Shown here one piece after another: positions 1 through 58,849 of a DNA stretch of 58,849 bases (position 1 is the stretch's first letter; every line of letters starts with the position of its first letter). A program made the position numbers and the translations under genes. The DNA is from Megasphaera massiliensis (lineage in GTDB: Bacteria > Bacillota > Negativicutes > Veillonellales > Megasphaeraceae). A model generated the notes under the pieces. That model did not search any database. It was not told the origin of the DNA and worked only from the letters and a program-made list of their open reading frames with translations. The stretch lies in the NCBI RefSeq assembly GCF_000455225.1, contig NZ_HF954535.1, positions 123,622 to 182,470 on the forward strand, read 5' to 3'.

Positions 1-95
1 TATTTTTTCAGGGTTAATTGCAATACCAATTAGGACACTCGAGACAATTCGGCCTGACATTTCGATCCGTGCTTCTACGCCTTGCCGCATCATGC

Positions 96-120
96 AAAAG
101 GCCGCCTATACGGCGGCCCT
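96..120 (-). terminator. Rho-independent terminator after rny
   Basis: A GC-rich 7-bp inverted repeat (GGCCGCC at 100-106, GGCGGCC at 112-118) with a TATAC loop is followed on the minus strand by TTTT. It lies 16 bases beyond the rny stop codon. Confidence 0.85.
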
Positions 121-135
121 GCAAGTCATATAAGG

Positions 136-1680
136 TTATTTTGCATAATCGACCATCCGCGTTTCGCGAATGACGACAACTTTAATCTGTCCCGGATATT
201 CCAGTTCAGCTTCAATACGTTTAATGATGTCATGGGTCAAGAGGACACAATCGGATTCATCCAATTTATCCGGTTTGACCATGACCCGGATTTCACGTCC
301 GGCCTGGATGGCAAAGCAGTCTTCGACACCATCAAAGAACTCAGCAATTTCTTCGAGCTTCGTCAAGCGTTTCAGATAGTTTTCCAACGTTTCCCGACGG
401 GCGCCCGGGCGAGCGGCCGATACAGCGTCAGCAGCAGCGACCAAGACGGCTTCCACACTCTGTGCTTCTTCATCGCCGTGATGGGCGGCAATGCCGTTGA
501 CAACCAGCTTCGATTCGCCGTATTTCTTGGCGATTTCGACACCGATAGAGACGTGTGTCCCTTCCAGTTCGTGGTCCAAGGCTTTCCCGATATCGTGAAT
601 CAAGCCGGCTCGCTTAGCCAGCTTTTCATCGACCCCCAATTCAGCAGCCATAATGCCTGCCAGCTGGGAAACTTCGATAGAATGGCGCAGTACATTCTGG
701 CCATAGCTGGTGCGGTAGCGCAAGCGGCCGAGAATCTTAATGAGTTCCGGATGGAGTCCGTGAACCCCGGCTTCATACGTCGCCTGTTCACCGGCTTCGC
801 GGATCTTCTGGTTGATTTCTTTACGAGCCTTTTCGACCATTTCTTCAATCCGTGCCGGATGAATACGGCCGTCGGCAATCAGTTTTTCTAAGGCAATGCG
901 GGCGATTTCCCGACGGATCGGATCGAAGCACGACAAGATGACGGCTTCCGGCGTATCGTCGATGATGAGGTCGACACCGGTGAGCATTTCAATAGCCCGG
1001 ATGTTTCGCCCTTCACGGCCGATGATACGGCCCTTCATTTCATCGTTCGGCAGGGACACGACAGACACCGTCGTTTCAGCGACATGGTCGGCAGCACAGC
1101 GTTGGATAGCCACGGAAATAATTTCCCGAGCCTTGCTTTCGGCCTCTTCATGAGCCTGTTCTTCAAGCATCTTGATCATCTGTGCCGTTTCATGTTTTAC
1201 TTCACTTTGAACGTTGTTCAAAAGCAGTTCTTTAGCATCTTCATAAGTCAAGCCGGAAATCCGTTCCAATTCGGCCATCTTCTGTTCGTGAATGGCTTCG
1301 ACTTTTTCCTGCATGCGCGTCACTTCTTCTTCTTTGCGCTGCAAGACGTCTTCCTTCTTTTCCATGGAATCGGACTTTTTGTCTAAATGTTCTTCTTTTT
1401 GCATCAAACGCCGTTCAAAGCGCTGTAATTCCGTGCGACGTTCCTTGTTCTCCCGCTCGGCATCGCTTCGCAGTTTATGGATTTCTTCCTTGCCTTCAAG
1501 GACCAGTTCTTTTTTGCGAGCTTCCGCATTCTGCTGGGCTGTGGCAATGATCCGCTGCGCTTCGACTTCAGCCTGGCCGATTTTGCCTTCAGCAATTTTC
1601 TTGCGATAGACATAACCGGCACCGACGCCGATGAGGATACAAACAATGGCTACGACAGCAGCCATAGTAGTAGTCAGCAT
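136..1680 (-). CDS. rny: Ribonuclease Y
   Basis: Membrane-anchored endoribonuclease that starts bulk mRNA turnover in many Firmicutes. The 514-residue protein has the full family layout: an N-terminal membrane helix (about residues 5-23), a long charged coiled coil (about 25-195), a KH RNA-binding domain with the [15 protein letters not shown] motif, and an HD metal-dependent phosphohydrolase domain with [12 protein letters not shown] and AAHHGDEE. The start is ATG at 1680, after a purine-rich GGGGAGGTG that is rather far upstream (about 11 bases). A strong terminator lies between this gene and recX, so rny is probably not simply read through from recX (see the promoter at 1822-1850). Length and domain order match the family, so the identity is secure. 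Confidence 0.97.
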
Positions 1681-1705
1681 AGTAACAAATTCACCTCCCC
1701 TTCAC

Positions 1706-1739
1706 AAAAAAAAGCCGAACTTACCGTCCGGCTTTTTTT
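1706..1739 (-). terminator. Terminator between recX and rny, possibly an attenuator
   Basis: The hairpin AGCCGAAC/GTCCGGCT is flanked by A and T tracts on both sides, so it could work in either direction. On the minus strand it ends recX transcription. It also lies between a good promoter (1822-1850) and rny, directly upstream of the rny ribosome-binding site. Confidence 0.8.
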
Positions 1740-1821
1740 ATGAGTATGTAAAATTTACTTCATGTTCAAAAAACCTACAATTATGCAAAATATGGACCAG
1801 TGTATCAAACCGGCTCCTTTA

Positions 1822-1850
1822 ATTGTAATTTTTTTTCATATCAATGTCAA
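1822..1850 (-). promoter_or_regulatory. Sigma-A-type promoter upstream of rny
   Basis: On the minus strand, TTGACA (1845-1850), a 17-base spacer and TACAAT (1822-1827). The predicted start near 1815 gives a leader of about 130 nt before rny that contains the terminator at 1706-1739. The leader begins with an AGGAG followed by a possible 17-codon TTG-initiated frame, which I do not call as a gene. Confidence 0.55.
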
Positions 1851-1888
1851 GATGGACTTGGCGTCTCCGACCCTATTTTGACCGATTG

Positions 1889-2323
1889 TCAACCCTCGTC
1901 GCCAACCGTAAAGGAAGCGATGACTTCGGCGATGACGGAGGGAGAAAAACCGCGGTATTGGAGATATCGCGCCGCCTTTCTCTTTTCATCGTACCGGCGG
2001 GAAAACTTTCGCTCGGCAAGATTTTCTGCCAAGGTGTATTCATCAGGACGTTCAATATCGTCCGGCACCGTCAGTTGACGGCGTCGAAGGCAATTGGCGA
2101 TATACAGATGGCCGTACTGCTTTTTCCGTACATAGTAGGCATAGACCTGACGAGCCAGGCGGTCATCATCGATGAAGTGTTCCTCTTTCAGCATAGCCAT
2201 TACTTCGTCGATGACGTCGTCTCTGACGTCCCGTCGCCGCAGCTTGGTGCGCAGTTCGCCTTCACTTAAGAAGCGGACATTGAGCAGCTGCAGGGCTTTT
2301 TCATAGGCCTCACTATAGGTCAT
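1889..2323 (-). CDS. recX: Regulatory protein RecX
   Basis: RecX modulates RecA by binding the RecA-DNA filament. The 144-residue protein is made of the tandem three-helix repeats typical of the family, with characteristic segments such as RFLSEGELRTKLRRRDV and HFIDDDRLARQVY. The ATG follows the recA stop codon with no gap (TAAATG on the minus strand), the usual translationally coupled recA-recX pair. A terminator lies downstream at 1706-1739. Confidence 0.93.
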   Translation of the reverse strand: MTYSEAYEKALQLLNVRFLSEGELRTKLRRRDVRDDVIDEVMAMLKEEHFIDDDRLARQVYAYYVRKKQYGHLYIANCLRRRQLTVPDDIERPDEYTLAENLAERKFSRRYDEKRKAARYLQYRGFSPSVIAEVIASFTVGDEG

Positions 2324-3394
2324 TTATTCCGCTTCGTCGCTTTCCGGTACGGCTTCAGCGGCCGATTCCATCAGTTCTTCATCCATGACATCGTCGAATT
2401 TTTCCGGTTCTGCCGCCAGGGTATCGCGAATGATCTTTTCGACTTCGTCCGTGATTTCCGGATGTTCCTTCATGAAAATCTTGACATTTTCCTTGCCTTG
2501 TCCCAGTCGTTCTCCTTTGTAAGAGTACCAGGTGCCGCTCTTTTCAATAATATCCATGGACGTGCCCAAGTCAAGGACCGTCCCTTCACGGGAAATGCCC
2601 TGACCGTACATGATATCGAATTCGCAGTGTTTAAAGGGCGGTGCCACTTTATTTTTGACGACTTTGACCCGAGCTCGGTTGCCGATGACATCGCCGCCGG
2701 ATTTGATAGCTTCCCCTTTACGAATTTCCATGCGGATAGAGGCATAGAATTTCAAAGCCCGGCCGCCGGTCGTCGTTTCCGGGTTGCCGAACATGACGCC
2801 GACTTTTTCACGGAGCTGGTTGATGAAGATGACCATGGCCTTCGACTTGGAAATGATCCCCGTCAATTTACGCAAAGCCTGGCTCATGAGGCGGGCCTGG
2901 AGGCCGACGTGGGAGTCGCCCATTTCGCCTTCGATTTCGGCTTTCGGAACCAAGGCGGCTACGGAGTCGACGACGATGACGTCGACGGCACCGCTGCGGA
3001 CGAGTTCTTCCGTAATTTCAAGGGCCTGTTCGCCGTTATCCGGCTGGGAAATGAGCAGCTCGTTCGTATCGACGCCGAGATGGCGGGCATAGACCGGATC
3101 GAGGGCGTGTTCAGCATCGATAAAGGCTGCAATGCCGCCGTTCTTCTGGGCTGACGCAATGGCGTGCAGGGCCAGGGTCGTCTTCCCGGACGATTCGGGG
3201 CCATAGATTTCAATGACTCGTCCCCGGGGATATCCGCCGACGCCGACGGCCAAGTCGACGGCCAGGGAACCCGAGGAGATAACTTCTAAGTTCATCTTGT
3301 CAGCAATGTCGCCGAGGCGCATGATAGCGCCCTTACCAAAGTCTTTTTCAATCTTGCGCATTGCATTTTCAAGTGCTGTCTGTTTCGCGTCCAA
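2324..3394 (-). CDS. recA: Recombinase RecA
   Basis: DNA strand-exchange ATPase of homologous recombination and activator of SOS cleavage. It contains the P-loop GPESSGKT, Walker B-type [12 protein letters not shown], the loop region with GALKFYAS-like residues ([12 protein letters not shown]) and an acidic C-terminus. I chose TTG at 3394 over ATG at 3400: the AGGAGG at 3402-3407 is only about 1 base from the ATG but 7 from the TTG, and the resulting N-terminus ([11 protein letters not shown]) matches the usual RecA start. It follows cinA by about 18 bases, giving the common cinA-recA-recX operon. No LexA box was recognised. Confidence 0.97.
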
Positions 3395-3412
3395 AATCAT
3401 TCCTCCTAACGG

Positions 3413-4669
3413 TTATTTGTTTTTATGGTTCACAAGATAGCGCACTACATAATAGATGGCCCGTACGGCAGCTCGGCGCTTGATTTCAGCACGGCCCCCG
3501 TGATAGACGTCACGGTGGACCAAAGTCCCCCAAGGGCCGCTGACGCCGGTATAGACAAGGCCTACAGGCTGTTCTTCCGTACCGCCGCCGGGTCCGGCAA
3601 TGCCCGTCGTGCTGACAGCGATGTCGCTCCCATAAAGGCGGCGGCTTCCGTCCGCCATTTCAGCAGCGGTTTCCGAGCTGACGGCCGTATATCGTTCCAG
3701 TGTCTCATGAGAGACACCGAGGAGTTTCTCTTTCATTTCATTGCAGTACGTTCCGGCCGAACCGCGAAAATAGTCGGAAGCACCGGGGACATCTGTAATA
3801 AGGGACCCGACCAAGCCTCCCGTACAGGATTCGGCCGCACTGACGATATAGCCCGCCTGACGGACTTCTCGTCCCAGGACGTCAGCCATCGTTTCATCAT
3901 TAAAACTGACGATTTGGTCATTGAGACGGCGGCGTACTTCTTCTTCGAGCGGTAAGAGAAGCTCCTCGGCCTGTTCTTCACTGTCGGCGCGGGCCGTGAG
4001 GCGGACTTCGACGAATCCCGGGCGGGCGTACATGGCCAAGGTCGGATTCGACTGGTCTTTGACGAGATCCATCAGCCGTTCTTCAATAAAAGCTTCACCC
4101 ATATCATAAATCTTGATATAGAGAGAGCGGATGGACCCTTGGCTGCCAAAAGTCTGAAGAAGCCAGGGTTTCAGCCGATTTTCATACATCCATCGCATTT
4201 CACTGGGCGGTCCCGGCAAGTGGACCAAGGTCCTGCCACCGCCCTGCATGGCAACGCCCGGCGCGGTGCCGGCCTCGTTGTCAAAGACATCAGCGCCTTC
4301 AGGAATCATGGCCTGACGCTTCTGGTTTTCGGTCATCGTCACCGTACCGTGATGGGCTGTCACCCAGGCCTGGACCGCATCGGCAATGGCCGGGTCATAA
4401 ACCAGGGGGCAATTCATCAATTCGGCACCGATAATCTTGGTCATGTCGCCTTGTGTCGGCCCGAGGCCGCCCGTCGTAATGACGATATCGGCCCGGGAAA
4501 GGGCCGTCTTCAAGACGTCTTTCATACGCTTCGGGTTATCGCCGACCGTCGTATGATAGACGACGAAGTATCCCATTTCATTGAGCTGTTTCGATAAGTA
4601 GGCCGAATTATAATTGGTAATTTCACCCAGCAATAATTCAGAGCCCGTCGTAACAAGTTCTACTATCAT
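3413..4669 (-). CDS. cinA: CinA family protein with nicotinamide-nucleotide amidohydrolase domain
   Basis: Two domains are visible: an N-terminal MoaB/MogA-like domain (about residues 1-170, TTGGLGPTQGD motif) and a C-terminal PncC domain (about 250-418, SAAESCTGGLVGSLIT and STTGIAGPGGGT). The family hydrolyses pyridine-nucleotide by-products (NMN deamidase, ADP-ribose pyrophosphatase) and is often co-transcribed with recA in Firmicutes, as here. A frame-extending TTG at 4675 lies too close to the AGGTG (4678-4682). The ATG at 4669 has the right spacing, giving 418 residues. The rimO stop lies 15 bases upstream. Confidence 0.94.
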   Translation of the reverse strand: MIVELVTTGSELLLGEITNYNSAYLSKQLNEMGYFVVYHTTVGDNPKRMKDVLKTALSRADIVITTGGLGPTQGDMTKIIGAELMNCPLVYDPAIADAVQAWVTAHHGTVTMTENQKRQAMIPEGADVFDNEAGTAPGVAMQGGGRTLVHLPGPPSEMRWMYENRLKPWLLQTFGSQGSIRSLYIKIYDMGEAFIEERLMDLVKDQSNPTLAMYARPGFVEVRLTARADSEEQAEELLLPLEEEVRRRLNDQIVSFNDETMADVLGREVRQAGYIVSAAESCTGGLVGSLITDVPGASDYFRGSAGTYCNEMKEKLLGVSHETLERYTAVSSETAAEMADGSRRLYGSDIAVSTTGIAGPGGGTEEQPVGLVYTGVSGPWGTLVHRDVYHGGRAEIKRRAAVRAIYYVVRYLVNHKNK

Positions 4670-4684
4670 TCCCAATCACCTCGG

Positions 4685-6019
4685 TTAATCGAGCCGTTCA
4701 GCCACGAGATCATAGGCAAAGCCCTGGGCAATGCGGACCGGGATCATGTCCCCGGGCTGTACACCCTCCGCATCTTCCAAATAGGTCAGGCCATCGACAT
4801 CGGGCGCCTGGATTTCAATGCGTCCGACGGCTTGGGTCACACCTTTTTCTTGTTCTACTTTTTCGACTAACATCGTATGCACCGAACCTTCCAGTTCTTG
4901 GTTGCGGATTTCCGACACCTTGGCCTGGATGGCCATGAGCTGGTGATAGCGTTCTTCTTTTATCTCTTCCGGGATCTGGCCGTCCATGGTGGCCGCCGGC
5001 GTCCCTTCTTCCTGAGAATAGGTAAAGACGCCGACGTCATCAAATTCTGTTTCCTTTACAAAGTCGCAGAGAGCCTGGAATTCAGCTTCCGTTTCACCGG
5101 GGAACCCGACGATAAAGGTCGAGCGCAGGGTAAGCTTGCGGCCGTGACTGCACAGTTTTTTAATGAGGCGGCGCACATCGTCTTCCGAATCGCGGCGGTT
5201 CATGCGGCGCAGGACCGGTTCGGCAATGTGTTGGAGCGGCAAATCGACATAGGGACAGATTTTATCTTCCTTCACGATGAGATCCATCAATTCATCCGTA
5301 AAGTAATGGGGATAGAGATAGAACAGACGGATCCAGCGGATGCCTTCGATGGGAACCAATTGACGCAGGAGATCCGGCAGCAGGGAGTGGCCGGCAATAT
5401 CGACGCCGTAACTCGTCGTATCCTGGGCAATGAGGTTGATTTCCTTTACGCCGTCGGCAGCCAGCTGCTGCACTTCAGCTACAATCGATTCGATGGGACG
5501 ACTGTACAATTTCCCCCGAACGTGAGGAATAATGCAGAAAGAGCAGCCGTTGTTGCAGCCTTCGCCGATTTTTACATAGGCACTATACGTCGGCGTCGTC
5601 CGCATGCGGCTCGTATGCTGATCGTACAAATGACTGACATCGTCGATGAAGCAGGCTTTACGGCCCTTTTTGACGGTATCGATGGCTTCCCAGATGCGGT
5701 CCCATGAACCGGTACCCAAGAGGGCGTCGATTTCCGGCATTTCCTTCATCAGTTCTTCTTTATACTGCTGGCTGAGGCAGCCCGTTACGATGAGAATCTT
5801 GCAGTTGCCCTCCGTTTTATAGCGGGCTGCCTGCAAGATGGTATCGATGGATTCCTGCTTTGCCTTTTCAATAAAGGTACAGGTATTGACGATAATAATG
5901 TCAGACTGGGAGAGATTCTCTGTGATCTCCATGTGGCGGTCGCGGAGGATGCCCAGCATGACTTCTGTATCGATGAGATTTTTAGAACAGCCTAAGCTGA
6001 CAAATCCGATCTTTTCCAT
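4685..6019 (-). CDS. rimO: Ribosomal protein uS12 methylthiotransferase RimO
   Basis: Radical-SAM enzyme that methylthiolates an aspartate of ribosomal protein S12. It has the UPF0004 N-terminal domain with three cluster cysteines (SLGCSKN, VNTCTF, VTGCLSQ), the radical-SAM CxxxCxxC motif in GCNNGCSFCIIPHVRGK, and a C-terminal TRAM domain (about residues 375-444). The 444-residue length is typical. The SLGCSKNLIDTE start is diagnostic of RimO rather than MiaB. It lies between the solute-binding protein and cinA with gaps of 6 and 15 bases, so it is part of the same operon. Confidence 0.95.
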   Translation of the reverse strand: MEKIGFVSLGCSKNLIDTEVMLGILRDRHMEITENLSQSDIIIVNTCTFIEKAKQESIDTILQAARYKTEGNCKILIVTGCLSQQYKEELMKEMPEIDALLGTGSWDRIWEAIDTVKKGRKACFIDDVSHLYDQHTSRMRTTPTYSAYVKIGEGCNNGCSFCIIPHVRGKLYSRPIESIVAEVQQLAADGVKEINLIAQDTTSYGVDIAGHSLLPDLLRQLVPIEGIRWIRLFYLYPHYFTDELMDLIVKEDKICPYVDLPLQHIAEPVLRRMNRRDSEDDVRRLIKKLCSHGRKLTLRSTFIVGFPGETEAEFQALCDFVKETEFDDVGVFTYSQEEGTPAATMDGQIPEEIKEERYHQLMAIQAKVSEIRNQELEGSVHTMLVEKVEQEKGVTQAVGRIEIQAPDVDGLTYLEDAEGVQPGDMIPVRIAQGFAYDLVAERLD

Positions 6020-6025
6020 GTATCG

Positions 6026-7069
6026 TTATTTTTCCTTTCCGAAGCGAATTGATTTGATCCACCATGACTGTAAACTGCGGCGGCCTTCATCAGAATATAA
6101 TTTTTTTACCGGGAATAAGACGAGTCCCCGTCCGTTGGCGTCGAGCTCAGGCTGAGCCTGCGGCAGGGCATCGCTCATAAAAATGTGCTTTTGCTGTAAG
6201 ACGGCATTAGCCTCCGGAGAATAGATCCAATCGGCAAAAGCATTGGCTAATTCTCCGTCTTCGCACCAATTAGTGACAGCTATCCCCGTCAGCCAGTACG
6301 ACGTGCCGTCTTGGGGATAGATGATATAAATAGGCGCTCCGTCATTTCGATACTGCTTGGCAGACGAAGCATCGGCTACGCCGATATCGGCTTCCCCGCT
6401 GGCAACGCGGCGGACGTTAACCGACATCGATTTCGAATAGGAAGCGACGTGACTTTGCAAGGCACGCAGATAGCGTTCACTTTCATCGAGGCCCTTCATC
6501 TCTACGAAAGAACAGAGGAATTCGCCGGCCATATCCATGGCAGCCAGGTCCGGAAAGGCCAGCAGCATCTGAGGATCGGTCAACAGGTCATCCCAAGTAG
6601 AAAGGAGCTGGCCTCGCCGTTCATAATAAGATTGACTGACGACAAAGACCATCGGATTGTACCATAAACCGCTCCACATGCCATCGACATCTTTCATGGA
6701 CGACGGGATATTGTCGGTATAGGCCGACTCATACGGCTGGAGAATGCCATTTTGCTTTTGCGTGCGCAAATCATCTTCCGAAGCGATGAGGATATCCGGC
6801 TTAGGACCGTTGATATTCCCCAGCGACTGGCGCATATCGCTGTCGGTCTTAGAATAAATCTGCACCCGCAAATGCTTCTGCTTATAAAATTCTCGGGCCA
6901 AACCGTCATTGACATCCTGGGGCAAATCCGAAAAGATGACGAGATGACGGCCGGCTTCATAAGCCCGTTGTGCTTCTTCCTGCTGGTGCTTCATCAAGAT
7001 GGGCCACGCCAGACCCAACAGTAAGATGACGAAGACGCTGAGCACGACAAAAGGCACGTATTTCTTCAT
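6026..7069 (-). CDS. Orphan extracellular solute-binding protein, membrane-anchored
   Basis: About 347 residues. One N-terminal hydrophobic helix lacks a lipobox and has no clear signal-peptidase site (VVLSVFVILLLGLAWPIL), so the protein is probably tethered to the inner membrane. The rest resembles type-2 periplasmic binding proteins of the iron/thiamine class (LVIFSDLPQDVNDGLAREFY near the start, PDILIASEDD, GEADIGVADASSAKQY). No ABC permease or ATPase is nearby; the neighbours are ygiQ and rimO. The ATG at 7069 has AGGTGA at a good distance. An in-frame GTG at 7078 would overlap the ygiQ stop and has poorer spacing. The ligand is unknown. Confidence 0.75.
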   Translation of the reverse strand: MKKYVPFVVLSVFVILLLGLAWPILMKHQQEEAQRAYEAGRHLVIFSDLPQDVNDGLAREFYKQKHLRVQIYSKTDSDMRQSLGNINGPKPDILIASEDDLRTQKQNGILQPYESAYTDNIPSSMKDVDGMWSGLWYNPMVFVVSQSYYERRGQLLSTWDDLLTDPQMLLAFPDLAAMDMAGEFLCSFVEMKGLDESERYLRALQSHVASYSKSMSVNVRRVASGEADIGVADASSAKQYRNDGAPIYIIYPQDGTSYWLTGIAVTNWCEDGELANAFADWIYSPEANAVLQQKHIFMSDALPQAQPELDANGRGLVLFPVKKLYSDEGRRSLQSWWIKSIRFGKEK

Positions 7070-7074
7070 TGTAT

Positions 7075-8976
7075 TCACCTGAATTTTCTAGTTCGATTCA
7101 AATCCTTCCGCCTTTGTCCGGAACGGACAGGCGAACGGCCATGGCGGCCGCTGCCGAGCGGACGGCCTGACTGACTTTGATGACGCCGTGGTGCAATGAG
7201 GCACTTCGGCCCGTAACCGATGAGGTCACGACGGCCCGCCAGGCATAAGGCCTTATAGACAATATCATAATTCGCCGGGTTCTTGTACTGCATAAGGGCC
7301 CGCTGCATCTGCTTTTCTTCTGCCCTGCGAGCCACGTAGACCTTTTGCCCGGTCAAGGGATTGATACCGGTATAATACATGGCCGTCGACAAACTGCCCG
7401 GCGTCGGGATAAAATCCTGGACCTGTTCAGGCTGCATATGCATGTCCCGCAGAAATTCGGCCAGGGCTACGGCATCTTTTAAGGTACAGCCCGGATGACT
7501 GGACATGAAATAGGGGACCAAGTACTGTTTCTTGCCCAGTTCCCGATTGGCTTCATCGAACCAGTCCTTAAAGGTCAGAAATGCGTTGACATCGGCCTTT
7601 CCCATGAGGTCGGTCACGTGTTTGACGACGTGTTCCGGCGCGACTTTCAGCTGACCGCTGACGTGATACTGGCAGAGTTCTTTAACGAATTCTTTGTTGC
7701 CGTCGGCCAATACGTAATCATAGCGAAGGCCGGAGCGAACGAAGACCTTCTTCACGCCTTTTACATGACGAATTTTCCGCAGGAGCTGCAGATAATCGTC
7801 ATGGGACGTATTGAGGTTCTGACAGGTTTCACTGCCGATACAGTGGCGATTGCGGCAGACGCCGTCAGTCAGTTGCTTTTGACAAGCCACGTGACGAAAG
7901 TTGGCCGTCGGACCGCCGACGTCGTGGATATAGCCTTTAAAGCCCGGAAGCTTCGTCATCCGTTCGGTCTCGCGAACGAGGGATTCCTGGCTGCGGTGCT
8001 GGATGATGCGTCCCTGGTGGCTGGCAATGGCGCAGAAATGACAGTGGCCGAAACAGCCGCGCTGACTGGTCAGGCTGAACTGTACTTCCTGCAAAGCCGG
8101 AACCCCACCGGCAGCATCGTAATCAGGATGCCAGCGACGCTGAAAGGGCAGCTCGTAAATGGCATCCATCTCTTCCGTCGAAAGGGGCAGTGCCGGCGGC
8201 GTCTGGACGACGAAGCGGTTTTCTGACGGCTGGATGATGGTCTTTCCGTAAAAAGGATCCTGCTCTTCATACTGCATTTTAAAAGCCTTGGCAAAAGCCG
8301 CTTTATCGGCCCGGACCTCTTCATAAGACGGGCAGACGACGGTCTTGTCCGAAATAGGCGGTTTCCCGGTCACGTAGCAGATGCCGCGGATGTCGTACAT
8401 CTCAGCGACGGACTTACCTTCAGCCAGGGCATCGGCGATTTCTACAATGGAGTGTTCCCCCATGCCATAACTGAGGATATCGGCCTTGCTGTCGAGGAGT
8501 ATCGAATGGCGCACCTTATCGGACCAGTAGTCATAATGAGCAAAGCGGCGCAGGCTGGCCTCGATACCGCCGATGATGAGGGGCACGTCTTTATAGGCCT
8601 CGCGCATGCGATTGGCATAGACAATCGTCGCCCGTTCCGGCCGATGCCCCGTTTCCCCACCCGGTGAATAACTGTCGCGACTGCGGAACTTTCGAGCCGC
8701 CGTTTTTTCATTGAGCATGGAATCGAGGTTGCCTGCCGTAATCAAAGCGGCCAGCCGCGGACGGCCTAAGGCTTTAAAGGCGTCTGCACTGTGCCAGTCA
8801 GGCTGGGAAATCAGGCCGACACGATAGCCCCGGCTTTCGAGGACGCGGCCGATAAGGGCTGCGGCAAAACCGGGGTGATCGACATAGGCGTCGCCATTGA
8901 TGTAGACAAAATCAAGTTGATCCCAGCCGCGTCTTTTCATATCATCCCGACTGGTTACTAAGAAATTCTCGCGCAT
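7075..8976 (-). CDS. YgiQ family radical SAM protein
   Basis: A 633-residue member of the YgiQ/UPF0313 family of uncharacterised radical-SAM proteins. The N-terminal half carries a cobalamin-binding-like segment (GLISQPDWHSADAFKALG). The radical-SAM cluster motif is in SQRGCFGHCHFCAIASHQG, and IVEIADAL and GGIEASLRRFAHYDYWSDK are typical of the family. The reaction is not known. The C-terminal 40 residues are basic and low in complexity (RRHQSQSGRPLGSGRHG), as in several homologues. It overlaps or abuts the downstream solute-binding gene and follows the rodZ-like gene by 12 bases. Confidence 0.9.
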   Translation of the reverse strand: MRENFLVTSRDDMKRRGWDQLDFVYINGDAYVDHPGFAAALIGRVLESRGYRVGLISQPDWHSADAFKALGRPRLAALITAGNLDSMLNEKTAARKFRSRDSYSPGGETGHRPERATIVYANRMREAYKDVPLIIGGIEASLRRFAHYDYWSDKVRHSILLDSKADILSYGMGEHSIVEIADALAEGKSVAEMYDIRGICYVTGKPPISDKTVVCPSYEEVRADKAAFAKAFKMQYEEQDPFYGKTIIQPSENRFVVQTPPALPLSTEEMDAIYELPFQRRWHPDYDAAGGVPALQEVQFSLTSQRGCFGHCHFCAIASHQGRIIQHRSQESLVRETERMTKLPGFKGYIHDVGGPTANFRHVACQKQLTDGVCRNRHCIGSETCQNLNTSHDDYLQLLRKIRHVKGVKKVFVRSGLRYDYVLADGNKEFVKELCQYHVSGQLKVAPEHVVKHVTDLMGKADVNAFLTFKDWFDEANRELGKKQYLVPYFMSSHPGCTLKDAVALAEFLRDMHMQPEQVQDFIPTPGSLSTAMYYTGINPLTGQKVYVARRAEEKQMQRALMQYKNPANYDIVYKALCLAGRRDLIGYGPKCLIAPRRHQSQSGRPLGSGRHGRSPVRSGQRRKDLNRTRKFR

Positions 8977-8988
8977 ATGGCTCCTTAT

Positions 8989-9390
8989 TTACATTAAAAT
9001 CCAAATGATGAGCAACAGAAAAATGATGATGCCGGCCACAATCGTAATTTCCGGCCAATTTCCCTGCCGCGTCTTTTTCTTCTTACTGTCTTTCCTATTT
9101 TTTTGATGTTTGGCAGGAACGATGGTCCGCACTTCGGGTCTTGGCGTCCGTTCTTCAACGGAGGCCTTATATTCTTGGACCAAGGCAATGCCGTCCAGTT
9201 CCAAAAAATTGCCGTAGTTTCGGATAAAGCCTTTGACGAATACGGCGCCGGGAATGGCATCATATTCATTGGCTTCCAAGGCTTCCAAGTATTCCCGCTT
9301 TATATTGAGGGCCTCCGATACGTCTTGTAAGGTCAGACCCTGTTGTTCTCTCGCTAATCGTAATACGTCACCGATCGAAGATTCCTTCAC
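8989..9390 (-). CDS. Short RodZ-like helix-turn-helix membrane protein
   Basis: A 133-residue protein with an N-terminal Xre/RodZ-type helix-turn-helix (about residues 5-70; LRLAREQQGLTLQDVSEALN and GFIRNYGNFLELD are typical), a lysine-rich linker and one C-terminal membrane helix (about 113-132). Full-length RodZ, which links MreB to the membrane, normally carries a periplasmic DUF4115 domain after the helix. Here the protein ends at the helix, so it is a truncated form. The start is GTG at 9390 with GGGAGAG upstream. It lies between ftsK and ygiQ, a common setting for RodZ-like genes in Firmicutes. A role in cell shape is inferred. Confidence 0.8.
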   Translation of the reverse strand: MKESSIGDVLRLAREQQGLTLQDVSEALNIKREYLEALEANEYDAIPGAVFVKGFIRNYGNFLELDGIALVQEYKASVEERTPRPEVRTIVPAKHQKNRKDSKKKKTRQGNWPEITIVAGIIIFLLLIIWILM

Positions 9391-9461
9391 TGTCTTTCTC
9401 TCCCTATTTACTATAATCGTATCCTTTATTATATAACAGATACGACAAAGGGTACAGGGGT

Positions 9462-11975
9462 TCAGCCCAAATACTTCTGTTGGACTTCGTCGGCAGTCAT
9501 CAAAATATCCCGCGGCTTACTGCCGTTATTGGGGCCGACGATGTGCATAGCTTCCATCATATCGATCATGCGGGCAGCCCGCGTATAGCCGATGCGGAAG
9601 CGGCGCTGGAGCATAGACGTTGAAGCCTGGCCGGTCTCGAGAACCATATCGATGGCCTGACGCATGAGGTCATCTTCAAAAAAATCGACGCTGTCTTCGG
9701 CGTTTTCAGACTGTGCCTTTTGGACCGACTCGTCGTAATGAGGTCCGTCCTGCCCCTTGATAAATTCGACCATCTCGTCGATTTCCGAATCGGAAATAAA
9801 GGCTCCTTGGACGCGAAGCGGTTTGGAAGCACCGAGCGGATAAAAGAGCATATCCCCTTTACCGATGAGTTTATCGGCGCCGGCCATGTCCAGGATCGTC
9901 CGAGAATCGACCTGACTCGATACGGCAAAGGCAATACGGCTGGGCACATTGGCCTTAATAAGGCCGGTCAGGACGTCTACCGACGGACGCTGCGTGGCCA
10001 GGACTAAGTGCATGCCGCAGGCACGGGCTTTCTGGCCCAGGCGGATGATCGACTTTTCGACGTCATCGGAGGCCATCATCATGAGGTCAGCCAATTCGTC
10101 GATGATGATGACGATAAAGGGCATCGTTTCCTCAGGATGAAGTTCGTTATAACGAGAAATATCCCTCGTATGGGTGAGGGCAAATCGCTTGTAACGGTCA
10201 TCCATTTCGCGAACGGCCCAGCGCAGGACACTGGCAGCCTTCTTGGGATCGGTCACGACCGGGGTCAGCAAATGAGGAATTCCGTTGTAGTTTGATAATT
10301 CAACGACTTTCGGATCGATGAGGATCAATTTTACATCTTCCGGCCGCTGCTTAAAGAGGATGCTGGCAATGAAGGTATTGATGCAGACACTCTTCCCGGA
10401 ACCCGTAGACCCTGCCACCAGAAGGTGCGGCATCTTGGTCAAATCGGCTACGATGGGATTGCCGGCAATATCTTTCCCCAAGCAGACAGGAACGCCTCTT
10501 GCGGCCTTTTGGAAGGTTTCACTTTCGATGACGTCGCGCAGGTTGACGCCGGTCAGTTTCTTATTCGGCACTTCAATGCCAACGGCAGCCTTGCCGGGAA
10601 TCGGCGCTTCGATACGGATATCCGTCGCTGCCAATTTAAGGGCAATGTCATCGGCCAAGTGGACAATTTTACTGACCTTGACACCGGCAGCCGGTTCCAG
10701 TTCATAGCGTGTAATGGACGGCCCCTGGCTGGCATTTAAAATCTTGGCATCGATGTTGAAGCTCTGCAGGGTTTCTTTTAAAATAGCAGCATTTTCCCGA
10801 ACTTCATCACTGAGACCGACCGTATGCTGGGGACCTGGCTTCAGAATGGAAACAGACGGCAGGCGGTACAATTTCTTGCCCTCCGCTTTAGGCACGGCAC
10901 TGCTGCCTTCATCACTGAGTTCGACAGCTACACTGCTCTGTTCGACTTCAATCGGTTTGATATCGTCCATATCGTGGCTGAGGACATCCCGTTCTTCGGC
11001 TAAGGATGGAGCCTTGGTCGGCTGAACGTCGTGCGCCGTCGGTTCCGCATCGGAAACGACGGTTTCATGGATCTGACTGTAATCGGGAGCCTCTTCCATA
11101 TCGTCTACGCCCTGTTCAAGGATGTTATCCCAATAATCATCTGCCTCTTCGGAAGACAGGTTTTCCTCGATAGGACGAGAATCAAAGCTGACTTCTTCAA
11201 CGCCGTTTCCAAGATCCCGGGCATCGGAAATCTGAATGCCCTCGGGCTGTGCTTCCGGAACGGCAGTCGGTGCCTTGTCCGGCTCTTCCTTGGGAGCCTG
11301 ATCAAGAGCTTGAAAATCGAAAATCTTCCGCTTTTCATGCCATTGGCGCAGGGACTGGGAGGCATCCTGCAGGCCTTCGACGGCTTTTCCGGAAACGCGG
11401 GCCGCTTCCTGGCCGGCCTTATCGGCTACGACGGCTACAGGTTGAGAAATCGACCAATTCTTCCAAATCAGAAAGGTAACGATAGCCGCTCCCACAATGG
11501 CCATAAAGGCCCCAAAAAAGCCGAGAAACTGCTGCAGCACCGAGGATACGACGGCCCCGATGATACCTCCTCCGACAGACAAGCTGGACGGCAGGAATTC
11601 CGTCCCTTCCGGAATGACCAACAAATGAATAAGCCCCAAAAGGAGCACATAAATCCAAGTGCCGATGAGCCAGGACCGCGATACGGGGCAGGCCTTGCGA
11701 ACGACAATATACTTCAGCCCCAGAACGACCAAAGACAGGCTGACGACAATCCGTCCCAAGCCAAAGATATACGATAAGACATTGTCCACATTATGTCCGA
11801 TACGACCGGTATCGATGCCCATAAACCCGACGGTCGCGAAGACGCCGAATAAGATGCAGAAAATACCGATAATCTCATATTTTAAAAGGGGCGACTTCTC
11901 TGCCCGTTTGGCAGTCCGAGTCCGCCGGGTCGTCCGCTTGCGGCGGGGGCTTTTAGGGGTCCTTCCGTTTGCCAA
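9462..11975 (-). CDS. ftsK: DNA translocase FtsK/SpoIIIE
   Basis: Septal DNA pump that clears chromosome DNA from the division site and activates dimer resolution. In the 837-residue protein the N-terminus is very basic, followed by four hydrophobic segments (about residues 30-185), an acidic linker, and the RecA-like motor with the P-loop VAGSTGSGKSVCIN and Walker B IIIDELADLMM. The C-terminal gamma winged helix (RRFRIGYTRAARMIDMME) reads the polar KOPS/SRS sequences. The start is TTG at 11975, preceded by AAGGTG at 7 bases; no better start fits. It lies directly downstream of rarA (24-base gap). Confidence 0.96.
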   Translation of the reverse strand: MANGRTPKSPRRKRTTRRTRTAKRAEKSPLLKYEIIGIFCILFGVFATVGFMGIDTGRIGHNVDNVLSYIFGLGRIVVSLSLVVLGLKYIVVRKACPVSRSWLIGTWIYVLLLGLIHLLVIPEGTEFLPSSLSVGGGIIGAVVSSVLQQFLGFFGAFMAIVGAAIVTFLIWKNWSISQPVAVVADKAGQEAARVSGKAVEGLQDASQSLRQWHEKRKIFDFQALDQAPKEEPDKAPTAVPEAQPEGIQISDARDLGNGVEEVSFDSRPIEENLSSEEADDYWDNILEQGVDDMEEAPDYSQIHETVVSDAEPTAHDVQPTKAPSLAEERDVLSHDMDDIKPIEVEQSSVAVELSDEGSSAVPKAEGKKLYRLPSVSILKPGPQHTVGLSDEVRENAAILKETLQSFNIDAKILNASQGPSITRYELEPAAGVKVSKIVHLADDIALKLAATDIRIEAPIPGKAAVGIEVPNKKLTGVNLRDVIESETFQKAARGVPVCLGKDIAGNPIVADLTKMPHLLVAGSTGSGKSVCINTFIASILFKQRPEDVKLILIDPKVVELSNYNGIPHLLTPVVTDPKKAASVLRWAVREMDDRYKRFALTHTRDISRYNELHPEETMPFIVIIIDELADLMMMASDDVEKSIIRLGQKARACGMHLVLATQRPSVDVLTGLIKANVPSRIAFAVSSQVDSRTILDMAGADKLIGKGDMLFYPLGASKPLRVQGAFISDSEIDEMVEFIKGQDGPHYDESVQKAQSENAEDSVDFFEDDLMRQAIDMVLETGQASTSMLQRRFRIGYTRAARMIDMMEAMHIVGPNNGSKPRDILMTADEVQQKYLG

Positions 11976-11999
11976 AATAGTTCACCTTCCACTAATAGA

Positions 12000-13319
12000 T
12001 TACTTGTCACTGCGGCGTTTATGCCAGGCAGCGGCCATATCTTTTTCATGGCCATAAGGTCTTTCCTGATAATACGACGCACCTTTCAGGGCCTCCGGCA
12101 AATACTGCTGATCGACCCAGGCGCCGTCAAAATCGTGAGGATACTGATAATTTATACCGTGCCCCAACTTGGCGGCTCCGCTGTAATGACTGTCCCGCAA
12201 ATGAGCCGGAATGTCGCCGCAGTCTTTACGGCGCACATCGCTGAGGGCCGCATCGACAGCAAGGTAAGCGCTGTTGCTCTTGGGTGCACAGGCAACATAG
12301 ATGACGGCTTCCGACAAGATGATCCGTCCTTCAGGCCAGCCGACAAATTGAACGGCTTGGGCCGCTGCATTGGCGATGACCAAGGCCTGGGGATCGGCAA
12401 GGCCGACGTCTTCAGCAGCACAGATGACCAGGCGGCGGGCAATAAAGGACGGCTGCTCGCCGGCTTCGATCATGCGGGCCAGGTAATGCAGGGCCGCATC
12501 GGGATCAGAACCGCGCATGCTTTTTATAAAGGCCGATACCGTATCATAATGGGCATCGCCTTTCTTATCATAGGTATACACCTTATGACCGGCTACTTTT
12601 TCGATGGCTTCCTGTGTCAACTTCCCGCCGACAGGAACGACCATGGCAACCTGTTCCAACAGATTAAGGCCGACGCGGGCATCGCGATCAGCCAGGCGGG
12701 CAATGGTTCCCAGCATTTCGTCGCTGCCTTCAATGCCGAGGTTTCCCAATCCCTTCACCGTATCGGTCAGGGCCCTGCGCAGCACAGACACGACGGCCTG
12801 TTCTGACAAGGGCTGAAGGGAAATGACCCGCAGCCGGGATAATAAAGGTCGGTTGACTTCAAAATAAGGATTTTCCGTCGTGGCCCCGACCAAAATGACC
12901 GTCCCGTCTTCGACATAAGGCAGGAGCACGTCTTGCTGACTCTTATTGAAGCGGTGGATTTCATCGATAAAGAGAATCGTCCGCTTTTGATATAAATGAA
13001 CCGCTTCCTTGGCAGCTGCAATCACTTTTCGCAGCTCTGCCGTCCCGGCGGTTACGGCATTCAAGGTCACAAAGCGGCTGTCCGTTTCCGTTGCGATGAC
13101 ATGGGCCAGCGTCGTCTTACCGACGCCGGACGGGCCATAGAACAAGAGCGACGGAATCGTATCCCGTTCGATCATCATCCGAAGGAAACTCCCCGGACCT
13201 ATCAATTCATCCTGTCCATAGACGTCATCCAATGATTCAGGCCGCATGCGGACGGCCAGCGGCGCATACTCCCTGCCGCTCCGTTCATCGGCCATGGAAA
13301 ATAAATCGTCTCCGCTCAT
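12000..13319 (-). CDS. rarA: Replication-associated recombination protein A (MgsA/WRNIP1 family ATPase)
   Basis: AAA+ ATPase related to clamp-loader subunits and RuvB, acting at stalled replication forks. It has the P-loop FYGPSGVGKTTLAH, Walker B FIDEIHRFNKSQQD, sensor I GATTENPYFEVN and the C-terminal tetramerisation region with MRGSDPDAALHYLARM. At 439 residues it has the full family length. Transcription runs from the 6S RNA region toward ftsK, and the 6S hairpin ends about 20 bases upstream of the gene. Confidence 0.96.
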   Translation of the reverse strand: MSGDDLFSMADERSGREYAPLAVRMRPESLDDVYGQDELIGPGSFLRMMIERDTIPSLLFYGPSGVGKTTLAHVIATETDSRFVTLNAVTAGTAELRKVIAAAKEAVHLYQKRTILFIDEIHRFNKSQQDVLLPYVEDGTVILVGATTENPYFEVNRPLLSRLRVISLQPLSEQAVVSVLRRALTDTVKGLGNLGIEGSDEMLGTIARLADRDARVGLNLLEQVAMVVPVGGKLTQEAIEKVAGHKVYTYDKKGDAHYDTVSAFIKSMRGSDPDAALHYLARMIEAGEQPSFIARRLVICAAEDVGLADPQALVIANAAAQAVQFVGWPEGRIILSEAVIYVACAPKSNSAYLAVDAALSDVRRKDCGDIPAHLRDSHYSGAAKLGHGINYQYPHDFDGAWVDQQYLPEALKGASYYQERPYGHEKDMAAAWHKRRSDK

Positions 13320-13337
13320 TTGTTTGCTCTCCAGACT

Positions 13338-13370
13338 AAATAGAACGCCGCCAAGAGGTTCTTAGCGGCG
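13338..13370 (-). terminator. Hairpin ending the 6S RNA, upstream of rarA
   Basis: The inverted repeat CGCCGC (13346-13351)/GCGGCG (13365-13370) is extended inward by AAGA/TCTT. On the minus strand it is followed by a weak T-rich stretch (TTCTATTT), so read-through into rarA is possible. Confidence 0.6.
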
Positions 13371-13381
13371 GAAACATACAT

Positions 13382-13582
13382 ACATTCGTGAACAAGAAAA
13401 GAGCCCCACCATGCCGTTTATAAACCGAGTTTTGAGCCTGCCTAAGCAGGTGGGTGTCCTCCTATATGGGTCGACAGTCCAGTGAAGGCATTGCCTCGCA
13501 ATATAGAGACCGAACTCCCAATGTAAAAAGTGTTGGTTCAAAACATCGAGACCATTTACGTACACAGTAGGGTTTCTTCTTG
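13382..13582 (-). ncRNA. ssrS: 6S RNA (SsrS/BsrA type)
   Basis: About 200 nt, with a promoter at 13588-13616. The ends pair to form a closing stem (ACAAGAA near the 5' end with TTCTTGT near 13390). The central part carries segments I associate with Firmicute 6S RNAs: GGGAGTTCGG on one side, and GGACACCCACC followed by CTGCTTAGGCAG and TCAAAACTCG on the other. 6S RNA is a long hairpin with a central bubble that mimics an open promoter and sequesters housekeeping RNA polymerase in stationary phase. Its position next to rarA recalls the rarA neighbourhood of bsrA in Bacillus. The call rests on motif memory and pairing, not on a covariance-model search. Confidence 0.72.
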
Positions 13583-13587
13583 TACAT

Positions 13588-13616
13588 AGTATAATAAAAT
13601 ACTCAAGAAAAATCAA
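13588..13616 (-). promoter_or_regulatory. Promoter of the 6S RNA
   Basis: Minus strand: TTGATT (13611-13616), 17-base spacer, TATACT (13588-13593). The predicted start is near 13581, matching the 5' side of the 6S closing stem. Confidence 0.65.
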
Positions 13617-13629
13617 GCCTTGACAATGT

Positions 13630-13665
13630 GAAAAGGGGCTGCTGCCCATACAGCATCCCCTTTTC
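13630..13665 (-). terminator. Terminator after transketolase
   Basis: A long interrupted inverted repeat, GAAAAGGGG...CCCCTTTTC with an inner GCTG/CAGC stem, ending in TTTT on the minus strand. It lies about 60 bases beyond the tkt stop codon. Confidence 0.75.
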
Positions 13666-13727
13666 AAGACCTTAGCAGGCCCCGGAAGGACCTGTTAACG
13701 ACTTTATGACACCGATGAAAATCGGTC

Positions 13728-15719
13728 TTATTTTACAACCTTTTTAACCGTTTCGACGACATTTTCTGTCGTGAAGCCGAATTTTTTAAACAGTGTGCCT
13801 GCCGGGGCCGAAGCACCGAAGGACTTCATGGAAACCGTAGCACCGTCGAGGCCGACGTATTTGCCCCAACCGAAATCGGAAGCGGCTTCTACAGCGACAC
13901 GGGCCCGTACGGCTTTCGGGAGTACCTGTTCTTTATAGGCTTCATCCTGCTGTTCGAAGAGTTCGAGGCAGGGCATGCTGACGACGCGGACATCGATACC
14001 GGCCTTAGCCAGTTCTGCTTTAGCGTTGACAGCCAATTCAACTTCAGAGCCGCTGGCCATGATGATGGCATCGGGAACGGCTTTCGAAGCGTCGGCAATG
14101 ACGTAAGCACCCTTCAAAGCATCTTTACTGCTGCCGGAAAGCTGCGGCAGGTTCTGACGCGTGAGGACCAAAGCCGTCGGCGTCTTCTGGCTGGTAACAG
14201 CCAAATACCAACCGGCAGCCGTTTCCGTAGCATCGGCCGGACGGAAGACGTTGACGTTGGGAATGGAGCGCAGCATAGCCAGCTGTTCAATCGGTTCATG
14301 TGTCGGGCCGTCTTCGCCGACGCCGATGCTGTCGTGGGTCAGGACGTACGTCGTCGGAAGTCCCATGAGGGCAGCCAAGCGGATCATCGGTTTCATGTAA
14401 TCACTGAATACGAAGAAGGTACCGGCATAGGGGCGAACGCCGCCGTGGAGGGCAAGACCGTTGGTCATGGCACCCATAGCCAGTTCGCGGACACCGAAGT
14501 GGATGTTGCGGCCGCTGTAATCGGCTTTGCCGAAGGAACCTTCGCCCTTCATTTCCGTCTTGTTCGACGGAGCCAGGTCAGCACTGCCGCCAAAGAGCTG
14601 CGGCATACGATCTTTCAAGCGGTTGATCATCGTGCCGGACAGGCTGCGCGTTGCCTGCGGTTTATCTTCATAAGCCCAGAATTCTTCATCGTTTAAGAGG
14701 GCGTTGGCATCGATATCGGAATGGTAAGCATCCCATTTAGCCTTCATATCCGGGAAAGCAGCCACGTAAGCGTCGAACAGTTTCTGCCAATCACTTTCAG
14801 CAGCTGCTGCTTTTTTGCTCAGTTCTTCATAATGTGCATAGACTTCGTCGGGAACGTAGAAGGTTTCTTCCGGCTTCGGCCAGTTGAGGTTTTTCTTCAT
14901 AGCGACGACGTTTTCTTCGCCGAGAGGCGAGCCATGAGCATCGGCAGAACCCTGTTTAGCCGGGCAGCCGTAACCGATCTGGGTCTTAATGGTAATGAAC
15001 GACGGATGTTCTTTATCGGCTTTTGCTTCTTCGATAGCTTTGCCGATAGCAGCCGTGTCCGTTCCGTCTTCGACAGTAATCGTCTGGAAGCCGAAAGCAG
15101 CCATGCGGGCCTGGACATTTTCCGTGAAGGCCAAATCCGTGTTGCCTTCAATGGAAATATTGTTGCTGTCATAGAGGATGACCAACTTGGACAGACCGAG
15201 GGTTCCGGCCAAAGAAAGGGCTTCGGACGAAATGCCTTCCATCAGGCAGCCGTCGCCGCAAAGAGCAAAGGTGTAGTGGTCGACGACGGGATAGTCCGGT
15301 TTATTGAAAACAGCCGCCAAATGAGCTTCGGCCATAGCCATGCCGACAGCCATGCCAAGGCCTGCACCGAGAGGACCCGTCGTAGCTTCAACGCCGGTCG
15401 TATGGGCATATTCCGGATGGCCCGGTGTCAAGGAGCCGTCTTGACGGAACTGCTTAATATCATCCAGGGTAAGGCCGTAGCCATACAAGTGAAGCAGCGA
15501 ATACAGCAGCATCGAGCCGTGGCCTGCTGAGAGGATAAAGCGGTCCCGGTTCGCCCATTTCGGGTCTTTTGCATTGTGGTTCATGTGATTTGCCCAAAGT
15601 TCATAGGCAATCGGAGCAGCCCCCAAGGGCAGTCCGGGATGGCCGGAATTTGCCTTTTGGATTGCATCCGCCGACAATACACGAATGGCATTTACACAAG
15701 TCGTATCAATGGTGCTCAT
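13728..15719 (-). CDS. tkt: Transketolase
   Basis: Thiamine-diphosphate enzyme of the non-oxidative pentose-phosphate pathway that moves two-carbon ketol units between sugar phosphates. The 663-residue protein has the full three-domain layout. It shows the ThDP/Mg site [18 protein letters not shown] followed by [12 protein letters not shown], the histidine-rich N-terminus [14 protein letters not shown], and the pyrimidine-domain transketolase signature near [11 protein letters not shown] and [16 protein letters not shown]. It is transcribed alone, with its own promoter (15774-15802) and terminator. Confidence 0.97.
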
Positions 15720-15773
15720 TAGTCAAATCGCTCCTTTTTAGGTTCGTTAAATATAAATAAACATTTACACTTT

Positions 15774-15802
15774 ATTATGTAAAAAAAGGACTGTCCTGTC
15801 AA
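15774..15802 (-). promoter_or_regulatory. Promoter of tkt
   Basis: Minus strand: TTGACA (15797-15802), 17-base spacer containing a T-rich run, CATAAT (15774-15779). It is about 55 bases upstream of the tkt start. Confidence 0.6.
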
Positions 15803-15870
15803 TGGCAAAATGTCTTTTCGAATATGAATTCATTCGCTTGGCTGTCATTTAGGATAGCCAAAAAGAATTA

Positions 15871-15879
15871 TGCTATAAT
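15871..15879 (+). promoter_or_regulatory. Extended -10 promoter of the HAD phosphatase gene
   Basis: Plus strand TGCTATAAT, an extended -10 element with no good -35 box. It lies about 40 bases upstream of the ATG at 15918, which is preceded by AAAGGATAGGA. Confidence 0.5.
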
Positions 15880-15917
15880 AAAAAGGCCTGTATATTTCGC
15901 ATAGAAAGGATAGGATC

Positions 15918-16678
15918 ATGACTAAAAAATACTTTTCTTTGACATTGACGGGACCCTGGGTCTTGGAATTTCAAGCATCATTCCGGCTGACAGCCTCTAT
16001 TGCCTGCGCCGCCTCATGAAGGCCGGCCATTTTGTATCCATCGCCTCGGGAAGATTACAGCACGATGCTCAGACCTTTGCCGACCGCTATGGGATACCGG
16101 CCGTCGTAGCCGACGGCGGCAACAGCTTGTCCTTAAACGGAGACGTGTTCGAAATGACCGGCCTTCCCCTTGAAAACTGCAAATCCCTTTTACACGAATT
16201 GGATCGGCGCGGCTTTGCCTGGGCCGTCGTCACCGACAACACGATCCATCGTTACACCCCCTATGAGACCTTTCCTCACGCCGACCCGCGCAACTATATG
16301 AAAACCGTCGTCAAACCCATCGATATCGACGAGTTGACGACGGTCTATAAAATCATGTACGCCCGGCCGGAGAAAAAAGATGATGAACCCGATTCATACG
16401 GTCTGCCTCACTTGGAATATATCGACCATACATACCTCATCGAACCGACGGATAAGCGCCGCGGCATCCTGCGCATGCTGTCCCGCGTCGGCGGAAAGCC
16501 GGAGGACGCCGTCGTATTCGGTGACGGATTCAACGACATCACCATGTTCGAAAAGCCATTCTTCGCCATCGCCATGGGCAACGCCCGGGAGGCCCTCAAA
16601 GAGCGAGCCGACTATATCACAGACGACCACGACAAGGGCGGCATTTTAAAGGCCTGTAAAAAATTCGGCTGGTTATAA
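15918..16678 (+). pseudogene. HAD-superfamily (Cof-type) hydrolase with a one-base frameshift near the start
   Basis: The ATG at 15918 has a good ribosome-binding site, but the frame stops after 34 codons. Adding one T to the run TTTT at 15933-15936 restores a frame reading MTKKYFFDIDGTLGLGI, the catalytic DxDGT motif of HAD phosphatases. That frame runs without a stop into the rest of the gene: AGGEGYLD-equivalent core, GIPAVVADGGN, and the C-terminal VVFGDGFNDITMFE with K before it and ITDDHDKGGI at the end. Without the repair, translation could begin only at ATG 16016, losing the catalytic aspartates. So either the gene is broken, the tract is a slippage site, or the sequence has a homopolymer error. 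It overlaps telA convergently by 6 bases. Confidence 0.8.
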
Positions 16679-17827
16679 GGGATCGTTCCGGCCGGCCCCT
16701 TTAAGGAGTGCATCTTTCAGCCGGTCTTCGATCTGAAGCAGTTCCTGTTCGGCTGCCTGCCGCTTCTGACGGCCTTCACTTTGAATGCGAAGCGTATCTT
16801 CAATGGTAGCAATCAAATCGTCATTGACCTGTTTTACCGTTTCGATATCGACGATGGCCCGTTCATTTTCAACGGCCGTGTCATGAGAATTCTGCTTGAG
16901 CATGGCGGCATTGCGCTTTAAGAGGTCATTCGTCGTATTGGACACAGCCTGCTGCATCTGGAGGGCTTCCTTCTGCCGACTAAGACCGAGGGCCAGGATC
17001 ATCTGGTTCTTCCACAGGGGGATCGTATTATAAATAGCACTCTGAATCCGATCGACGAGGATTTTGTCATTGTCCTGGATGATCCGGATCTGCGGCGCCG
17101 TCTGAATGGCAATGGTCTTACTGATTTTCAGGTCATGAACCTTCTTTTCAAAGCGGCTGACAGAATTTTTAAAATCCTGGACAACCTGTGTCGCCATCGG
17201 GTTGTCTGAGGCCTGAGCCTGGGCTTCCAATTGAGGAATCGTCGTTTCATTCAATTCCTGAATTTTTTCTTCCCCGGCCTGGATGTAGAGCTGGAGCTGC
17301 TTAAAATATTCCAAATTCTTATCGTACAGCCCGTCGAACATGGCTACGTCCTTCATGAGGATCATCTTCTGCCTGTCGAGACCGGCCTGAATATTGTCGA
17401 TCTGAGCCGACAAGGTCAAATAAGACTGCTGCAATGCCGGCACCTTTTTAAATAAGGACCCGACGACAGGGATATTCGCCAAGAATCCCTTAGGGCCATC
17501 TTGTTCTTCTTCAAAATCGTGAACTTTCTTTACCAGGTCGTTGAGAAGGTCACCGGCTGCCGTCTGATCAGTACTCTTTACGGTCGATAAGATGCTGTTG
17601 GAGAAAGACGCGATATTGTTTTGGGCAGCAATGCCGTATTGGGCAATGGCATTGGCCGTGACCAAGTTTATCGACTCTTTGATGGTATCGACTTGTTTCC
17701 GTTCTTCGGCTGTAAGCGTTTCCACCTGACGATTAAAATTGACCAGTTCCTTCTTTTCATAACTTTTGGGAGTGCCCTCATCGGACTGTTTTTTATCCAA
17801 AAGGTCGTTCAAATTAATCTCCGCCAT
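16673..17827 (-). CDS. Toxic anion resistance protein, TelA family
   Basis: A 384-residue, mostly helical soluble protein typical of TelA/YceH, associated with tellurite and cell-envelope stress resistance by an unknown mechanism. Family features include LTAEERKQVDTIKESIN, the DLVKKVHDFEEEQDG region followed by PVVGSLFKK, and the C-terminal WKNQMILALGLSRQKEALQ and QSEGRQKRQAAEQELLQIE segments. It lies 9 bases downstream of the xpaC-like gene, and the two are usually found together. Its 3' end overlaps the convergent HAD gene. Confidence 0.92.
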   Translation of the reverse strand: MAEINLNDLLDKKQSDEGTPKSYEKKELVNFNRQVETLTAEERKQVDTIKESINLVTANAIAQYGIAAQNNIASFSNSILSTVKSTDQTAAGDLLNDLVKKVHDFEEEQDGPKGFLANIPVVGSLFKKVPALQQSYLTLSAQIDNIQAGLDRQKMILMKDVAMFDGLYDKNLEYFKQLQLYIQAGEEKIQELNETTIPQLEAQAQASDNPMATQVVQDFKNSVSRFEKKVHDLKISKTIAIQTAPQIRIIQDNDKILVDRIQSAIYNTIPLWKNQMILALGLSRQKEALQMQQAVSNTTNDLLKRNAAMLKQNSHDTAVENERAIVDIETVKQVNDDLIATIEDTLRIQSEGRQKRQAAEQELLQIEDRLKDALLKGAGRNDPL

Positions 17828-17836
17828 AATAACACC

Positions 17837-18532
17837 CTACTTTCGTTTCGTATTTAAAAATTTATCCGTCAAATCAATGATTGAGTTGACCAAATCATTA
17901 TTGCGTTCCGGAATTTTTCGGCTTTCGGGAATTTCAGGCTTTAAGCCGTCGGCAGCCATATTGTCCTTCATAACCTTCATTTCTGCATCGAGGTCCATGA
18001 GCTGGGCATTGAGGACCTTAGAAAATTGGTCGGCATAGGCTTCATCAAAATTATTCAAGAGTCGTTTAATCTGAAGCTTAGACTGCTGTACTTCCGCAGC
18101 GTCAAGGCCGGTCTGTTCCAGTTCTTTATACTTTTGTACCAACAAAATGGCTCGATCTTGGTAATAATCGACGAAGCGGCGTGCCAGACTGATTCGTTCC
18201 GGATGACTTTGGAGATACGTCAAAAAATTTTTAGCAATGCCCTGCATCTTGCCAACCTGCTTACGCAGTTCCTTATCGCTTAAGGTCTTCATTTCCCGAT
18301 CAAGGGTATTGAAGTCTTCGACGGCCCGCTTAAAGAGGTCGGTGTTGAGTTTGTCGAGCTCTTCATTGCCGCTGGAAACGACGACTTTAGGCTTGAACTT
18401 CTTCCCCCGAAAGGCAAACCGAAGGGCAACAAGACCGACGATTAAAGCAAGAATGCCCGGGATATTGGTAATTTCCAGGATCCCTGCCGTTACGAAACAA
18501 AGAAGGGCTATAAAAAACATAAGAACGCGCAT
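17837..18532 (-). CDS. XpaC-like protein (5-bromo-4-chloroindolyl phosphate hydrolysis family)
   Basis: About 231 residues: two closely spaced N-terminal hydrophobic segments (FFIALLCFVTAGILEI and IPGILALIVGLVALRF), then a soluble helical domain with DTEMKTLSDKELRKQVGKM-like sequence. It is the partner of TelA in many Firmicutes. The biochemical function is unknown despite the historical name. I use ATG at 18532 because a strong GGAGGAGG lies 7-9 bases upstream; the upstream in-frame ATG at 18592 has none. Confidence 0.85.
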   Translation of the reverse strand: MRVLMFFIALLCFVTAGILEITNIPGILALIVGLVALRFAFRGKKFKPKVVVSSGNEELDKLNTDLFKRAVEDFNTLDREMKTLSDKELRKQVGKMQGIAKNFLTYLQSHPERISLARRFVDYYQDRAILLVQKYKELEQTGLDAAEVQQSKLQIKRLLNNFDEAYADQFSKVLNAQLMDLDAEMKVMKDNMAADGLKPEIPESRKIPERNNDLVNSIIDLTDKFLNTKRK

Positions 18533-18620
18533 AATATTGCCTCCTCCGTATAAAGATTCTCTTTTGTTAATCATACCATATTTCCCGGACATTTGTCGTC
18601 ATTCTGTTAATATTTACCAA

Positions 18621-18709
18621 AAAAAGAAGCTGCCTGGGAACTGACCCCCTAACGTGGGACCAAAAATCCGACGTCAGAGGGTCAGTTCACTATTGGGCAG
18701 CTTCTTTTT
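18621..18709 (-). terminator. Large two-part hairpin ending the bamA-lpx operon
   Basis: The outer arms are a perfect 14-bp inverted repeat (AAAAAGAAGCTGCC at 18621-18634 and GGCAGCTTCTTTTT at 18696-18709). The right arm lies inside the last codons of the acyltransferase gene. Between them sits a second, 22-bp palindrome (18638-18688). On the minus strand the structure ends in a run of T. Confidence 0.7.
18638..18688. repeat. Palindrome resembling fused IS3-type terminal inverted repeats
   Basis: Left arm GAACTGACCCCCTAACGTGGGA and right arm, read on the other strand, GAACTGACCCTCTGACGTCGGA agree at 18 of 22 positions and are separated by only about 7 bases. GAACTGACCC-type ends resemble terminal repeats of IS3/IS150-family elements as I recall them. 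There is no transposase. It may be an internally deleted element or mini-MITE now serving as part of a terminator. Confidence 0.5.
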
Positions 18710-19604
18710 CAGCTTGCTTTTCTTTATAACGTTTTGTCCATTTCCAGCGATTGTGCAACCAGAACCAGTCTTCCGGATATTGACGGATATGGGCTTCTAA
18801 ACGGTCATTGAGTTCCTGTGTCGTTTCGTACATAATACGCTCTTTTTCTTCTTTTGAGAGCTTGTGATCTGCCGTGTAAGGGCGCAGCGGCGGCTGTACT
18901 TCAACGACGTGATGGTACGGCCTGTCTTCCCGGATAAAGATAGGTACGATGGGATAGTTGGCGATACCGGACATCTTGGCCGGCCCGTCAGCCGTCAGCG
19001 TATCAAGACCAAAGAATTTAACCATGATACCCGTATATCCCGGGTCCTGATCCATGAGCAGGCCGATATAGTGACCGTCCCGGAGGAGCCTCACCATATC
19101 GCGAATGCCCGTCTTATAGGTAACGTGCTGCTTCATCATGGCCCGATATTCGTTGATGAACTTATCGGCACTATGACTGTCCTGCTCCTGAGCCACGGAA
19201 ATGAGGGGATAGCCGTTCATGGCAAGGACGGCTCCGAGGAGCTCCCAGTTTCCGGCATGGGAAGCCATGATGATGGCTCCGTCACCGCTTTCCTTGAGCG
19301 CGTCTAAATGCTCGCGGCCGACGAAGGAGACTTTCTCATCGAGGGTTTCCTTCGTATAGACCGGATACCGTAAGACTTCTATGATCATAGGACCAAAGCG
19401 AAGGGTACTGGCTTTGGCAATAGCCATGGCCTCGTTCGGATCGTCGGTAATGCCGCATTTCAAAATTTGCTCCTGAGCCAATACTTTTCGTTTTTTCGGG
19501 ACAAAAGTCCAGAAAAAAGAACCTAAAAAAATGCCCAGGCTGCGGCAGCAGCCGTCAGGAAGATGGCAGATAATCCAGCTCAGACATTTCATGAAGGTGT
19601 ACAT
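18690..19604 (-). CDS. Lysophospholipid acyltransferase family protein, LpxL/HtrB type
   Basis: Probable late acyltransferase of lipid A synthesis, adding a secondary acyl chain at the inner membrane. The 304-residue protein has an N-terminal membrane segment and the HX4D/E-type catalytic motif in ASHAGNWELLGA. It also carries a second block, GLLMDQDPGYTGIMVKFFG, and the C-terminal YPEDWFWLHNRWK signature of the family. It lies 12 bases downstream of lpxD, supporting a lipid A role. LpxL and LpxM subfamilies cannot be separated by eye. Its last codons form one arm of the terminator. Confidence 0.9.
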   Translation of the reverse strand: MYTFMKCLSWIICHLPDGCCRSLGIFLGSFFWTFVPKKRKVLAQEQILKCGITDDPNEAMAIAKASTLRFGPMIIEVLRYPVYTKETLDEKVSFVGREHLDALKESGDGAIIMASHAGNWELLGAVLAMNGYPLISVAQEQDSHSADKFINEYRAMMKQHVTYKTGIRDMVRLLRDGHYIGLLMDQDPGYTGIMVKFFGLDTLTADGPAKMSGIANYPIVPIFIREDRPYHHVVEVQPPLRPYTADHKLSKEEKERIMYETTQELNDRLEAHIRQYPEDWFWLHNRWKWTKRYKEKQAEKEAAQ

Positions 19605-19616
19605 AAACTTGTCCTC

Positions 19617-20648
19617 TTACTGCTGTTCTAATTTCTGTTCTAACTGGGCAATCTTTTTCTGCAGGTCCTTGATGGTCTTGGCCATTTCCGGTAAATGCTT
19701 CAAAAATACCTGGGTGCGGCTCCATTCCATGTGAGGCCGTGCCGGGAACCCGGCATAGGTCTGATTGCCTTTGATATTGCCGATAATTCCTGACTTACCG
19801 GCAAAGACAGCGTTGTCGCCAATCGTAACGTGGCCCGTACAGCCCGTCTGTCCGGCAAAGATAACGTGATTGCCGGCCTTGGTACTGCCGGCAATGCCGG
19901 ACTGGGCAATGATAAAGCAATCTTCACCGATTTCAACGTTGTGCCCCAGGTGGACCAGGTTATCGATTTTAGTACCTCTGCCAACCTTCGTCGCCCCCAG
20001 GGTCGCATTGTCCAAGCAGGTGCAGGCGCCAATTTCGACGTCGTCACCGAGGATGACGTTTCCGATCTGCGGAATGCGGGTATGCTTCCCTTTTTCCGTG
20101 GCAAAGCCGAAGCCTTCGCCGCCGATGACGGCATGGGCCCGGATGACAGCATTTTTGCCGAGGACGCAGTGTTCGTGGATGACGGCGCCGGGATAGAGGA
20201 CCGAGCCTTCGCCAATTTTGACATGGTCACCTAAAAAGACGTAGGGATAAATGACAGACCCCTTACCGATTTCAACATTTTTGCCGATGACGGCATACGG
20301 CATGATGGAGACATCTTCCCCGATGACGGCAGTCTCATCGACGATAGCCGTCGGATGAATACCGGGCGTAATCGACTGACGGGGGTGAAACAAGACCAGG
20401 AGCTGCGAAAAAGCCAAACGGGGATTTTCTACGATGACCAGTGTATTATCACCGGCCGGTACTTCTTTGTCGACAATGACGGCGCCGGCATGGACCTGCG
20501 GCAAATATTCCGTATACGGATCAACGGCAAAGGTAATATCGTTTTGACCTGCTTCTTCCAAGCTTTTTACGTCACCAATGACGGCATCACCGTTGCCGAT
20601 GACCGTCCCGCCCAGCAATACTGCTAATTCCTGTACTGTTTTATTCAC
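19617..20648 (-). CDS. lpxD: UDP-3-O-acylglucosamine N-acyltransferase
   Basis: Third step of lipid A synthesis: it adds the N-linked hydroxyacyl chain to UDP-3-O-acylglucosamine. It has an N-terminal uridine-binding domain (about residues 1-100), then a left-handed beta helix of hexapeptide repeats (AVIGKNVEIGKGSVIYPYV and following). The catalytic histidine region is NLVHLGHNVEIGEDC, and a C-terminal helix follows. The start is GTG at 20648, preceded by AAGGGG, which gives 343 residues, the usual LpxD length. An upstream in-frame ATG at 20708 would overlap the preceding ompH gene. Confidence 0.95.
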   Translation of the reverse strand: MNKTVQELAVLLGGTVIGNGDAVIGDVKSLEEAGQNDITFAVDPYTEYLPQVHAGAVIVDKEVPAGDNTLVIVENPRLAFSQLLVLFHPRQSITPGIHPTAIVDETAVIGEDVSIMPYAVIGKNVEIGKGSVIYPYVFLGDHVKIGEGSVLYPGAVIHEHCVLGKNAVIRAHAVIGGEGFGFATEKGKHTRIPQIGNVILGDDVEIGACTCLDNATLGATKVGRGTKIDNLVHLGHNVEIGEDCFIIAQSGIAGSTKAGNHVIFAGQTGCTGHVTIGDNAVFAGKSGIIGNIKGNQTYAGFPARPHMEWSRTQVFLKHLPEMAKTIKDLQKKIAQLEQKLEQQ

Positions 20649-20664
20649 TATATACAACCCCTTT

Positions 20665-21084
20665 TTACTGCATTTTGGCAATAAGATCATCGGTAACATC
20701 GATGCCACCGGAAGGAACGGCTTCTTTCATGACGATGATGCCGACGTTTTTATCCTTAGCGATATCACCTAACCGGCTTTCAAGATCCGACATGAATTGA
20801 CGCTGCATGCTGGCGCCGAAAATATTGAGTTCCTGCTGAGCCTGCTGCTGCTTCTTCTGAAAATCTTCAGCAGACATGGTCTGTTTCGCATCCTGCAGTT
20901 CTTTATCGATAGCCTTCTGCTTATCTTCCGTCTTCTGCTTATATTGCTGAACAAGGGGCGCTTCTTTCTGTATGCGCGACATATCGACAACACCTACATT
21001 ATCTTTACCGCCGCAGCCGGCAAGAGCCCCTGTAAGGGCTACCATGACGGCGACGATTCCAAAGCGCTTCCAAACTTTTTTCAT
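20665..21084 (-). CDS. OmpH/Skp-family periplasmic chaperone, lipoprotein form
   Basis: About 139 residues with an N-terminal lipoprotein signal (VALTGALAGCGG, lipidation cysteine at about residue 23), then VGVVDMSRIQ and a long coiled coil rich in K, Q and E, ending in GGIDVTDDLIAKM. The fold suggests a Skp-like holdase for outer-membrane proteins. The ATG at 21084 follows AGGAGG; an upstream ATG at 21126 lies inside the preceding gene and lacks a site. It is the third of three OmpH paralogues and directly precedes lpxD. Confidence 0.85.
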   Translation of the reverse strand: MKKVWKRFGIVAVMVALTGALAGCGGKDNVGVVDMSRIQKEAPLVQQYKQKTEDKQKAIDKELQDAKQTMSAEDFQKKQQQAQQELNIFGASMQRQFMSDLESRLGDIAKDKNVGIIVMKEAVPSGGIDVTDDLIAKMQ

Positions 21085-21100
21085 TCCTAAAAGCCTCCTG

Positions 21101-22036
21101 TTATGCCAATTTGGCAATGATATCATCAGTCACATCGGCGGCTGTACCGACACCTTCATAGTCGGAAAAGATCATGTCGATGCCCTGTTCCTGAGCAACG
21201 GCAGCCGCCTTATCACGGATATCTGCCATGATGGCTTCTTTCACATCGTTCATTTCTTTTTCTTTTGCATCGAGCTTATCTTTCCACTCTTTATTCCACA
21301 CAGCCGGTTCGGGCCGATTTTTCAGTTCCCCCATTTGCTGTTGGAAAACCGCTTGACTCTGAAGTTTGCGCCCTTCAAGGTCGGTCTTGACCTGCTGGGC
21401 ATAGTCTTCGAGTTCCTTCTTAGCCTGAGCCTTGTAGGGCTCCATAGCCGCAGCGATTTCATTGGCCGTACTGCCAGTCACCAACACCTCTGCATTACTG
21501 CCTCTCAAGAGGGCTTGCAGCTGTTCTTCCGTCGCTGCCCGCTCTTCTTTTGAAAGGTCTAAGGTCTTCAGCTTCAGCTGGAGATTGACGATTTTTAAGG
21601 CATCGGCATCTGATATGACCGGTGTCGTCTTTTTCTTTTCTTCGACGAGGGCGTCATACTGCTGTTTTAAACGGTTGTTGAGCTCGTCCTGCTTGATGGC
21701 GACTTTAGCCTGTAATTCCTGATTGAGAGCCGCCGTACCGGCTGCATCGACAGCCGCAAACTGCTGCATCGACACGCCTTCGGCTTGAGCCTTACGGGAA
21801 TAATTCCATTGTTCAAACTGATATTGGGCAACCATGGCATTGTATTCCAGTTCTAACCGGTGATACTCGCTGTAGCGCGGATGGCTCATGACGACGTGTT
21901 CCAAGTCTGCATAGGCATAGACCGGCGTCGCTGCTGCCGCTGGCACGGATTGATCCCGATGGTTGAAAAACCACCAGCCGGCCAAGAGGCAAACGAAGAG
22001 AACCACGGCACCGGCTGCCGCATATATCCGTTTCAT
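21101..22036 (-). CDS. OmpH/Skp-family protein, long membrane-anchored form
   Basis: 311 residues, about twice the usual Skp length. An N-terminal hydrophobic segment (about 5-24) is followed by VYAYADLEHVVMSHPRYSEY and then two long coiled-coil stretches. It ends in the OmpH-like AVAQEQGIDMIFSDYEGVG and DVTDDIIAKLA. The helix could be an uncleaved anchor or a signal peptide. It lies in an operon with two other OmpH proteins (gaps of 9 and 16 bases). A periplasmic chaperone role is inferred from fold and context. Confidence 0.78.
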   Translation of the reverse strand: MKRIYAAAGAVVLFVCLLAGWWFFNHRDQSVPAAAATPVYAYADLEHVVMSHPRYSEYHRLELEYNAMVAQYQFEQWNYSRKAQAEGVSMQQFAAVDAAGTAALNQELQAKVAIKQDELNNRLKQQYDALVEEKKKTTPVISDADALKIVNLQLKLKTLDLSKEERAATEEQLQALLRGSNAEVLVTGSTANEIAAAMEPYKAQAKKELEDYAQQVKTDLEGRKLQSQAVFQQQMGELKNRPEPAVWNKEWKDKLDAKEKEMNDVKEAIMADIRDKAAAVAQEQGIDMIFSDYEGVGTAADVTDDIIAKLA

Positions 22037-22045
22037 AAGAACTCC

Positions 22046-22558
22046 TTACTGATTGTTGCTGGTGCTGCTGGAGGAAGCACTCGAATTCTGGTTCAGTTCT
22101 TTCGTAACCTGATCGGTAATATCCGTGCCGCCATAGAGAACGACGCTCTTTTCAACAACCAGGCTGAGGCCTTTCGTCTGGGCTACATTACCGACAGCCG
22201 TATCAACCTTATCTTTCAGGCCTTTAAAGAGTTCCTGACGTTTCGTAGTCAGTTCGCCCTGCATCTTCTGGAAGAGTTCCTGTTTCTGCTGATCATCCAT
22301 GTTGGCCGACTGCTGTTCAAACTGTTTCTGCATATCTGCTTCGGCCTGCTGGAGCTGTTTCTGTACTTCAACGGCATCCTGGTTATCCGGCGTAATGATT
22401 TTGCTGGTATCGACGACGCCGATATTGCTCGAAGGCGCTGCATTTACCGGATTGCCCGTCTGCATGATAGCAAGACCGGCGATACTGAATACAAAGATAG
22501 CGGCAATGACTGCCGAGAAAATTTTAATATTGCGTTTCTTACCCATTTCAGACATCAT
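22046..22558 (-). CDS. OmpH/Skp-family periplasmic chaperone
   Basis: 170 residues: an N-terminal signal or anchor helix (about 12-32, ending PVNAAPSS), then IGVVDTSKII, a glutamine-rich coiled coil (about 60-110) and the C-terminal VVLYGGTDITDQVTKEL typical of OmpH/Skp. The tail is a low-complexity SSASSSSTSNN stretch. It is the first of three tandem paralogues between the unknown exported protein and lpxD; all three end in a related xDxTD motif. In proteobacteria skp lies between bamA and lpxD, and the same order holds here with extra copies. Confidence 0.87.
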   Translation of the reverse strand: MMSEMGKKRNIKIFSAVIAAIFVFSIAGLAIMQTGNPVNAAPSSNIGVVDTSKIITPDNQDAVEVQKQLQQAEADMQKQFEQQSANMDDQQKQELFQKMQGELTTKRQELFKGLKDKVDTAVGNVAQTKGLSLVVEKSVVLYGGTDITDQVTKELNQNSSASSSSTSNNQ

Positions 22559-22578
22559 AATAGAAAATCTCCTTTATC

Positions 22579-23859
22579 TTACAAATAACCTATGATTCGA
22601 AGCCAATGATCATGGTCGGATACGACATACTCTAAGCCGACGTAATCGTCCACACGATACTGAAGACCTATTTCATTTTCGGTATGCGTCATATCGCGGT
22701 CATACCGCAGGGCCCAACAGCTGCCAAGGGGCTGCCGAAACCACAGGTGATGGCTGTCGTCGAGGCTTTCAAACTGATAGCCCATCTCGGTACCGGCCGT
22801 AAAACGGTAGAAGTACCCGGGAATGATATTCCACTCAAGCTGCGAAGGCATAAATTTGACCTCGCCGTACACTTCGTGGTGACTGCCGAGTTTCCGGCCC
22901 AGATGGGCCATGAGAACGGTATCATCGTCATCACTGTTCCTGCGGCCCACATCGAGATAGGCACCGCCGCGGATGTCATAAAAATCCGTTTTCGGTGTGA
23001 CATAGATCGTCGTATTTTCATCGACAGAAAGGGTCGGTGTCACCTGGAGCCCGTAGTGCTTGACGACCCATTGGCGCTTCACATCACCGGAAAGATCCGC
23101 CATAACGTCCGGTTCATGACGACGGACGAAAGCGACCGGCAACCCTTCCAAACCGGCATAGGTATGCTCCAGATTGTTCCGAGCGCTGAGAAAGATGACC
23201 TTAGGCACATCTTCTCCTTTAATGGCTACGCGAACGTTGCGAACGACCGGAAGTTTAGGCATCATATAGACCGTCACGTCCGTTTCCTGACCGCCGCGAA
23301 TCACGATATGCGGATAAAACTCGGGAACTCTCGTTTCCAATTCCGTTTCCATGACCGATTTGACGGCACCATTGGCCCAATCGAGGGCATCGACGGGCAG
23401 ACCGATGAGCAGGTTTTCCACCATGTCACCGGCACCGCTGAGGTCTTTATCAACCATCTGGCGTCCCATTTCCGGCAAAGCCCCGTAATCGACGGTCAGG
23501 TTCACCTTGCGGATCGTATCGCCCCAAGGCCGGATACGGACATCGAGGTCGGTCCGGCTCCCCGGGTTGATGGCGATAGACTCTACGGTATAGCCGATGA
23601 GGACGCGATTGATGATATCGTTGACGATTCGCTCGTATTCCTCAGAGCGGCCGGCAATGTCTTCGCTGTCCTGATTGAGAAATACATGATTGCCGACAGT
23701 CTGAATACTGGCAGCAATCCGTCTCTGGACCAAGGGAGGGATTGCCTCTTGGACAGAAGACAGGTGTACCGCCACCTGTTCTACGGAGGCAGCGGCAACA
23801 CTACTAAGACTAGCACAGACAGTAAAGACAGTCAATAAACAAGTGCGGATTCTCATCAT
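22579..23859 (-). CDS. Exported protein of unknown function, probable outer-membrane beta-barrel
   Basis: I do not recognise a named family. The 426-residue protein has a signal peptide (about residues 1-24, SLSSVAAASVEQ). Its N-terminal half alternates in the way of a POTRA-like or cystatin-like fold (YTVESIAINPGSRTDLDVRI, TVYMMPKLPVVRNVRVAI). Its C-terminal half (about 250-426) is rich in alternating aromatic/polar strands (HEVYGEVKFMPSQLEWNII, HLWFRQPLGSCWALRYDRD) consistent with a barrel of about ten strands. It lies 18 bases after bamA and before the ompH genes, so a role in outer-membrane assembly is likely. Confidence 0.7.
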   Translation of the reverse strand: MMRIRTCLLTVFTVCASLSSVAAASVEQVAVHLSSVQEAIPPLVQRRIAASIQTVGNHVFLNQDSEDIAGRSEEYERIVNDIINRVLIGYTVESIAINPGSRTDLDVRIRPWGDTIRKVNLTVDYGALPEMGRQMVDKDLSGAGDMVENLLIGLPVDALDWANGAVKSVMETELETRVPEFYPHIVIRGGQETDVTVYMMPKLPVVRNVRVAIKGEDVPKVIFLSARNNLEHTYAGLEGLPVAFVRRHEPDVMADLSGDVKRQWVVKHYGLQVTPTLSVDENTTIYVTPKTDFYDIRGGAYLDVGRRNSDDDDTVLMAHLGRKLGSHHEVYGEVKFMPSQLEWNIIPGYFYRFTAGTEMGYQFESLDDSHHLWFRQPLGSCWALRYDRDMTHTENEIGLQYRVDDYVGLEYVVSDHDHWLRIIGYL

Positions 23860-23877
23860 CCACGACCTTTCACGACC

Positions 23878-26121
23878 CTAGAACTTGCCGCCAAAGCTGA
23901 AGTGGAACTTGCCGCCTTCGCTGCCGATACCGTAGTCTAAACGAATCGGGCCGATCGGCGTCGTAATACGGAAGCCGATACCGCCGGAATAGTGAATCTT
24001 ATTATTTTCTTTATACCAAGGAATGTTTTCTACGCCGCCCCAGGCATTACCCACGTCGGTAAAGACGACGCCCTGGATTTTTTTAGCAATGGGGTAACGA
24101 TATTCAATGGTCGCTTCATACATTTTGTTGCCGCGGAATTCATCGTCTTCATAGCCGCGCAGCGTATCGGCACCGCCCAAGGTAAAGAGGTCGTTGTAGG
24201 GCATGTCGCCGGTGGCAATACCGCCCATGAGACGAACGGCAATGACGTGAGCCCGGCCGACTTTATAATAGAGGCGGTTTTCTGCAATGAACTTGAAGTA
24301 GTCGAAGTCACCGCCCATGCCGTGACCGGCCCAAACACCGGTGAAGGCCAAGCGTTTCCCCTTCGTCGGATCGTAGACGTTATCGCGGTTATCGAAAACG
24401 TGAGACCAGGTCATGCTATTGGTCCGGCCGAAGTTATTCTTTAAATAATTGCGATAGGCATCGGCACTGCCGCCCCAATAACCATAGTAGTCGCCCGTCC
24501 CATCAACCCAGGACTGATAGTCAGCCCCGCTATTATAGTCGGTATATTTCGTTTTCTTCGTTTCTAAGGTGACATAGTCGCTGACGTATTCACTGCGGAC
24601 ACGGCCGTAGGTAACGTTGAAGCCGTTGGTCCGGCGGTCATAGTCGGCAACGGAGTCGCCCTTTTCATTATAGTCTTCGTATTCCGATTCGCGGTCAAAG
24701 AGGCTGAAGCCGATGGAGTCTCCGGCATCATTGAGGTACGGATGGGTATAGGAGAAGATATAGTTCTTATTGGAATCCGTATTACCGCCGAATTCCCAGC
24801 TGATATTGACCTTATCACCGGTACCGCGAAGGTTCGTTTCACTGAGGCCGAGAATACCGACTAAGCCGTCCGAATCGGAGTAGCCGGCACCGATGGTAAC
24901 GGACCCCGTCTTCTGTTCGGTAACGTCGATTTCAACGATGACGTTCTGGGCATTTTTCTGGCCCTGGAGGAGGCGGACGTTGACGTCTTCAAAATAGCCC
25001 GTATTATAAACACGCTGAATACTGCGGCTAGCCGCATTTTTATTGAAGATATCGCCCTTCTTCATGCGCAGTTCACGCATGATGACGTTATTCCGAGTCT
25101 TCGTATTGCCGCGGAGGTTGATATTTTCAATGCGGGCTTCGGTAATCGCAATATGGAGGGTCCCTTCGTCGTCCAAACGGACATCAGATACGTGACTCAT
25201 CATATAGCCGGCATTGGCAAAGGCCGTATTGATATTGGCAACGTCATGGCTGACGACGGCCGTATTGAGGGTCGTGCCCGGCGTCGTAGCGACAAGTTTC
25301 ATCAAATCGCCGGTGCTGATCGATTCGTTGCCGACGATGTCGATTTTCTTAACGACAGGATTCATTTGAACGGTATAGTTCAGGACAACGCCTTCAGGGA
25401 CGTTGGTAAAGGCCGGTTTAACCGTTGAAAATAAACCCGTCGCCCCGATGACATTGAGGTCATGACGAATGTAGTCCATGTTGATGGCATCGCCGACGCG
25501 CATGGCCAGACGAGGCAGGATGTTCTGTTCAATCTGCGGTTCCGGTACGGGGCTGACCGAAACAGACGTTGCGACCTTATCGACATAAGGCTTCAGTTCG
25601 GCATCGGTTACGGCTTCACCGTAGGGCAGGGATACGTCCTGTCCGGGTTGGATGACCGCCATGGGATATCCGGGAATGGAAGTATCGAACTGCATATCGC
25701 TGGTCCCGCTCATATAAGTAACTTTTTCACCGGAAATCTGCGGTGTCGTATCGACAGGTTCGGGATTTCTGGCTTCTTCAGCCTTGCGAGCCGCTTCTTC
25801 CGCTTCCTGCTGAACGGCTTCAGGACTTCTCCCGGCTGCAATGGAAGCCAGTTCATCTTCCGTTTCATAACCCGTAAGGCCTGATTTAGCAGCTTGGATC
25901 GCTTCTTCTTTAGACTCATCATTCGGCGAAGTTACGACAGCATTGACCGCTGTTTTCTTGTCATCATCCGTCGGTGCTGCCGCCGAGCCTGAAGTCGTAA
26001 CCGTTCCGGTAGTCGACGCTTCATACCCGGTCGTCGCCGTCGTATCCTCTGCCCAGACGGGGCAAGTCATTATCGCGCTGGTTACCATCAGCGCGAGCAG
26101 TTTCTTCTTCCGCATATTCAT
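23878..26121 (-). CDS. bamA: Outer-membrane protein assembly factor BamA (Omp85 family)
   Basis: Core insertase for outer-membrane beta-barrels. The 747 residues comprise a signal peptide (to about 25, CPVWAED), a low-complexity linker rich in E, A and K (about 30-135), POTRA repeats (about 180-430; IDIVGNESISTGDLMKL and INLRGNTKTRNNVIMREL are typical), and a 16-strand barrel (about 440-747). The barrel shows the conserved LGGADTLRGYEDDEFRGN loop and ends in a terminal phenylalanine (FSFGGKF). The ATG follows GGAGG. The linker before the POTRA domains is longer than in proteobacterial BamA. Confidence 0.96.
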   Translation of the reverse strand: MNMRKKKLLALMVTSAIMTCPVWAEDTTATTGYEASTTGTVTTSGSAAAPTDDDKKTAVNAVVTSPNDESKEEAIQAAKSGLTGYETEDELASIAAGRSPEAVQQEAEEAARKAEEARNPEPVDTTPQISGEKVTYMSGTSDMQFDTSIPGYPMAVIQPGQDVSLPYGEAVTDAELKPYVDKVATSVSVSPVPEPQIEQNILPRLAMRVGDAINMDYIRHDLNVIGATGLFSTVKPAFTNVPEGVVLNYTVQMNPVVKKIDIVGNESISTGDLMKLVATTPGTTLNTAVVSHDVANINTAFANAGYMMSHVSDVRLDDEGTLHIAITEARIENINLRGNTKTRNNVIMRELRMKKGDIFNKNAASRSIQRVYNTGYFEDVNVRLLQGQKNAQNVIVEIDVTEQKTGSVTIGAGYSDSDGLVGILGLSETNLRGTGDKVNISWEFGGNTDSNKNYIFSYTHPYLNDAGDSIGFSLFDRESEYEDYNEKGDSVADYDRRTNGFNVTYGRVRSEYVSDYVTLETKKTKYTDYNSGADYQSWVDGTGDYYGYWGGSADAYRNYLKNNFGRTNSMTWSHVFDNRDNVYDPTKGKRLAFTGVWAGHGMGGDFDYFKFIAENRLYYKVGRAHVIAVRLMGGIATGDMPYNDLFTLGGADTLRGYEDDEFRGNKMYEATIEYRYPIAKKIQGVVFTDVGNAWGGVENIPWYKENNKIHYSGGIGFRITTPIGPIRLDYGIGSEGGKFHFSFGGKF

Positions 26122-26137
26122 AAAAATCCTCCATTAG

Positions 26138-26743
26138 TTATTTCGCCATACCGGTACCGCGTAGGGTATGACGCGCTTCTTGTACAGTAGCTTGTAATTG
26201 GCTGTCCGACAGGACTGCCTTTTCTTCCCGCACAGCGGGCGATGCCGTTTGCTGGTCGCCTGCAGCCGGAGCGGACGGCTGTTCAGCCAGTTCTTCGACA
26301 ACAGCAGGAGTTGCTGCCATCGACGTTTGCGGCAAGGATTGAACAGAGAGCTGCGTTTCCTGATCCGTGCCGGACTTTCCGGCAGCTTCTTTGGAAACTG
26401 CAGCCGGCGGGGCTGCGCTGTCCGCAGTATCGCCTGATTCATGCTTTGGCCGTTCTCCATAAACGGATGCTTCTACCGACCGCGGCAAGTCAGTCTGCCG
26501 CGGCTGATGGAAAAGATACCAGCCGCCCGTCACCAAACAAAGGGCCGTGACGATGGCTCCAAGGCGCAAAAAGCGCTTATGGGCGGGACGGTGTCGGCGT
26601 AAATTCTTCATTTCCGCCTCGGCCAGCATCAAATTGAGTTCGCCCTTGATATCGGACTCTTTGTCAAAAGATGCTTCCGCCTTTTCCAGCCAGGACTGAA
26701 CAGCCCGAACACGGTGAAGGGTATCGTTTTGGGAGCGTTTCAT
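26138..26743 (-). CDS. Single-pass membrane protein of unknown function, candidate anti-sigma factor
   Basis: I recognise no named family. Of 201 residues, about 58 are cytoplasmic, charged and helical (SWLEKAEASFDKESDIKGEL). One membrane helix follows (about 60-78), then a periplasmic tail rich in A, P, S, T and Q (about 80-170) and a short C-terminal helix. This topology, directly downstream of a sigma-factor gene and first in the bamA operon, resembles membrane anti-sigma factors such as RseA. No sequence motif proves it. Alternatives are a scaffold protein, or a relic of the SwrB-like genes that follow sigD in motile Firmicutes. A sigma-D-like promoter precedes it at 26782-26807. Confidence 0.6.
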   Translation of the reverse strand: MKRSQNDTLHRVRAVQSWLEKAEASFDKESDIKGELNLMLAEAEMKNLRRHRPAHKRFLRLGAIVTALCLVTGGWYLFHQPRQTDLPRSVEASVYGERPKHESGDTADSAAPPAAVSKEAAGKSGTDQETQLSVQSLPQTSMAATPAVVEELAEQPSAPAAGDQQTASPAVREEKAVLSDSQLQATVQEARHTLRGTGMAK

Positions 26744-26781
26744 ACAGCCTTCTCCTTTCTGTATAAACGAATACGCTTATA

Positions 26782-26807
26782 ATATCGGATGAGGCCATAT
26801 GAGTTTA
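26782..26807 (-). promoter_or_regulatory. Sigma-D/FliA-type promoter upstream of the bamA operon
   Basis: On the minus strand TAAA (26804-26807), 14 bases, TCCGATAT (26782-26789). The Bacillus sigma-D consensus is TAAA-N14-16-GCCGATAT, so the -10 element matches at 7 of 8 positions with legal spacing. The predicted start near 26775 leaves a leader of about 32 nt with AAAGGAG before the ATG at 26743. No good sigma-A promoter is seen in the same gap. Confidence 0.6.
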
Positions 26808-26909
26808 TACCGGCAAAAGAAAGCAAAAATATGCCATAATCTATATTTTACAGCATTTTCCAATTCTTTTCACCTAAAAACAGGCCAAATTTACGAAATT
26901 ACAAAAAAT

Positions 26910-27545
26910 TTAATCCCGGCTGTCGTGAATAAAGCGGCTGAGCATCCCCCTCACCCTGCGGATGCCCCGCTTTTGCAGACGGTATACGTAAGGCAGACTG
27001 ATATCGAGGGCCTTCGCTAAATGCTTCTGCTCGACATCTTTCAGATAGACGCCTTCGACGACGGCCTGCTCTTTTTCAGGCAGGCGCTGCAATACCCCGC
27101 TGACTTTTTCAAAAAGGAACTGGCGACTCGCCGCTTCCACCGGATCCTCTCTGTCATCGCACAAGGTATCCTGCAGGGTCATCCCCTGTTCGTCCGGTGC
27201 ATCGAGGGACATGGCACTGACGGCCCCTTCCCGCTTTAAATAGTCGAGGATAGCCCCGCGGATGCGATGAACAGCAAATAAGGGAAAGGCCACACCGCGG
27301 CTGTGGTCATAGCGCTCAACGGCTTCCATGAGCCCCAGTGTCCCTTCTTGCAGGGCATCGAGCAAAAGATCCGTGTGGATATTCCAGCGCATGGCTTCTT
27401 TAAATACCAGTGGCTGGTACTGTTCGATAAGACGGCTGCGGGCCCCGGCATCGCCACCTTCTTTATAAGCCTGCCACAAAGCAGCTTCTTCTTCCGGCTG
27501 CAACAAGGTTATCTTCTGCAGTTCCTGCAAATAATCTTCCAGCAT
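26910..27545 (-). CDS. Sigma-70 family RNA polymerase sigma factor, FliA/SigD class
   Basis: Alternative sigma factor of 211 residues. Region 2 spans about residues 20-110: core binding around DALQEGTLGLMEAVERYD, and the class-specific RIRGAILDYLKREG. Region 4 spans about 150-208 (LPEKEQAVVEGVY, then helix-turn-helix KHLAKALDISLPYVYRLQKRG). The RIRGAI segment is typical of FliA/SigD/WhiG/SigB-type factors. Region 3 is short. The gene sits between tamB and the bamA operon, and no flagellar genes are in the window. The ATG follows AAAGGAGGTG. I infer that it drives outer-membrane genes. Confidence 0.85.
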   Translation of the reverse strand: MLEDYLQELQKITLLQPEEEAALWQAYKEGGDAGARSRLIEQYQPLVFKEAMRWNIHTDLLLDALQEGTLGLMEAVERYDHSRGVAFPLFAVHRIRGAILDYLKREGAVSAMSLDAPDEQGMTLQDTLCDDREDPVEAASRQFLFEKVSGVLQRLPEKEQAVVEGVYLKDVEQKHLAKALDISLPYVYRLQKRGIRRVRGMLSRFIHDSRD

Positions 27546-27595
27546 GGCCTTTCACCTCCTTTCATCGTTTCCATGAGGCACATAAAAAGATAGAT

Positions 27596-30500
27596 TTAGA
27601 AATTGTATTTATAGAGGGCACCGATAAAGTTGTTGTCGCTCGATGTCCAGGCACTGAGACTGAAGCGGCTGCCCAAATCATACATGATACCGAAACGATT
27701 GTCATCGTGATTGAGGCCAAAGGCCGCTGTGACCATAAAGTCATTGAACAGGTATTTGCCCATTTCAATATTGTAGTAGTTGTTGCCGACATCCGTATTT
27801 CTATCATTGAGGTCGAGGGACCCGTTGGTTACGGTCAGCATATCTAAGGACAAGGCTTTTTCCAGGCTCTGAGTAATACCCAAGCTGTTCAGCGTCATGC
27901 GGATGCCCGAACCGAGGAGGGAACTCATATCATCTTCACCGATGGAACTCTGGGGGCGGCCGCTGCCATTGCGCAGGGTAATGAGCGATACGATCTGCGG
28001 CTTGGTGAGCGGCGGATCCGAACGAAGCAGGAGATCCATGTTATCGGCCTGACCGCGCAGGGTCAGCATGACCGTATATTGGCCGACGCGGCTGATACCT
28101 TCGGCATCGATATACGGCAGAAGTGAGTCGTAGCGTGAAAAGTCGGCAATGGCCTTGGAAACGCGGAAATTCGTATCCAAGTAGTGAACCGAACCGCGCG
28201 TAGCTTCAAAACGGCCTGACGGATTCGGATGTTCCAGGCTGCCCTTAAAGGAAACGGCGCCGGTCACCATGAGGTCATAGAGAGCCGAGTTATAAAGACG
28301 GACCTTGTCGCCTAAGGATAAGGTAAAGTCGAGGTCCAAATCAGGCGTCGATGAGCTTTCGCTGAGGGTCAGCGGGACGTCAATGGTCGCGTTGTTGATA
28401 TCGATAAGGCCGCCGATTTTCGGTCGTCCGTCACCGGGCGTGACGTTGATATACCCCGTAAGGGGCCCATTATAGTAAGGATTATCCACATTGAGATTGG
28501 CAAAATCTGCCGATAAGGAGTACGTATCGAGGCTGCGGCCGCTCCACGAGGCATTGCCGCTGATACTGACACTGCCGGGATCCTTCTTGCCTTTTTTATC
28601 CATAGTGCCGCTGCCGCTGAGGACGGCGCTGCGTCCCTTGAAGGATAAATCGGCGTTGATATCATTTAGCGGATAAACCGTATCCTTGAACTTAATGGTC
28701 CCGTCTTTTACGGTAACGTCGCCGGTAACCTGCGGATCCGCCAGAGTTCCGCTAACCTTAACGGCCCCTTGTATCTGACCGTCGGCATCCGTTACATAAG
28801 GGGTAAGGAAGGTCAGGATATCGAGGCTCGTATTCGAGAGCTGGAAGTCGACATCCATCGACTCATCGGTCTTACCGCCGGAAAGGGCACTGACAGGAAT
28901 CGTCCCTTTGGCGCTGATTTTATAAGGGTCGCGGCTGGCACTGGCTTGCTGGACCGTAATCATGCCGCGACGAATATTAAACAGGGCAAAGGCACCGCTG
29001 ATGGAAATGCCATTGGCCGTACCGCTTCCAAGCTGAGCCGATACGTCGGCCTGAAGGTCATCAGAGGTCCCGCTGAGGTCAGCGGCAAAATCGATGGGCG
29101 CATCGACGACGAAATCAGTCTTGCCCAATACAGTCATCAAGGCCTTAGACGGGAACTGTTTCGCTGCCACCGATAAAGCCACCGGGCCATGAAGGGCATA
29201 GGAACCCTTGGCCGCTAAGGTGCCGTCTCCGATTTTAAGAGCCAGCTTATTGATATTGACGATGCCTTGTTCCAGTCTGACGTCGACGTCAGACGGATCG
29301 ATGGTTTCGCCGCCAAAAGTACCTTGGCTGATATTCCCCTTCATAGAGACTGTCGGATTGTCACTGGTACCGCTGATATCAATCTGACCGTTCAGTTTCC
29401 CGGTAATATCCTGTACCGGCATATCCGCCACTTTAATCAAACCGGCAATGTCGCCGTTGACGACCGTCGCCTGGCCACGAATAAAGGAGGTTTTCGTATT
29501 ATACATCAAATTGGCATCATAATTGCCGTCGAGCTGTGAGAAATGCAGATTGGTCAGCCGCAGTATGCTGTCGTAATAGGCAAAATCACCATGGACGTCG
29601 TTGAGGACCATATGATTAATAACCAAATTATCTGCCTTCAAAGCCCCGGATGCCGTCGGAGCGGACATAGTTCCTCCAATATGCGCCGTCAGATCAAAAG
29701 AACCGCTGCGCGGCGTCTGATTCTGCGGGGCCAGTCGGGAAACGTCGATATTTTTCCCGGTCACATCGAGATCCAGCGTATCACCAATAGAACCTTCCAG
29801 AGCTACCGAAGCCGTATAGGACGAAATATCCCCGTTCGACAAATAGACGGTTCCCTGATTGAGGCGGTAGTCAGCACTGATATTCTTATACAAGTAACCG
29901 GCATAGGAACCGCTGGTCAGTCGGAAGGAACCGGCAGCCGACGGATTGTCAAGGGTTCCCTTTATCGTCACCGTATTATCGGCCCAGCCCGTGAGCGGCA
30001 AATCTTCCTTGCCGACAAGGGGCAGCAGTTGTTCCACGCGAATATGGGACGTCGTAAGCGAAGCGTCGACAGTCCGGCTGTCCAGATCCGCTCGGCCGGT
30101 CAAGGTGTGCAGGCCTTCACCGCGCCGCCAGTAGAGGGCCGGAATTTCAATCTGTTTTCCCTGACCGTGAGCCGACCCGTTAATGCTGTCAAAGAGCATC
30201 CCTTTGATTTGGCCGTCTTTGGCACTGAAGGCCAAGTCCCAATTTTGTCCGTCAATATGTCCGGCAGCATCCGCGGTCCCGCTCATAGGAACAGACAATA
30301 GCGGCGAAGCCATATCGAGGGGGATATCATGAGCTGTAAAGGAAAATTGCGGTCGTTGTTGATCGACATCATAGGAGCCGCTGATATCAAGACTGCCGCC
30401 GCCGACATCGGCATGCCCTTGATTGACGTTGACGACATGGCCGTCATAGGTCACATCGGCCTGAGCCCGGTCCGCTGCCAGTCCATTGTAGGAAAGATTC

Positions 30501-31879
30501 GATGCCTGTACCGTCCCCGTCGCCAGGATAGAGCCATCCTTACTGTTTCCGCCAGCTCGGAACGAGCCCGAAACGAGGCCCATAACCCCGACCGGCATAT
30601 CGGGGACAGCCGTCAAATCAAGGCCTCTTACGTCGGCTTCGGCGGCATAGGCACCTGTATTTACATCATATTGGGCCTTCCCCTTGATGTAGGCGCCAAA
30701 AGCCCGGGCCGTCAGAGAATCGACGGTCACCATCTGACCGCTGTAGTTGACGTCAGCCGAAGCCTCATCGACGGTGTAGCCGTTATAGGCAAAGTTATGA
30801 ATACCGGCAGTTCCCTTCACTCGGACATCCTCTGTCGAGCCCCAGACAATACCTTTAAAATCCGCCGTCCCGCTGGTTCCTTCCGGGATGTAGCCTGCGA
30901 AAGCCGTCACATCCGCACCGGGTACGTCGACGTTGAGATTGAAAACGGGAACATCCCCATTGGTTACGACCTTACCGTCGATGCGGAAGGCCTGACCGTT
31001 GGCCAAGCCCTCGACACCTGACAGGGTAACGTCGTTGGTCGTAAGATCGGCATGGCCTTTTAATTCGTCAATGGCAACGCCGCTTACATCCAATTTACCG
31101 TCCGCAAAATCGGCCTGACCGGACATGAAAAAGCCCTTGTGACTGTCAGCAACGCGGACCTTGGCATTTTTGACAGTGCCGTTCTGAAGGACGACGTCGT
31201 TTGAGGCCGGAATGAGGAAGGACGCATACCGGGCGTCGACGGCATCGGCATTGACGACAAAGTCATACTGCCGACTGGAAGCATACCTTCCATGAGCCGT
31301 GATTTTCTGTCCGTCGACATTCATATCGGCATCGATGTCCATGGACGGGTACTTGGCGAAGGAAACACTGGCCATAACGTCGTTCCCGACGACGAGGGTA
31401 TTATCAGGCAACAGCGCCCGTACCGTACCGTCATGAACACGGATCACGCCGCGAAAGCCGGAATCACTGCTGCTTTCCGTCGGTTTCAAAATCGACGTGA
31501 TATTCCACGATCCGTCTCGATTCTGCCACAGATGAAGGACCGGTTCATTGACGTCGGCTGTATCCAATGCCTGGAGGATTTCCCCTTGCTTTAACGCCGT
31601 TACAATCTTACCGGGATTGACATAGATGCGGACGTCCTCGCCTTCGAAAACGATGCGGCCCTGCGAATCTTTAATAACCGGTTTTGCCAAGACCACTTGG
31701 CCGGTCAAAGATATATCAAGAGAAGAGAACCCCAAGGTTCCATTCAGTTTACTGTTTGCAGTTGTCGTAATCATATTGCTCGCCATTTGGGTTAAAGCCG
31801 GTTTTTCCATCCACAAGGCAATGCCGGCAGATAGAAAAAAAGCGGAAAAACCGCAGGCAGCAATCCATTTTTTCTTCAT
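27596..31879 (-). CDS. tamB: Translocation and assembly module protein TamB (DUF490 family, AsmA-like)
   Basis: Very long periplasm-spanning protein thought to form a groove carrying phospholipids between membranes and to assist outer-membrane protein assembly. It has an N-terminal membrane anchor (about residues 8-25), then more than 1000 residues of repetitive beta structure with recurring LDISGSYD-, GTADFKGIVWG- and ISGTSDNPTVSMKG-like segments. The C-terminal TamB domain (about 1080-1427) ends in aromatic-rich NFIGALYKYNF. I use ATG at 31879 because GGAG lies 8 bases before it; an upstream ATG at 31894 has no site. The sigma-factor gene lies 50 bases downstream. Confidence 0.93.
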   Translation of the reverse strand: MKKKWIAACGFSAFFLSAGIALWMEKPALTQMASNMITTTANSKLNGTLGFSSLDISLTGQVVLAKPVIKDSQGRIVFEGEDVRIYVNPGKIVTALKQGEILQALDTADVNEPVLHLWQNRDGSWNITSILKPTESSSDSGFRGVIRVHDGTVRALLPDNTLVVGNDVMASVSFAKYPSMDIDADMNVDGQKITAHGRYASSRQYDFVVNADAVDARYASFLIPASNDVVLQNGTVKNAKVRVADSHKGFFMSGQADFADGKLDVSGVAIDELKGHADLTTNDVTLSGVEGLANGQAFRIDGKVVTNGDVPVFNLNVDVPGADVTAFAGYIPEGTSGTADFKGIVWGSTEDVRVKGTAGIHNFAYNGYTVDEASADVNYSGQMVTVDSLTARAFGAYIKGKAQYDVNTGAYAAEADVRGLDLTAVPDMPVGVMGLVSGSFRAGGNSKDGSILATGTVQASNLSYNGLAADRAQADVTYDGHVVNVNQGHADVGGGSLDISGSYDVDQQRPQFSFTAHDIPLDMASPLLSVPMSGTADAAGHIDGQNWDLAFSAKDGQIKGMLFDSINGSAHGQGKQIEIPALYWRRGEGLHTLTGRADLDSRTVDASLTTSHIRVEQLLPLVGKEDLPLTGWADNTVTIKGTLDNPSAAGSFRLTSGSYAGYLYKNISADYRLNQGTVYLSNGDISSYTASVALEGSIGDTLDLDVTGKNIDVSRLAPQNQTPRSGSFDLTAHIGGTMSAPTASGALKADNLVINHMVLNDVHGDFAYYDSILRLTNLHFSQLDGNYDANLMYNTKTSFIRGQATVVNGDIAGLIKVADMPVQDITGKLNGQIDISGTSDNPTVSMKGNISQGTFGGETIDPSDVDVRLEQGIVNINKLALKIGDGTLAAKGSYALHGPVALSVAAKQFPSKALMTVLGKTDFVVDAPIDFAADLSGTSDDLQADVSAQLGSGTANGISISGAFALFNIRRGMITVQQASASRDPYKISAKGTIPVSALSGGKTDESMDVDFQLSNTSLDILTFLTPYVTDADGQIQGAVKVSGTLADPQVTGDVTVKDGTIKFKDTVYPLNDINADLSFKGRSAVLSGSGTMDKKGKKDPGSVSISGNASWSGRSLDTYSLSADFANLNVDNPYYNGPLTGYINVTPGDGRPKIGGLIDINNATIDVPLTLSESSSTPDLDLDFTLSLGDKVRLYNSALYDLMVTGAVSFKGSLEHPNPSGRFEATRGSVHYLDTNFRVSKAIADFSRYDSLLPYIDAEGISRVGQYTVMLTLRGQADNMDLLLRSDPPLTKPQIVSLITLRNGSGRPQSSIGEDDMSSLLGSGIRMTLNSLGITQSLEKALSLDMLTVTNGSLDLNDRNTDVGNNYYNIEMGKYLFNDFMVTAAFGLNHDDNRFGIMYDLGSRFSLSAWTSSDNNFIGALYKYNF

Positions 31880-31896
31880 AAGCAAGCTCCACATAC

Positions 31897-31934
31897 GAAA
31901 AAAGAGAGAATTACACGTTCTAATTCTCTCTTTA
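31897..31934 (-). terminator. Terminator between tolC and tamB
   Basis: A perfect 11-bp inverted repeat (AGAGAGAATTA/TAATTCTCTCT) with a 7-base loop is followed on the minus strand by TTTTT. It ends the mla-tolC transcript and lies directly upstream of tamB, which must therefore use its own promoter or read-through. Confidence 0.8.
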
Positions 31935-32027
31935 TTCTACCTATGGTATTGCGGAAAATCAAGAAATAGATGACAAATCGGAACGTTTCTCCGAAAATTG
32001 TTAAAAACCTGTCATCGTCCTCTTCCC

Positions 32028-33692
32028 TTAATATTGACCGCCTGTTCCGTTCAAAGACGGATGGATGACGCCTGATTCGACGTCGACACCCATGACTTGT
32101 TCAAGTTTGGCAATGCCGACGTTGTAGTCGTACAGGGCCTGGATGTGGTTGACCTGAGCTTCATTGAGGCTCAGCTGGGCATCAAGAACGTCCAGGTTGA
32201 TGCCGACACCTGCCTGATAGCGGATGTTCTGGATACGATAGTTTTCGCGGGCCTGGTCGACAATGGTCTGCGTTTCTTCGACCTTTTGCGCTGCACTGCG
32301 AATATTGAGGTAGGCCTGCTTGACGGCGAGCTGTACCGATTCGCGCGTGGCCTGTTCCGTTTCCCGTGCAACCAAGAGGTCTTGTTTAGCCTGGTTGACC
32401 TTGGCTTTAGTCGCGCCGCCGTCATAGAAGGTGTAGGTTACACCGGCACCGATATTCCAGCTGCGGCGGTCGGAATCGACGCCGGGGAAGTTATTATCCG
32501 ACCAGCTATTGCCGCCGGTAACCGAAACCGTCGGTTTATTGCCGGCGTCGGCAATAGAGATGTTTCGTTCAGCCTGCTGTACCGCAAGGGCTGCCTGGAG
32601 GACTTCCGGGCGGTATCTCATGGCGTAGTCCGTGGCTTCCTGAAGGGAAATGTTGTAAGTATTAAAGGGCAGTTGATGATCGGCCAGATTGAGCTGCGTC
32701 TGTAACGGCAGGCCGAGGATATTATTTAAATTCGATTCGGAAATGGCCACATTATTTTCGGCCGTAACGGCTGTCGTCTTGGCATTGGCCAGGGAAACAG
32801 CAGACGACAAGACGTCGACGCGGGCTTTCGTGCCGACGTTGTACTGGGCCTGGACGTTATCTAAATGGCCCTGGAGATTGGTAACGGCCTCCTGATAGAC
32901 GCCTTGTAATTCCTGATAGGCTAAGAGGGCATAGTAGCCTTCAACAGCCGAATATTTCGTCGCCTGTTCGACACGGAGGATTTCTTCCTGGGCATCGACT
33001 TTACCCAATTTGGCAACGTCAATACTGCCTTCGACCTTACCGCCCGTATAGAGAGGAATGGTCACAGCCAGGGAGTTTCCAAAGGCATTGGAAATGGCAT
33101 TTGTGCTCCGGGACGAAGCGAGGCTGGCGTTCGTAGCCCGCGTACGCTGAGCGCTGAAGGTGTAGTCGACGACGGGGGCTCTGCCGGCTCTGGCTTCATC
33201 GATGGCATATTCTGCCTTGCGCAGGGAGTACTTGGAGTTCTTGATATCGCGGTTGTAATCGAGGGCCATCTGAACCGTTCTGGGCAAGGTCAAATCGACG
33301 ACGCCGTTCGTCGGCACGCGGCCGACGACGATGACCGGATCGATTTCATTTTTCTTAGCCCGTTTAGCCGCTTCTTTCTCAGCCAGTTTCGCCGAATCAT
33401 CGGCAATCTTTTGGGCCAGTGTTTCACGCATTTCCGGCGTAATATCCGCGGTCTGGGCATTGGCTTTGGCACGTGCCTTCGCTTCGGCCTTAGCAGCCTT
33501 TTTCTGCTGTGCCTGCTGGGCTTTGATTTCCTTATCTTCCGCTTTAGCCCGGGCCTGGACTTCATCGGCCTGGGACAGATCGACAGGACGGACCGATGCC
33601 GTCGTATCGTCAGCGGACGCAACGGCGACTGTGCTTATGGTTGTAATCATCATGGCGATGACCAATTTCTTATACAGTTTGTTGTTCATCAT
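32028..33692 (-). CDS. tolC: TolC family outer-membrane efflux protein
   Basis: Outer-membrane exit duct for tripartite efflux or type I secretion. 554 residues: signal peptide (to about 27, VAVASADD), then an unusual low-complexity, lysine/alanine/glutamine-rich segment (about 40-115; QQAQQKKAAKAEAKARAKAN) absent from typical TolC. Two outer-membrane efflux repeats follow, with characteristic NPTVSVTGG-like (GNKPTVSVTGGNSW) and YQAGVGINLDVLDAQLSLNEAQ motifs. The start may be ATG 33692 or the next codon, 33689, which is better spaced from AGGGGGT. It lies 32 bases after mlaD, so it is probably co-transcribed with the mla genes. Confidence 0.93.
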   Translation of the reverse strand: MMNNKLYKKLVIAMMITTISTVAVASADDTTASVRPVDLSQADEVQARAKAEDKEIKAQQAQQKKAAKAEAKARAKANAQTADITPEMRETLAQKIADDSAKLAEKEAAKRAKKNEIDPVIVVGRVPTNGVVDLTLPRTVQMALDYNRDIKNSKYSLRKAEYAIDEARAGRAPVVDYTFSAQRTRATNASLASSRSTNAISNAFGNSLAVTIPLYTGGKVEGSIDVAKLGKVDAQEEILRVEQATKYSAVEGYYALLAYQELQGVYQEAVTNLQGHLDNVQAQYNVGTKARVDVLSSAVSLANAKTTAVTAENNVAISESNLNNILGLPLQTQLNLADHQLPFNTYNISLQEATDYAMRYRPEVLQAALAVQQAERNISIADAGNKPTVSVTGGNSWSDNNFPGVDSDRRSWNIGAGVTYTFYDGGATKAKVNQAKQDLLVARETEQATRESVQLAVKQAYLNIRSAAQKVEETQTIVDQARENYRIQNIRYQAGVGINLDVLDAQLSLNEAQVNHIQALYDYNVGIAKLEQVMGVDVESGVIHPSLNGTGGQY

Positions 33693-33724
33693 GGGTACCC
33701 CCTGTTTTCTTTATATAGAATTTG

Positions 33725-34960
33725 CTAAAAAGCATAATTAATACCATAATAGTTGCCGCCATCGCGACGACTCATGGGCCGCGTGAACTGGCTGAAAAGG
33801 TAGAGATCCGACGTCAGCCGATACTGGGCTTTTAAGCGAAAACGCCAGTCATCGGGATCGTACCCTTCAAGGGACAGGCGAAAAGGCCCGTCGTGGAATA
33901 AATCAGTACCGATACCGAGGTCGCCGTTGATCAATCCGGCCCTCAAATCAAAGATGCCGTTACGACGGCCGTACTGTAAGTTGAGGTTCGTACCGTTACC
34001 GATATTTTCAGCTCCGATCAAGCCAAAGCTATCGCCGCGGTACACCCTAAAATTTACATTGCCGCTCGTTTCGTTCTTCGTCGTGTTATATAAGAGTCCG
34101 CCTTCGCCTTCGACTTTGATATCCGATGAACCGCCAAGGATTTTATTGACCTTGGTCGTTATCTGGGCCGTATTATCGAGCGTCGTCTGGATATTGGCCT
34201 GGGTCTTGGGGTCAGTCGTCATCTTTTCCATAGACTGGGCGATATTTTCAAAGCGATCGGTAATCGATTTTATATTGGCCGCCGTTTCCCGGGCATTGGC
34301 CGAGGTCGCACCGTCACCATCGAGCTGCTGCATAGACGCATTCATTTGCGCCGTCACCGCCGCCATGTTAGCCGTAATCGCTTCAACATTGGCCGCGTTG
34401 GCATCGAGCATCTGACTGGTCCGGCCCGTAATAGCATCGATATTTTGAATGGAACCGCGCATGGCAGCCTGAGTTTTTTCATCACCGATAACGGCATTGA
34501 GGCTCTTGACCATCTCATCGGCGCTCCCCATGAGTTTGCTGGCGCTGTCCATCATATCGTCCATGGTCTTGCCCTGCTTGCCGTCGATATAATCGCCGTC
34601 AGCTAAGAGGTGGCTGCGGTCGGCACCGGGAGAAATAGAAACGATTTTCTCCCCTAAGAGACCGTCCGTTGTAATGACGATTTTCGAGTCCCTCGGAATT
34701 TCTGTTCCCTTATCGATTTTCATGGTCACGTCGACGCCGTTTCGCGACGGCGTTACTTTTTCGACCTTACCGACATGGACGCCTACGTAGCGGACAGAAT
34801 TTCCTTTTTGCAGCCCGTTGGCATCATTAAATTCGGTATGGATGACAAAGCCCGGCTTGCCAAAGAGTTCGATATGGGCCAGGCCCATGACGACGCCGCT
34901 GAATAAGAGGACAGCGACGATGGTGACGAAACCTACTTTGGCTTCTGAGCTCCACTTCAT
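33725..34960 (-). CDS. mlaD: MlaD/MCE family protein with C-terminal beta-barrel-like domain
   Basis: Lipid-transport protein with four parts: an inner-membrane helix (about residues 9-28), one MCE domain (about 36-115; FNDANGLQKGNSVRYVGVHVGKV), a long helical region (about 125-285) and a C-terminal region of alternating beta strands. The protein ends in GINYAF with the terminal aromatic residue of outer-membrane barrels. Proteobacterial MlaD lacks the last part and is about 180 residues. In Veillonella a similar MlaD has been described as a bridge across the envelope, and this protein fits that model. Its start overlaps the mlaF stop by 4 bases (ATGA). Confidence 0.93.
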   Translation of the reverse strand: MKWSSEAKVGFVTIVAVLLFSGVVMGLAHIELFGKPGFVIHTEFNDANGLQKGNSVRYVGVHVGKVEKVTPSRNGVDVTMKIDKGTEIPRDSKIVITTDGLLGEKIVSISPGADRSHLLADGDYIDGKQGKTMDDMMDSASKLMGSADEMVKSLNAVIGDEKTQAAMRGSIQNIDAITGRTSQMLDANAANVEAITANMAAVTAQMNASMQQLDGDGATSANARETAANIKSITDRFENIAQSMEKMTTDPKTQANIQTTLDNTAQITTKVNKILGGSSDIKVEGEGGLLYNTTKNETSGNVNFRVYRGDSFGLIGAENIGNGTNLNLQYGRRNGIFDLRAGLINGDLGIGTDLFHDGPFRLSLEGYDPDDWRFRLKAQYRLTSDLYLFSQFTRPMSRRDGGNYYGINYAF

Positions 34961-35709
34961 AGACTATCCCCTCTTTCTTCCGGAAGACGACCGCCGTGGA
35001 TAAAGCGTTGAACGTCTTCGTCATCGGTTTGGGCAAAACTTTTTTTATCGGCAATGAGCCGAAAGCGCCCATCCTGTAAATAAGCCAACCGGTCGGCGAC
35101 AAAAAAAGCCGAATCCATATCGTGGGTAACGATGACCGAGGTGGCGTGAATCTGTTTTTGCATGCTGACGACCAGACGATTGATATCCATGCAGCGCAGC
35201 GGATCGAGGCCGGCCGTCGGTTCATCATAGAGGATGACCTGCGGGTCGAGGGCAATGGCCCTGGCTAAACTGACGCGTTTTTTCATACCGCCGGATAAAT
35301 CATTGGGCATCATATCTTCAATCCCATCGAGACCGACGAGATGGAGTTTTTCCTTGACGATTCGCTGCCGCGTCGCCGCATCGTCGTGAGTATGCTGACG
35401 AAGGCCGAAGGCTACGTTTTCACCAACCGTCATGGAATCGAAGAGGGCGGAATACTGAAAAACCATCCCCATGTGACGGCGAACCTCCATCAGCTGGTCT
35501 TCATCATAAGTGGTAATATCCGTATCATGGAAGAAAACATGGCCCCTTGTCGGCTTTTGCAGACCGATGATGAGGCGCAGGATCGTACTCTTGCCGGAAC
35601 CGCTGGCACCGAGGACGGCCAAGGTCTCTCCCTGATGAATGTCTAAATTAATGTTGTCCAGTATGACCTTATCGCCATAAGCGACGGTCACATCGCGAAG
35701 ACGAATCAT
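34957..35709 (-). CDS. mlaF: ABC transporter ATP-binding protein MlaF
   Basis: ATPase of the phospholipid-trafficking Mla complex, on the cytoplasmic face. It has Walker A GASGSGKSTIL, Q-loop VFQYSALFDSM, signature LSGGMKKRVSLARAI, Walker B VILYDEPTAGLDP and H-loop VTHD. LYDEPTAGLDPLRC and FQYSALFDS are typical of the MlaF subfamily. An upstream TTG at 35721 overlaps the ribosome-binding site; ATG at 35709 is correctly spaced from GAGGAGG and gives 250 residues. It lies 8 bases after mlaE. Confidence 0.96.
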   Translation of the reverse strand: MIRLRDVTVAYGDKVILDNINLDIHQGETLAVLGASGSGKSTILRLIIGLQKPTRGHVFFHDTDITTYDEDQLMEVRRHMGMVFQYSALFDSMTVGENVAFGLRQHTHDDAATRQRIVKEKLHLVGLDGIEDMMPNDLSGGMKKRVSLARAIALDPQVILYDEPTAGLDPLRCMDINRLVVSMQKQIHATSVIVTHDMDSAFFVADRLAYLQDGRFRLIADKKSFAQTDDEDVQRFIHGGRLPEERGDSL

Positions 35710-35717
35710 GATCCTCC

Positions 35718-36482
35718 TCAATATAATAAAACGGATAAGATATAATTGCAGATAAAAATAAAGATGATCGATGTCACGACGGATTTCGTCGTCGCCTGAC
35801 CGACGCCTTCAGCACCACTTTGAGCATTCATGCCTTCATTGCAGGCAACGAGGGCAATGATACCGCCAAAAAACATAGCTTTGACCATGCCCAGGACGAC
35901 ATCGCTTATGTTCGTAAATAATTCAATCGAATTTACATACGTAAAATGCGTCAGACCGGCCCCGAGGGTCGCCACGCCGTAGCCGCCGGCCGTCCCGATG
36001 ACATAGCCGTAAAAAGCCAGCATCGGCACCATGATGACGCAGGCAATAAATCGAGGAACGACCAAATAAGCAATAGGATTGACGGCCATGCAGCGCAGGG
36101 CGTCGATTTGCTCGGTAACCTTCATGGTCCCTATTTCTGCCGTCATAGCAGCGCCGACGCGGCCGGCCATGACGACGCCCGTTAAGATAGGACCCAACTC
36201 ACGCCCCATAGCAACGGACATGACGCCGCCTAAGGTCGACTGTGCTCCGTAGCGCAGGAGAATGTCGACGATCTGTAAGGTCATGACCATACCGGCAAAG
36301 AGCAGTGTCATACTGACGATAGGCAGGGAATTGACGCCGAGATGAGCCATCTGGTTGAACATCAGCTGCCGTTGATTCTTCGGAAGCTGGCGCAGCGTCC
36401 GGGCAAAAAGGATGGCGATGACACCGACTTGTTCAAAGACATGGATGGTAAACTTCCCAATGTCTTCTAAAAGTTTCTGCAT
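35718..36482 (-). CDS. mlaE: ABC transporter permease MlaE
   Basis: Inner-membrane permease of the Mla phospholipid transporter. 254 residues with five to six hydrophobic helices. It carries family motifs GLALVALQ-like LLFAGMVMTLQIVDI, MGRELGPILTGVVMAGRVGAAMTAEIGTMKVTEQIDAL (here quoted in part: GRVGAAMTAEIGTMKVTEQ) and the C-terminal GAEGVGQATTKSVVTSI. It is the first gene of mlaE-mlaF-mlaD-tolC, with a clear promoter at 36520-36548. Homologues of mlaA, mlaB and mlaC are absent here. Confidence 0.96.
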   Translation of the reverse strand: MQKLLEDIGKFTIHVFEQVGVIAILFARTLRQLPKNQRQLMFNQMAHLGVNSLPIVSMTLLFAGMVMTLQIVDILLRYGAQSTLGGVMSVAMGRELGPILTGVVMAGRVGAAMTAEIGTMKVTEQIDALRCMAVNPIAYLVVPRFIACVIMVPMLAFYGYVIGTAGGYGVATLGAGLTHFTYVNSIELFTNISDVVLGMVKAMFFGGIIALVACNEGMNAQSGAEGVGQATTKSVVTSIIFIFICNYILSVLLY

Positions 36483-36502
36483 GAAAGACCGCCCTTTCCC
36501 TA

Positions 36503-36516
36503 AGTAGTAGACTACT
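36503..36516. promoter_or_regulatory. Operator-like palindrome at the mlaE transcription start
   Basis: Six-base arms AGTAGT/ACTACT around two bases overlap the predicted start site of the mlaE promoter, where a repressor could bind. The regulator is unknown. Confidence 0.3.
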
Positions 36517-36519
36517 TTT

Positions 36520-36548
36520 ACTATACCATTATTAAAAATGGATGTAAA
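36520..36548 (-). promoter_or_regulatory. Promoter of mlaE-mlaF-mlaD-tolC
   Basis: Minus strand: TTTACA (36543-36548), 17-base spacer, TATAGT (36520-36525). The predicted start is near 36513, giving a leader of about 30 nt. Confidence 0.65.
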
Positions 36549-36660
36549 ACACCAATATTTAATTGTGCCTAAATTGTGAGAAAATAAAGGCTGAAAACTA
36601 AAATTCTAATTTGAGTTTCCATAGGTAAAATAATAGCATTTTATGCGAAAAATGGCAAGT

Positions 36661-36690
36661 AAAAAGGGCCGTCCGAAGACAGCCCTTTTC
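36661..36690 (-). terminator. Terminator after the S55 peptidase gene
   Basis: The minus-strand hairpin GGGCTGTC-TTCG-GACGGCCC, flanked by AAAA and TTTTT, has a stable UUCG loop. It lies about 50 bases beyond the stop codon at 36742. Confidence 0.88.
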
Positions 36691-36741
36691 AGGTCTTATT
36701 AAAGCAGGACGATTTGTCCGGTAAAAGAGCCGGTTTTACAC

Positions 36742-38760
36742 TCAGTGGAACAGATCGAGGTCGACTGTCCGAATCACGGAAGCCGCATCTTTACCGCCGT
36801 CCTTATCTTGATTTTTGTCGTTCTTTTTATCGGTATCCTTGCTGTCATCGGTCTTGTCGGATTTTACCAGTTCGTCATCTTGAGACGCTCCATCCGATTC
36901 ATCACCGATGATCGCCTTGGCTTCATTGATATTGTGGTTCTTGGCGAGGAAGGCATCGCGTTTTTCCGGGGTTACGACTTTAATCGTTATCTGGCCGTCG
37001 CCTTTGACGATGTACGGCGTAGCGATGGATGACTTGGCATCGCTTTGATTGTCGTCGCCCACATTGTGCTTGCTCGGCTTAATGACATCTTTGGCACTGG
37101 TTCCCGGTTCTTTACCGCGGATTTTCTCCTTGCTCACCTTGGTCCCGCTTTCATTGATCATGCTGACGCCCTGATCGAGGATTTCAATGACCAAATCATT
37201 ATTGGAGTCTTCCTTGTCAATTTCTTTTTTCAAAGCATCAAAATCTTTGTAGCGACGCAGGCGTTTGATGATTTCATCGGTCAAGTTGTAGCGCTGCTTT
37301 TCGATCAAATACGGCAAAGGAATGACACCGCCGCCGCGGACTTCTAATACCATATCCCCCAAGGGCTGATCCTTAGGCACGGTAAAGCTCATGGTCTTCA
37401 CTTCATCGACACCGCGGTAGGGATGGAGTTTTACTTTAAAGTATACGTTGTCCCCGGGACTTACGACAACCGGAGCGGCTGTAGCATCGACGATGGAGGC
37501 CGACTTGCGGGCCTGGGTAATATCGACGTTCATGGTGATATCGAGAACGGGATAATCAATAAATTCGTTGTGCTTTAAGATATCGAGAACATTGTACAAT
37601 TCATCAATGCTCTTTTCATTGATATTTTCTTCAGAATAATACATATTGTGGCGGGTAATGTCCTTATCGCGGCCATTAGACGAGCGAATGGTATAGGACA
37701 AGGTCGCCGTGCCGCCGCCGGTGCGGTCGATGGTCTTATTGACCGTATTATAGACCGTCGTCGCAGCTAAAACAGGGGTCAGTTCATTGTCTTCAATGAT
37801 CTTAACGCGTTTAGTCATGGCCGTATCGGTATCGGTATCGCGTACGTTGATCGTAACCGGAATGCCCGGTGCCAAATAGTCGTACTGACCGCTGATGCCG
37901 GCGCCCCGATCCTGGGTAATCTTGCCGACTTCAGCACCGATAGATCCTAATTTGAAAGAGCTGGACAGGTTGTTGACAACCGTAAAAATATAGGCATTAT
38001 GCATGAAATAATTGATACTGCCCTTTTTCAAAAAAGGATGACCAAAGGCGACGATGTGATCGTTGTCAACGTAGGTAACCGTACCGATAGCGCCCATCTT
38101 CATATCGCCGTTAACGAAGGCGGCAGCCACACTGCTGCCGGGTTCTAAAGGCATGGCGACATCATCGGTGCTGGCCGATGCCGTATCGACGGGCATGAAA
38201 TTATAATCGGGCAGCTTGCTCTTCATCCACTCGGCCGACGTCGTATCAAAACCGGACATCATCAACGGCGTAGCAATGGGAATGAGCGACGATTCACGGG
38301 CGTTGAAAGGCCGGATTTCCTCCTTGGTCGGCACGTTCCACAGTTTCAACATGTCGTTGATGGGCGTAATCATGCCAATGCGGGAGTTGGTAAAGGACCA
38401 GCCGTAGGCAACGGCGCCGAGGAGCTTACCGTCGATGTAAACCGGACTGCCGCTCATCCCTTGGGCAATGCCGCCGGTCTGTTCGATGAGGGGACCGGAA
38501 AACTTGGCCAGAATCAAATCCCCCGACGGGCCGCTGTTCTTCATGACCCCTAAGATTTCAACGGGGAAGGTCTGGATTTCCGTCCCTTGAACGACGGTCT
38601 TGGCATAGCCGGTCATACCGATTTGGACGTCACTGACGTTCATAAATTCCTGAGCCTGTGCCGAAACCGCCAAAAGACAGGAAAAGGCCGCAGTCAGACA
38701 GACTCGGCCCACCATACGCCGTAAAGCAGAGACTTTCTTCGTCATGGAGGATTTCATCAT
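36742..38760 (-). CDS. Exported SpoIVB-type (S55) serine peptidase domain protein
   Basis: 672 residues with a signal peptide (about 1-36, LLAVSAQAQEF). The N-terminal domain (about 37-300) resembles the SpoIVB peptidase domain, with the nucleophile context GGIAQGMSGSPVYIDGKLLGAV and the later IVAFGHPFLKKGS. SpoIVB signals across the forespore membrane during sporulation in Bacillus; no sporulation genes are seen here and the PDZ domain is not obvious. The C-terminal half (about 330-672) is unrecognised and ends in a D/K/N-rich tail. Its start overlaps the stop of the lipoyl-like gene (ATGA), implying coupling. A role in envelope maintenance is inferred. Confidence 0.85.
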   Translation of the reverse strand: MMKSSMTKKVSALRRMVGRVCLTAAFSCLLAVSAQAQEFMNVSDVQIGMTGYAKTVVQGTEIQTFPVEILGVMKNSGPSGDLILAKFSGPLIEQTGGIAQGMSGSPVYIDGKLLGAVAYGWSFTNSRIGMITPINDMLKLWNVPTKEEIRPFNARESSLIPIATPLMMSGFDTTSAEWMKSKLPDYNFMPVDTASASTDDVAMPLEPGSSVAAAFVNGDMKMGAIGTVTYVDNDHIVAFGHPFLKKGSINYFMHNAYIFTVVNNLSSSFKLGSIGAEVGKITQDRGAGISGQYDYLAPGIPVTINVRDTDTDTAMTKRVKIIEDNELTPVLAATTVYNTVNKTIDRTGGGTATLSYTIRSSNGRDKDITRHNMYYSEENINEKSIDELYNVLDILKHNEFIDYPVLDITMNVDITQARKSASIVDATAAPVVVSPGDNVYFKVKLHPYRGVDEVKTMSFTVPKDQPLGDMVLEVRGGGVIPLPYLIEKQRYNLTDEIIKRLRRYKDFDALKKEIDKEDSNNDLVIEILDQGVSMINESGTKVSKEKIRGKEPGTSAKDVIKPSKHNVGDDNQSDAKSSIATPYIVKGDGQITIKVVTPEKRDAFLAKNHNINEAKAIIGDESDGASQDDELVKSDKTDDSKDTDKKNDKNQDKDGGKDAASVIRTVDLDLFH

Positions 38761-39047
38761 TTCGTTTCCACCACGACGACAACGGCGCCCTGCTGTACCT
38801 GCGAGCCCGGCTGGACGAGGACCGATTTAACAACACCGTCTTTATCAGAACGGGCTGCCGGCATCGGACCGGCTAAAGAATTGACCGTAAGAAGAACATC
38901 TCCTTCTTTAACAGCGGCACCGACAGGGGCTACACTGACGACGCTGCCGCTCAATACGGTTATATAGGATACATCAGCCGCAGCTGCCGGCATCGCGAGA
39001 AGACCGGCGAGTCCGGCTAATACGGCGAGTCTGTAAAGTTTTTTCAT
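38757..39047 (-). CDS. Small exported biotinyl/lipoyl-like domain protein
   Basis: About 96 residues: a signal peptide (LLAMPAAAADV) followed by a single beta-barrel hybrid domain of the biotin-carrier/HlyD type (GSVVSVAPVGAAVKEGDVLL, then GVVKSVLVQPGSQVQQGAVV). The modifiable lysine hairpin of biotin carriers (MKM) is replaced by GPMPAAR, so it is probably not biotinylated. The ATG at 39047 has GGAGGG upstream; the ATG at 39062 does not. It is translationally coupled to the S55 peptidase and follows mreB. Annotation pipelines may mislabel it as a carboxylase subunit. Confidence 0.75.
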   Translation of the reverse strand: MKKLYRLAVLAGLAGLLAMPAAAADVSYITVLSGSVVSVAPVGAAVKEGDVLLTVNSLAGPMPAARSDKDGVVKSVLVQPGSQVQQGAVVVVVETK

Positions 39048-39090
39048 GACGGCTCCCTCCATTCCCTATTTCACTGAAAGAGCGAAACAG

Positions 39091-40179
39091 TTATAAATCA
39101 TCAAAACTATCTTTTAAGCGGTCCATTTCTCGGACGGCCTTGCCGGCACCATGGGCCACGCAGAGCAGCGGATCTTCGCAAAGATAGGCTGCCATGCCGG
39201 TCGTACGGGAAATAAGACGGTCAAAACTATCGAGAAGTAATCCGCCGCCGGTGAGGACGATGCCGTGGTCGGCAATGTCCGCCGCCAGTTCGGGCGGTGT
39301 CTTTTCTAAGATGGAAACGATCGTCTTTAGGACGGTCTGAATCGGTTCGTCGATGGCCAGGCGGATTTCCTGTGAATCGATATCAATCGATACGGGAAGT
39401 CCCGTTTCCGTGCTGCGGCCGCGGACGTCAGCCGTCATGCGGCGGCCGTCGCTCATAGCCGTGCCGATTAAGATTTTCAGCTCTTCTGCCGTGTGCTGGC
39501 CAATGGTGACGTGCTTTATCTTTTCCAAATAACGGATGATGGCTTCATCAAAGGTATTGCTGCCGATGCGCAGGGATTCACTGATGACGATGCCGCTCAG
39601 GCTGAGAACGGCGACATCCGTCGTGCCTCCGCCCATATCGACGACCATAGACCCGTTCGACGTGGCAATATCGAGGCCGGCCCCGATGGCTGCTGCCAGC
39701 GGTTCTTCCATGACCGTCGTCTTTCTGGCTCCGGCCTGCATGGCCGCTTCGATGACAGCCCGCCGTTCGACGTTGGTAACGCTCGACGGGACACAGATGA
39801 CGACGCGGGGTTTAAAAAACAAGGACTTCCCAATGGCCCGGCGGATGAAATACCGCAGCATGTACTCCGTCGCATCGTAGTCGGCAATGACGCCGTTGCG
39901 CAGGGGGTGGTAGGCATGGATGTTGCGCGGCGTCCGCCCGATCATAGCCTGGGCTTCGCGGCCGATGGCAACGACCTTATTTTCCATCGTATCGACGGCG
40001 ATGACGGCCGGCTCATTGACGACGATGCCCTTATTTTTAACGAATACAATAATGTTGGCCGTCCCCAAATCAATGGCAATATCACTGGCAAACCAGTTCG
40101 ATAAAAAGAACGAGCGGGAATGCCGTGCCGGCTGTACCTTTTTTTTAGTTTTCTTCTTCCTCAATATTGACGCGAACAA
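39091..40179 (-). CDS. mreB: Rod shape-determining protein MreB/Mbl family
   Basis: Bacterial actin that guides lateral wall synthesis. It has the phosphate-1 motif [14 protein letters not shown], phosphate-2 [16 protein letters not shown], the connect region [14 protein letters not shown] and the adenosine motif [15 protein letters not shown]. No start codon exists between the murA stop and the conserved core, so the frame must begin inside murA. TTG at 40179 with AGGTG 6 bases upstream is best; GTG 40188 and TTG 40164 are alternatives. The result is a basic N-terminal extension of more than 30 residues ([17 protein letters not shown]) before the usual start. Confidence 0.9.
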
Positions 40180-41419
40180 TATCTGCACCTAGCCTTTGTA
40201 ATTTTAATACAAAATTATCGTAACCACGGTCGATGTGGTATAGATAACCGACTTCCGTTTCGCCTTCAGCGACCAAGCCCGCCAGGACCAGGGCGGCTCC
40301 GGCACGCAGGTCGGTGGCATTGACCGAGGCGCCTTTAAGCTGTTCTATGCCTTCTACGATGGCGCTGCGTCCTTCGATTCGGATTTTAGCACCCATCCGT
40401 TTAAATTCATCGACGTGCATGAAGCGGTTTTCAAAGACCGTTTCCGTAACGACGCTCGTTCCTTGGCAGAGCGTCGTCAACGCCATGAACTGCGCCTGCA
40501 TATCCGTCGGAAAGCCGGGATAAGGCAAGGTCTTTATATCGGCCGGCCGCAAAGGCTCATGGCCGATGACGCGGATACCGTCGATTTCTTCCTCCACTTC
40601 GGCACCGACTTCTTTTAACTTAGAAATAAGGGGCTTCAAATGCTCTGAAATGGCATTTTCAACGAAGATGTTGCCCTTGGTCATAGCGGCGCCGATCATA
40701 AAGGTACCGGCCTCGATGCGGTCGGGGATAACGGCGTGGCTGGCACCGTGGAGTTCCTTGACACCTTCGATGCGGATGACGTTGGTACCGGCACCGCGAA
40801 TATTGGCACCCATGCTGTTCAGATAGGTTGCCAAATCGACGATTTCCGGTTCTTCAGCAGCATTTTCGAGGACCGTCTTGCCATTAGCCATGGAAGCAGC
40901 CATGATGATGTTTTCCGTCGCACCGACACTGGGGAAATCAAGGTAAATCTGAGCGCCCTGCAGCCCATTTGGGGCTACGGCTTCGATATCGCCGTTTTCA
41001 AGGTTGATGACGGCACCCATGGCTTCAAAGGCCTTGAGGTGCAAGTCAATCGGACGCGCACCGATGGAGCAGCCGCCGGGCAGGGAAATCTGTGCTCTCC
41101 CCTTGCGGGCCAAGAGCGGTCCCATAACTAAAAAGGACGCACGCATGCGGCGGACCAAATCATACGGTGCCGTCGTCGATGTCAACTCCCGGGCATCAAT
41201 GATAAGGGTATCTCTTTCGGGGTGTTCTATATGGACGCCGAGGGATTCGATGACGTCGCAGACGGTATGGACGTCAGCGAGCTTCGGAATCTCGGTCAAT
41301 GTACTTTTCGTCGTTCCCAACATAGATGCGACGATAATGGGCAGTACGGCATTTTTAGCCCCACTGACGCGAACAGTGCCCTGTAAGGGCTTTCCACCAT
41401 GAATAACAAGTTTCTCCAA
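40145..41419 (-). CDS. murA: UDP-N-acetylglucosamine 1-carboxyvinyltransferase
   Basis: First committed step of peptidoglycan synthesis: transfer of enolpyruvate from PEP to UDP-GlcNAc. It has the catalytic cysteine loop [16 protein letters not shown], the N-terminal [18 protein letters not shown] and the C-terminal [23 protein letters not shown] (quoted in part: [16 protein letters not shown]). The 424-residue length is normal. The start is TTG at 41419, with AGGAGG 8 bases upstream. Its 3' end overlaps mreB, coupling wall-precursor synthesis to the shape protein. Confidence 0.96.
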
Positions 41420-41492
41420 TTCTGGTGCCTCCTAATAGTATTCGAGTAGTTTTATCTAAATGGCCTCCAAAGACGCGATGCCTGAAGATGCC

Positions 41493-41520
41493 ATTCTATT
41501 GAGCATATAATTACTATCAA
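41493..41520 (-). promoter_or_regulatory. Candidate promoter of murA
   Basis: Minus strand: TTGATA (41515-41520), 16-base spacer, TAGAAT (41493-41498), about 75 bases upstream of murA and after the glpX terminator. Confidence 0.4.
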
Positions 41521-41544
41521 ATTATTCTACCATAAACGGAAGAA

Positions 41545-41583
41545 AAAAAAAGGCTTGGCGCCTAGGCGACAAGCCCTTTTTTA
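41545..41583 (-). terminator. Terminator after glpX
   Basis: The inverted repeat GGCTTG-GCGCC/GGCGA-CAAGCC, with long A and T tracts on both sides, lies about 25 bases beyond the glpX stop on the minus strand. Confidence 0.85.
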
Positions 41584-41605
41584 GGAATACCTTGTAAAGG
41601 AAATG

Positions 41606-42571
41606 TTATAGGTGGATACTCCATTTCGCTTCTTTATTGAAGCGGTGGAAGGTATCGATAAAACGAATCGTTCCGCTGCGGTAACGCATGACGACGGACA
41701 TCGTCCGGGCACCGCCGCCAAAGTACTGAACGCCGCGCATCATGGGCGTATTGGTAATGGCTGTCGCCGAGAAAATGCAGTCATCCCCTTTTACCAGATC
41801 ATCGAGGGTCATGACCTTGTTAATATCTTTGATGCCCATATCCAAACAGCGCTGCCGTTCTTCGTCGGTATAAGGAATGAGGCGGGCCTGCATATCGCCG
41901 CCGAGGCACTTCAAGGCGGCCGCTGCCAGAACCCCTTCCGGTGCACCGCCGATTCCCATGACGACGTGAACGCCGGAACCTTCGATACCGGCGTCGACCG
42001 CCGGTGAAACGTCGCCGTCGGTAATGAGCTTGATACGGGCACCGGCGCTGCGGCACTCGTCGATAAGGTCTTTGTGGCGCGGCCGGTCGAGGATGACGAC
42101 GGTCAAGTCATCGATGCCTCGTTCTAAGCCCTCGGCGATGCGGCGCAGGTTTTCCGGCACCGACTGATTCAAGTCGATACGCCCCTTAGCCCGCGGTCCG
42201 ACGCAGAGCTTTTCCATATACATGTCCGGCGCGTGAAGTAAATCACCTTTCCCGGCAATAGCCATGACCGAAATGGATCCGTCCTGCCCTTTTGCCGTCA
42301 AATTCGTCCCTTCCAAGGGATCGACGGCAATATCGACTTCCGTACCACCGGCACCGACTTTTTCGCCGATATATAACATGGGGGCCTCATCCATTTCCCC
42401 TTCGCCAATGACGACCGTACCGTCGATGGGAACCGTCGACAAGATCGAATGCATACCGTCGACAGCCAGTTGATCGGCGCCATTCTTATCGCCCTTCCCC
42501 ATGAGACGGCCGGCTTTTACCGCTGCCGCTTCCGTAACGCGGACAAACTCCAAGGTCAATACGCGATTCAT
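41606..42571 (-). CDS. glpX: Class II fructose-1,6-bisphosphatase
   Basis: Gluconeogenic phosphatase of the GlpX family (321 residues). It has GEGEMDEAPMLYIGEKVG and the metal-binding IAVDPLEGTNLTAKG, plus MGIGGAPEGVLAAAALKCLGG (quoted in part: GIGGAPEGVLAAAALKC). The ATG follows AAGGAGG. It is transcribed alone between the serS terminator and its own terminator, from the promoter at 42607-42635. A gluconeogenic enzyme suits a lactate- or amino-acid-using anaerobe. Confidence 0.96.
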   Translation of the reverse strand: MNRVLTLEFVRVTEAAAVKAGRLMGKGDKNGADQLAVDGMHSILSTVPIDGTVVIGEGEMDEAPMLYIGEKVGAGGTEVDIAVDPLEGTNLTAKGQDGSISVMAIAGKGDLLHAPDMYMEKLCVGPRAKGRIDLNQSVPENLRRIAEGLERGIDDLTVVILDRPRHKDLIDECRSAGARIKLITDGDVSPAVDAGIEGSGVHVVMGIGGAPEGVLAAAALKCLGGDMQARLIPYTDEERQRCLDMGIKDINKVMTLDDLVKGDDCIFSATAITNTPMMRGVQYFGGGARTMSVVMRYRSGTIRFIDTFHRFNKEAKWSIHL

Positions 42572-42606
42572 AAGGAACCTCCTTGTCTAAAAATAACGAA
42601 AACACA

Positions 42607-42635
42607 TATATAGTATTATTTCTAGGCAAAGTAAA
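42607..42635 (-). promoter_or_regulatory. Promoter of glpX
   Basis: Minus strand: TTTACT (42630-42635), 17-base spacer, TATATA (42607-42612). The -35 box overlaps the T-tract of the serS terminator. Confidence 0.5.
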
Positions 42636-42665
42636 AAACTCCTGCTTTTAGACAGGAGTTTTTTT
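42633..42665 (-). terminator. Terminator after serS, end of the serine operon
   Basis: The minus-strand hairpin AACTCCTGTC/GCAGGAGTT is followed by TTTTTT. It lies about 25 bases beyond the serS stop. Confidence 0.85.
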
Positions 42666-42689
42666 AACAGCATCTCAGGGACGAGACTT

Positions 42690-43973
42690 TTATTTTTCTT
42701 TCGTAATGACGTCGCAGTGCATGTACGGACGAAGGACTTCCGGTACTACGACCGAGCCGTCAGCCTGCTGATAGTTTTCGAGAATAGCAGCGACCGTGCG
42801 GCCTACAGCCAAGCCCGAACCGTTTAAGGTATGAACGAATTCCGGCTTCGATTTCGGGTTCCGGCGGAAGCGGATGTTAGCCCGCCGTGCCTGGAAATCT
42901 TCCGTATTGGAACACGAAGAAATTTCACGGTATTTCCCCTGGGCCGGGAACCAGACTTCGACGTCGAAAGTCTTGGCAGCCGAGAAACCGATATCGCCCG
43001 TGCAGAGGCAGACGACGTGATAGGGAAGGCCCAAAGCCTTTAAGATATCTTCGGCATTCTGTGTCAGTTTATCGAGTTCATCGTAGCTCGTTTCCGGAGC
43101 CGAATATTTTACCATTTCGACTTTATGGAACTGATGCTGGCGAATGAGGCCTCGCGTATCGCGGCCGGCAGAACCGGCTTCAGCGCGGAAGCACGGTGTC
43201 AGGGACGTGAAGTAAATCGGCAGTTTACTGCCGTCGATGATTTCACCGCGGTAATAGTTGGTAAGCGGTACTTCTGCCGTCGGGATCATATACATTTCTT
43301 CGCCTTCGACATTGAGCTTATACATGTCTTCCGCAAATTTCGGCAGCTGACCCGTACCGGTCATGGAATCGCGATTGACGATATATGGCGGAATGACTTC
43401 GGTGTAGCCGTCTTTTTCCGTATGTTGGTCGAGCATGAAATTGTACACAGCGCGTTCCAAACGGGCGCCGGCGCCGACATAGTAATAGAAACGGGCACCG
43501 GTAACCTTTGCGGCCCGTTCAGAATCGAGAAGGCCTAAGCGTTCGCCGACGTCCCAGTGGTTCAGCGGTTCAAAGTCGAACTGTTTCGGTTCGCCCCACT
43601 TGCGGACTTCCGGGTTATCGCTGTCGTCGTTGCCGACCGGAACCGACGGATGGCACATATTGGGGATCATGAGCTGGATGGCGTGCATATCGGCTTCGAC
43701 AGCCTTGACTTCCTTATCGAGGACGTCGATGTCGTCGCCGAGTTTCTTCATAGCGGCAATCTGGGCGTCGGCATTTTCTTTATTGCGTTTGAGCTGGCTG
43801 ATTTCCTTGGTAACCGTATTGCGTTCATTCTTCATGGCTTCGACTTTTTGAAGGATTTCACGCCGTTTATCGTCTAAGGCGACGAAGGCGTCGACGTCGG
43901 CATGGGCGTGGCGATTCTTAATATTTTCCTTTACTTCTTCTACGTGGTCGCGGATGAATTTCGTATCTAACAT
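42690..43973 (-). CDS. serS: Seryl-tRNA synthetase
   Basis: Class II aminoacyl-tRNA synthetase. It has an N-terminal antiparallel coiled coil (about residues 25-105), motif 2 [24 protein letters not shown] (quoted in part: [18 protein letters not shown]) and motif 3 [20 protein letters not shown]. The 427-residue length is standard. It lies 54 bases after the histidine-phosphatase gene with no terminator between, so it probably belongs to the T-box-controlled serC-serA operon. That would place synthesis and charging of serine under one tRNA-sensing switch. Confidence 0.96.
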
Positions 43974-44027
43974 GATAGCTGCTTCCTTCCTCTGTAAATA
44001 TACTTTAACTACCTCGCTGCGATAGTA

Positions 44028-44672
44028 TTATAACCCTTTTTGTTCAATACCACTGAACAAATACCCCATATGATTCGTCGAATTGAGCAGGACCAAACGC
44101 CAGGTCCCATCCTGCCATTCTAAGACGTTGATGCAGGTATTGTCCTGCTTGATCTGCCAAAAATGGCTTAAATCAAGGCCCAGAACGTCACAAATGATGG
44201 CCTTGTTTACGGCATCGTGAGCTGCCACCAAGACCGTCTTGCCTTCATATTTCTGAACGTAATCATCGAAGGCCGCCCGGACACGGCTGCGGACGTCTTC
44301 CAAGGACTCGCCGCCCTTGCCCGGCATGGTGACCGTGTGAGGCGCCGTATGCCAGCGCTGAAATTCATCAGGATACTGAGCCTTGATGTCATCAGCCAGC
44401 CGCCCTTCCCAATCACCGTGATTGATTTCAAGGAGGCGATCATCTTTTAAGACCGTGAGACCGTGAAGCGCCGCACAGAAAGAGCAGGTCATGTAGGACC
44501 GTTCGAGCGGACTTGAAATAGCCACGTCAATGGGCGTATTCTTTAAGCCGTCAGCAACCATGCGGCCTTGGAGCTGGCCCCGTTCGCTGAGGTGCGTGTC
44601 TTCCTGTCCCTGGTAGCGGCCTTCAATGTTCCATTGTGTTTCGCCGTGGCGAATAAGTATGATGCGTACCAT
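44028..44672 (-). CDS. Histidine phosphatase family protein, probable phosphoserine phosphatase
   Basis: A 214-residue phosphoglycerate-mutase-like enzyme. The catalytic histidine is in LIRHGETQWNIEGRYQG, a conserved arginine/glutamate block is LLEINHGDWEGR, and the second histidine is in VLVAAHDAVNKAIIC. Family members include cofactor-dependent mutases, alpha-ribazole phosphatase and metal-independent phosphoserine phosphatases. Standing between serA and serS in a serine T-box operon, with no serB-type gene nearby, it most likely dephosphorylates phosphoserine. The last step of serine synthesis would then be encoded here. The specificity is inference from context. Confidence 0.82.
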   Translation of the reverse strand: MVRIILIRHGETQWNIEGRYQGQEDTHLSERGQLQGRMVADGLKNTPIDVAISSPLERSYMTCSFCAALHGLTVLKDDRLLEINHGDWEGRLADDIKAQYPDEFQRWHTAPHTVTMPGKGGESLEDVRSRVRAAFDDYVQKYEGKTVLVAAHDAVNKAIICDVLGLDLSHFWQIKQDNTCINVLEWQDGTWRLVLLNSTNHMGYLFSGIEQKGL

Positions 44673-44684
44673 AATCTTCCCCTT

Positions 44685-46277
44685 TTAGTGTGTGTCACAG
44701 TGAATGAGTTTAATGTCGAGAATCCCGTTGATCGAGCGGAGCTTGACCATGATGTCGTTAGGAATATCATCCTGGACGGCAATGGCCATGATGTTGTTGC
44801 CCGTCGTCGTCATGCGGCCGACCTGCATGCCCATGATGTTGATATGAGCCTGGCCGAGGATGGTCGAAATCTGACCGATCATATTCGGCTGGTCGACGTG
44901 GGGTACGAGGAGCAAGTAGCCTTCCGGTTTAAAGTCGACGCGGTATTCATCGATCTGAACGATTTTCGCTTCCGTCCCATTGAACAGGACGCCGACAATG
45001 GCGTGTTCGCCTTTATTGGTCCGAACGCGGACAGTAACTGAGTTTACAAAGTAGTTGTTGGACTGACTGTTGATTTCCTTAACGGCAATGTGGCGCGTCT
45101 TAGCCACTTCAGAAGCGTTGACGTAATTGACTGATTCCTGCAGGATGGGATTTAAAGCCCCTTTAAGAACGGCCGTCGTCAAAAGGCGCGTTTCCGTATC
45201 GGCCAGTTCGCCCGTATATTCGACTTCGATTTCCTTCATGGGTGCATCGGCCAAATATACGCCTAAATTCCCCATCCGTTCCATGAGGTCGAAATAAGGA
45301 TGGATAACGTTGTAGACATGAGGCGGAACGGGAGCCATATTGACAGCCGTAGCAACGGGTTCGCCCTTCAAGGCTTCCATGACGCCTTCGGCAACGTCAA
45401 CGGAAACACCGATCTGTGCTTCTACGGTCGAAGCGCCGAGATGCGGCGTGATGACGACATTGTCCATACCAACGAAGGGATTGATATCCGTCGTAAGCGG
45501 TTCCGTCGGAAATACGTCGATGGCAGCGCCGGCTACGTGGCCGCTCTTCAAGGCATCGGCCAGGGCATTGATGTCGAGGACGGCACCGCGCGAGACGTTG
45601 ATGACCCGCACGCCATCTTTCATCTTGGCAATTTCATCCTTACCGATAAGGCCTGTCGTTTCCTTGGTCAGCGGCGTGTGCATCGTAATGTAGTCCGACC
45701 GTTCGAGAAGGGTATCTAAATCGACGGGTTCAACGCCGAGTTGTTTAAACCGTTCTTCGGGAATATACGGGTCATAGCCGATGGTCTTCATTTCCATGGC
45801 CTGCATCCGTTTTGCAATCCGCGAACCGATGCGGCCGACGCCGATGATGCCGAGAGTCTTATTCTGGAGCTGAATGCCCGTAAAGGTCTTGCGGTCCCAG
45901 TTGCCGGCCATCAGGGAATTATGAGCCTGCGGAATGTGGCGGGTAATGGCCATAATCATGGCGCAGGTGTGTTCCGTCGCCGCTAACGTATTCGACGTCG
46001 GCGTATTGACGACGACAATGCCGCGAGCCGTAGCACTCTTCAAGTCGATGCTGTCGACACCGACACCGGCACGGCCGACGACTTTCAGTTTCGTTGCGGC
46101 GGCGATGACCTTTTCCGTAACGTGGGTCATCGAGCGGGTAATGAGGCCGTCGTATTCGCCAATGCAGGCGATGAGCCCTTCTTCATCGAGATTTTTCTTA
46201 ACGTCGACTTCGTAACCATTTTCACGAAGGAGCTCTACGCCCTTCATCGATACGTCATCGCTGACTAAAATTTTCAT
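44685..46277 (-). CDS. serA: D-3-phosphoglycerate dehydrogenase
   Basis: First enzyme of serine synthesis: it oxidises 3-phosphoglycerate with NAD. 530 residues with substrate-binding and Rossmann domains (LGIIGVGRIGSRIAKRMQAM), the catalytic R/E/H set (NVSRGAVLD, FPTEPL, VITPHLGASTVEAQ), an intervening ASB domain (about 325-445) and a C-terminal ACT domain (about 455-528; HVDQPNMIGQISTILGQAHIN). This is the long form seen in Bacillus and mycobacteria, usually subject to serine feedback. It is 40 bases downstream of serC. Confidence 0.96.
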   Translation of the reverse strand: MKILVSDDVSMKGVELLRENGYEVDVKKNLDEEGLIACIGEYDGLITRSMTHVTEKVIAAATKLKVVGRAGVGVDSIDLKSATARGIVVVNTPTSNTLAATEHTCAMIMAITRHIPQAHNSLMAGNWDRKTFTGIQLQNKTLGIIGVGRIGSRIAKRMQAMEMKTIGYDPYIPEERFKQLGVEPVDLDTLLERSDYITMHTPLTKETTGLIGKDEIAKMKDGVRVINVSRGAVLDINALADALKSGHVAGAAIDVFPTEPLTTDINPFVGMDNVVITPHLGASTVEAQIGVSVDVAEGVMEALKGEPVATAVNMAPVPPHVYNVIHPYFDLMERMGNLGVYLADAPMKEIEVEYTGELADTETRLLTTAVLKGALNPILQESVNYVNASEVAKTRHIAVKEINSQSNNYFVNSVTVRVRTNKGEHAIVGVLFNGTEAKIVQIDEYRVDFKPEGYLLLVPHVDQPNMIGQISTILGQAHINIMGMQVGRMTTTGNNIMAIAVQDDIPNDIMVKLRSINGILDIKLIHCDTH

Positions 46278-46317
46278 TTTCGTATCCCCCTATAGATCCT
46301 ATTCCTTATATACAATA

Positions 46318-47391
46318 TTAATGCTTTTTATGGAAATCTTTCATGAAATCCGCCAAGGCCCGGCAGCCTTCTTCCGTAACGGCGTTATACAGAGAAGCCC
46401 GGCAGCCGCCGATGGAGCGGTGCCCTTTGATGCCGATGAGATCCTGTTCGGCTGCGGCTGCGACGAACTGAGCTTCCAATTCCGGTGTCGGCAGGTTGAA
46501 GGTAACGTTCATCAGACTGCGTGAATCTTTCGCGGCATGGCCCCGATAAAAGCCGTTGCTTTCATCGATGGCGTCATAGACGAGGGCTGCTTTTTCCTGA
46601 TTGCGCTTCGCCATGGCCGAGAGGCCGCCGTTACGATCAAGCCAGTGAGCGACTTTATTGACGAAGTAAATATTGAACACCGGCGGTGTATTATACGTTG
46701 AATCATGATCGACGTAGGTCTTATACTGCATCATGACCGGCAAGTCGCGGCAGACTTTTTTCAAGAGATCATCTTTGATGATAGCTACGACGACGCCGGC
46801 AGGACCGACATTTTTCTGAACACCGGCATAGATGAAGTCAAACTGCTTGATATCGACGGGACGGCTGAGAAAATCGCTGGACATATCGCAGAACAAAGGC
46901 ACGTCGAAGGAAGGAAAACTCTTCCACTGCGTCCCGTGAATCGTGTTGTTCGACGTCATATAGACGTAGTCCGTATCCGCTTTTACGACGAAGCTCTCCG
47001 CTTTGGGAATATAAGAAAATCCCTCAGCCTTACTCGAAGCGACTTCATAGGTTTCGCCGAAAAAGGACGCCGCTTCCATAGCCTTATTGGACCAGACGCC
47101 GGTATTCAAATACCCGCCGCGATTTTTCAGGAAATTGGCTGCATGCATGGTAAACTGCATACTGCCGCCGCCTTGGATAAAGACGATATGATAATCATCC
47201 GGAACGACCAAGAGCTTCTTCAGCATGGCCACCGTATCATCCTGCATAGCTTGATAGGCGGCACTGCGATGACTGATTTCAACGATACTCATACCGGTTC
47301 CATTGAAATCGAGAAATTCATCTTGCACTTCTTTCAGTACTTCCAAAGGCATTGCCGATGGACCGGCATTGAAATTGTACACTCTTTTCAT
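46318..47391 (-). CDS. serC: Phosphoserine aminotransferase
   Basis: PLP-dependent class V aminotransferase making phosphoserine from phosphohydroxypyruvate (357 residues). It begins VYNFNAGPSAMP, the family signature, and has FIQGGGSMQFTMHAANFL. The PLP lysine lies in DFIYAGVQKNVGPAGVVV, and the protein ends with GIKGHRSIGGCRASLYNAV. The ATG at 47391 follows GGGAGAAAC. It is the first structural gene after the T-box leader and lies 40 bases before serA. Confidence 0.97.
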   Translation of the reverse strand: MKRVYNFNAGPSAMPLEVLKEVQDEFLDFNGTGMSIVEISHRSAAYQAMQDDTVAMLKKLLVVPDDYHIVFIQGGGSMQFTMHAANFLKNRGGYLNTGVWSNKAMEAASFFGETYEVASSKAEGFSYIPKAESFVVKADTDYVYMTSNNTIHGTQWKSFPSFDVPLFCDMSSDFLSRPVDIKQFDFIYAGVQKNVGPAGVVVAIIKDDLLKKVCRDLPVMMQYKTYVDHDSTYNTPPVFNIYFVNKVAHWLDRNGGLSAMAKRNQEKAALVYDAIDESNGFYRGHAAKDSRSLMNVTFNLPTPELEAQFVAAAAEQDLIGIKGHRSIGGCRASLYNAVTEEGCRALADFMKDFHKKH

Positions 47392-47441
47392 GTTTCTCCC
47401 CCTCTTATGAAGCGAAGACCGCAGGGAAAGTCTTCTGCTAT

Positions 47442-47662
47442 AAAAAAAACTCCCGTCCCATCAAAGGGACGAGAGTTGTATTCCCGCGTTGCCACCCAAC
47501 TTGCCTTTCGGCCAACTTGTACCGCTGTATCGGGCGTACCCGTCAAATTCATCATTTGCAGCTCCGGAGCGGAACGCCTTACAGCCATACTGCCTCGCAC
47601 CGACCGGCAGCTCTCTGAAAAGACCCGTAATTTGCTTCTCTTTCATCGCTTTCTGTAAAATT
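47442..47662 (-). promoter_or_regulatory. T-box leader (serine tRNA-responsive) of serC-serA-phosphatase-serS
   Basis: On the minus strand the T-box core GGGTGGCAACGCGGG (47483-47497) is followed by a terminator (AACTCTCGTCCC/GGGACGGGAGTT with eight T, 47442-47476). Upstream, Stem I has AGAGAGCTGCC with GGTCGGTGCGAGGCAG. The likely specifier is UCC (47571-47573), just before the conserved GCTCCGGAGC. UCC encodes serine, and the UGGC bulge would pair with a G discriminator base, as in tRNA-Ser. Uncharged tRNA-Ser should stabilise the antiterminator and switch the operon on. Confidence 0.9.
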
Positions 47663-47668
47663 ATGTAT

Positions 47669-47697
47669 ATTATAAACATAATGTCCCAGTCTGTCAA
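47669..47697 (-). promoter_or_regulatory. Consensus promoter of the serine T-box operon
   Basis: Minus strand: perfect TTGACA (47692-47697), 17-base spacer, perfect TATAAT (47669-47674). The predicted start near 47662 gives a leader of about 270 nt to serC. Confidence 0.85.
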
Positions 47698-47869
47698 TAC
47701 TGGCTTTAGTAAAAAAACATTTACGCCCTTTACAGACTGCATTCTCATCCACACAAGGAATTTTTTTAATAAATGGTTCCCCTCATCTCAGCCTATAGGA
47801 TCGATACGACATCATAACTATAGTGGGATGACGCATCGATTTTTGGGGCGATGAGCCCTCCCACTTACC

Positions 47870-50155
47870 TTAACTGCATTTACTCCAGCCGCAGTTCTTG
47901 CAGGTATTGCAGCCGCCTTCGAAGGTCAAAGGTTCGCCGCACTGGGGGCAAAGGATGCTTTCAGCCGTGACTTTCTTTTCAGCTCTCGGGCGGACCGGAG
48001 CTTTTTTCACCGGTGGGGTATGACCGCTGGCGACGGATTCTGTCTGCTGCAGTTCCTGCTGGACTTCATCGAACATGTCGAGGAGGGCATTGCCGACGGC
48101 CATGGGGCAGCACGAGCCGCGGCTGGTATCACCGCGCGTCACCCGGCGGACCGAATAGGACGGGCAGTTCCCCGTCGAATTGAGCTGATCGACGATGGTA
48201 TAAATATCGATGCCGGCACGGGCGCTGATAGAAATCATACGCGACAGGCCGATCATGAAGTTATTGCAGCCGCCCGTAGATCCCTTACTCAAATACGTTT
48301 CAAGCAGAGCCCCGGTCTGGGGATCAAAGAAGGCCATGCAGTGCAGGCTGCCGCAGCCCGTAATGAGCTTGCGCTTCTTGCCGATGACGTTGTCGTCGAT
48401 GCTGACGATTTCACCGCGTTCGAGGCCTTCGCCGGCCGTCGGTACCGGTTTTTCTTCTTCATGCGTCGTCAGGATGCCGGCCCGTTTGCAGCCGTCACGG
48501 AATAAGGTCAGGCCCTTGCAGCCGTTTTCATAGGCCAAGAGGTAGAGGTTTTCCGTATCTTCGACGGTGAAGCTGTTGGGTACATTGACTGTCGAACTGA
48601 TGGACGCATCGATGTGACGCTGCCAAGCAGCCTGCATGGCGACGCGTTCGCGGTAGTCGAGGGTCAAGGCCGTGACGAAGTAATCCGGCAATTCGCCGTC
48701 ATCTTTCAGCTTACGGGCCTTCATATACCGTTCCACGATAGGCGTATAGACTTTGTAGTACACGTCCGTCCCGTGAAGGGATTCAGTTTTTCTTTCGTAG
48801 AAATTGGCATAAATCGGTTCAATCCCGCCGGATATGCCGAGCATCGTCGACAAGGTTCCCGTCGGCGCGATGGTGAGCAACTGGGAATTGCGCAGGCCGT
48901 ATTCCTTTACCTTTTCAGCCGTTGCATCCGTCGTATTGGCTTTAAAATACGGTGTGCTCATGATTTCATCGATATGGCATTTAGCAAAGGCACCCCGTTC
49001 GTGTGCCAGATCCGCCGAAGCGGCAATGGCCGTATCCGCCATGGCAAAGCCGATATCATGGCAGAAATCAACGGCATCCTTACTGCCATAGGTCAGTCCC
49101 ATCTGAATAAGCATGTCACCAAGTCCCATGATACCGAGGCCGATCTGGCGCCAAGCCGTAACGCTTTCCCGCTGTTCTTCCAAGGGATGGAGGGGAAGGC
49201 CTTCTTCAAGAACGTCATTTAAAGCGCGAACGGCGATGACGACGCAGCGCTTGAATTCGTCAAAGTCAAAGGAAGCATTCGGCGTAAAGGGGGATGTTAC
49301 GAAGTTTGCCAAGTTGAGGCTGCCGAGGAGGCATGAACCACCGGCCGGCAAGGGTTCTTCGGCACAGGGATTGACCCCGGCAAAGGAGAATTCCGGCGTA
49401 TTGGCCAAGAGGTTCCACGACTTGATGCGGTCCCAAAAGAGGGCTCCCGGTTCGGCATAATCCCAGTTCGTTTCAGCAACGAGACGGAATACATCAGCTG
49501 CGTTGACCAAGCTTTCGATGACCTGCCCCGTTTCTTTACGAGTAAAGTGCAGGCGGAACTGCTTATGCTCCTTGACGGCTTCCATGAATTCATCGCTAAG
49601 GCGAATCGAAATATTGGCCTTCGTAACTTTATCAAGGTCCGTTTTAAGCTTAATGAAATCCAGCACGTCCGGGTGAGCACAGTCGATGGAAATCATCAGT
49701 GCGCCGCGACGCCCGTTCTGGCCGATAAGTTCCGTAACCAGCGAATAGAGAGTCATAAAGGAAATGGAACCGCTCGTTTCTTTAGCCGCGTTGTTGATGC
49801 GGGCGCCTTTGGGACTGAGCTGAGAAATATCGATGCCGCATCCTCCGCCGTAGCTATAGGTGCGCGCCAGTTTCCCGGCCCGGTCGAAGATGCTTTCAAT
49901 ACTGTCTTCCGGCGGTGTCATGACGTAGCAATTGGATAAGGTTATCTTTTTGCCTTCGCATTCCAGTCCGCGGTTTGCCAAGATGCGGCCGCCAAAGAGA
50001 AACTTTTTTTCTTTGATCAAATCAGCCACTTCACTGTCGCCGCCACTGATTCGTTCAAGCCAGTGGTCGAAAGTTTCGCCATCATCACAGTATTTATTCT
50101 TCCAAATATCGAGTCCCAGCTGATTGTCACTGCCGAGCCATTCTTGTTCGTTCAT
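47870..50155 (-). CDS. nrdJ: Vitamin B12-dependent ribonucleoside reductase (class II)
   Basis: Adenosylcobalamin-dependent enzyme making deoxynucleotides without oxygen requirement. About 761 residues. Active-site blocks include LSNCYVMTPPEDSI (reducible cysteine), YGGGCGIDISQLSPKG, NPCAEEPLPAGGSCLLGSLN with the radical cysteine and glutamate, and PTGTLSTMLGISGGIEPIY. The C-terminal tail has CPQCGEPLTFEGGCNTCKNC-type zinc/shuttle cysteines. ATG at 50155 has GGAGG 7 bases upstream; an in-frame upstream codon at 50200 has no support. It is monocistronic, with a palindrome in its leader. Confidence 0.96.
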   Translation of the reverse strand: MNEQEWLGSDNQLGLDIWKNKYCDDGETFDHWLERISGGDSEVADLIKEKKFLFGGRILANRGLECEGKKITLSNCYVMTPPEDSIESIFDRAGKLARTYSYGGGCGIDISQLSPKGARINNAAKETSGSISFMTLYSLVTELIGQNGRRGALMISIDCAHPDVLDFIKLKTDLDKVTKANISIRLSDEFMEAVKEHKQFRLHFTRKETGQVIESLVNAADVFRLVAETNWDYAEPGALFWDRIKSWNLLANTPEFSFAGVNPCAEEPLPAGGSCLLGSLNLANFVTSPFTPNASFDFDEFKRCVVIAVRALNDVLEEGLPLHPLEEQRESVTAWRQIGLGIMGLGDMLIQMGLTYGSKDAVDFCHDIGFAMADTAIAASADLAHERGAFAKCHIDEIMSTPYFKANTTDATAEKVKEYGLRNSQLLTIAPTGTLSTMLGISGGIEPIYANFYERKTESLHGTDVYYKVYTPIVERYMKARKLKDDGELPDYFVTALTLDYRERVAMQAAWQRHIDASISSTVNVPNSFTVEDTENLYLLAYENGCKGLTLFRDGCKRAGILTTHEEEKPVPTAGEGLERGEIVSIDDNVIGKKRKLITGCGSLHCMAFFDPQTGALLETYLSKGSTGGCNNFMIGLSRMISISARAGIDIYTIVDQLNSTGNCPSYSVRRVTRGDTSRGSCCPMAVGNALLDMFDEVQQELQQTESVASGHTPPVKKAPVRPRAEKKVTAESILCPQCGEPLTFEGGCNTCKNCGWSKCS

Positions 50156-50193
50156 TCCATTTCCTCCTCCAACAATGTATCGTAGACATACAA

Positions 50194-50223
50194 CCGCCAT
50201 CTACCATATCTAGTAGATGGCGG
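50194..50223. promoter_or_regulatory. Perfect 11-bp inverted repeat in the nrdJ leader
   Basis: CCGCCATCTAC (50194-50204) and GTAGATGGCGG (50213-50223) are separated by 8 AT-rich bases. It falls about 10-40 nt downstream of the predicted nrdJ start of transcription and about 40 bases before the ATG. It could be a repressor operator or an RNA hairpin. Confidence 0.5.
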
Positions 50224-50238
50224 AAATGTACTATACTA

Positions 50239-50267
50239 ATAATAGTCGGGTATCGAAAAATAGTCAA
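50239..50267 (-). promoter_or_regulatory. Promoter of nrdJ
   Basis: Minus strand: TTGACT (50262-50267), 17-base spacer, TATTAT (50239-50244). The promoter is embedded in two 18-base direct repeats (50241-50258 and 50259-50276; AATAGTC..GTATCG). Confidence 0.55.
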
Positions 50268-50276
50268 GTATCGGAA
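50241..50276. repeat. Two 18-base direct repeats over the nrdJ promoter
   Basis: AATAGTCGGGTATCGAAA and AATAGTCAAGTATCGGAA lie head to tail and match at 15 of 18 positions. They cover the -35 box and spacer, so they could be tandem activator or repressor sites. Confidence 0.5.
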
Positions 50277-50297
50277 ATGCATAGATCCAGACATTTT

Positions 50298-51251
50298 TTA
50301 GACTGAATCGGCATCCTCTTCTAAGAATTGGCTCAAAACACGCATATATTCACTTTGATCGGTCTCAATGCCAACAGCATGAGGAGATCCTTCAAAAATA
50401 TGAATTTCCTTCTTAGGACTCGTACAGTTGTCATATAAACTTCTGGCGGTCTTCACCGGAACCAATTCATCCTCACTACCGTGAAGAAAAAGTACCGGGA
50501 CTTTCATCCGTTTTACAGCCTGGGCCGGTTCCAGGGACGACACCATTTTATGGGTATGGTAGAACATGGCCGCCTGGAAGAAGGGATCGAGAAGGTTATA
50601 TCCCCAAATAGCCCGTTTGTCACCGACGGCTTGCCATAATTTTTCCCGGCCGAGGGAGATGATATTGCCATAGGCACTGTCGGCGACGACAAAGGATACA
50701 TCCTGACCGTATTCACTGCCGGCGTACAATAAGGCCATCGAGGCGCCAAGGGAAATACCGTGCAGACCGATGGTCATCTGCGGATCGCGGTTTTGCAGCC
50801 ACTGACACCACATCAGTAAGTCATCGACTTCGCTTATCCCCCATTCGGTGTGGTCGCCTTCACTTTCACCATGGCCCCGCAAATCGATGAGCAGAATGTT
50901 ATAACCCAGGCGGCGGTATTCATCCATGTAGGGCAGACACATTGTTCTATTTTGGTACAAACCATGGATGAGGATAACCGTCTTGTGTGAGTCGCGGCGA
51001 TTTTCAATATAGGTCCCGCGCAGGATTTTTCCGTCCGGCGCATTGACCCGGACCGGTTCCCAATCCCGTTCCCGTTCCCATTGACGGATCGTCGAAACGT
51101 CGCGGCTGTGATTTTCAATCCCCAGTATCTGATCCCACGGTGCATCGTAAAATTCTTCGTAGGCCATATTGCCGATATACATGCCGACACCGGCGACGAG
51201 AACGGCCAGACAAATAAAGATGAGGGAGAGTCGTTTAAAAAAGTGTTTCAT
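50298..51251 (-). CDS. Alpha/beta hydrolase, membrane-anchored
   Basis: 317 residues: N-terminal hydrophobic helix (about 8-28), then an alpha/beta-hydrolase fold with oxyanion HGLYQNR, nucleophile elbow LHGISLGASMA (GxSxG), acid VLFLHGSEDELVPV and histidine FEGSPHAVGIE. The arrangement resembles the YqkD/FrsA-like lysophospholipase or esterase group; the substrate is unknown. It lies 9 bases after dhaM, so it is likely co-transcribed with the dihydroxyacetone kinase genes. The link between them is not obvious. Confidence 0.87.
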   Translation of the reverse strand: MKHFFKRLSLIFICLAVLVAGVGMYIGNMAYEEFYDAPWDQILGIENHSRDVSTIRQWERERDWEPVRVNAPDGKILRGTYIENRRDSHKTVILIHGLYQNRTMCLPYMDEYRRLGYNILLIDLRGHGESEGDHTEWGISEVDDLLMWCQWLQNRDPQMTIGLHGISLGASMALLYAGSEYGQDVSFVVADSAYGNIISLGREKLWQAVGDKRAIWGYNLLDPFFQAAMFYHTHKMVSSLEPAQAVKRMKVPVLFLHGSEDELVPVKTARSLYDNCTSPKKEIHIFEGSPHAVGIETDQSEYMRVLSQFLEEDADSV

Positions 51252-51260
51252 CGTGACTGC

Positions 51261-51638
51261 TTACAACTTCCTATCCCGGCTGGATTCTACTTTTTCCTGC
51301 ATGGCCGAAAGAGGGGTGCCGCCGGCCGCTTCAATAGCGGCAATGACAGCGCCTTCGATAAAAGGGCAATCCAAGAGACGGATTTTCCGATCGTCCATGC
51401 TTTCGGCCACCATTTCAGCCGTCATGACGGCGCTGCCCATATCCATGATCAAGGCTACCCCATCCCCTTGATCTGCCCCTTCAACGGCAGCACTGATTTT
51501 TTCAAAACTCGTACCGAGACTACCGTCTTCGAGGCCTCCGGCAGCCTTGACCGGCGCATCCGGTGCCATCATAAGGGCGAGTTCCGCCGCCCCTTCGGCA
51601 GCTTTCTGACTATGTGAAACCAATACGACTCCTACCAT
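51261..51638 (-). CDS. dhaM: Dihydroxyacetone kinase phosphoryl-donor subunit DhaM
   Basis: PTS EIIA-mannose-type subunit that passes phosphate from HPr to DhaL-bound ADP. About 125 residues, the EIIA domain only, with the phosphorylated histidine in VVLVSHSQKAAEGAAEL and family segment DQGDGVALIMDMGSAVMTAE (quoted in part: GDGVALIMDMGSAVMTAE). The larger DhaM of E. coli adds HPr and EI domains, missing here as in most Firmicutes. ATG at 51638 has AGGAG 9 bases upstream; the TTG at 51647 is too close. It is third in dhaK-dhaL-dhaM. Confidence 0.92.
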   Translation of the reverse strand: MVGVVLVSHSQKAAEGAAELALMMAPDAPVKAAGGLEDGSLGTSFEKISAAVEGADQGDGVALIMDMGSAVMTAEMVAESMDDRKIRLLDCPFIEGAVIAAIEAAGGTPLSAMQEKVESSRDRKL

Positions 51639-51657
51639 TTTCTTCAACTCCTATATC

Positions 51658-52287
51658 TTATGCCATTTCTGCCAAGACCTGCAGCAAATAGAGTGCCGAT
51701 GTCGCCCCCGGGTCTTGATGGCCTACACTGCGTTCGCCTAAATAGCTGGCCCGCCCCTTCGTAGCAATAATGGTCTTGGTATATTCTACCCCTTTTTCAG
51801 CAGCAGCGGCTGCATCTGTCAGGGCTTCTTTTAAAGATTTGCCGGCAGCGACATCATCCTGCAAGGCTTTTAAGGCCGGGCACAAGGCATCGAGCATCGT
51901 CTTTTCGCCTTCTGTCGCCTTGCCGCGCATCTTAATACCGTCTACAGCAGCCTCCATCGCTTTGACAAAGGCCGGGCCATCGAGTTCCGTCAAGCCCTTG
52001 CAGGCCATACCGGCTTTCATGAAGGCCGTTCCATAGAGCGGCCCCGAAGCGCCGCCGACCGTCGACACGAGTTGCATACCCACGCCTTTAAGAAGAGAAC
52101 CGATATCACCGTCACGCAAAGACGGCAGTTTCTTTTCTACGGCTGCAAAGCCTCGTGCCATATTGATTCCATGATCCCCATCGCCAATTTCATTGTCGAG
52201 CTGGGTCAAAAAGTCTTTTTCTGCTTCAATCTTCTTAGCCATTCCTTCGATGATGGCCGCCATCTGCTTCGTATCCAACGAAATCAT
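51658..52287 (-). CDS. dhaL: Dihydroxyacetone kinase ADP-binding subunit DhaL
   Basis: Helical-barrel subunit holding ADP as a phospho-relay cofactor (209 residues). The nucleotide/Mg motif is DNEIGDGDHGINMARGF, followed by GGASGPLYGTAF and the C-terminal SVGHQDPGATSALYLL. The first ATG (52287) directly abuts AAGGGG. The in-frame TTG three codons later is better spaced, so the true start may be 52278. It lies between dhaK (6-base gap) and dhaM. Confidence 0.94.
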   Translation of the reverse strand: MISLDTKQMAAIIEGMAKKIEAEKDFLTQLDNEIGDGDHGINMARGFAAVEKKLPSLRDGDIGSLLKGVGMQLVSTVGGASGPLYGTAFMKAGMACKGLTELDGPAFVKAMEAAVDGIKMRGKATEGEKTMLDALCPALKALQDDVAAGKSLKEALTDAAAAAEKGVEYTKTIIATKGRASYLGERSVGHQDPGATSALYLLQVLAEMA

Positions 52288-52293
52288 CCCCTT

Positions 52294-53283
52294 TTATTTT
52301 TTCCAAGCCAGTGTATCTGCCGGTGCGTCATAGAGGGCTTTCATGTCATCGTCCAAGCGCAGGAGCGTCAAGGAAAATCCTGCCATTTCAATGGAGGTCA
52401 TGTAGTTGCCAACCATCGTGTCATAGACATGGACGCCCTGCTCTTTGAGATAGTCCTGTACAAAATTATTGACGATATACAGTTCCATAAGCGGAGTGCC
52501 GCCCATGCCATTGACCATAACGACGACATCCCTGCCTTTATAGTCGAGGTCGGATAAAATTTCATCGATGAGCATCTTGGCGATTTCATTAGCCGGACGC
52601 AGTTTCTCCCGATGAGTCCCCGGTTCACCGTGGATGCCGATTCCGATTTCCATTTCGTCATCGGCTAGTTCAAACCCCTGCTTCCCCGCTGCCGGAACAG
52701 TACACGGCTCGATAGCCATGCCCATGGAACGGACGTTGGCAACGACCTTTTCGGCAACGCCTTTTACGTCTGCCAATGATGCCCCCTGTTCCGCCTTGGC
52801 TCCGGCAATCTTATGGACGAAAACGGTACCGGCTACACCGCGGCGACCCGTGGTATACAGACTGTCACGAACGGCGACGTCATCATTGACAACGACATAG
52901 TCTGCCGTGATGCCTTCATCGGCGGCCATTTCAACGGCCATTTCAAAATTCATGATATCACCGGTATAGTTTTTAACGATACAGAGAACGCCTTGCTCCG
53001 TGGCCACGGCTTTAATACCTTCCAGTACCTGGTCCGGTGTGGGCGACGTAAATACCGTACCGGCAACGGCACCATCGAGCATCCCCGCTCCGACATAACC
53101 GGCGTGGGCCGGTTCATGACCGCTTCCGCCGCCGCTGACCAAGGCAACCTTGCCTTCTTTTTTATTGGCTCTCACGACAATCGTACCGTAATCGAGTTTG
53201 CGCAGCATCTTCGGTGCCGATTTGACCAAACCCTGAATCATTTCGGCTTCGACACTATCGACATCATTTAAAATCTTTTTCAT
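52294..53283 (-). CDS. dhaK: Dihydroxyacetone kinase substrate-binding subunit DhaK
   Basis: Binds dihydroxyacetone covalently through a histidine as a hemiaminal. 329 residues with VSGGGSGHEPAHAGYVG (active-site region), GVLCIVKNYTGDIMNFEMA and the C-terminal GMGGTPLMELYI. The ATG at 53283 follows AAGGGG; an upstream codon at 53313 lies outside homology. It is the first gene of dhaK-dhaL-dhaM, with a promoter at 53332-53359 and no dhaQ/dhaS or dhaR regulator nearby. Confidence 0.95.
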   Translation of the reverse strand: MKKILNDVDSVEAEMIQGLVKSAPKMLRKLDYGTIVVRANKKEGKVALVSGGGSGHEPAHAGYVGAGMLDGAVAGTVFTSPTPDQVLEGIKAVATEQGVLCIVKNYTGDIMNFEMAVEMAADEGITADYVVVNDDVAVRDSLYTTGRRGVAGTVFVHKIAGAKAEQGASLADVKGVAEKVVANVRSMGMAIEPCTVPAAGKQGFELADDEMEIGIGIHGEPGTHREKLRPANEIAKMLIDEILSDLDYKGRDVVVMVNGMGGTPLMELYIVNNFVQDYLKEQGVHVYDTMVGNYMTSIEMAGFSLTLLRLDDDMKALYDAPADTLAWKK

Positions 53284-53331
53284 CACAACCCCTTCTTTCT
53301 GAATATATAGCAAAACGTATGTTTTTTCTTA

Positions 53332-53359
53332 AGTATAGCATAAATAAAGGGGAAATCAA
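53332..53359 (-). promoter_or_regulatory. Promoter of dhaKLM
   Basis: Minus strand: TTGATT (53354-53359), 16-base spacer ending in TGC, TATACT (53332-53337). It begins right after the T-tract of the pyrR terminator. Confidence 0.6.
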
Positions 53360-53360
53360 T

Positions 53361-53388
53361 AAAAAAAGACTGCCGCAAAGCGGCAGCC
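53361..53388 (-). terminator. Terminator after pyrR
   Basis: The minus-strand hairpin CTGCCGC-TTT-GCGGCAG, followed by TTTTTTT, lies about 10 bases beyond the pyrR stop. Confidence 0.88.
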
Positions 53389-53397
53389 TCTGGGCCT

Positions 53398-53934
53398 TTA
53401 TTTCGTCAATTCCCGCAGAATAACGCGATCCTGTCGGTCCGTTTCCTTTAATTGAACGGCCACGTCTTCTCTACGTGACGTCGGTACATTTTTGCCGACG
53501 TAATCGGCCCGAATCGGGAGTTCTCGATGCCCTCTGTCGACGAGGACGGCAAGCTCGATGAACTGCGGACGCCCCAATTCCATGATGGCGTTTAAGGCCG
53601 ACCGGACTGTCCGACCGGTAAACAAGACGTCATCAACGAGAACGACGGTCTTGCCGTCAGCATCGAACTTACTGGCATCGGTAATAGCAATGGGACTCTT
53701 GCGGCCATCGTCACGGTAGGCCGAAATATCCAGATCGTAGACCGGGACCGTTCGCCCTTCGATGGCCGTCAGTTCCTGCCCCAGTCGCTTGGCTAAAGGA
53801 ACTCCTCGGGTATGGATTCCGACCAGGATCGTACTGTCGAGGCCTTTATTATGTTCAATGATTTCATGAGCAATACGGCGAATGGCCCGCCCCATCGCTT
53901 TTTCATCCATGAGCAGTGTCTTTTCTTTCCACAT
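53398..53934 (-). CDS. pyrR: Bifunctional pyr operon regulator / uracil phosphoribosyltransferase
   Basis: In Bacillus PyrR binds pyr mRNA in response to UMP and also makes UMP from uracil. 178 residues of type-I phosphoribosyltransferase fold, with PRPP loop [19 protein letters not shown] and the PyrR-specific [19 protein letters not shown] and [21 protein letters not shown] (quoted in part: [18 protein letters not shown]). No pyr biosynthesis gene or PyrR-binding loop is seen nearby. It lies 4 bases after the pseudouridine synthase gene, as the last gene of the lspA transcript. Confidence 0.95.
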
Positions 53935-53938
53935 ACTG

Positions 53939-54856
53939 TCACTCCTTCTGTTCGGCCCGCTTCAGGCATTCGAGAAAATCGTCCGGCGCCGGGGCTTCAA
54001 AGTGCATCAACTGTTTCGTGACAGGATGAACTAAGTCGAGCGAATGGGAATGAAGTGCCTGCCCGTCAATGGGAAAATCATCTTTCTTATACCCATATAA
54101 GGGGTCATTTACGACGGGATGATGGATATAGGCCATATGAACGCGAATTTGATGAGTCCGCCCCGTCTCCAGTTTACATTCCACCCAGGTATAGTCACCG
54201 TAACGTTTGAGGACCCGGAAATGAGTAACGGCCTCGCGGCCGCCCTTAAAGGTCACCGCCATCCGTATGCGATCCTTCGGATGCCTGCCGATAGGAGCAT
54301 CGATAACACCCTTTTCTTCGGAAATATTGCCATGGACCAAGGCCCAGTAGGTTCGGTGCGCCGAATGGGCCTTTATCTGCTCGGCAAGGCCTTTATGAGC
54401 CTCGTCAGTCTTAGCCGCGACCATGACTCCTGACGTATCCTTGTCCAAACGATGAACGATGCCCGGCCGGATGACGCCATTAATGCCGGACAGTTCCCCC
54501 TGACAGTGGTAGAGCAGGGCATTGACCAATGTCCCGTCAAAATTCCCGGCTGCCGGATGAACGACCATGCCTCGTGCCTTATTGACGACGATGATGTCCT
54601 TATCTTCATAAACGACATCGAGGGGGATATTCTCAGGCTCCACATTATATTCTTCCTGTACGTCTAACTGAGCGCAGACGACGTCGCCTTCACTCAAACG
54701 ATAATTAGACTTTGCCTGCTTATCATTTACAACAACGTCTTCACCTTGGATGAGCTGCTGCGCATAGCTTCGCGAAACATCGAGGGCTGCCGCCAAATAG
54801 ACATCGAGGCGTTTTCCCTTCGCTTCTGCTGTAATAACAAATTCTTTATGTTCCAT
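53939..54856 (-). CDS. RluA/RluD family pseudouridine synthase
   Basis: 305 residues: an N-terminal S4 RNA-binding domain (about 14-75) and a catalytic domain with the RluA motif [15 protein letters not shown] (catalytic aspartate). [16 protein letters not shown] and [20 protein letters not shown] also fit the family. Likely target is 23S rRNA, as for RluD, but the RluA/C/D subfamilies cannot be settled by eye. lspA-rlu-pyrR is a common Firmicute order; gaps here are 9 and 4 bases. Confidence 0.93.
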
Positions 54857-54865
54857 TTTTCAACC

Positions 54866-55303
54866 TCATTTATCCGACAGATGCGTCCAACTATACCATA
54901 ACAATAAAGCCACACCGACGACGATGCCGATGTCGGCTACATTAAACACCGGCCAGATTCTAAAATCAAAGAAATCCGTCACGGCACCGGCAAAGGTCCG
55001 GTCGACAGCGTTGCCCAAAGCTCCTCCTAGAAGCAGTCCGGTTCCGCCGGAAACTACAGGATGTTTCGGCATTTTCTTTCGAAAAATACCGTATAAAAGG
55101 AATAAAATAAGGGCAATAATTAAAAAAAGCCACTGTTGATGTTCTAAAATACCAAAAGCAGCGCCTTTATTCAAAATATAAGTAATATGAAAAAATCCCG
55201 GGATAACCGGAATGGATTCATGAAGGGCCATTTCCTGCTGCACAACAAACTTCGTGAGTTGGTCGACAAAGGCGACGGCCAAGGCAATGCCTAATACATA
55301 CAA
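54866..55303 (-). CDS. lspA: Lipoprotein signal peptidase (signal peptidase II)
   Basis: Aspartyl protease that removes signal peptides from prolipoproteins. 145 residues, four membrane helices, and catalytic aspartates in GALGNAVDRTFAG and WPVFNVADIGI. The start is TTG at 55303 with AGGAGG 8 bases upstream. It would serve lipoproteins such as the OmpH-like protein at 20665-21084. Confidence 0.95.
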   Translation of the reverse strand: MYVLGIALAVAFVDQLTKFVVQQEMALHESIPVIPGFFHITYILNKGAAFGILEHQQWLFLIIALILFLLYGIFRKKMPKHPVVSGGTGLLLGGALGNAVDRTFAGAVTDFFDFRIWPVFNVADIGIVVGVALLLWYSWTHLSDK

Positions 55304-55371
55304 GGTAAATTCCTCCTACTATGTAACTTACAGTCACTTTATTTTAGCATAGGACAAGGATACAATTCAAT

Positions 55372-55404
55372 AAAAAAAGAGACATGCCAATACATGTCTC
55401 TTTT
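55372..55404 (-). terminator. Terminator after the ferredoxin gene
   Basis: A perfect 8-bp inverted repeat (GAGACATG/CATGTCTC) with a 6-base loop and flanking A and T tracts, about 20 bases beyond the ferredoxin stop. Confidence 0.85.
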
Positions 55405-55425
55405 CTTATTGAATTGCCCTGGCAA

Positions 55426-55590
55426 TTATTCAGCAGAAATTGCGCCGGTAGGACAAGCGGATTCACAAGCGCCGCAATCGATGCAGGAATCAGTTACAAC
55501 GTATTTCGTTTCGCCTTCTTCGATAGCGCCCGTAGGACAGGTGCTAGCGCAAGCGCCGCATTTTACGCATTCGTCGGAAATAACATGCAT
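55426..55590 (-). CDS. Small 2[4Fe-4S] ferredoxin
   Basis: 54 residues, clostridial-type. Two cluster motifs are complete: CVKCGACASTCPTGAI and CIDCGACESACPTGAI (CxxCxxCxxxCP each). It starts MHVISDE at ATG 55590 with GGGAGGTG upstream and ends ISAE. It is a soluble low-potential electron carrier for anaerobic metabolism, for example pyruvate oxidation or hydrogenase. It is monocistronic, with its own promoter and terminator. Confidence 0.95.
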   Translation of the reverse strand: MHVISDECVKCGACASTCPTGAIEEGETKYVVTDSCIDCGACESACPTGAISAE

Positions 55591-55641
55591 ATTTTTCACC
55601 TCCCAACATCAATTTTCGGGGTAACCCCCGTCGTCTGTTCC

Positions 55642-55670
55642 ATTATTGCACGAATCCAAAAACTTGTCAA
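55642..55670 (-). promoter_or_regulatory. Promoter of the ferredoxin gene
   Basis: Minus strand: TTGACA (55665-55670), 17-base spacer, AATAAT (55642-55647), about 50 bases upstream of the ATG. Confidence 0.65.
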
Positions 55671-55783
55671 TGAATACCGAAAGGGTGAAGATATAGGTAT
55701 TTCCTAGCTTTTTGGCATAACACAAAATATTTTTCTCAAAATTTATTCAAAATCATAGTTCATCGTCATTATTGCACCCATAG

Positions 55784-55938
55784 AAAAAAGCCGGCGAGGG
55801 GGGCCGGCTTTTTCTTATTGCAAGATATCATCGGGGGAAGACAATATCTCAGCAGTTGAAGAAATAAGATAAGGGGTGTTCGAGGGGTGTAATGAACAGA
55901 CTTAAATCTCCAACATCTCGTAGATGATCTCTTCTACA
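55784..55938 (-). ncRNA. Candidate small RNA divergent from the two-component system
   Basis: No gene lies between the ferredoxin promoter and the response regulator, yet there is a strong hairpin with A/T tracts on both sides (GCCGGC/GCCGGC, 55784-55813). On the minus strand a promoter (TTTACT-N16-TATGAT, 55945-55972) lies about 150 bases upstream of it. The predicted RNA of about 155 nt has a 5' hairpin (GTAGA/TCTAC) and three C-rich single-stranded patches (CACCCCTCG, CACCCCTTA, TTCCCCCGA) like those of antisense-acting RNAs. It matches no RNA family I recognise. Confidence 0.45.
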
Positions 55939-55944
55939 CTTACT

Positions 55945-55972
55945 ATCATAACAGGTTCTCGGAAAAAGTAAA
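55945..55972 (-). promoter_or_regulatory. Promoter of the candidate small RNA
   Basis: Minus strand: TTTACT (55967-55972), 16-base spacer, TATGAT (55945-55950). It faces away from the response-regulator gene. Confidence 0.45.
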
Positions 55973-56001
55973 TGCCTAAACATTAAAAAGAGATTAAATT
56001 G

Positions 56002-56018
56002 TTGTGACTTTTTTGTGA
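56002..56018 (+). promoter_or_regulatory. 11-bp-spaced direct repeat, possible OmpR-family binding site
   Basis: Two TTGTGA hexamers (56002-56007 and 56013-56018) start exactly 11 bases apart, the helical spacing typical of OmpR/PhoB-type regulators. They lie between the small-RNA promoter and the response-regulator gene, so autoregulation is possible. Confidence 0.35.
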
Positions 56019-56143
56019 TAATGTCCAGGTGAGCGATACAAAAAAGACATAAGTCGATGGTACAAAAGAGAGAGGATATACGTTATAATAGAAAGTATAT
56101 AAGTAAACGGGGTGTAAAACTACTTTTGATCGGAGGTTTTTAT

Positions 56144-56824
56144 ATGCCTGGAAACACAAGTATTTTGATCGTTGAAGACGAAAAACCAATCGCTCGGTTC
56201 ATCCAAATGGAACTGGAGCACGAAGGCTATGACTGCGGGATTGAGTATAACGGCGCCGCCGCCTTAGACCGCATTTGCCAGGAACGCTTCGATCTCATAC
56301 TCCTCGACATCATGCTCCCCGACATCGACGGACTGAGCATCTGTAAACGAACGAGAGAGTTATCGAATGTTCCGATTATGATGCTATCGGCAAGGGATGA
56401 TATCGAAACTAAGGTCTACAGCCTGGACAGCGGGGCCAACGATTACCTGACGAAACCCTTTAACAGCAAAGAGCTCTTTGCCCGTATCCGGGCCCTTCTG
56501 AGAGAACGTCGCCAGCTTGAAAATCAAGAACGATATCTCCATCTCCGTGAAATGACGGTATTTGTCGACCGCCATGAAGCCGTCATCGGCCCTCGGAAAA
56601 TCCGCTTCTCGAAGACAGAATTCGAGCTTCTCGTCTATCTAATCGTGAATAAAAATATCGTCTTATCGCGGTCGCGTATTCTGGAAGAAGTCTGGGGATA
56701 CGGCTTTGCCGGTGATACGAACATCGTCGACGTCTATATCCGTTATCTTCGCGGCAAACTCGGTCCTGACTACCGCAACTATATCCGTACAGTTCGGGGA
56801 GTCGGCTATGTGGCAGAAGATTAA
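56144..56824 (+). CDS. OmpR/PhoB-family response regulator
   Basis: 226 residues. The receiver domain (about 1-120) has the acidic pair VEDE, phosphoacceptor aspartate in DLILLDIMLPDIDG and switch residues MMLSARDD and YLTKPF. The winged-helix effector domain (about 130-225) has RKIRFSKTEFELLVYLI and IRTVRGVGYV. ATG at 56144 is preceded by CGGAGGT; upstream in-frame codons lack a site. A weak promoter with TATAAT at 56084-56089 precedes it. It overlaps the sensor gene by 17 bases. The stimulus is unknown. Confidence 0.95.
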   Translation: MPGNTSILIVEDEKPIARFIQMELEHEGYDCGIEYNGAAALDRICQERFDLILLDIMLPDIDGLSICKRTRELSNVPIMMLSARDDIETKVYSLDSGANDYLTKPFNSKELFARIRALLRERRQLENQERYLHLREMTVFVDRHEAVIGPRKIRFSKTEFELLVYLIVNKNIVLSRSRILEEVWGYGFAGDTNIVDVYIRYLRGKLGPDYRNYIRTVRGVGYVAED

Positions 56825-58286
56825 TCGCTGGCTTATCCGACAAGTTCTTATCGCACCACTGCCCATCTTTGCCAAGATGGTCCTGCTCTACTCCGCCATC
56901 GTCTTCTTCATCCTGCTGACAGTATCCGTCGCCACTCTTACCAGCATTCATTATATTATGAACAACGCCTTGCGCGATCAACTGATGGATAATGCCGAAG
57001 CAGCCGTGCACTATTTAGATACGTATGGAAAAGTCGATACGACCATCTTCGTCCAAGCCAATATACCGCCACAGATGAATTTACAAATCTATGACGGTGC
57101 CGGCCATCTTATCATCGACAATGGGCCGACTCACGCCGTTCGAAAACTCAGCGACCGTTATATCGACGACGCTATCAGTACGCCTGAAGAAAACCCCTTG
57201 CCTACGAAGGTCCAAGGGAATGAAGCTTCAGAATTCTCCTATTACCGTCTTTGGACAAATAAACAGGGAATGAATTATTACCTCCGTTTTTCACAGCGAC
57301 CGGATAAAGAAACGAACTTCATCTCCCTCCTGTCCAAACAGCTGTTAGCCTCCATCCTCATCAGCCTCATTCTAACCATCGTCACCGGCATGTACTTCAT
57401 GAGAAAATCATTGGCACCGTTAAAGGTCATCAATGACACCGTAAAGACCATCGAAGTCAACCGCCTCGACAACCGAATTGCCCTATCGGACAATAAAAAT
57501 GAACTCCACGACTTAGCCGTAACCATCAATCAGGCCCTAGACCGAATCGAATACGGCTACAAGAAGCAGCAGCAGTTTATCAGCGACGCCTCTCATGAAC
57601 TTCGGACACCCATTACGGTCATCGCCGGTTATGCCGATCTCCTCGACCGCTGGGGAAAAGAAGATCCGGCCGTCCTCAACGAAGGCCTTACCGCCATAAA
57701 ATCCGAAACGGATTATATGAAGCAGCTTACGGAACGACTGCTCTTTTTCGCCCGTTCCAATAACGGCACTCTTATCAAACACTTTACGGAAATCGACACG
57801 GCCCAGCTGCTGCAAGAAGTTTACAGCGAAATCACCCTTATCGATAAGGAACACGACATTCGCCTTACCGATAACGATAAGGCCGTCATCATCGCCGAAC
57901 CGGGAAGTGTCAAACAGATGCTCCGCATTTTTATCGACAATGCCATAAAATACACACCTGCCGGTAAACAAATTACCTTATCCTGCCAAGCTGATGAAAA
58001 AGAAGTAATCTATCGCATTGCCGATACGGGCATCGGTATCCCGGAAAAGGATTTAAACCGCGTATTTGAACGTTTCTACCGCGTCGATTCATCGCGAACC
58101 AAAGCTACGGGCGGATCGGGTTTAGGACTGTCTATCGCCCAATACATTGCGAAGGCCAACAAGGCTGAAATAACCTTGAAAAGCAAGGTACATGAAGGCA
58201 CGACGGTTTCGGTCATCTTCCCGTTAAAGAATGGCGATAAAAACCTTGGCAGTGATAGTGAAGAAGCGACACGAAAGCTGTCTTAA
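56808..58286 (+). CDS. Sensor histidine kinase
   Basis: 492 residues: two membrane helices (about 24-46 and 178-200) enclose an extracytoplasmic sensor domain of about 130 residues. A HAMP-like linker follows (about 200-250), then the H-box FISDASHELRTPITVIAGYADLL. The ATPase domain has N-box FIDNAIKYTP, G1 DTGIGIP, F-box RVFERFYRVD and G2 GGSGLGLSIAQYI. The start is ATG 56808, inside the 3' end of the response-regulator gene. It resembles ArlS/CssS-type kinases. Its sensor domain gives no clue to the ligand. Confidence 0.94.
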   Translation: MWQKINRWLIRQVLIAPLPIFAKMVLLYSAIVFFILLTVSVATLTSIHYIMNNALRDQLMDNAEAAVHYLDTYGKVDTTIFVQANIPPQMNLQIYDGAGHLIIDNGPTHAVRKLSDRYIDDAISTPEENPLPTKVQGNEASEFSYYRLWTNKQGMNYYLRFSQRPDKETNFISLLSKQLLASILISLILTIVTGMYFMRKSLAPLKVINDTVKTIEVNRLDNRIALSDNKNELHDLAVTINQALDRIEYGYKKQQQFISDASHELRTPITVIAGYADLLDRWGKEDPAVLNEGLTAIKSETDYMKQLTERLLFFARSNNGTLIKHFTEIDTAQLLQEVYSEITLIDKEHDIRLTDNDKAVIIAEPGSVKQMLRIFIDNAIKYTPAGKQITLSCQADEKEVIYRIADTGIGIPEKDLNRVFERFYRVDSSRTKATGGSGLGLSIAQYIAKANKAEITLKSKVHEGTTVSVIFPLKNGDKNLGSDSEEATRKLS

Positions 58287-58317
58287 GGAAGGAAAACAAC
58301 TTTATACGAAAGATTTA

Positions 58318-58352
58318 CTGCCATCAGATGCTAGGCTGATGGCAGTTTTTAT
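58318..58352 (+). terminator. Terminator after the two-component operon
   Basis: The 10-bp inverted repeat ACTGCCATCA/TGATGGCAGT is followed by TTTTT on the plus strand, about 30 bases beyond the kinase stop. Confidence 0.88.
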
Positions 58353-58429
58353 GTTTGGGAATGATGTTCTGGGAGCAGGGTAATTTAAAGGAAAGAAAGA
58401 ATTTTTAAAGGTAGAGGAGCCTGATGAAG

Positions 58430-58637
58430 GATGACTGCTCGCCTTCGGCATCCATCGGTAAAGAAGCCTCATAGGTAAGAATAACTGGAACTAGTTGCCT
58501 GCGGCTTTCTGATTAAGGGCTGCCACCTAGTTCCGATAGCGGCAGTCTTGTCGCTTACAGCATCCGGTCACAAAGTCGCACACATCGTTCTGATAACGGC
58601 AGTCTCGTCGTCTTCGACATCCGTCAAAAAAAGCTGC
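58430..58637. repeat. Three diverged copies of a short non-coding repeat
   Basis: Copies at about 58430-58467, 58539-58579 and 58596-58637 share a pattern like GGCAGTCTYGTCG..TTC.RCATCCGTCA, followed by an AAG-rich tail. No open frame or ribosome-binding site accompanies them. Confidence 0.5.
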
Positions 58638-58650
58638 TTCGAGACTCCCC

Positions 58651-58796
58651 CACCCACTCCGAAGTTTCACTTCGGAGTAAGCGACTCACGAAGGTTTATG
58701 CGTCGCTTTTCCAGAATTATCTGATTCCAGATTCTCTCACCCACTCCGAAGCTCTGCTCCGGAGTAAGCGATTCAGTCAATTTTATGCGTCGCTTT
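58651..58796. repeat. Two 59-base structured direct repeats
   Basis: Copies at 58651-58709 and 58738-58796 are equal in length, start 87 bases apart and match at about 48 of 59 positions. Each contains a hairpin (ACTCCGAAGT/ACTTCGGAGT in the first) followed by a second stem (AAGCGA/TCGCTT). The rest of the region after 58353 shows no gene. At the end TGCTTCTCTGCTTA is repeated twice (58811-58824 and 58829-58842). Confidence 0.65.
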
Positions 58797-58849
58797 CGCT
58801 CCTTTAAAATTGCTTCTCTGCTTAAACCTGCTTCTCTGCTTAGACATAC

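Follow-up and report, generated by a model that had tools for sequence, protein, structure and literature searches.

The presence of a sigma factor gene and a gene for a small membrane protein between tamB and bamA raises the question of what this pair does in an outer-membrane gene cluster. We followed it up in a 58,849-nt stretch (the window) of contig NZ_HF954535.1 from the draft genome (about 2.74 Mb) of Megasphaera massiliensis (GCF_000455225.1). The gene order on the minus strand is mlaE, mlaF, mlaD, a tolC-like gene, tamB, the sigma factor gene, the membrane protein gene, bamA, orf426, ompH, a 311-aa gene, ompH, lpxD and a lipid A acyltransferase gene (Table 1). The pair looks like an old self-regulating loop for outer-membrane control, in which the membrane protein probably restrains the sigma factor. 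In our preferred reading, to which we give a probability of about 0.6, a sigma factor of its own family drives the outer-membrane operon from a promoter in the gap behind its gene, and the first product of this operon is its membrane anti-sigma factor, so that the loop limits itself. This reading is based on gene order, co-occurrence and co-loss of the two genes, the predicted topology of the membrane protein, and a conserved promoter-like element that is absent where the sigma factor is absent.

Table 1. Features of the window (positions counted from its first letter)
Feature	Position	Strand	Remarks
Lipid A acyltransferase gene (LpxL type)	18690..19604	-	Lip_A_acyltrans; final gene ahead of a 97-bp gap
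lpxD	19617..20708	-	profile match
OmpH/Skp family gene	20665..21126	-	Pfam OmpH
311-aa gene between the two ompH genes	21101..22036	-	OmpH-like only in position and appearance; Pfam OmpH not matched
OmpH/Skp family gene	22046..22558	-	Pfam OmpH
orf426, protein without Pfam match	22579..23859	-	homologue in 11/16 outgroup loci
bamA	23878..26121	-	starts 16 bp after the membrane protein gene
Putative membrane anti-sigma factor gene, 201 aa	26138..26743	-	no Pfam/NCBIfam match; one hydrophobic segment
C-terminal helix, predicted periplasmic, residues 180-194	26162..26206	-	conservation and model; conserved, ends the low-complexity linker of the membrane protein
Transmembrane helix, about residues 61-79	26507..26563	-	hydrophobicity, AlphaFold, charge bias
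Predicted cytoplasmic two-helix hairpin, residues 1-55	26579..26743	-	conserved columns and AlphaFold
-10-like block GATATTATA of the conserved element	26778..26786	-	motif matrix
-35-like block GGTATAAA of the conserved element	26804..26811	-	motif matrix; weak copy
Sigma factor gene, 211 aa	26910..27545	-	Sigma70_r2 and r4; region 1.2 slightly under cut-off; without region 3
tamB	27596..31894	-	upstream neighbour of the sigma factor gene

The sigma factor gene follows tamB after 50 bp and is probably co-transcribed with it. A gap of 166 bp separates it from the membrane protein gene, and from there through the acyltransferase gene the genes of the window overlap or are at most 20 bp apart. 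A previous interpretation of this DNA, made from its letters alone (the sequence-only reading), had listed bamA, a protein of unknown type, three ompH genes, lpxD and an lpxL-type gene downstream; the list is correct except for the third ompH, which corresponds to the 311-aa gene.

The 211-residue sigma factor of that reading is borne out by its matches to Sigma70_r2 and r4. Among 47 genus representatives of the family (L026 and L118 left out), regions 2 and 4 are each matched in 47 of 47 and region 1.2 in 27, while no member matches region 3 (Sigma70_r3) at E ≤ 0.01. In the AlphaFold model (mean pLDDT 92) a linker connects two helical blocks. The window protein passes the general sigma-70 model TIGR02937 with 89 bits (cut-off 42.9) and falls below the cut-offs of both FliA models, with 87 bits for FliA/WhiG (TIGR02479, 189.6) and 81.5 bits for FliA (PRK06986, 201); G034 and G047 encode FliA proteins that pass both. 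In a tree with RpoD, SigE, SigF, SigG, SigK and FliA, the outer-membrane sigma factor forms its own clade (support 97/88), not inside the FliA clade, and FliA is its sister with 99/97 for the joint clade. The first tree, which included long-branched SigH and ECF rows, gave support values of 99/97 and 91/89. Both sigma factors are present together in G034, G115, G054 and G047, the FliA of G115 and G054 being assigned from tree position only. The best PDB profile matches are 6pfv and 6pfj, which we take to be WhiG, plus a FliA. The closest named match, 97% identical among the best 80 of 243 relatives, is from Megasphaera sp. UBA1696. The earlier label of a FliA/SigD-class protein is thus right in kinship and wrong in membership: judged from its sequence, the protein appears to be an alternative sigma factor of a separate family, sister to FliA and without region 3.

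Three genes with a sigma-70 region 2 are found in the genome of the window, namely the outer-membrane sigma factor, SigH and a gene with RpoD as best match; FliA was not found there. The RpoD-like gene (L001, G000:C6) ends at residue 301, covers 254 of 370 profile positions and scores 376.5 bits (cut-off 572), and the region 4 stretch sits in a separate open frame. The rpoD of this draft genome therefore looks split across two frames, perhaps by a sequencing error.

The promoter between the two genes had been proposed as a string TAAA-N14-TCCGATAT at 26782-26807 on the minus strand, taken for a SigD box. The string is present, and its position holds since it overlaps a conserved element, while its SigD consensus does not: a box TAAA-N13 to 17-CCGATA occurs in only 2 of 118 gaps between the sigma factor and membrane protein genes, those of the window and of a relative with a 94%-identical sigma factor, which does not bear out a SigD-specific box. 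The pattern TAAA-N15-GCCGATA occurs 14 times in the genome of the window, compared with 4 times for the reversed-pattern control. These numbers bear on the proposal that a FliA/SigD motility sigma factor was recently rewired to outer-membrane genes. Such a rewiring would agree with the sister position to FliA (99/97) and with the TAAA..CCGATAT string in the window; it is already contradicted by the separate clade without region 3, the scores under the FliA cut-offs, the coexistence with FliA, the occurrence of the sigma factor in 10 families outside the class and the rarity of the SigD string. We consider it hardly credible.

The conserved element itself has the consensus TG[TC]nAAA-N16/17-GA[TC]TATATA. 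It was derived from 113 of the 118 gaps (those shorter than 60 bp left out) and then from 57 genus representatives, in which a two-block search gave a dyad log-likelihood of 215.6 against 32.3-38.2 for four shuffles. Taken alone, 35 non-core genera gave nTG[TC]nAAA-N16/17-GA[TC]TATATA (129.6 against 43.7-51.5, five shuffles), and 22 core genera gave the block TGACCAkAATCTGGCCTCTTCCCAkGAyTATA (262.4 against 42.9-49.6). At p ≤ 0.05 from letter shuffles, the matrix of the 35 genera detects 29 of its 35 training genera and 19 of the 22 held-out core genera, that is 48 of 57. A -10 core lies at most 130 nt from the start of the membrane protein in 102 of 113 gaps (mean 23 and largest 37 in 100 shuffles). 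In the core group (L022, L028, L045 and others) the whole spacer of the 32-bp block is conserved and contains a near-palindromic CCA-N5-TGG, at which, to judge from the letters, a further DNA-binding protein may act.

The element could also be an ordinary weak sigma-A promoter, with the sigma factor acting elsewhere and the pair kept between tamB and bamA through old linkage only. The N17 spacing and the A/T at the main -10 positions fit this alternative, and we count them against our own explanation. The same holds for the weak copy in the window, which is most likely GGTATAAA-N17-GATATTATA: it scores 6.2 with the class matrix and ranks second in its gap, behind AGGTGAAA-N17-TAAAATATA at 26842-26875 (7.6, p 0.05). 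The weakness is shared by the genus of the window, with a best p of 0.05-0.125 in six of seven gaps and 0.025 in one. In a matrix scan of the 58.8-kb window, the promoter reaches 10.8 and 13 other places score higher; 48 places reach at least 8 (25-34 in five letter shuffles), 12 at least 11 (1-8) and 5 at least 12 (1-5), with no clear excess over the shuffles at the highest scores. Against a sigma-A promoter stands the G that opens the -10 block, conserved at 0.94-0.97 in the fitted matrices. In addition, the same matrix at p ≤ 0.05 finds the motif in none of the 18 scored bamA promoters of sigma-less genomes (25 of 28 bamA loci obtained, tamB in 22, 21 processed; L179 left out for lack of a clear start, L186 and L187 for short gaps); in two of these genera, g2 and g40, TATAAT boxes are seen there by eye instead. 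Finally, the motif is found in 3 of 3 loci of genus g4, where the sigma factor gene is parted from the membrane protein gene, and it stays with the latter. On balance we regard the sigma-A alternative as unlikely, with a small but real chance of being right.

The preferred reading, an operon under its own sigma factor, also agrees with the distribution of the pair. Full-length sigma orthologues (about 210 aa) are found in 121 of 150 Negativicutes genomes, and all 121 have tamB upstream in the same orientation. The membrane protein is encoded directly downstream in 118 of these 121 (120 of 123 loci, L125 and L126 being repeats of genomes already counted), and a bamA-like frame lies within 120 bp behind it in at least 112 of 118; among the other six, L006 and L009 show a long frame there. 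The remaining three genomes form genus g4, in which tamB-sigma and membrane protein-bamA are on separate stretches and both are kept. Behind the sigma factor gene of this genus (L121-L123) come a leader containing a GGGTGGAACCGCG stretch, presumably T-box-like, and then an ORF resembling threonyl-tRNA synthetase. A contig search of named genomes found both genes in 80 of 80, taking the best 80 of 243 relatives, all Negativicutes or metagenome-assembled genomes labelled Bacillota/Firmicutes and overlapping in species with the other counts. The environmental strain Pelosinus fermentans JBW45 also carries the sigma factor.

The two genes are also absent together. The membrane protein is found in 0 of 28 sigma-less genomes, 25 of which are at least 90% complete; weak matches in the sigma-less G086 and G126 are confined to the part behind residue 60. 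Genome G026 (74% complete) carries a sigma fragment and a piece of the membrane protein. A bamA match is present in 25 of the 28 sigma-less genomes, with tamB in the flank of 22 of these 25 loci, and the distance from the tamB stop to the bamA start is at most 330 bp in 20 of the 21 loci processed. A quick tamB tree of a 97-row subset (SH-aLRT only) requires at least 7 switches between presence and absence inside the class, and 12 in the whole tree. Thus conservation, co-loss, the split locus and the loss of the motif all point to a pair tied to outer-membrane assembly, as the sequence-only reading had supposed.

The association extends beyond the class. A membrane protein search of 398 genomes of the phylum gave 53 matches at E ≤ 0.001 and 27 at E ≤ 1e-10; the 26 weaker alignments start no earlier than model position 41. 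Of the 27 strong matches, 16 are outside Negativicutes, from 10 families. Omp85 is present in 102 of the 398 genomes, including 27 of 27 with a strong match, and none of the 296 genomes without Omp85 has one. The order tamB-sigma-membrane protein-bamA is found in 16 of 16 outside genomes with the membrane protein, although bamA of L330 runs off the contig in the locus view and was seen in a separate Omp85 search. Of the 75 genomes with Omp85 and without the membrane protein, 20 from outside the class, all of different families, were inspected: the sigma factor is absent from the 10 kb or less around bamA in 20 of 20, and tamB adjoins bamA in 15. In the outgroup gaps the class matrix succeeds at p ≤ 0.05 in only 1 of 11, which we count against our explanation. 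A -10 resembling GGATATTAT is seen by eye before the membrane protein in 5 of these 11 gaps, including L338 (G296), where 3.1 kb of other genes (about 5000 to 8150) lie between the sigma factor and membrane protein genes and GGATATTATT is retained before the latter despite the insertion. Little room for a promoter is left in 5 of 16 outgroup loci, where the membrane protein gene follows the sigma factor gene at a distance of about 30 bp or less. Homologues of orf426 accompany 11 of the 16 outgroup loci, though its protein has no Pfam match.

The single-pass membrane protein of the sequence-only reading is confirmed, with one hydrophobic segment from about residue 61, and it is most likely the anti-sigma factor of the adjacent sigma factor, as far as its sequence features tell. 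In the AlphaFold model, two helices (residues 2-27 and 31-50, block pLDDT mostly 89-93) form a hairpin, followed by the membrane helix, a low-confidence linker and a C-terminal helix (180-194). The residues before the membrane helix are the more positive side in 209 of 214 loci, a set in which some species occur more than once, and a cytoplasmic N-terminus is predicted. The linker has a median of 85 residues (range 29-194) in the same repeated-species set. Of the 11 invariant or nearly invariant columns, 9 are at residues 19-44 and 2 in the C-terminal helix.

The protein of the window has no match among the Pfam and NCBIfam families. A Pfam scan of 49 members (from 61 genus representatives) with E ≤ 1 gave 38 families, each in three members at most, and no known anti-sigma domain among the 25 of the 38 families shown; one member matches NrsF at 0.053. 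The HxxxCxxC pattern of the ZAS type is found in 0 of 214 loci, a Foldseek search with the model gave no match at E ≤ 0.001, and a search of solved structures gave nothing convincing. This lack of a recognised anti-sigma domain and of a Foldseek match is counted against our explanation. Sequence coupling between the sigma factor and the membrane protein exceeds that of 12 random re-pairings; it is not above the sigma-TamB control and was therefore not counted as evidence for the pair.

These results can also be read in terms of a BAM/TAM accessory protein that is controlled by the sigma factor and is not its antagonist. The protein stays ahead of bamA even in the split genus, its C-terminal helix is conserved and it shows no known anti-sigma fold. 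An accessory role is less easily reconciled with the concentration of conserved columns in the cytoplasmic hairpin, or with the absence of the protein from all 28 sigma-less genomes, 25 of them with a bamA match. We hold it to be distinctly improbable.

A wider regulon was searched for with TGNNAAA-N17-GAYTATA across the 150 genomes. The pattern gave 258 matches, compared with 255 for the reversed control, and hence no sign of a regulon larger than one operon. The strict pattern has low sensitivity, since it gives 0 matches in the genome of the window (G000) and misses the window's own element. Either a single operon is all that the sigma factor controls, or its other promoters follow the consensus too loosely to be caught by this search. 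The lack of a second site or regulon favours the sigma-A alternative and is counted against our explanation. The core-group block TGACCAkAATCTGGCCTC, matched in 15 of 16 genomes searched, was rejected as an operator of a wider regulon: the 8 additional matches, which have 2 mismatches, fall within long open frames or overlap them.

On this basis, the sigma factor most likely drives the membrane protein-bamA-Skp-lpxD operon, and we infer promoter recognition, binding of the two proteins, sensing and release as the steps of the loop. The sigma factor would be made from the tamB transcript and would recognise the gap promoter, from which the membrane protein, bamA, orf426, the ompH genes, lpxD and the lpxL-type gene would be transcribed. 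As the first product of this operon, the membrane protein would bind and hold the sigma factor with its cytoplasmic helical hairpin, while its flexible periplasmic tail with the conserved terminal helix would sense the status of outer-membrane assembly. Release of the sigma factor would follow through proteolysis or a change in conformation. Higher demand would thereby give more BamA, Skp and LpxD together with more anti-sigma factor, which would shut the loop again. The genome of the window contains an M50 protease gene; the family is found in 14 of 14 control genomes as well, and the gene is thus no specific evidence for proteolytic release.

A close functional parallel is sigma-E/RseA of Escherichia coli, in which a sigma factor and a single-pass inner-membrane partner with a cytoplasmic N-terminus are linked to bamA/skp/lpxD-type genes. 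The pair described here shares this arrangement, with a predicted partner topology. It differs in that the sigma factor is FliA-related with a region 1.2-like part and not a typical ECF protein, the membrane protein matches no Pfam family, the genes are inside the outer-membrane cluster, and no large regulon is seen. In the SigI/RsgI system of Bacillus, the membrane anti-sigma factor combines a short part in the cytoplasm with a single membrane helix and a long part outside, and the same architecture is predicted here; however, RsgI is not among the 25 of 38 Pfam families shown for the 49 members, and the present sigma factor has an ordinary region 4. The system FliA/FlgM is related through the sister clade, and the promoter has AAA and GAT(A/T)T features like those of the SigD box consensus, whereas the partner here is a membrane protein and the sigma factor lacks region 3, stays under the FliA cut-offs and coexists with FliA. 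The system WhiG/RsiG is similar in that the presumed WhiG chains are the top PDB profile matches and a helix pair is predicted for the partner. The accessible text of PMC8325347 describes RsiG as an antiparallel coiled-coil that carries a c-di-GMP motif. In contrast, the motif E(X)3S(X)2R(X)3Q(X)3D is found in 0 of 214 loci here, and the partner has a membrane segment.

In the accessible parts of the literature on Negativicutes, Selenomonas and diderm Firmicutes dealing with sigma and anti-sigma factors or envelope stress, we found no description of this pair, nor of the control of outer-membrane assembly in two-membraned Firmicutes. The word sigma has 0 occurrences in the main text, as far as accessible, of the outer-membrane cluster paper PMC5007114 and appears only as a company name in that of PMC10665443, and the accessible text of PMC10628300 and PMC7985256 holds nothing on the pair. 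In Veillonella parvula, mlaEFD is upstream of tolC and tamB (PMC10665443, accessible text), and TamB (Vpar_0526) and BamA/TamA (Vpar_0527) have neighbouring locus tags (PMC5491611, likewise). With these adjacent tags V. parvula appears to be without the pair, and work in this laboratory model would therefore miss the circuit. A broader proposal, whose chance we would put just short of even, is that diderm Firmicutes evolved a nearly single-operon sigma/anti-sigma circuit of their own to control outer-membrane assembly, without relation to sigma-E/RseA and with the periplasmic helix as sensor, before Negativicutes and other two-membraned lineages split, and that several losses followed, probably including one in Veillonella. 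If true, the circuit would solve independently the problem handled by sigma-E/RseA, and a sigma factor kept beside bamA over such distances and missing only where its partner is missing too would mark the ancestral outer membrane of Firmicutes.

Two further observations concern the borders of the cluster. Upstream of mlaEFD, a 672-aa protein (36742-38760, minus strand) has a partial match to SpoIVB peptidase S55 and a GMSGSP stretch; we consider it a candidate signalling protease. Some diderm genomes without the sigma factor (L347, L349, L355 and L361) have ORFs resembling it, either just upstream of bamA or at a greater distance in that direction. At the other end, a TelA and Halogen_Hydrol (XpaC-like) gene pair lies at 16673-18592 on the minus strand, behind the lipid A acyltransferase gene.
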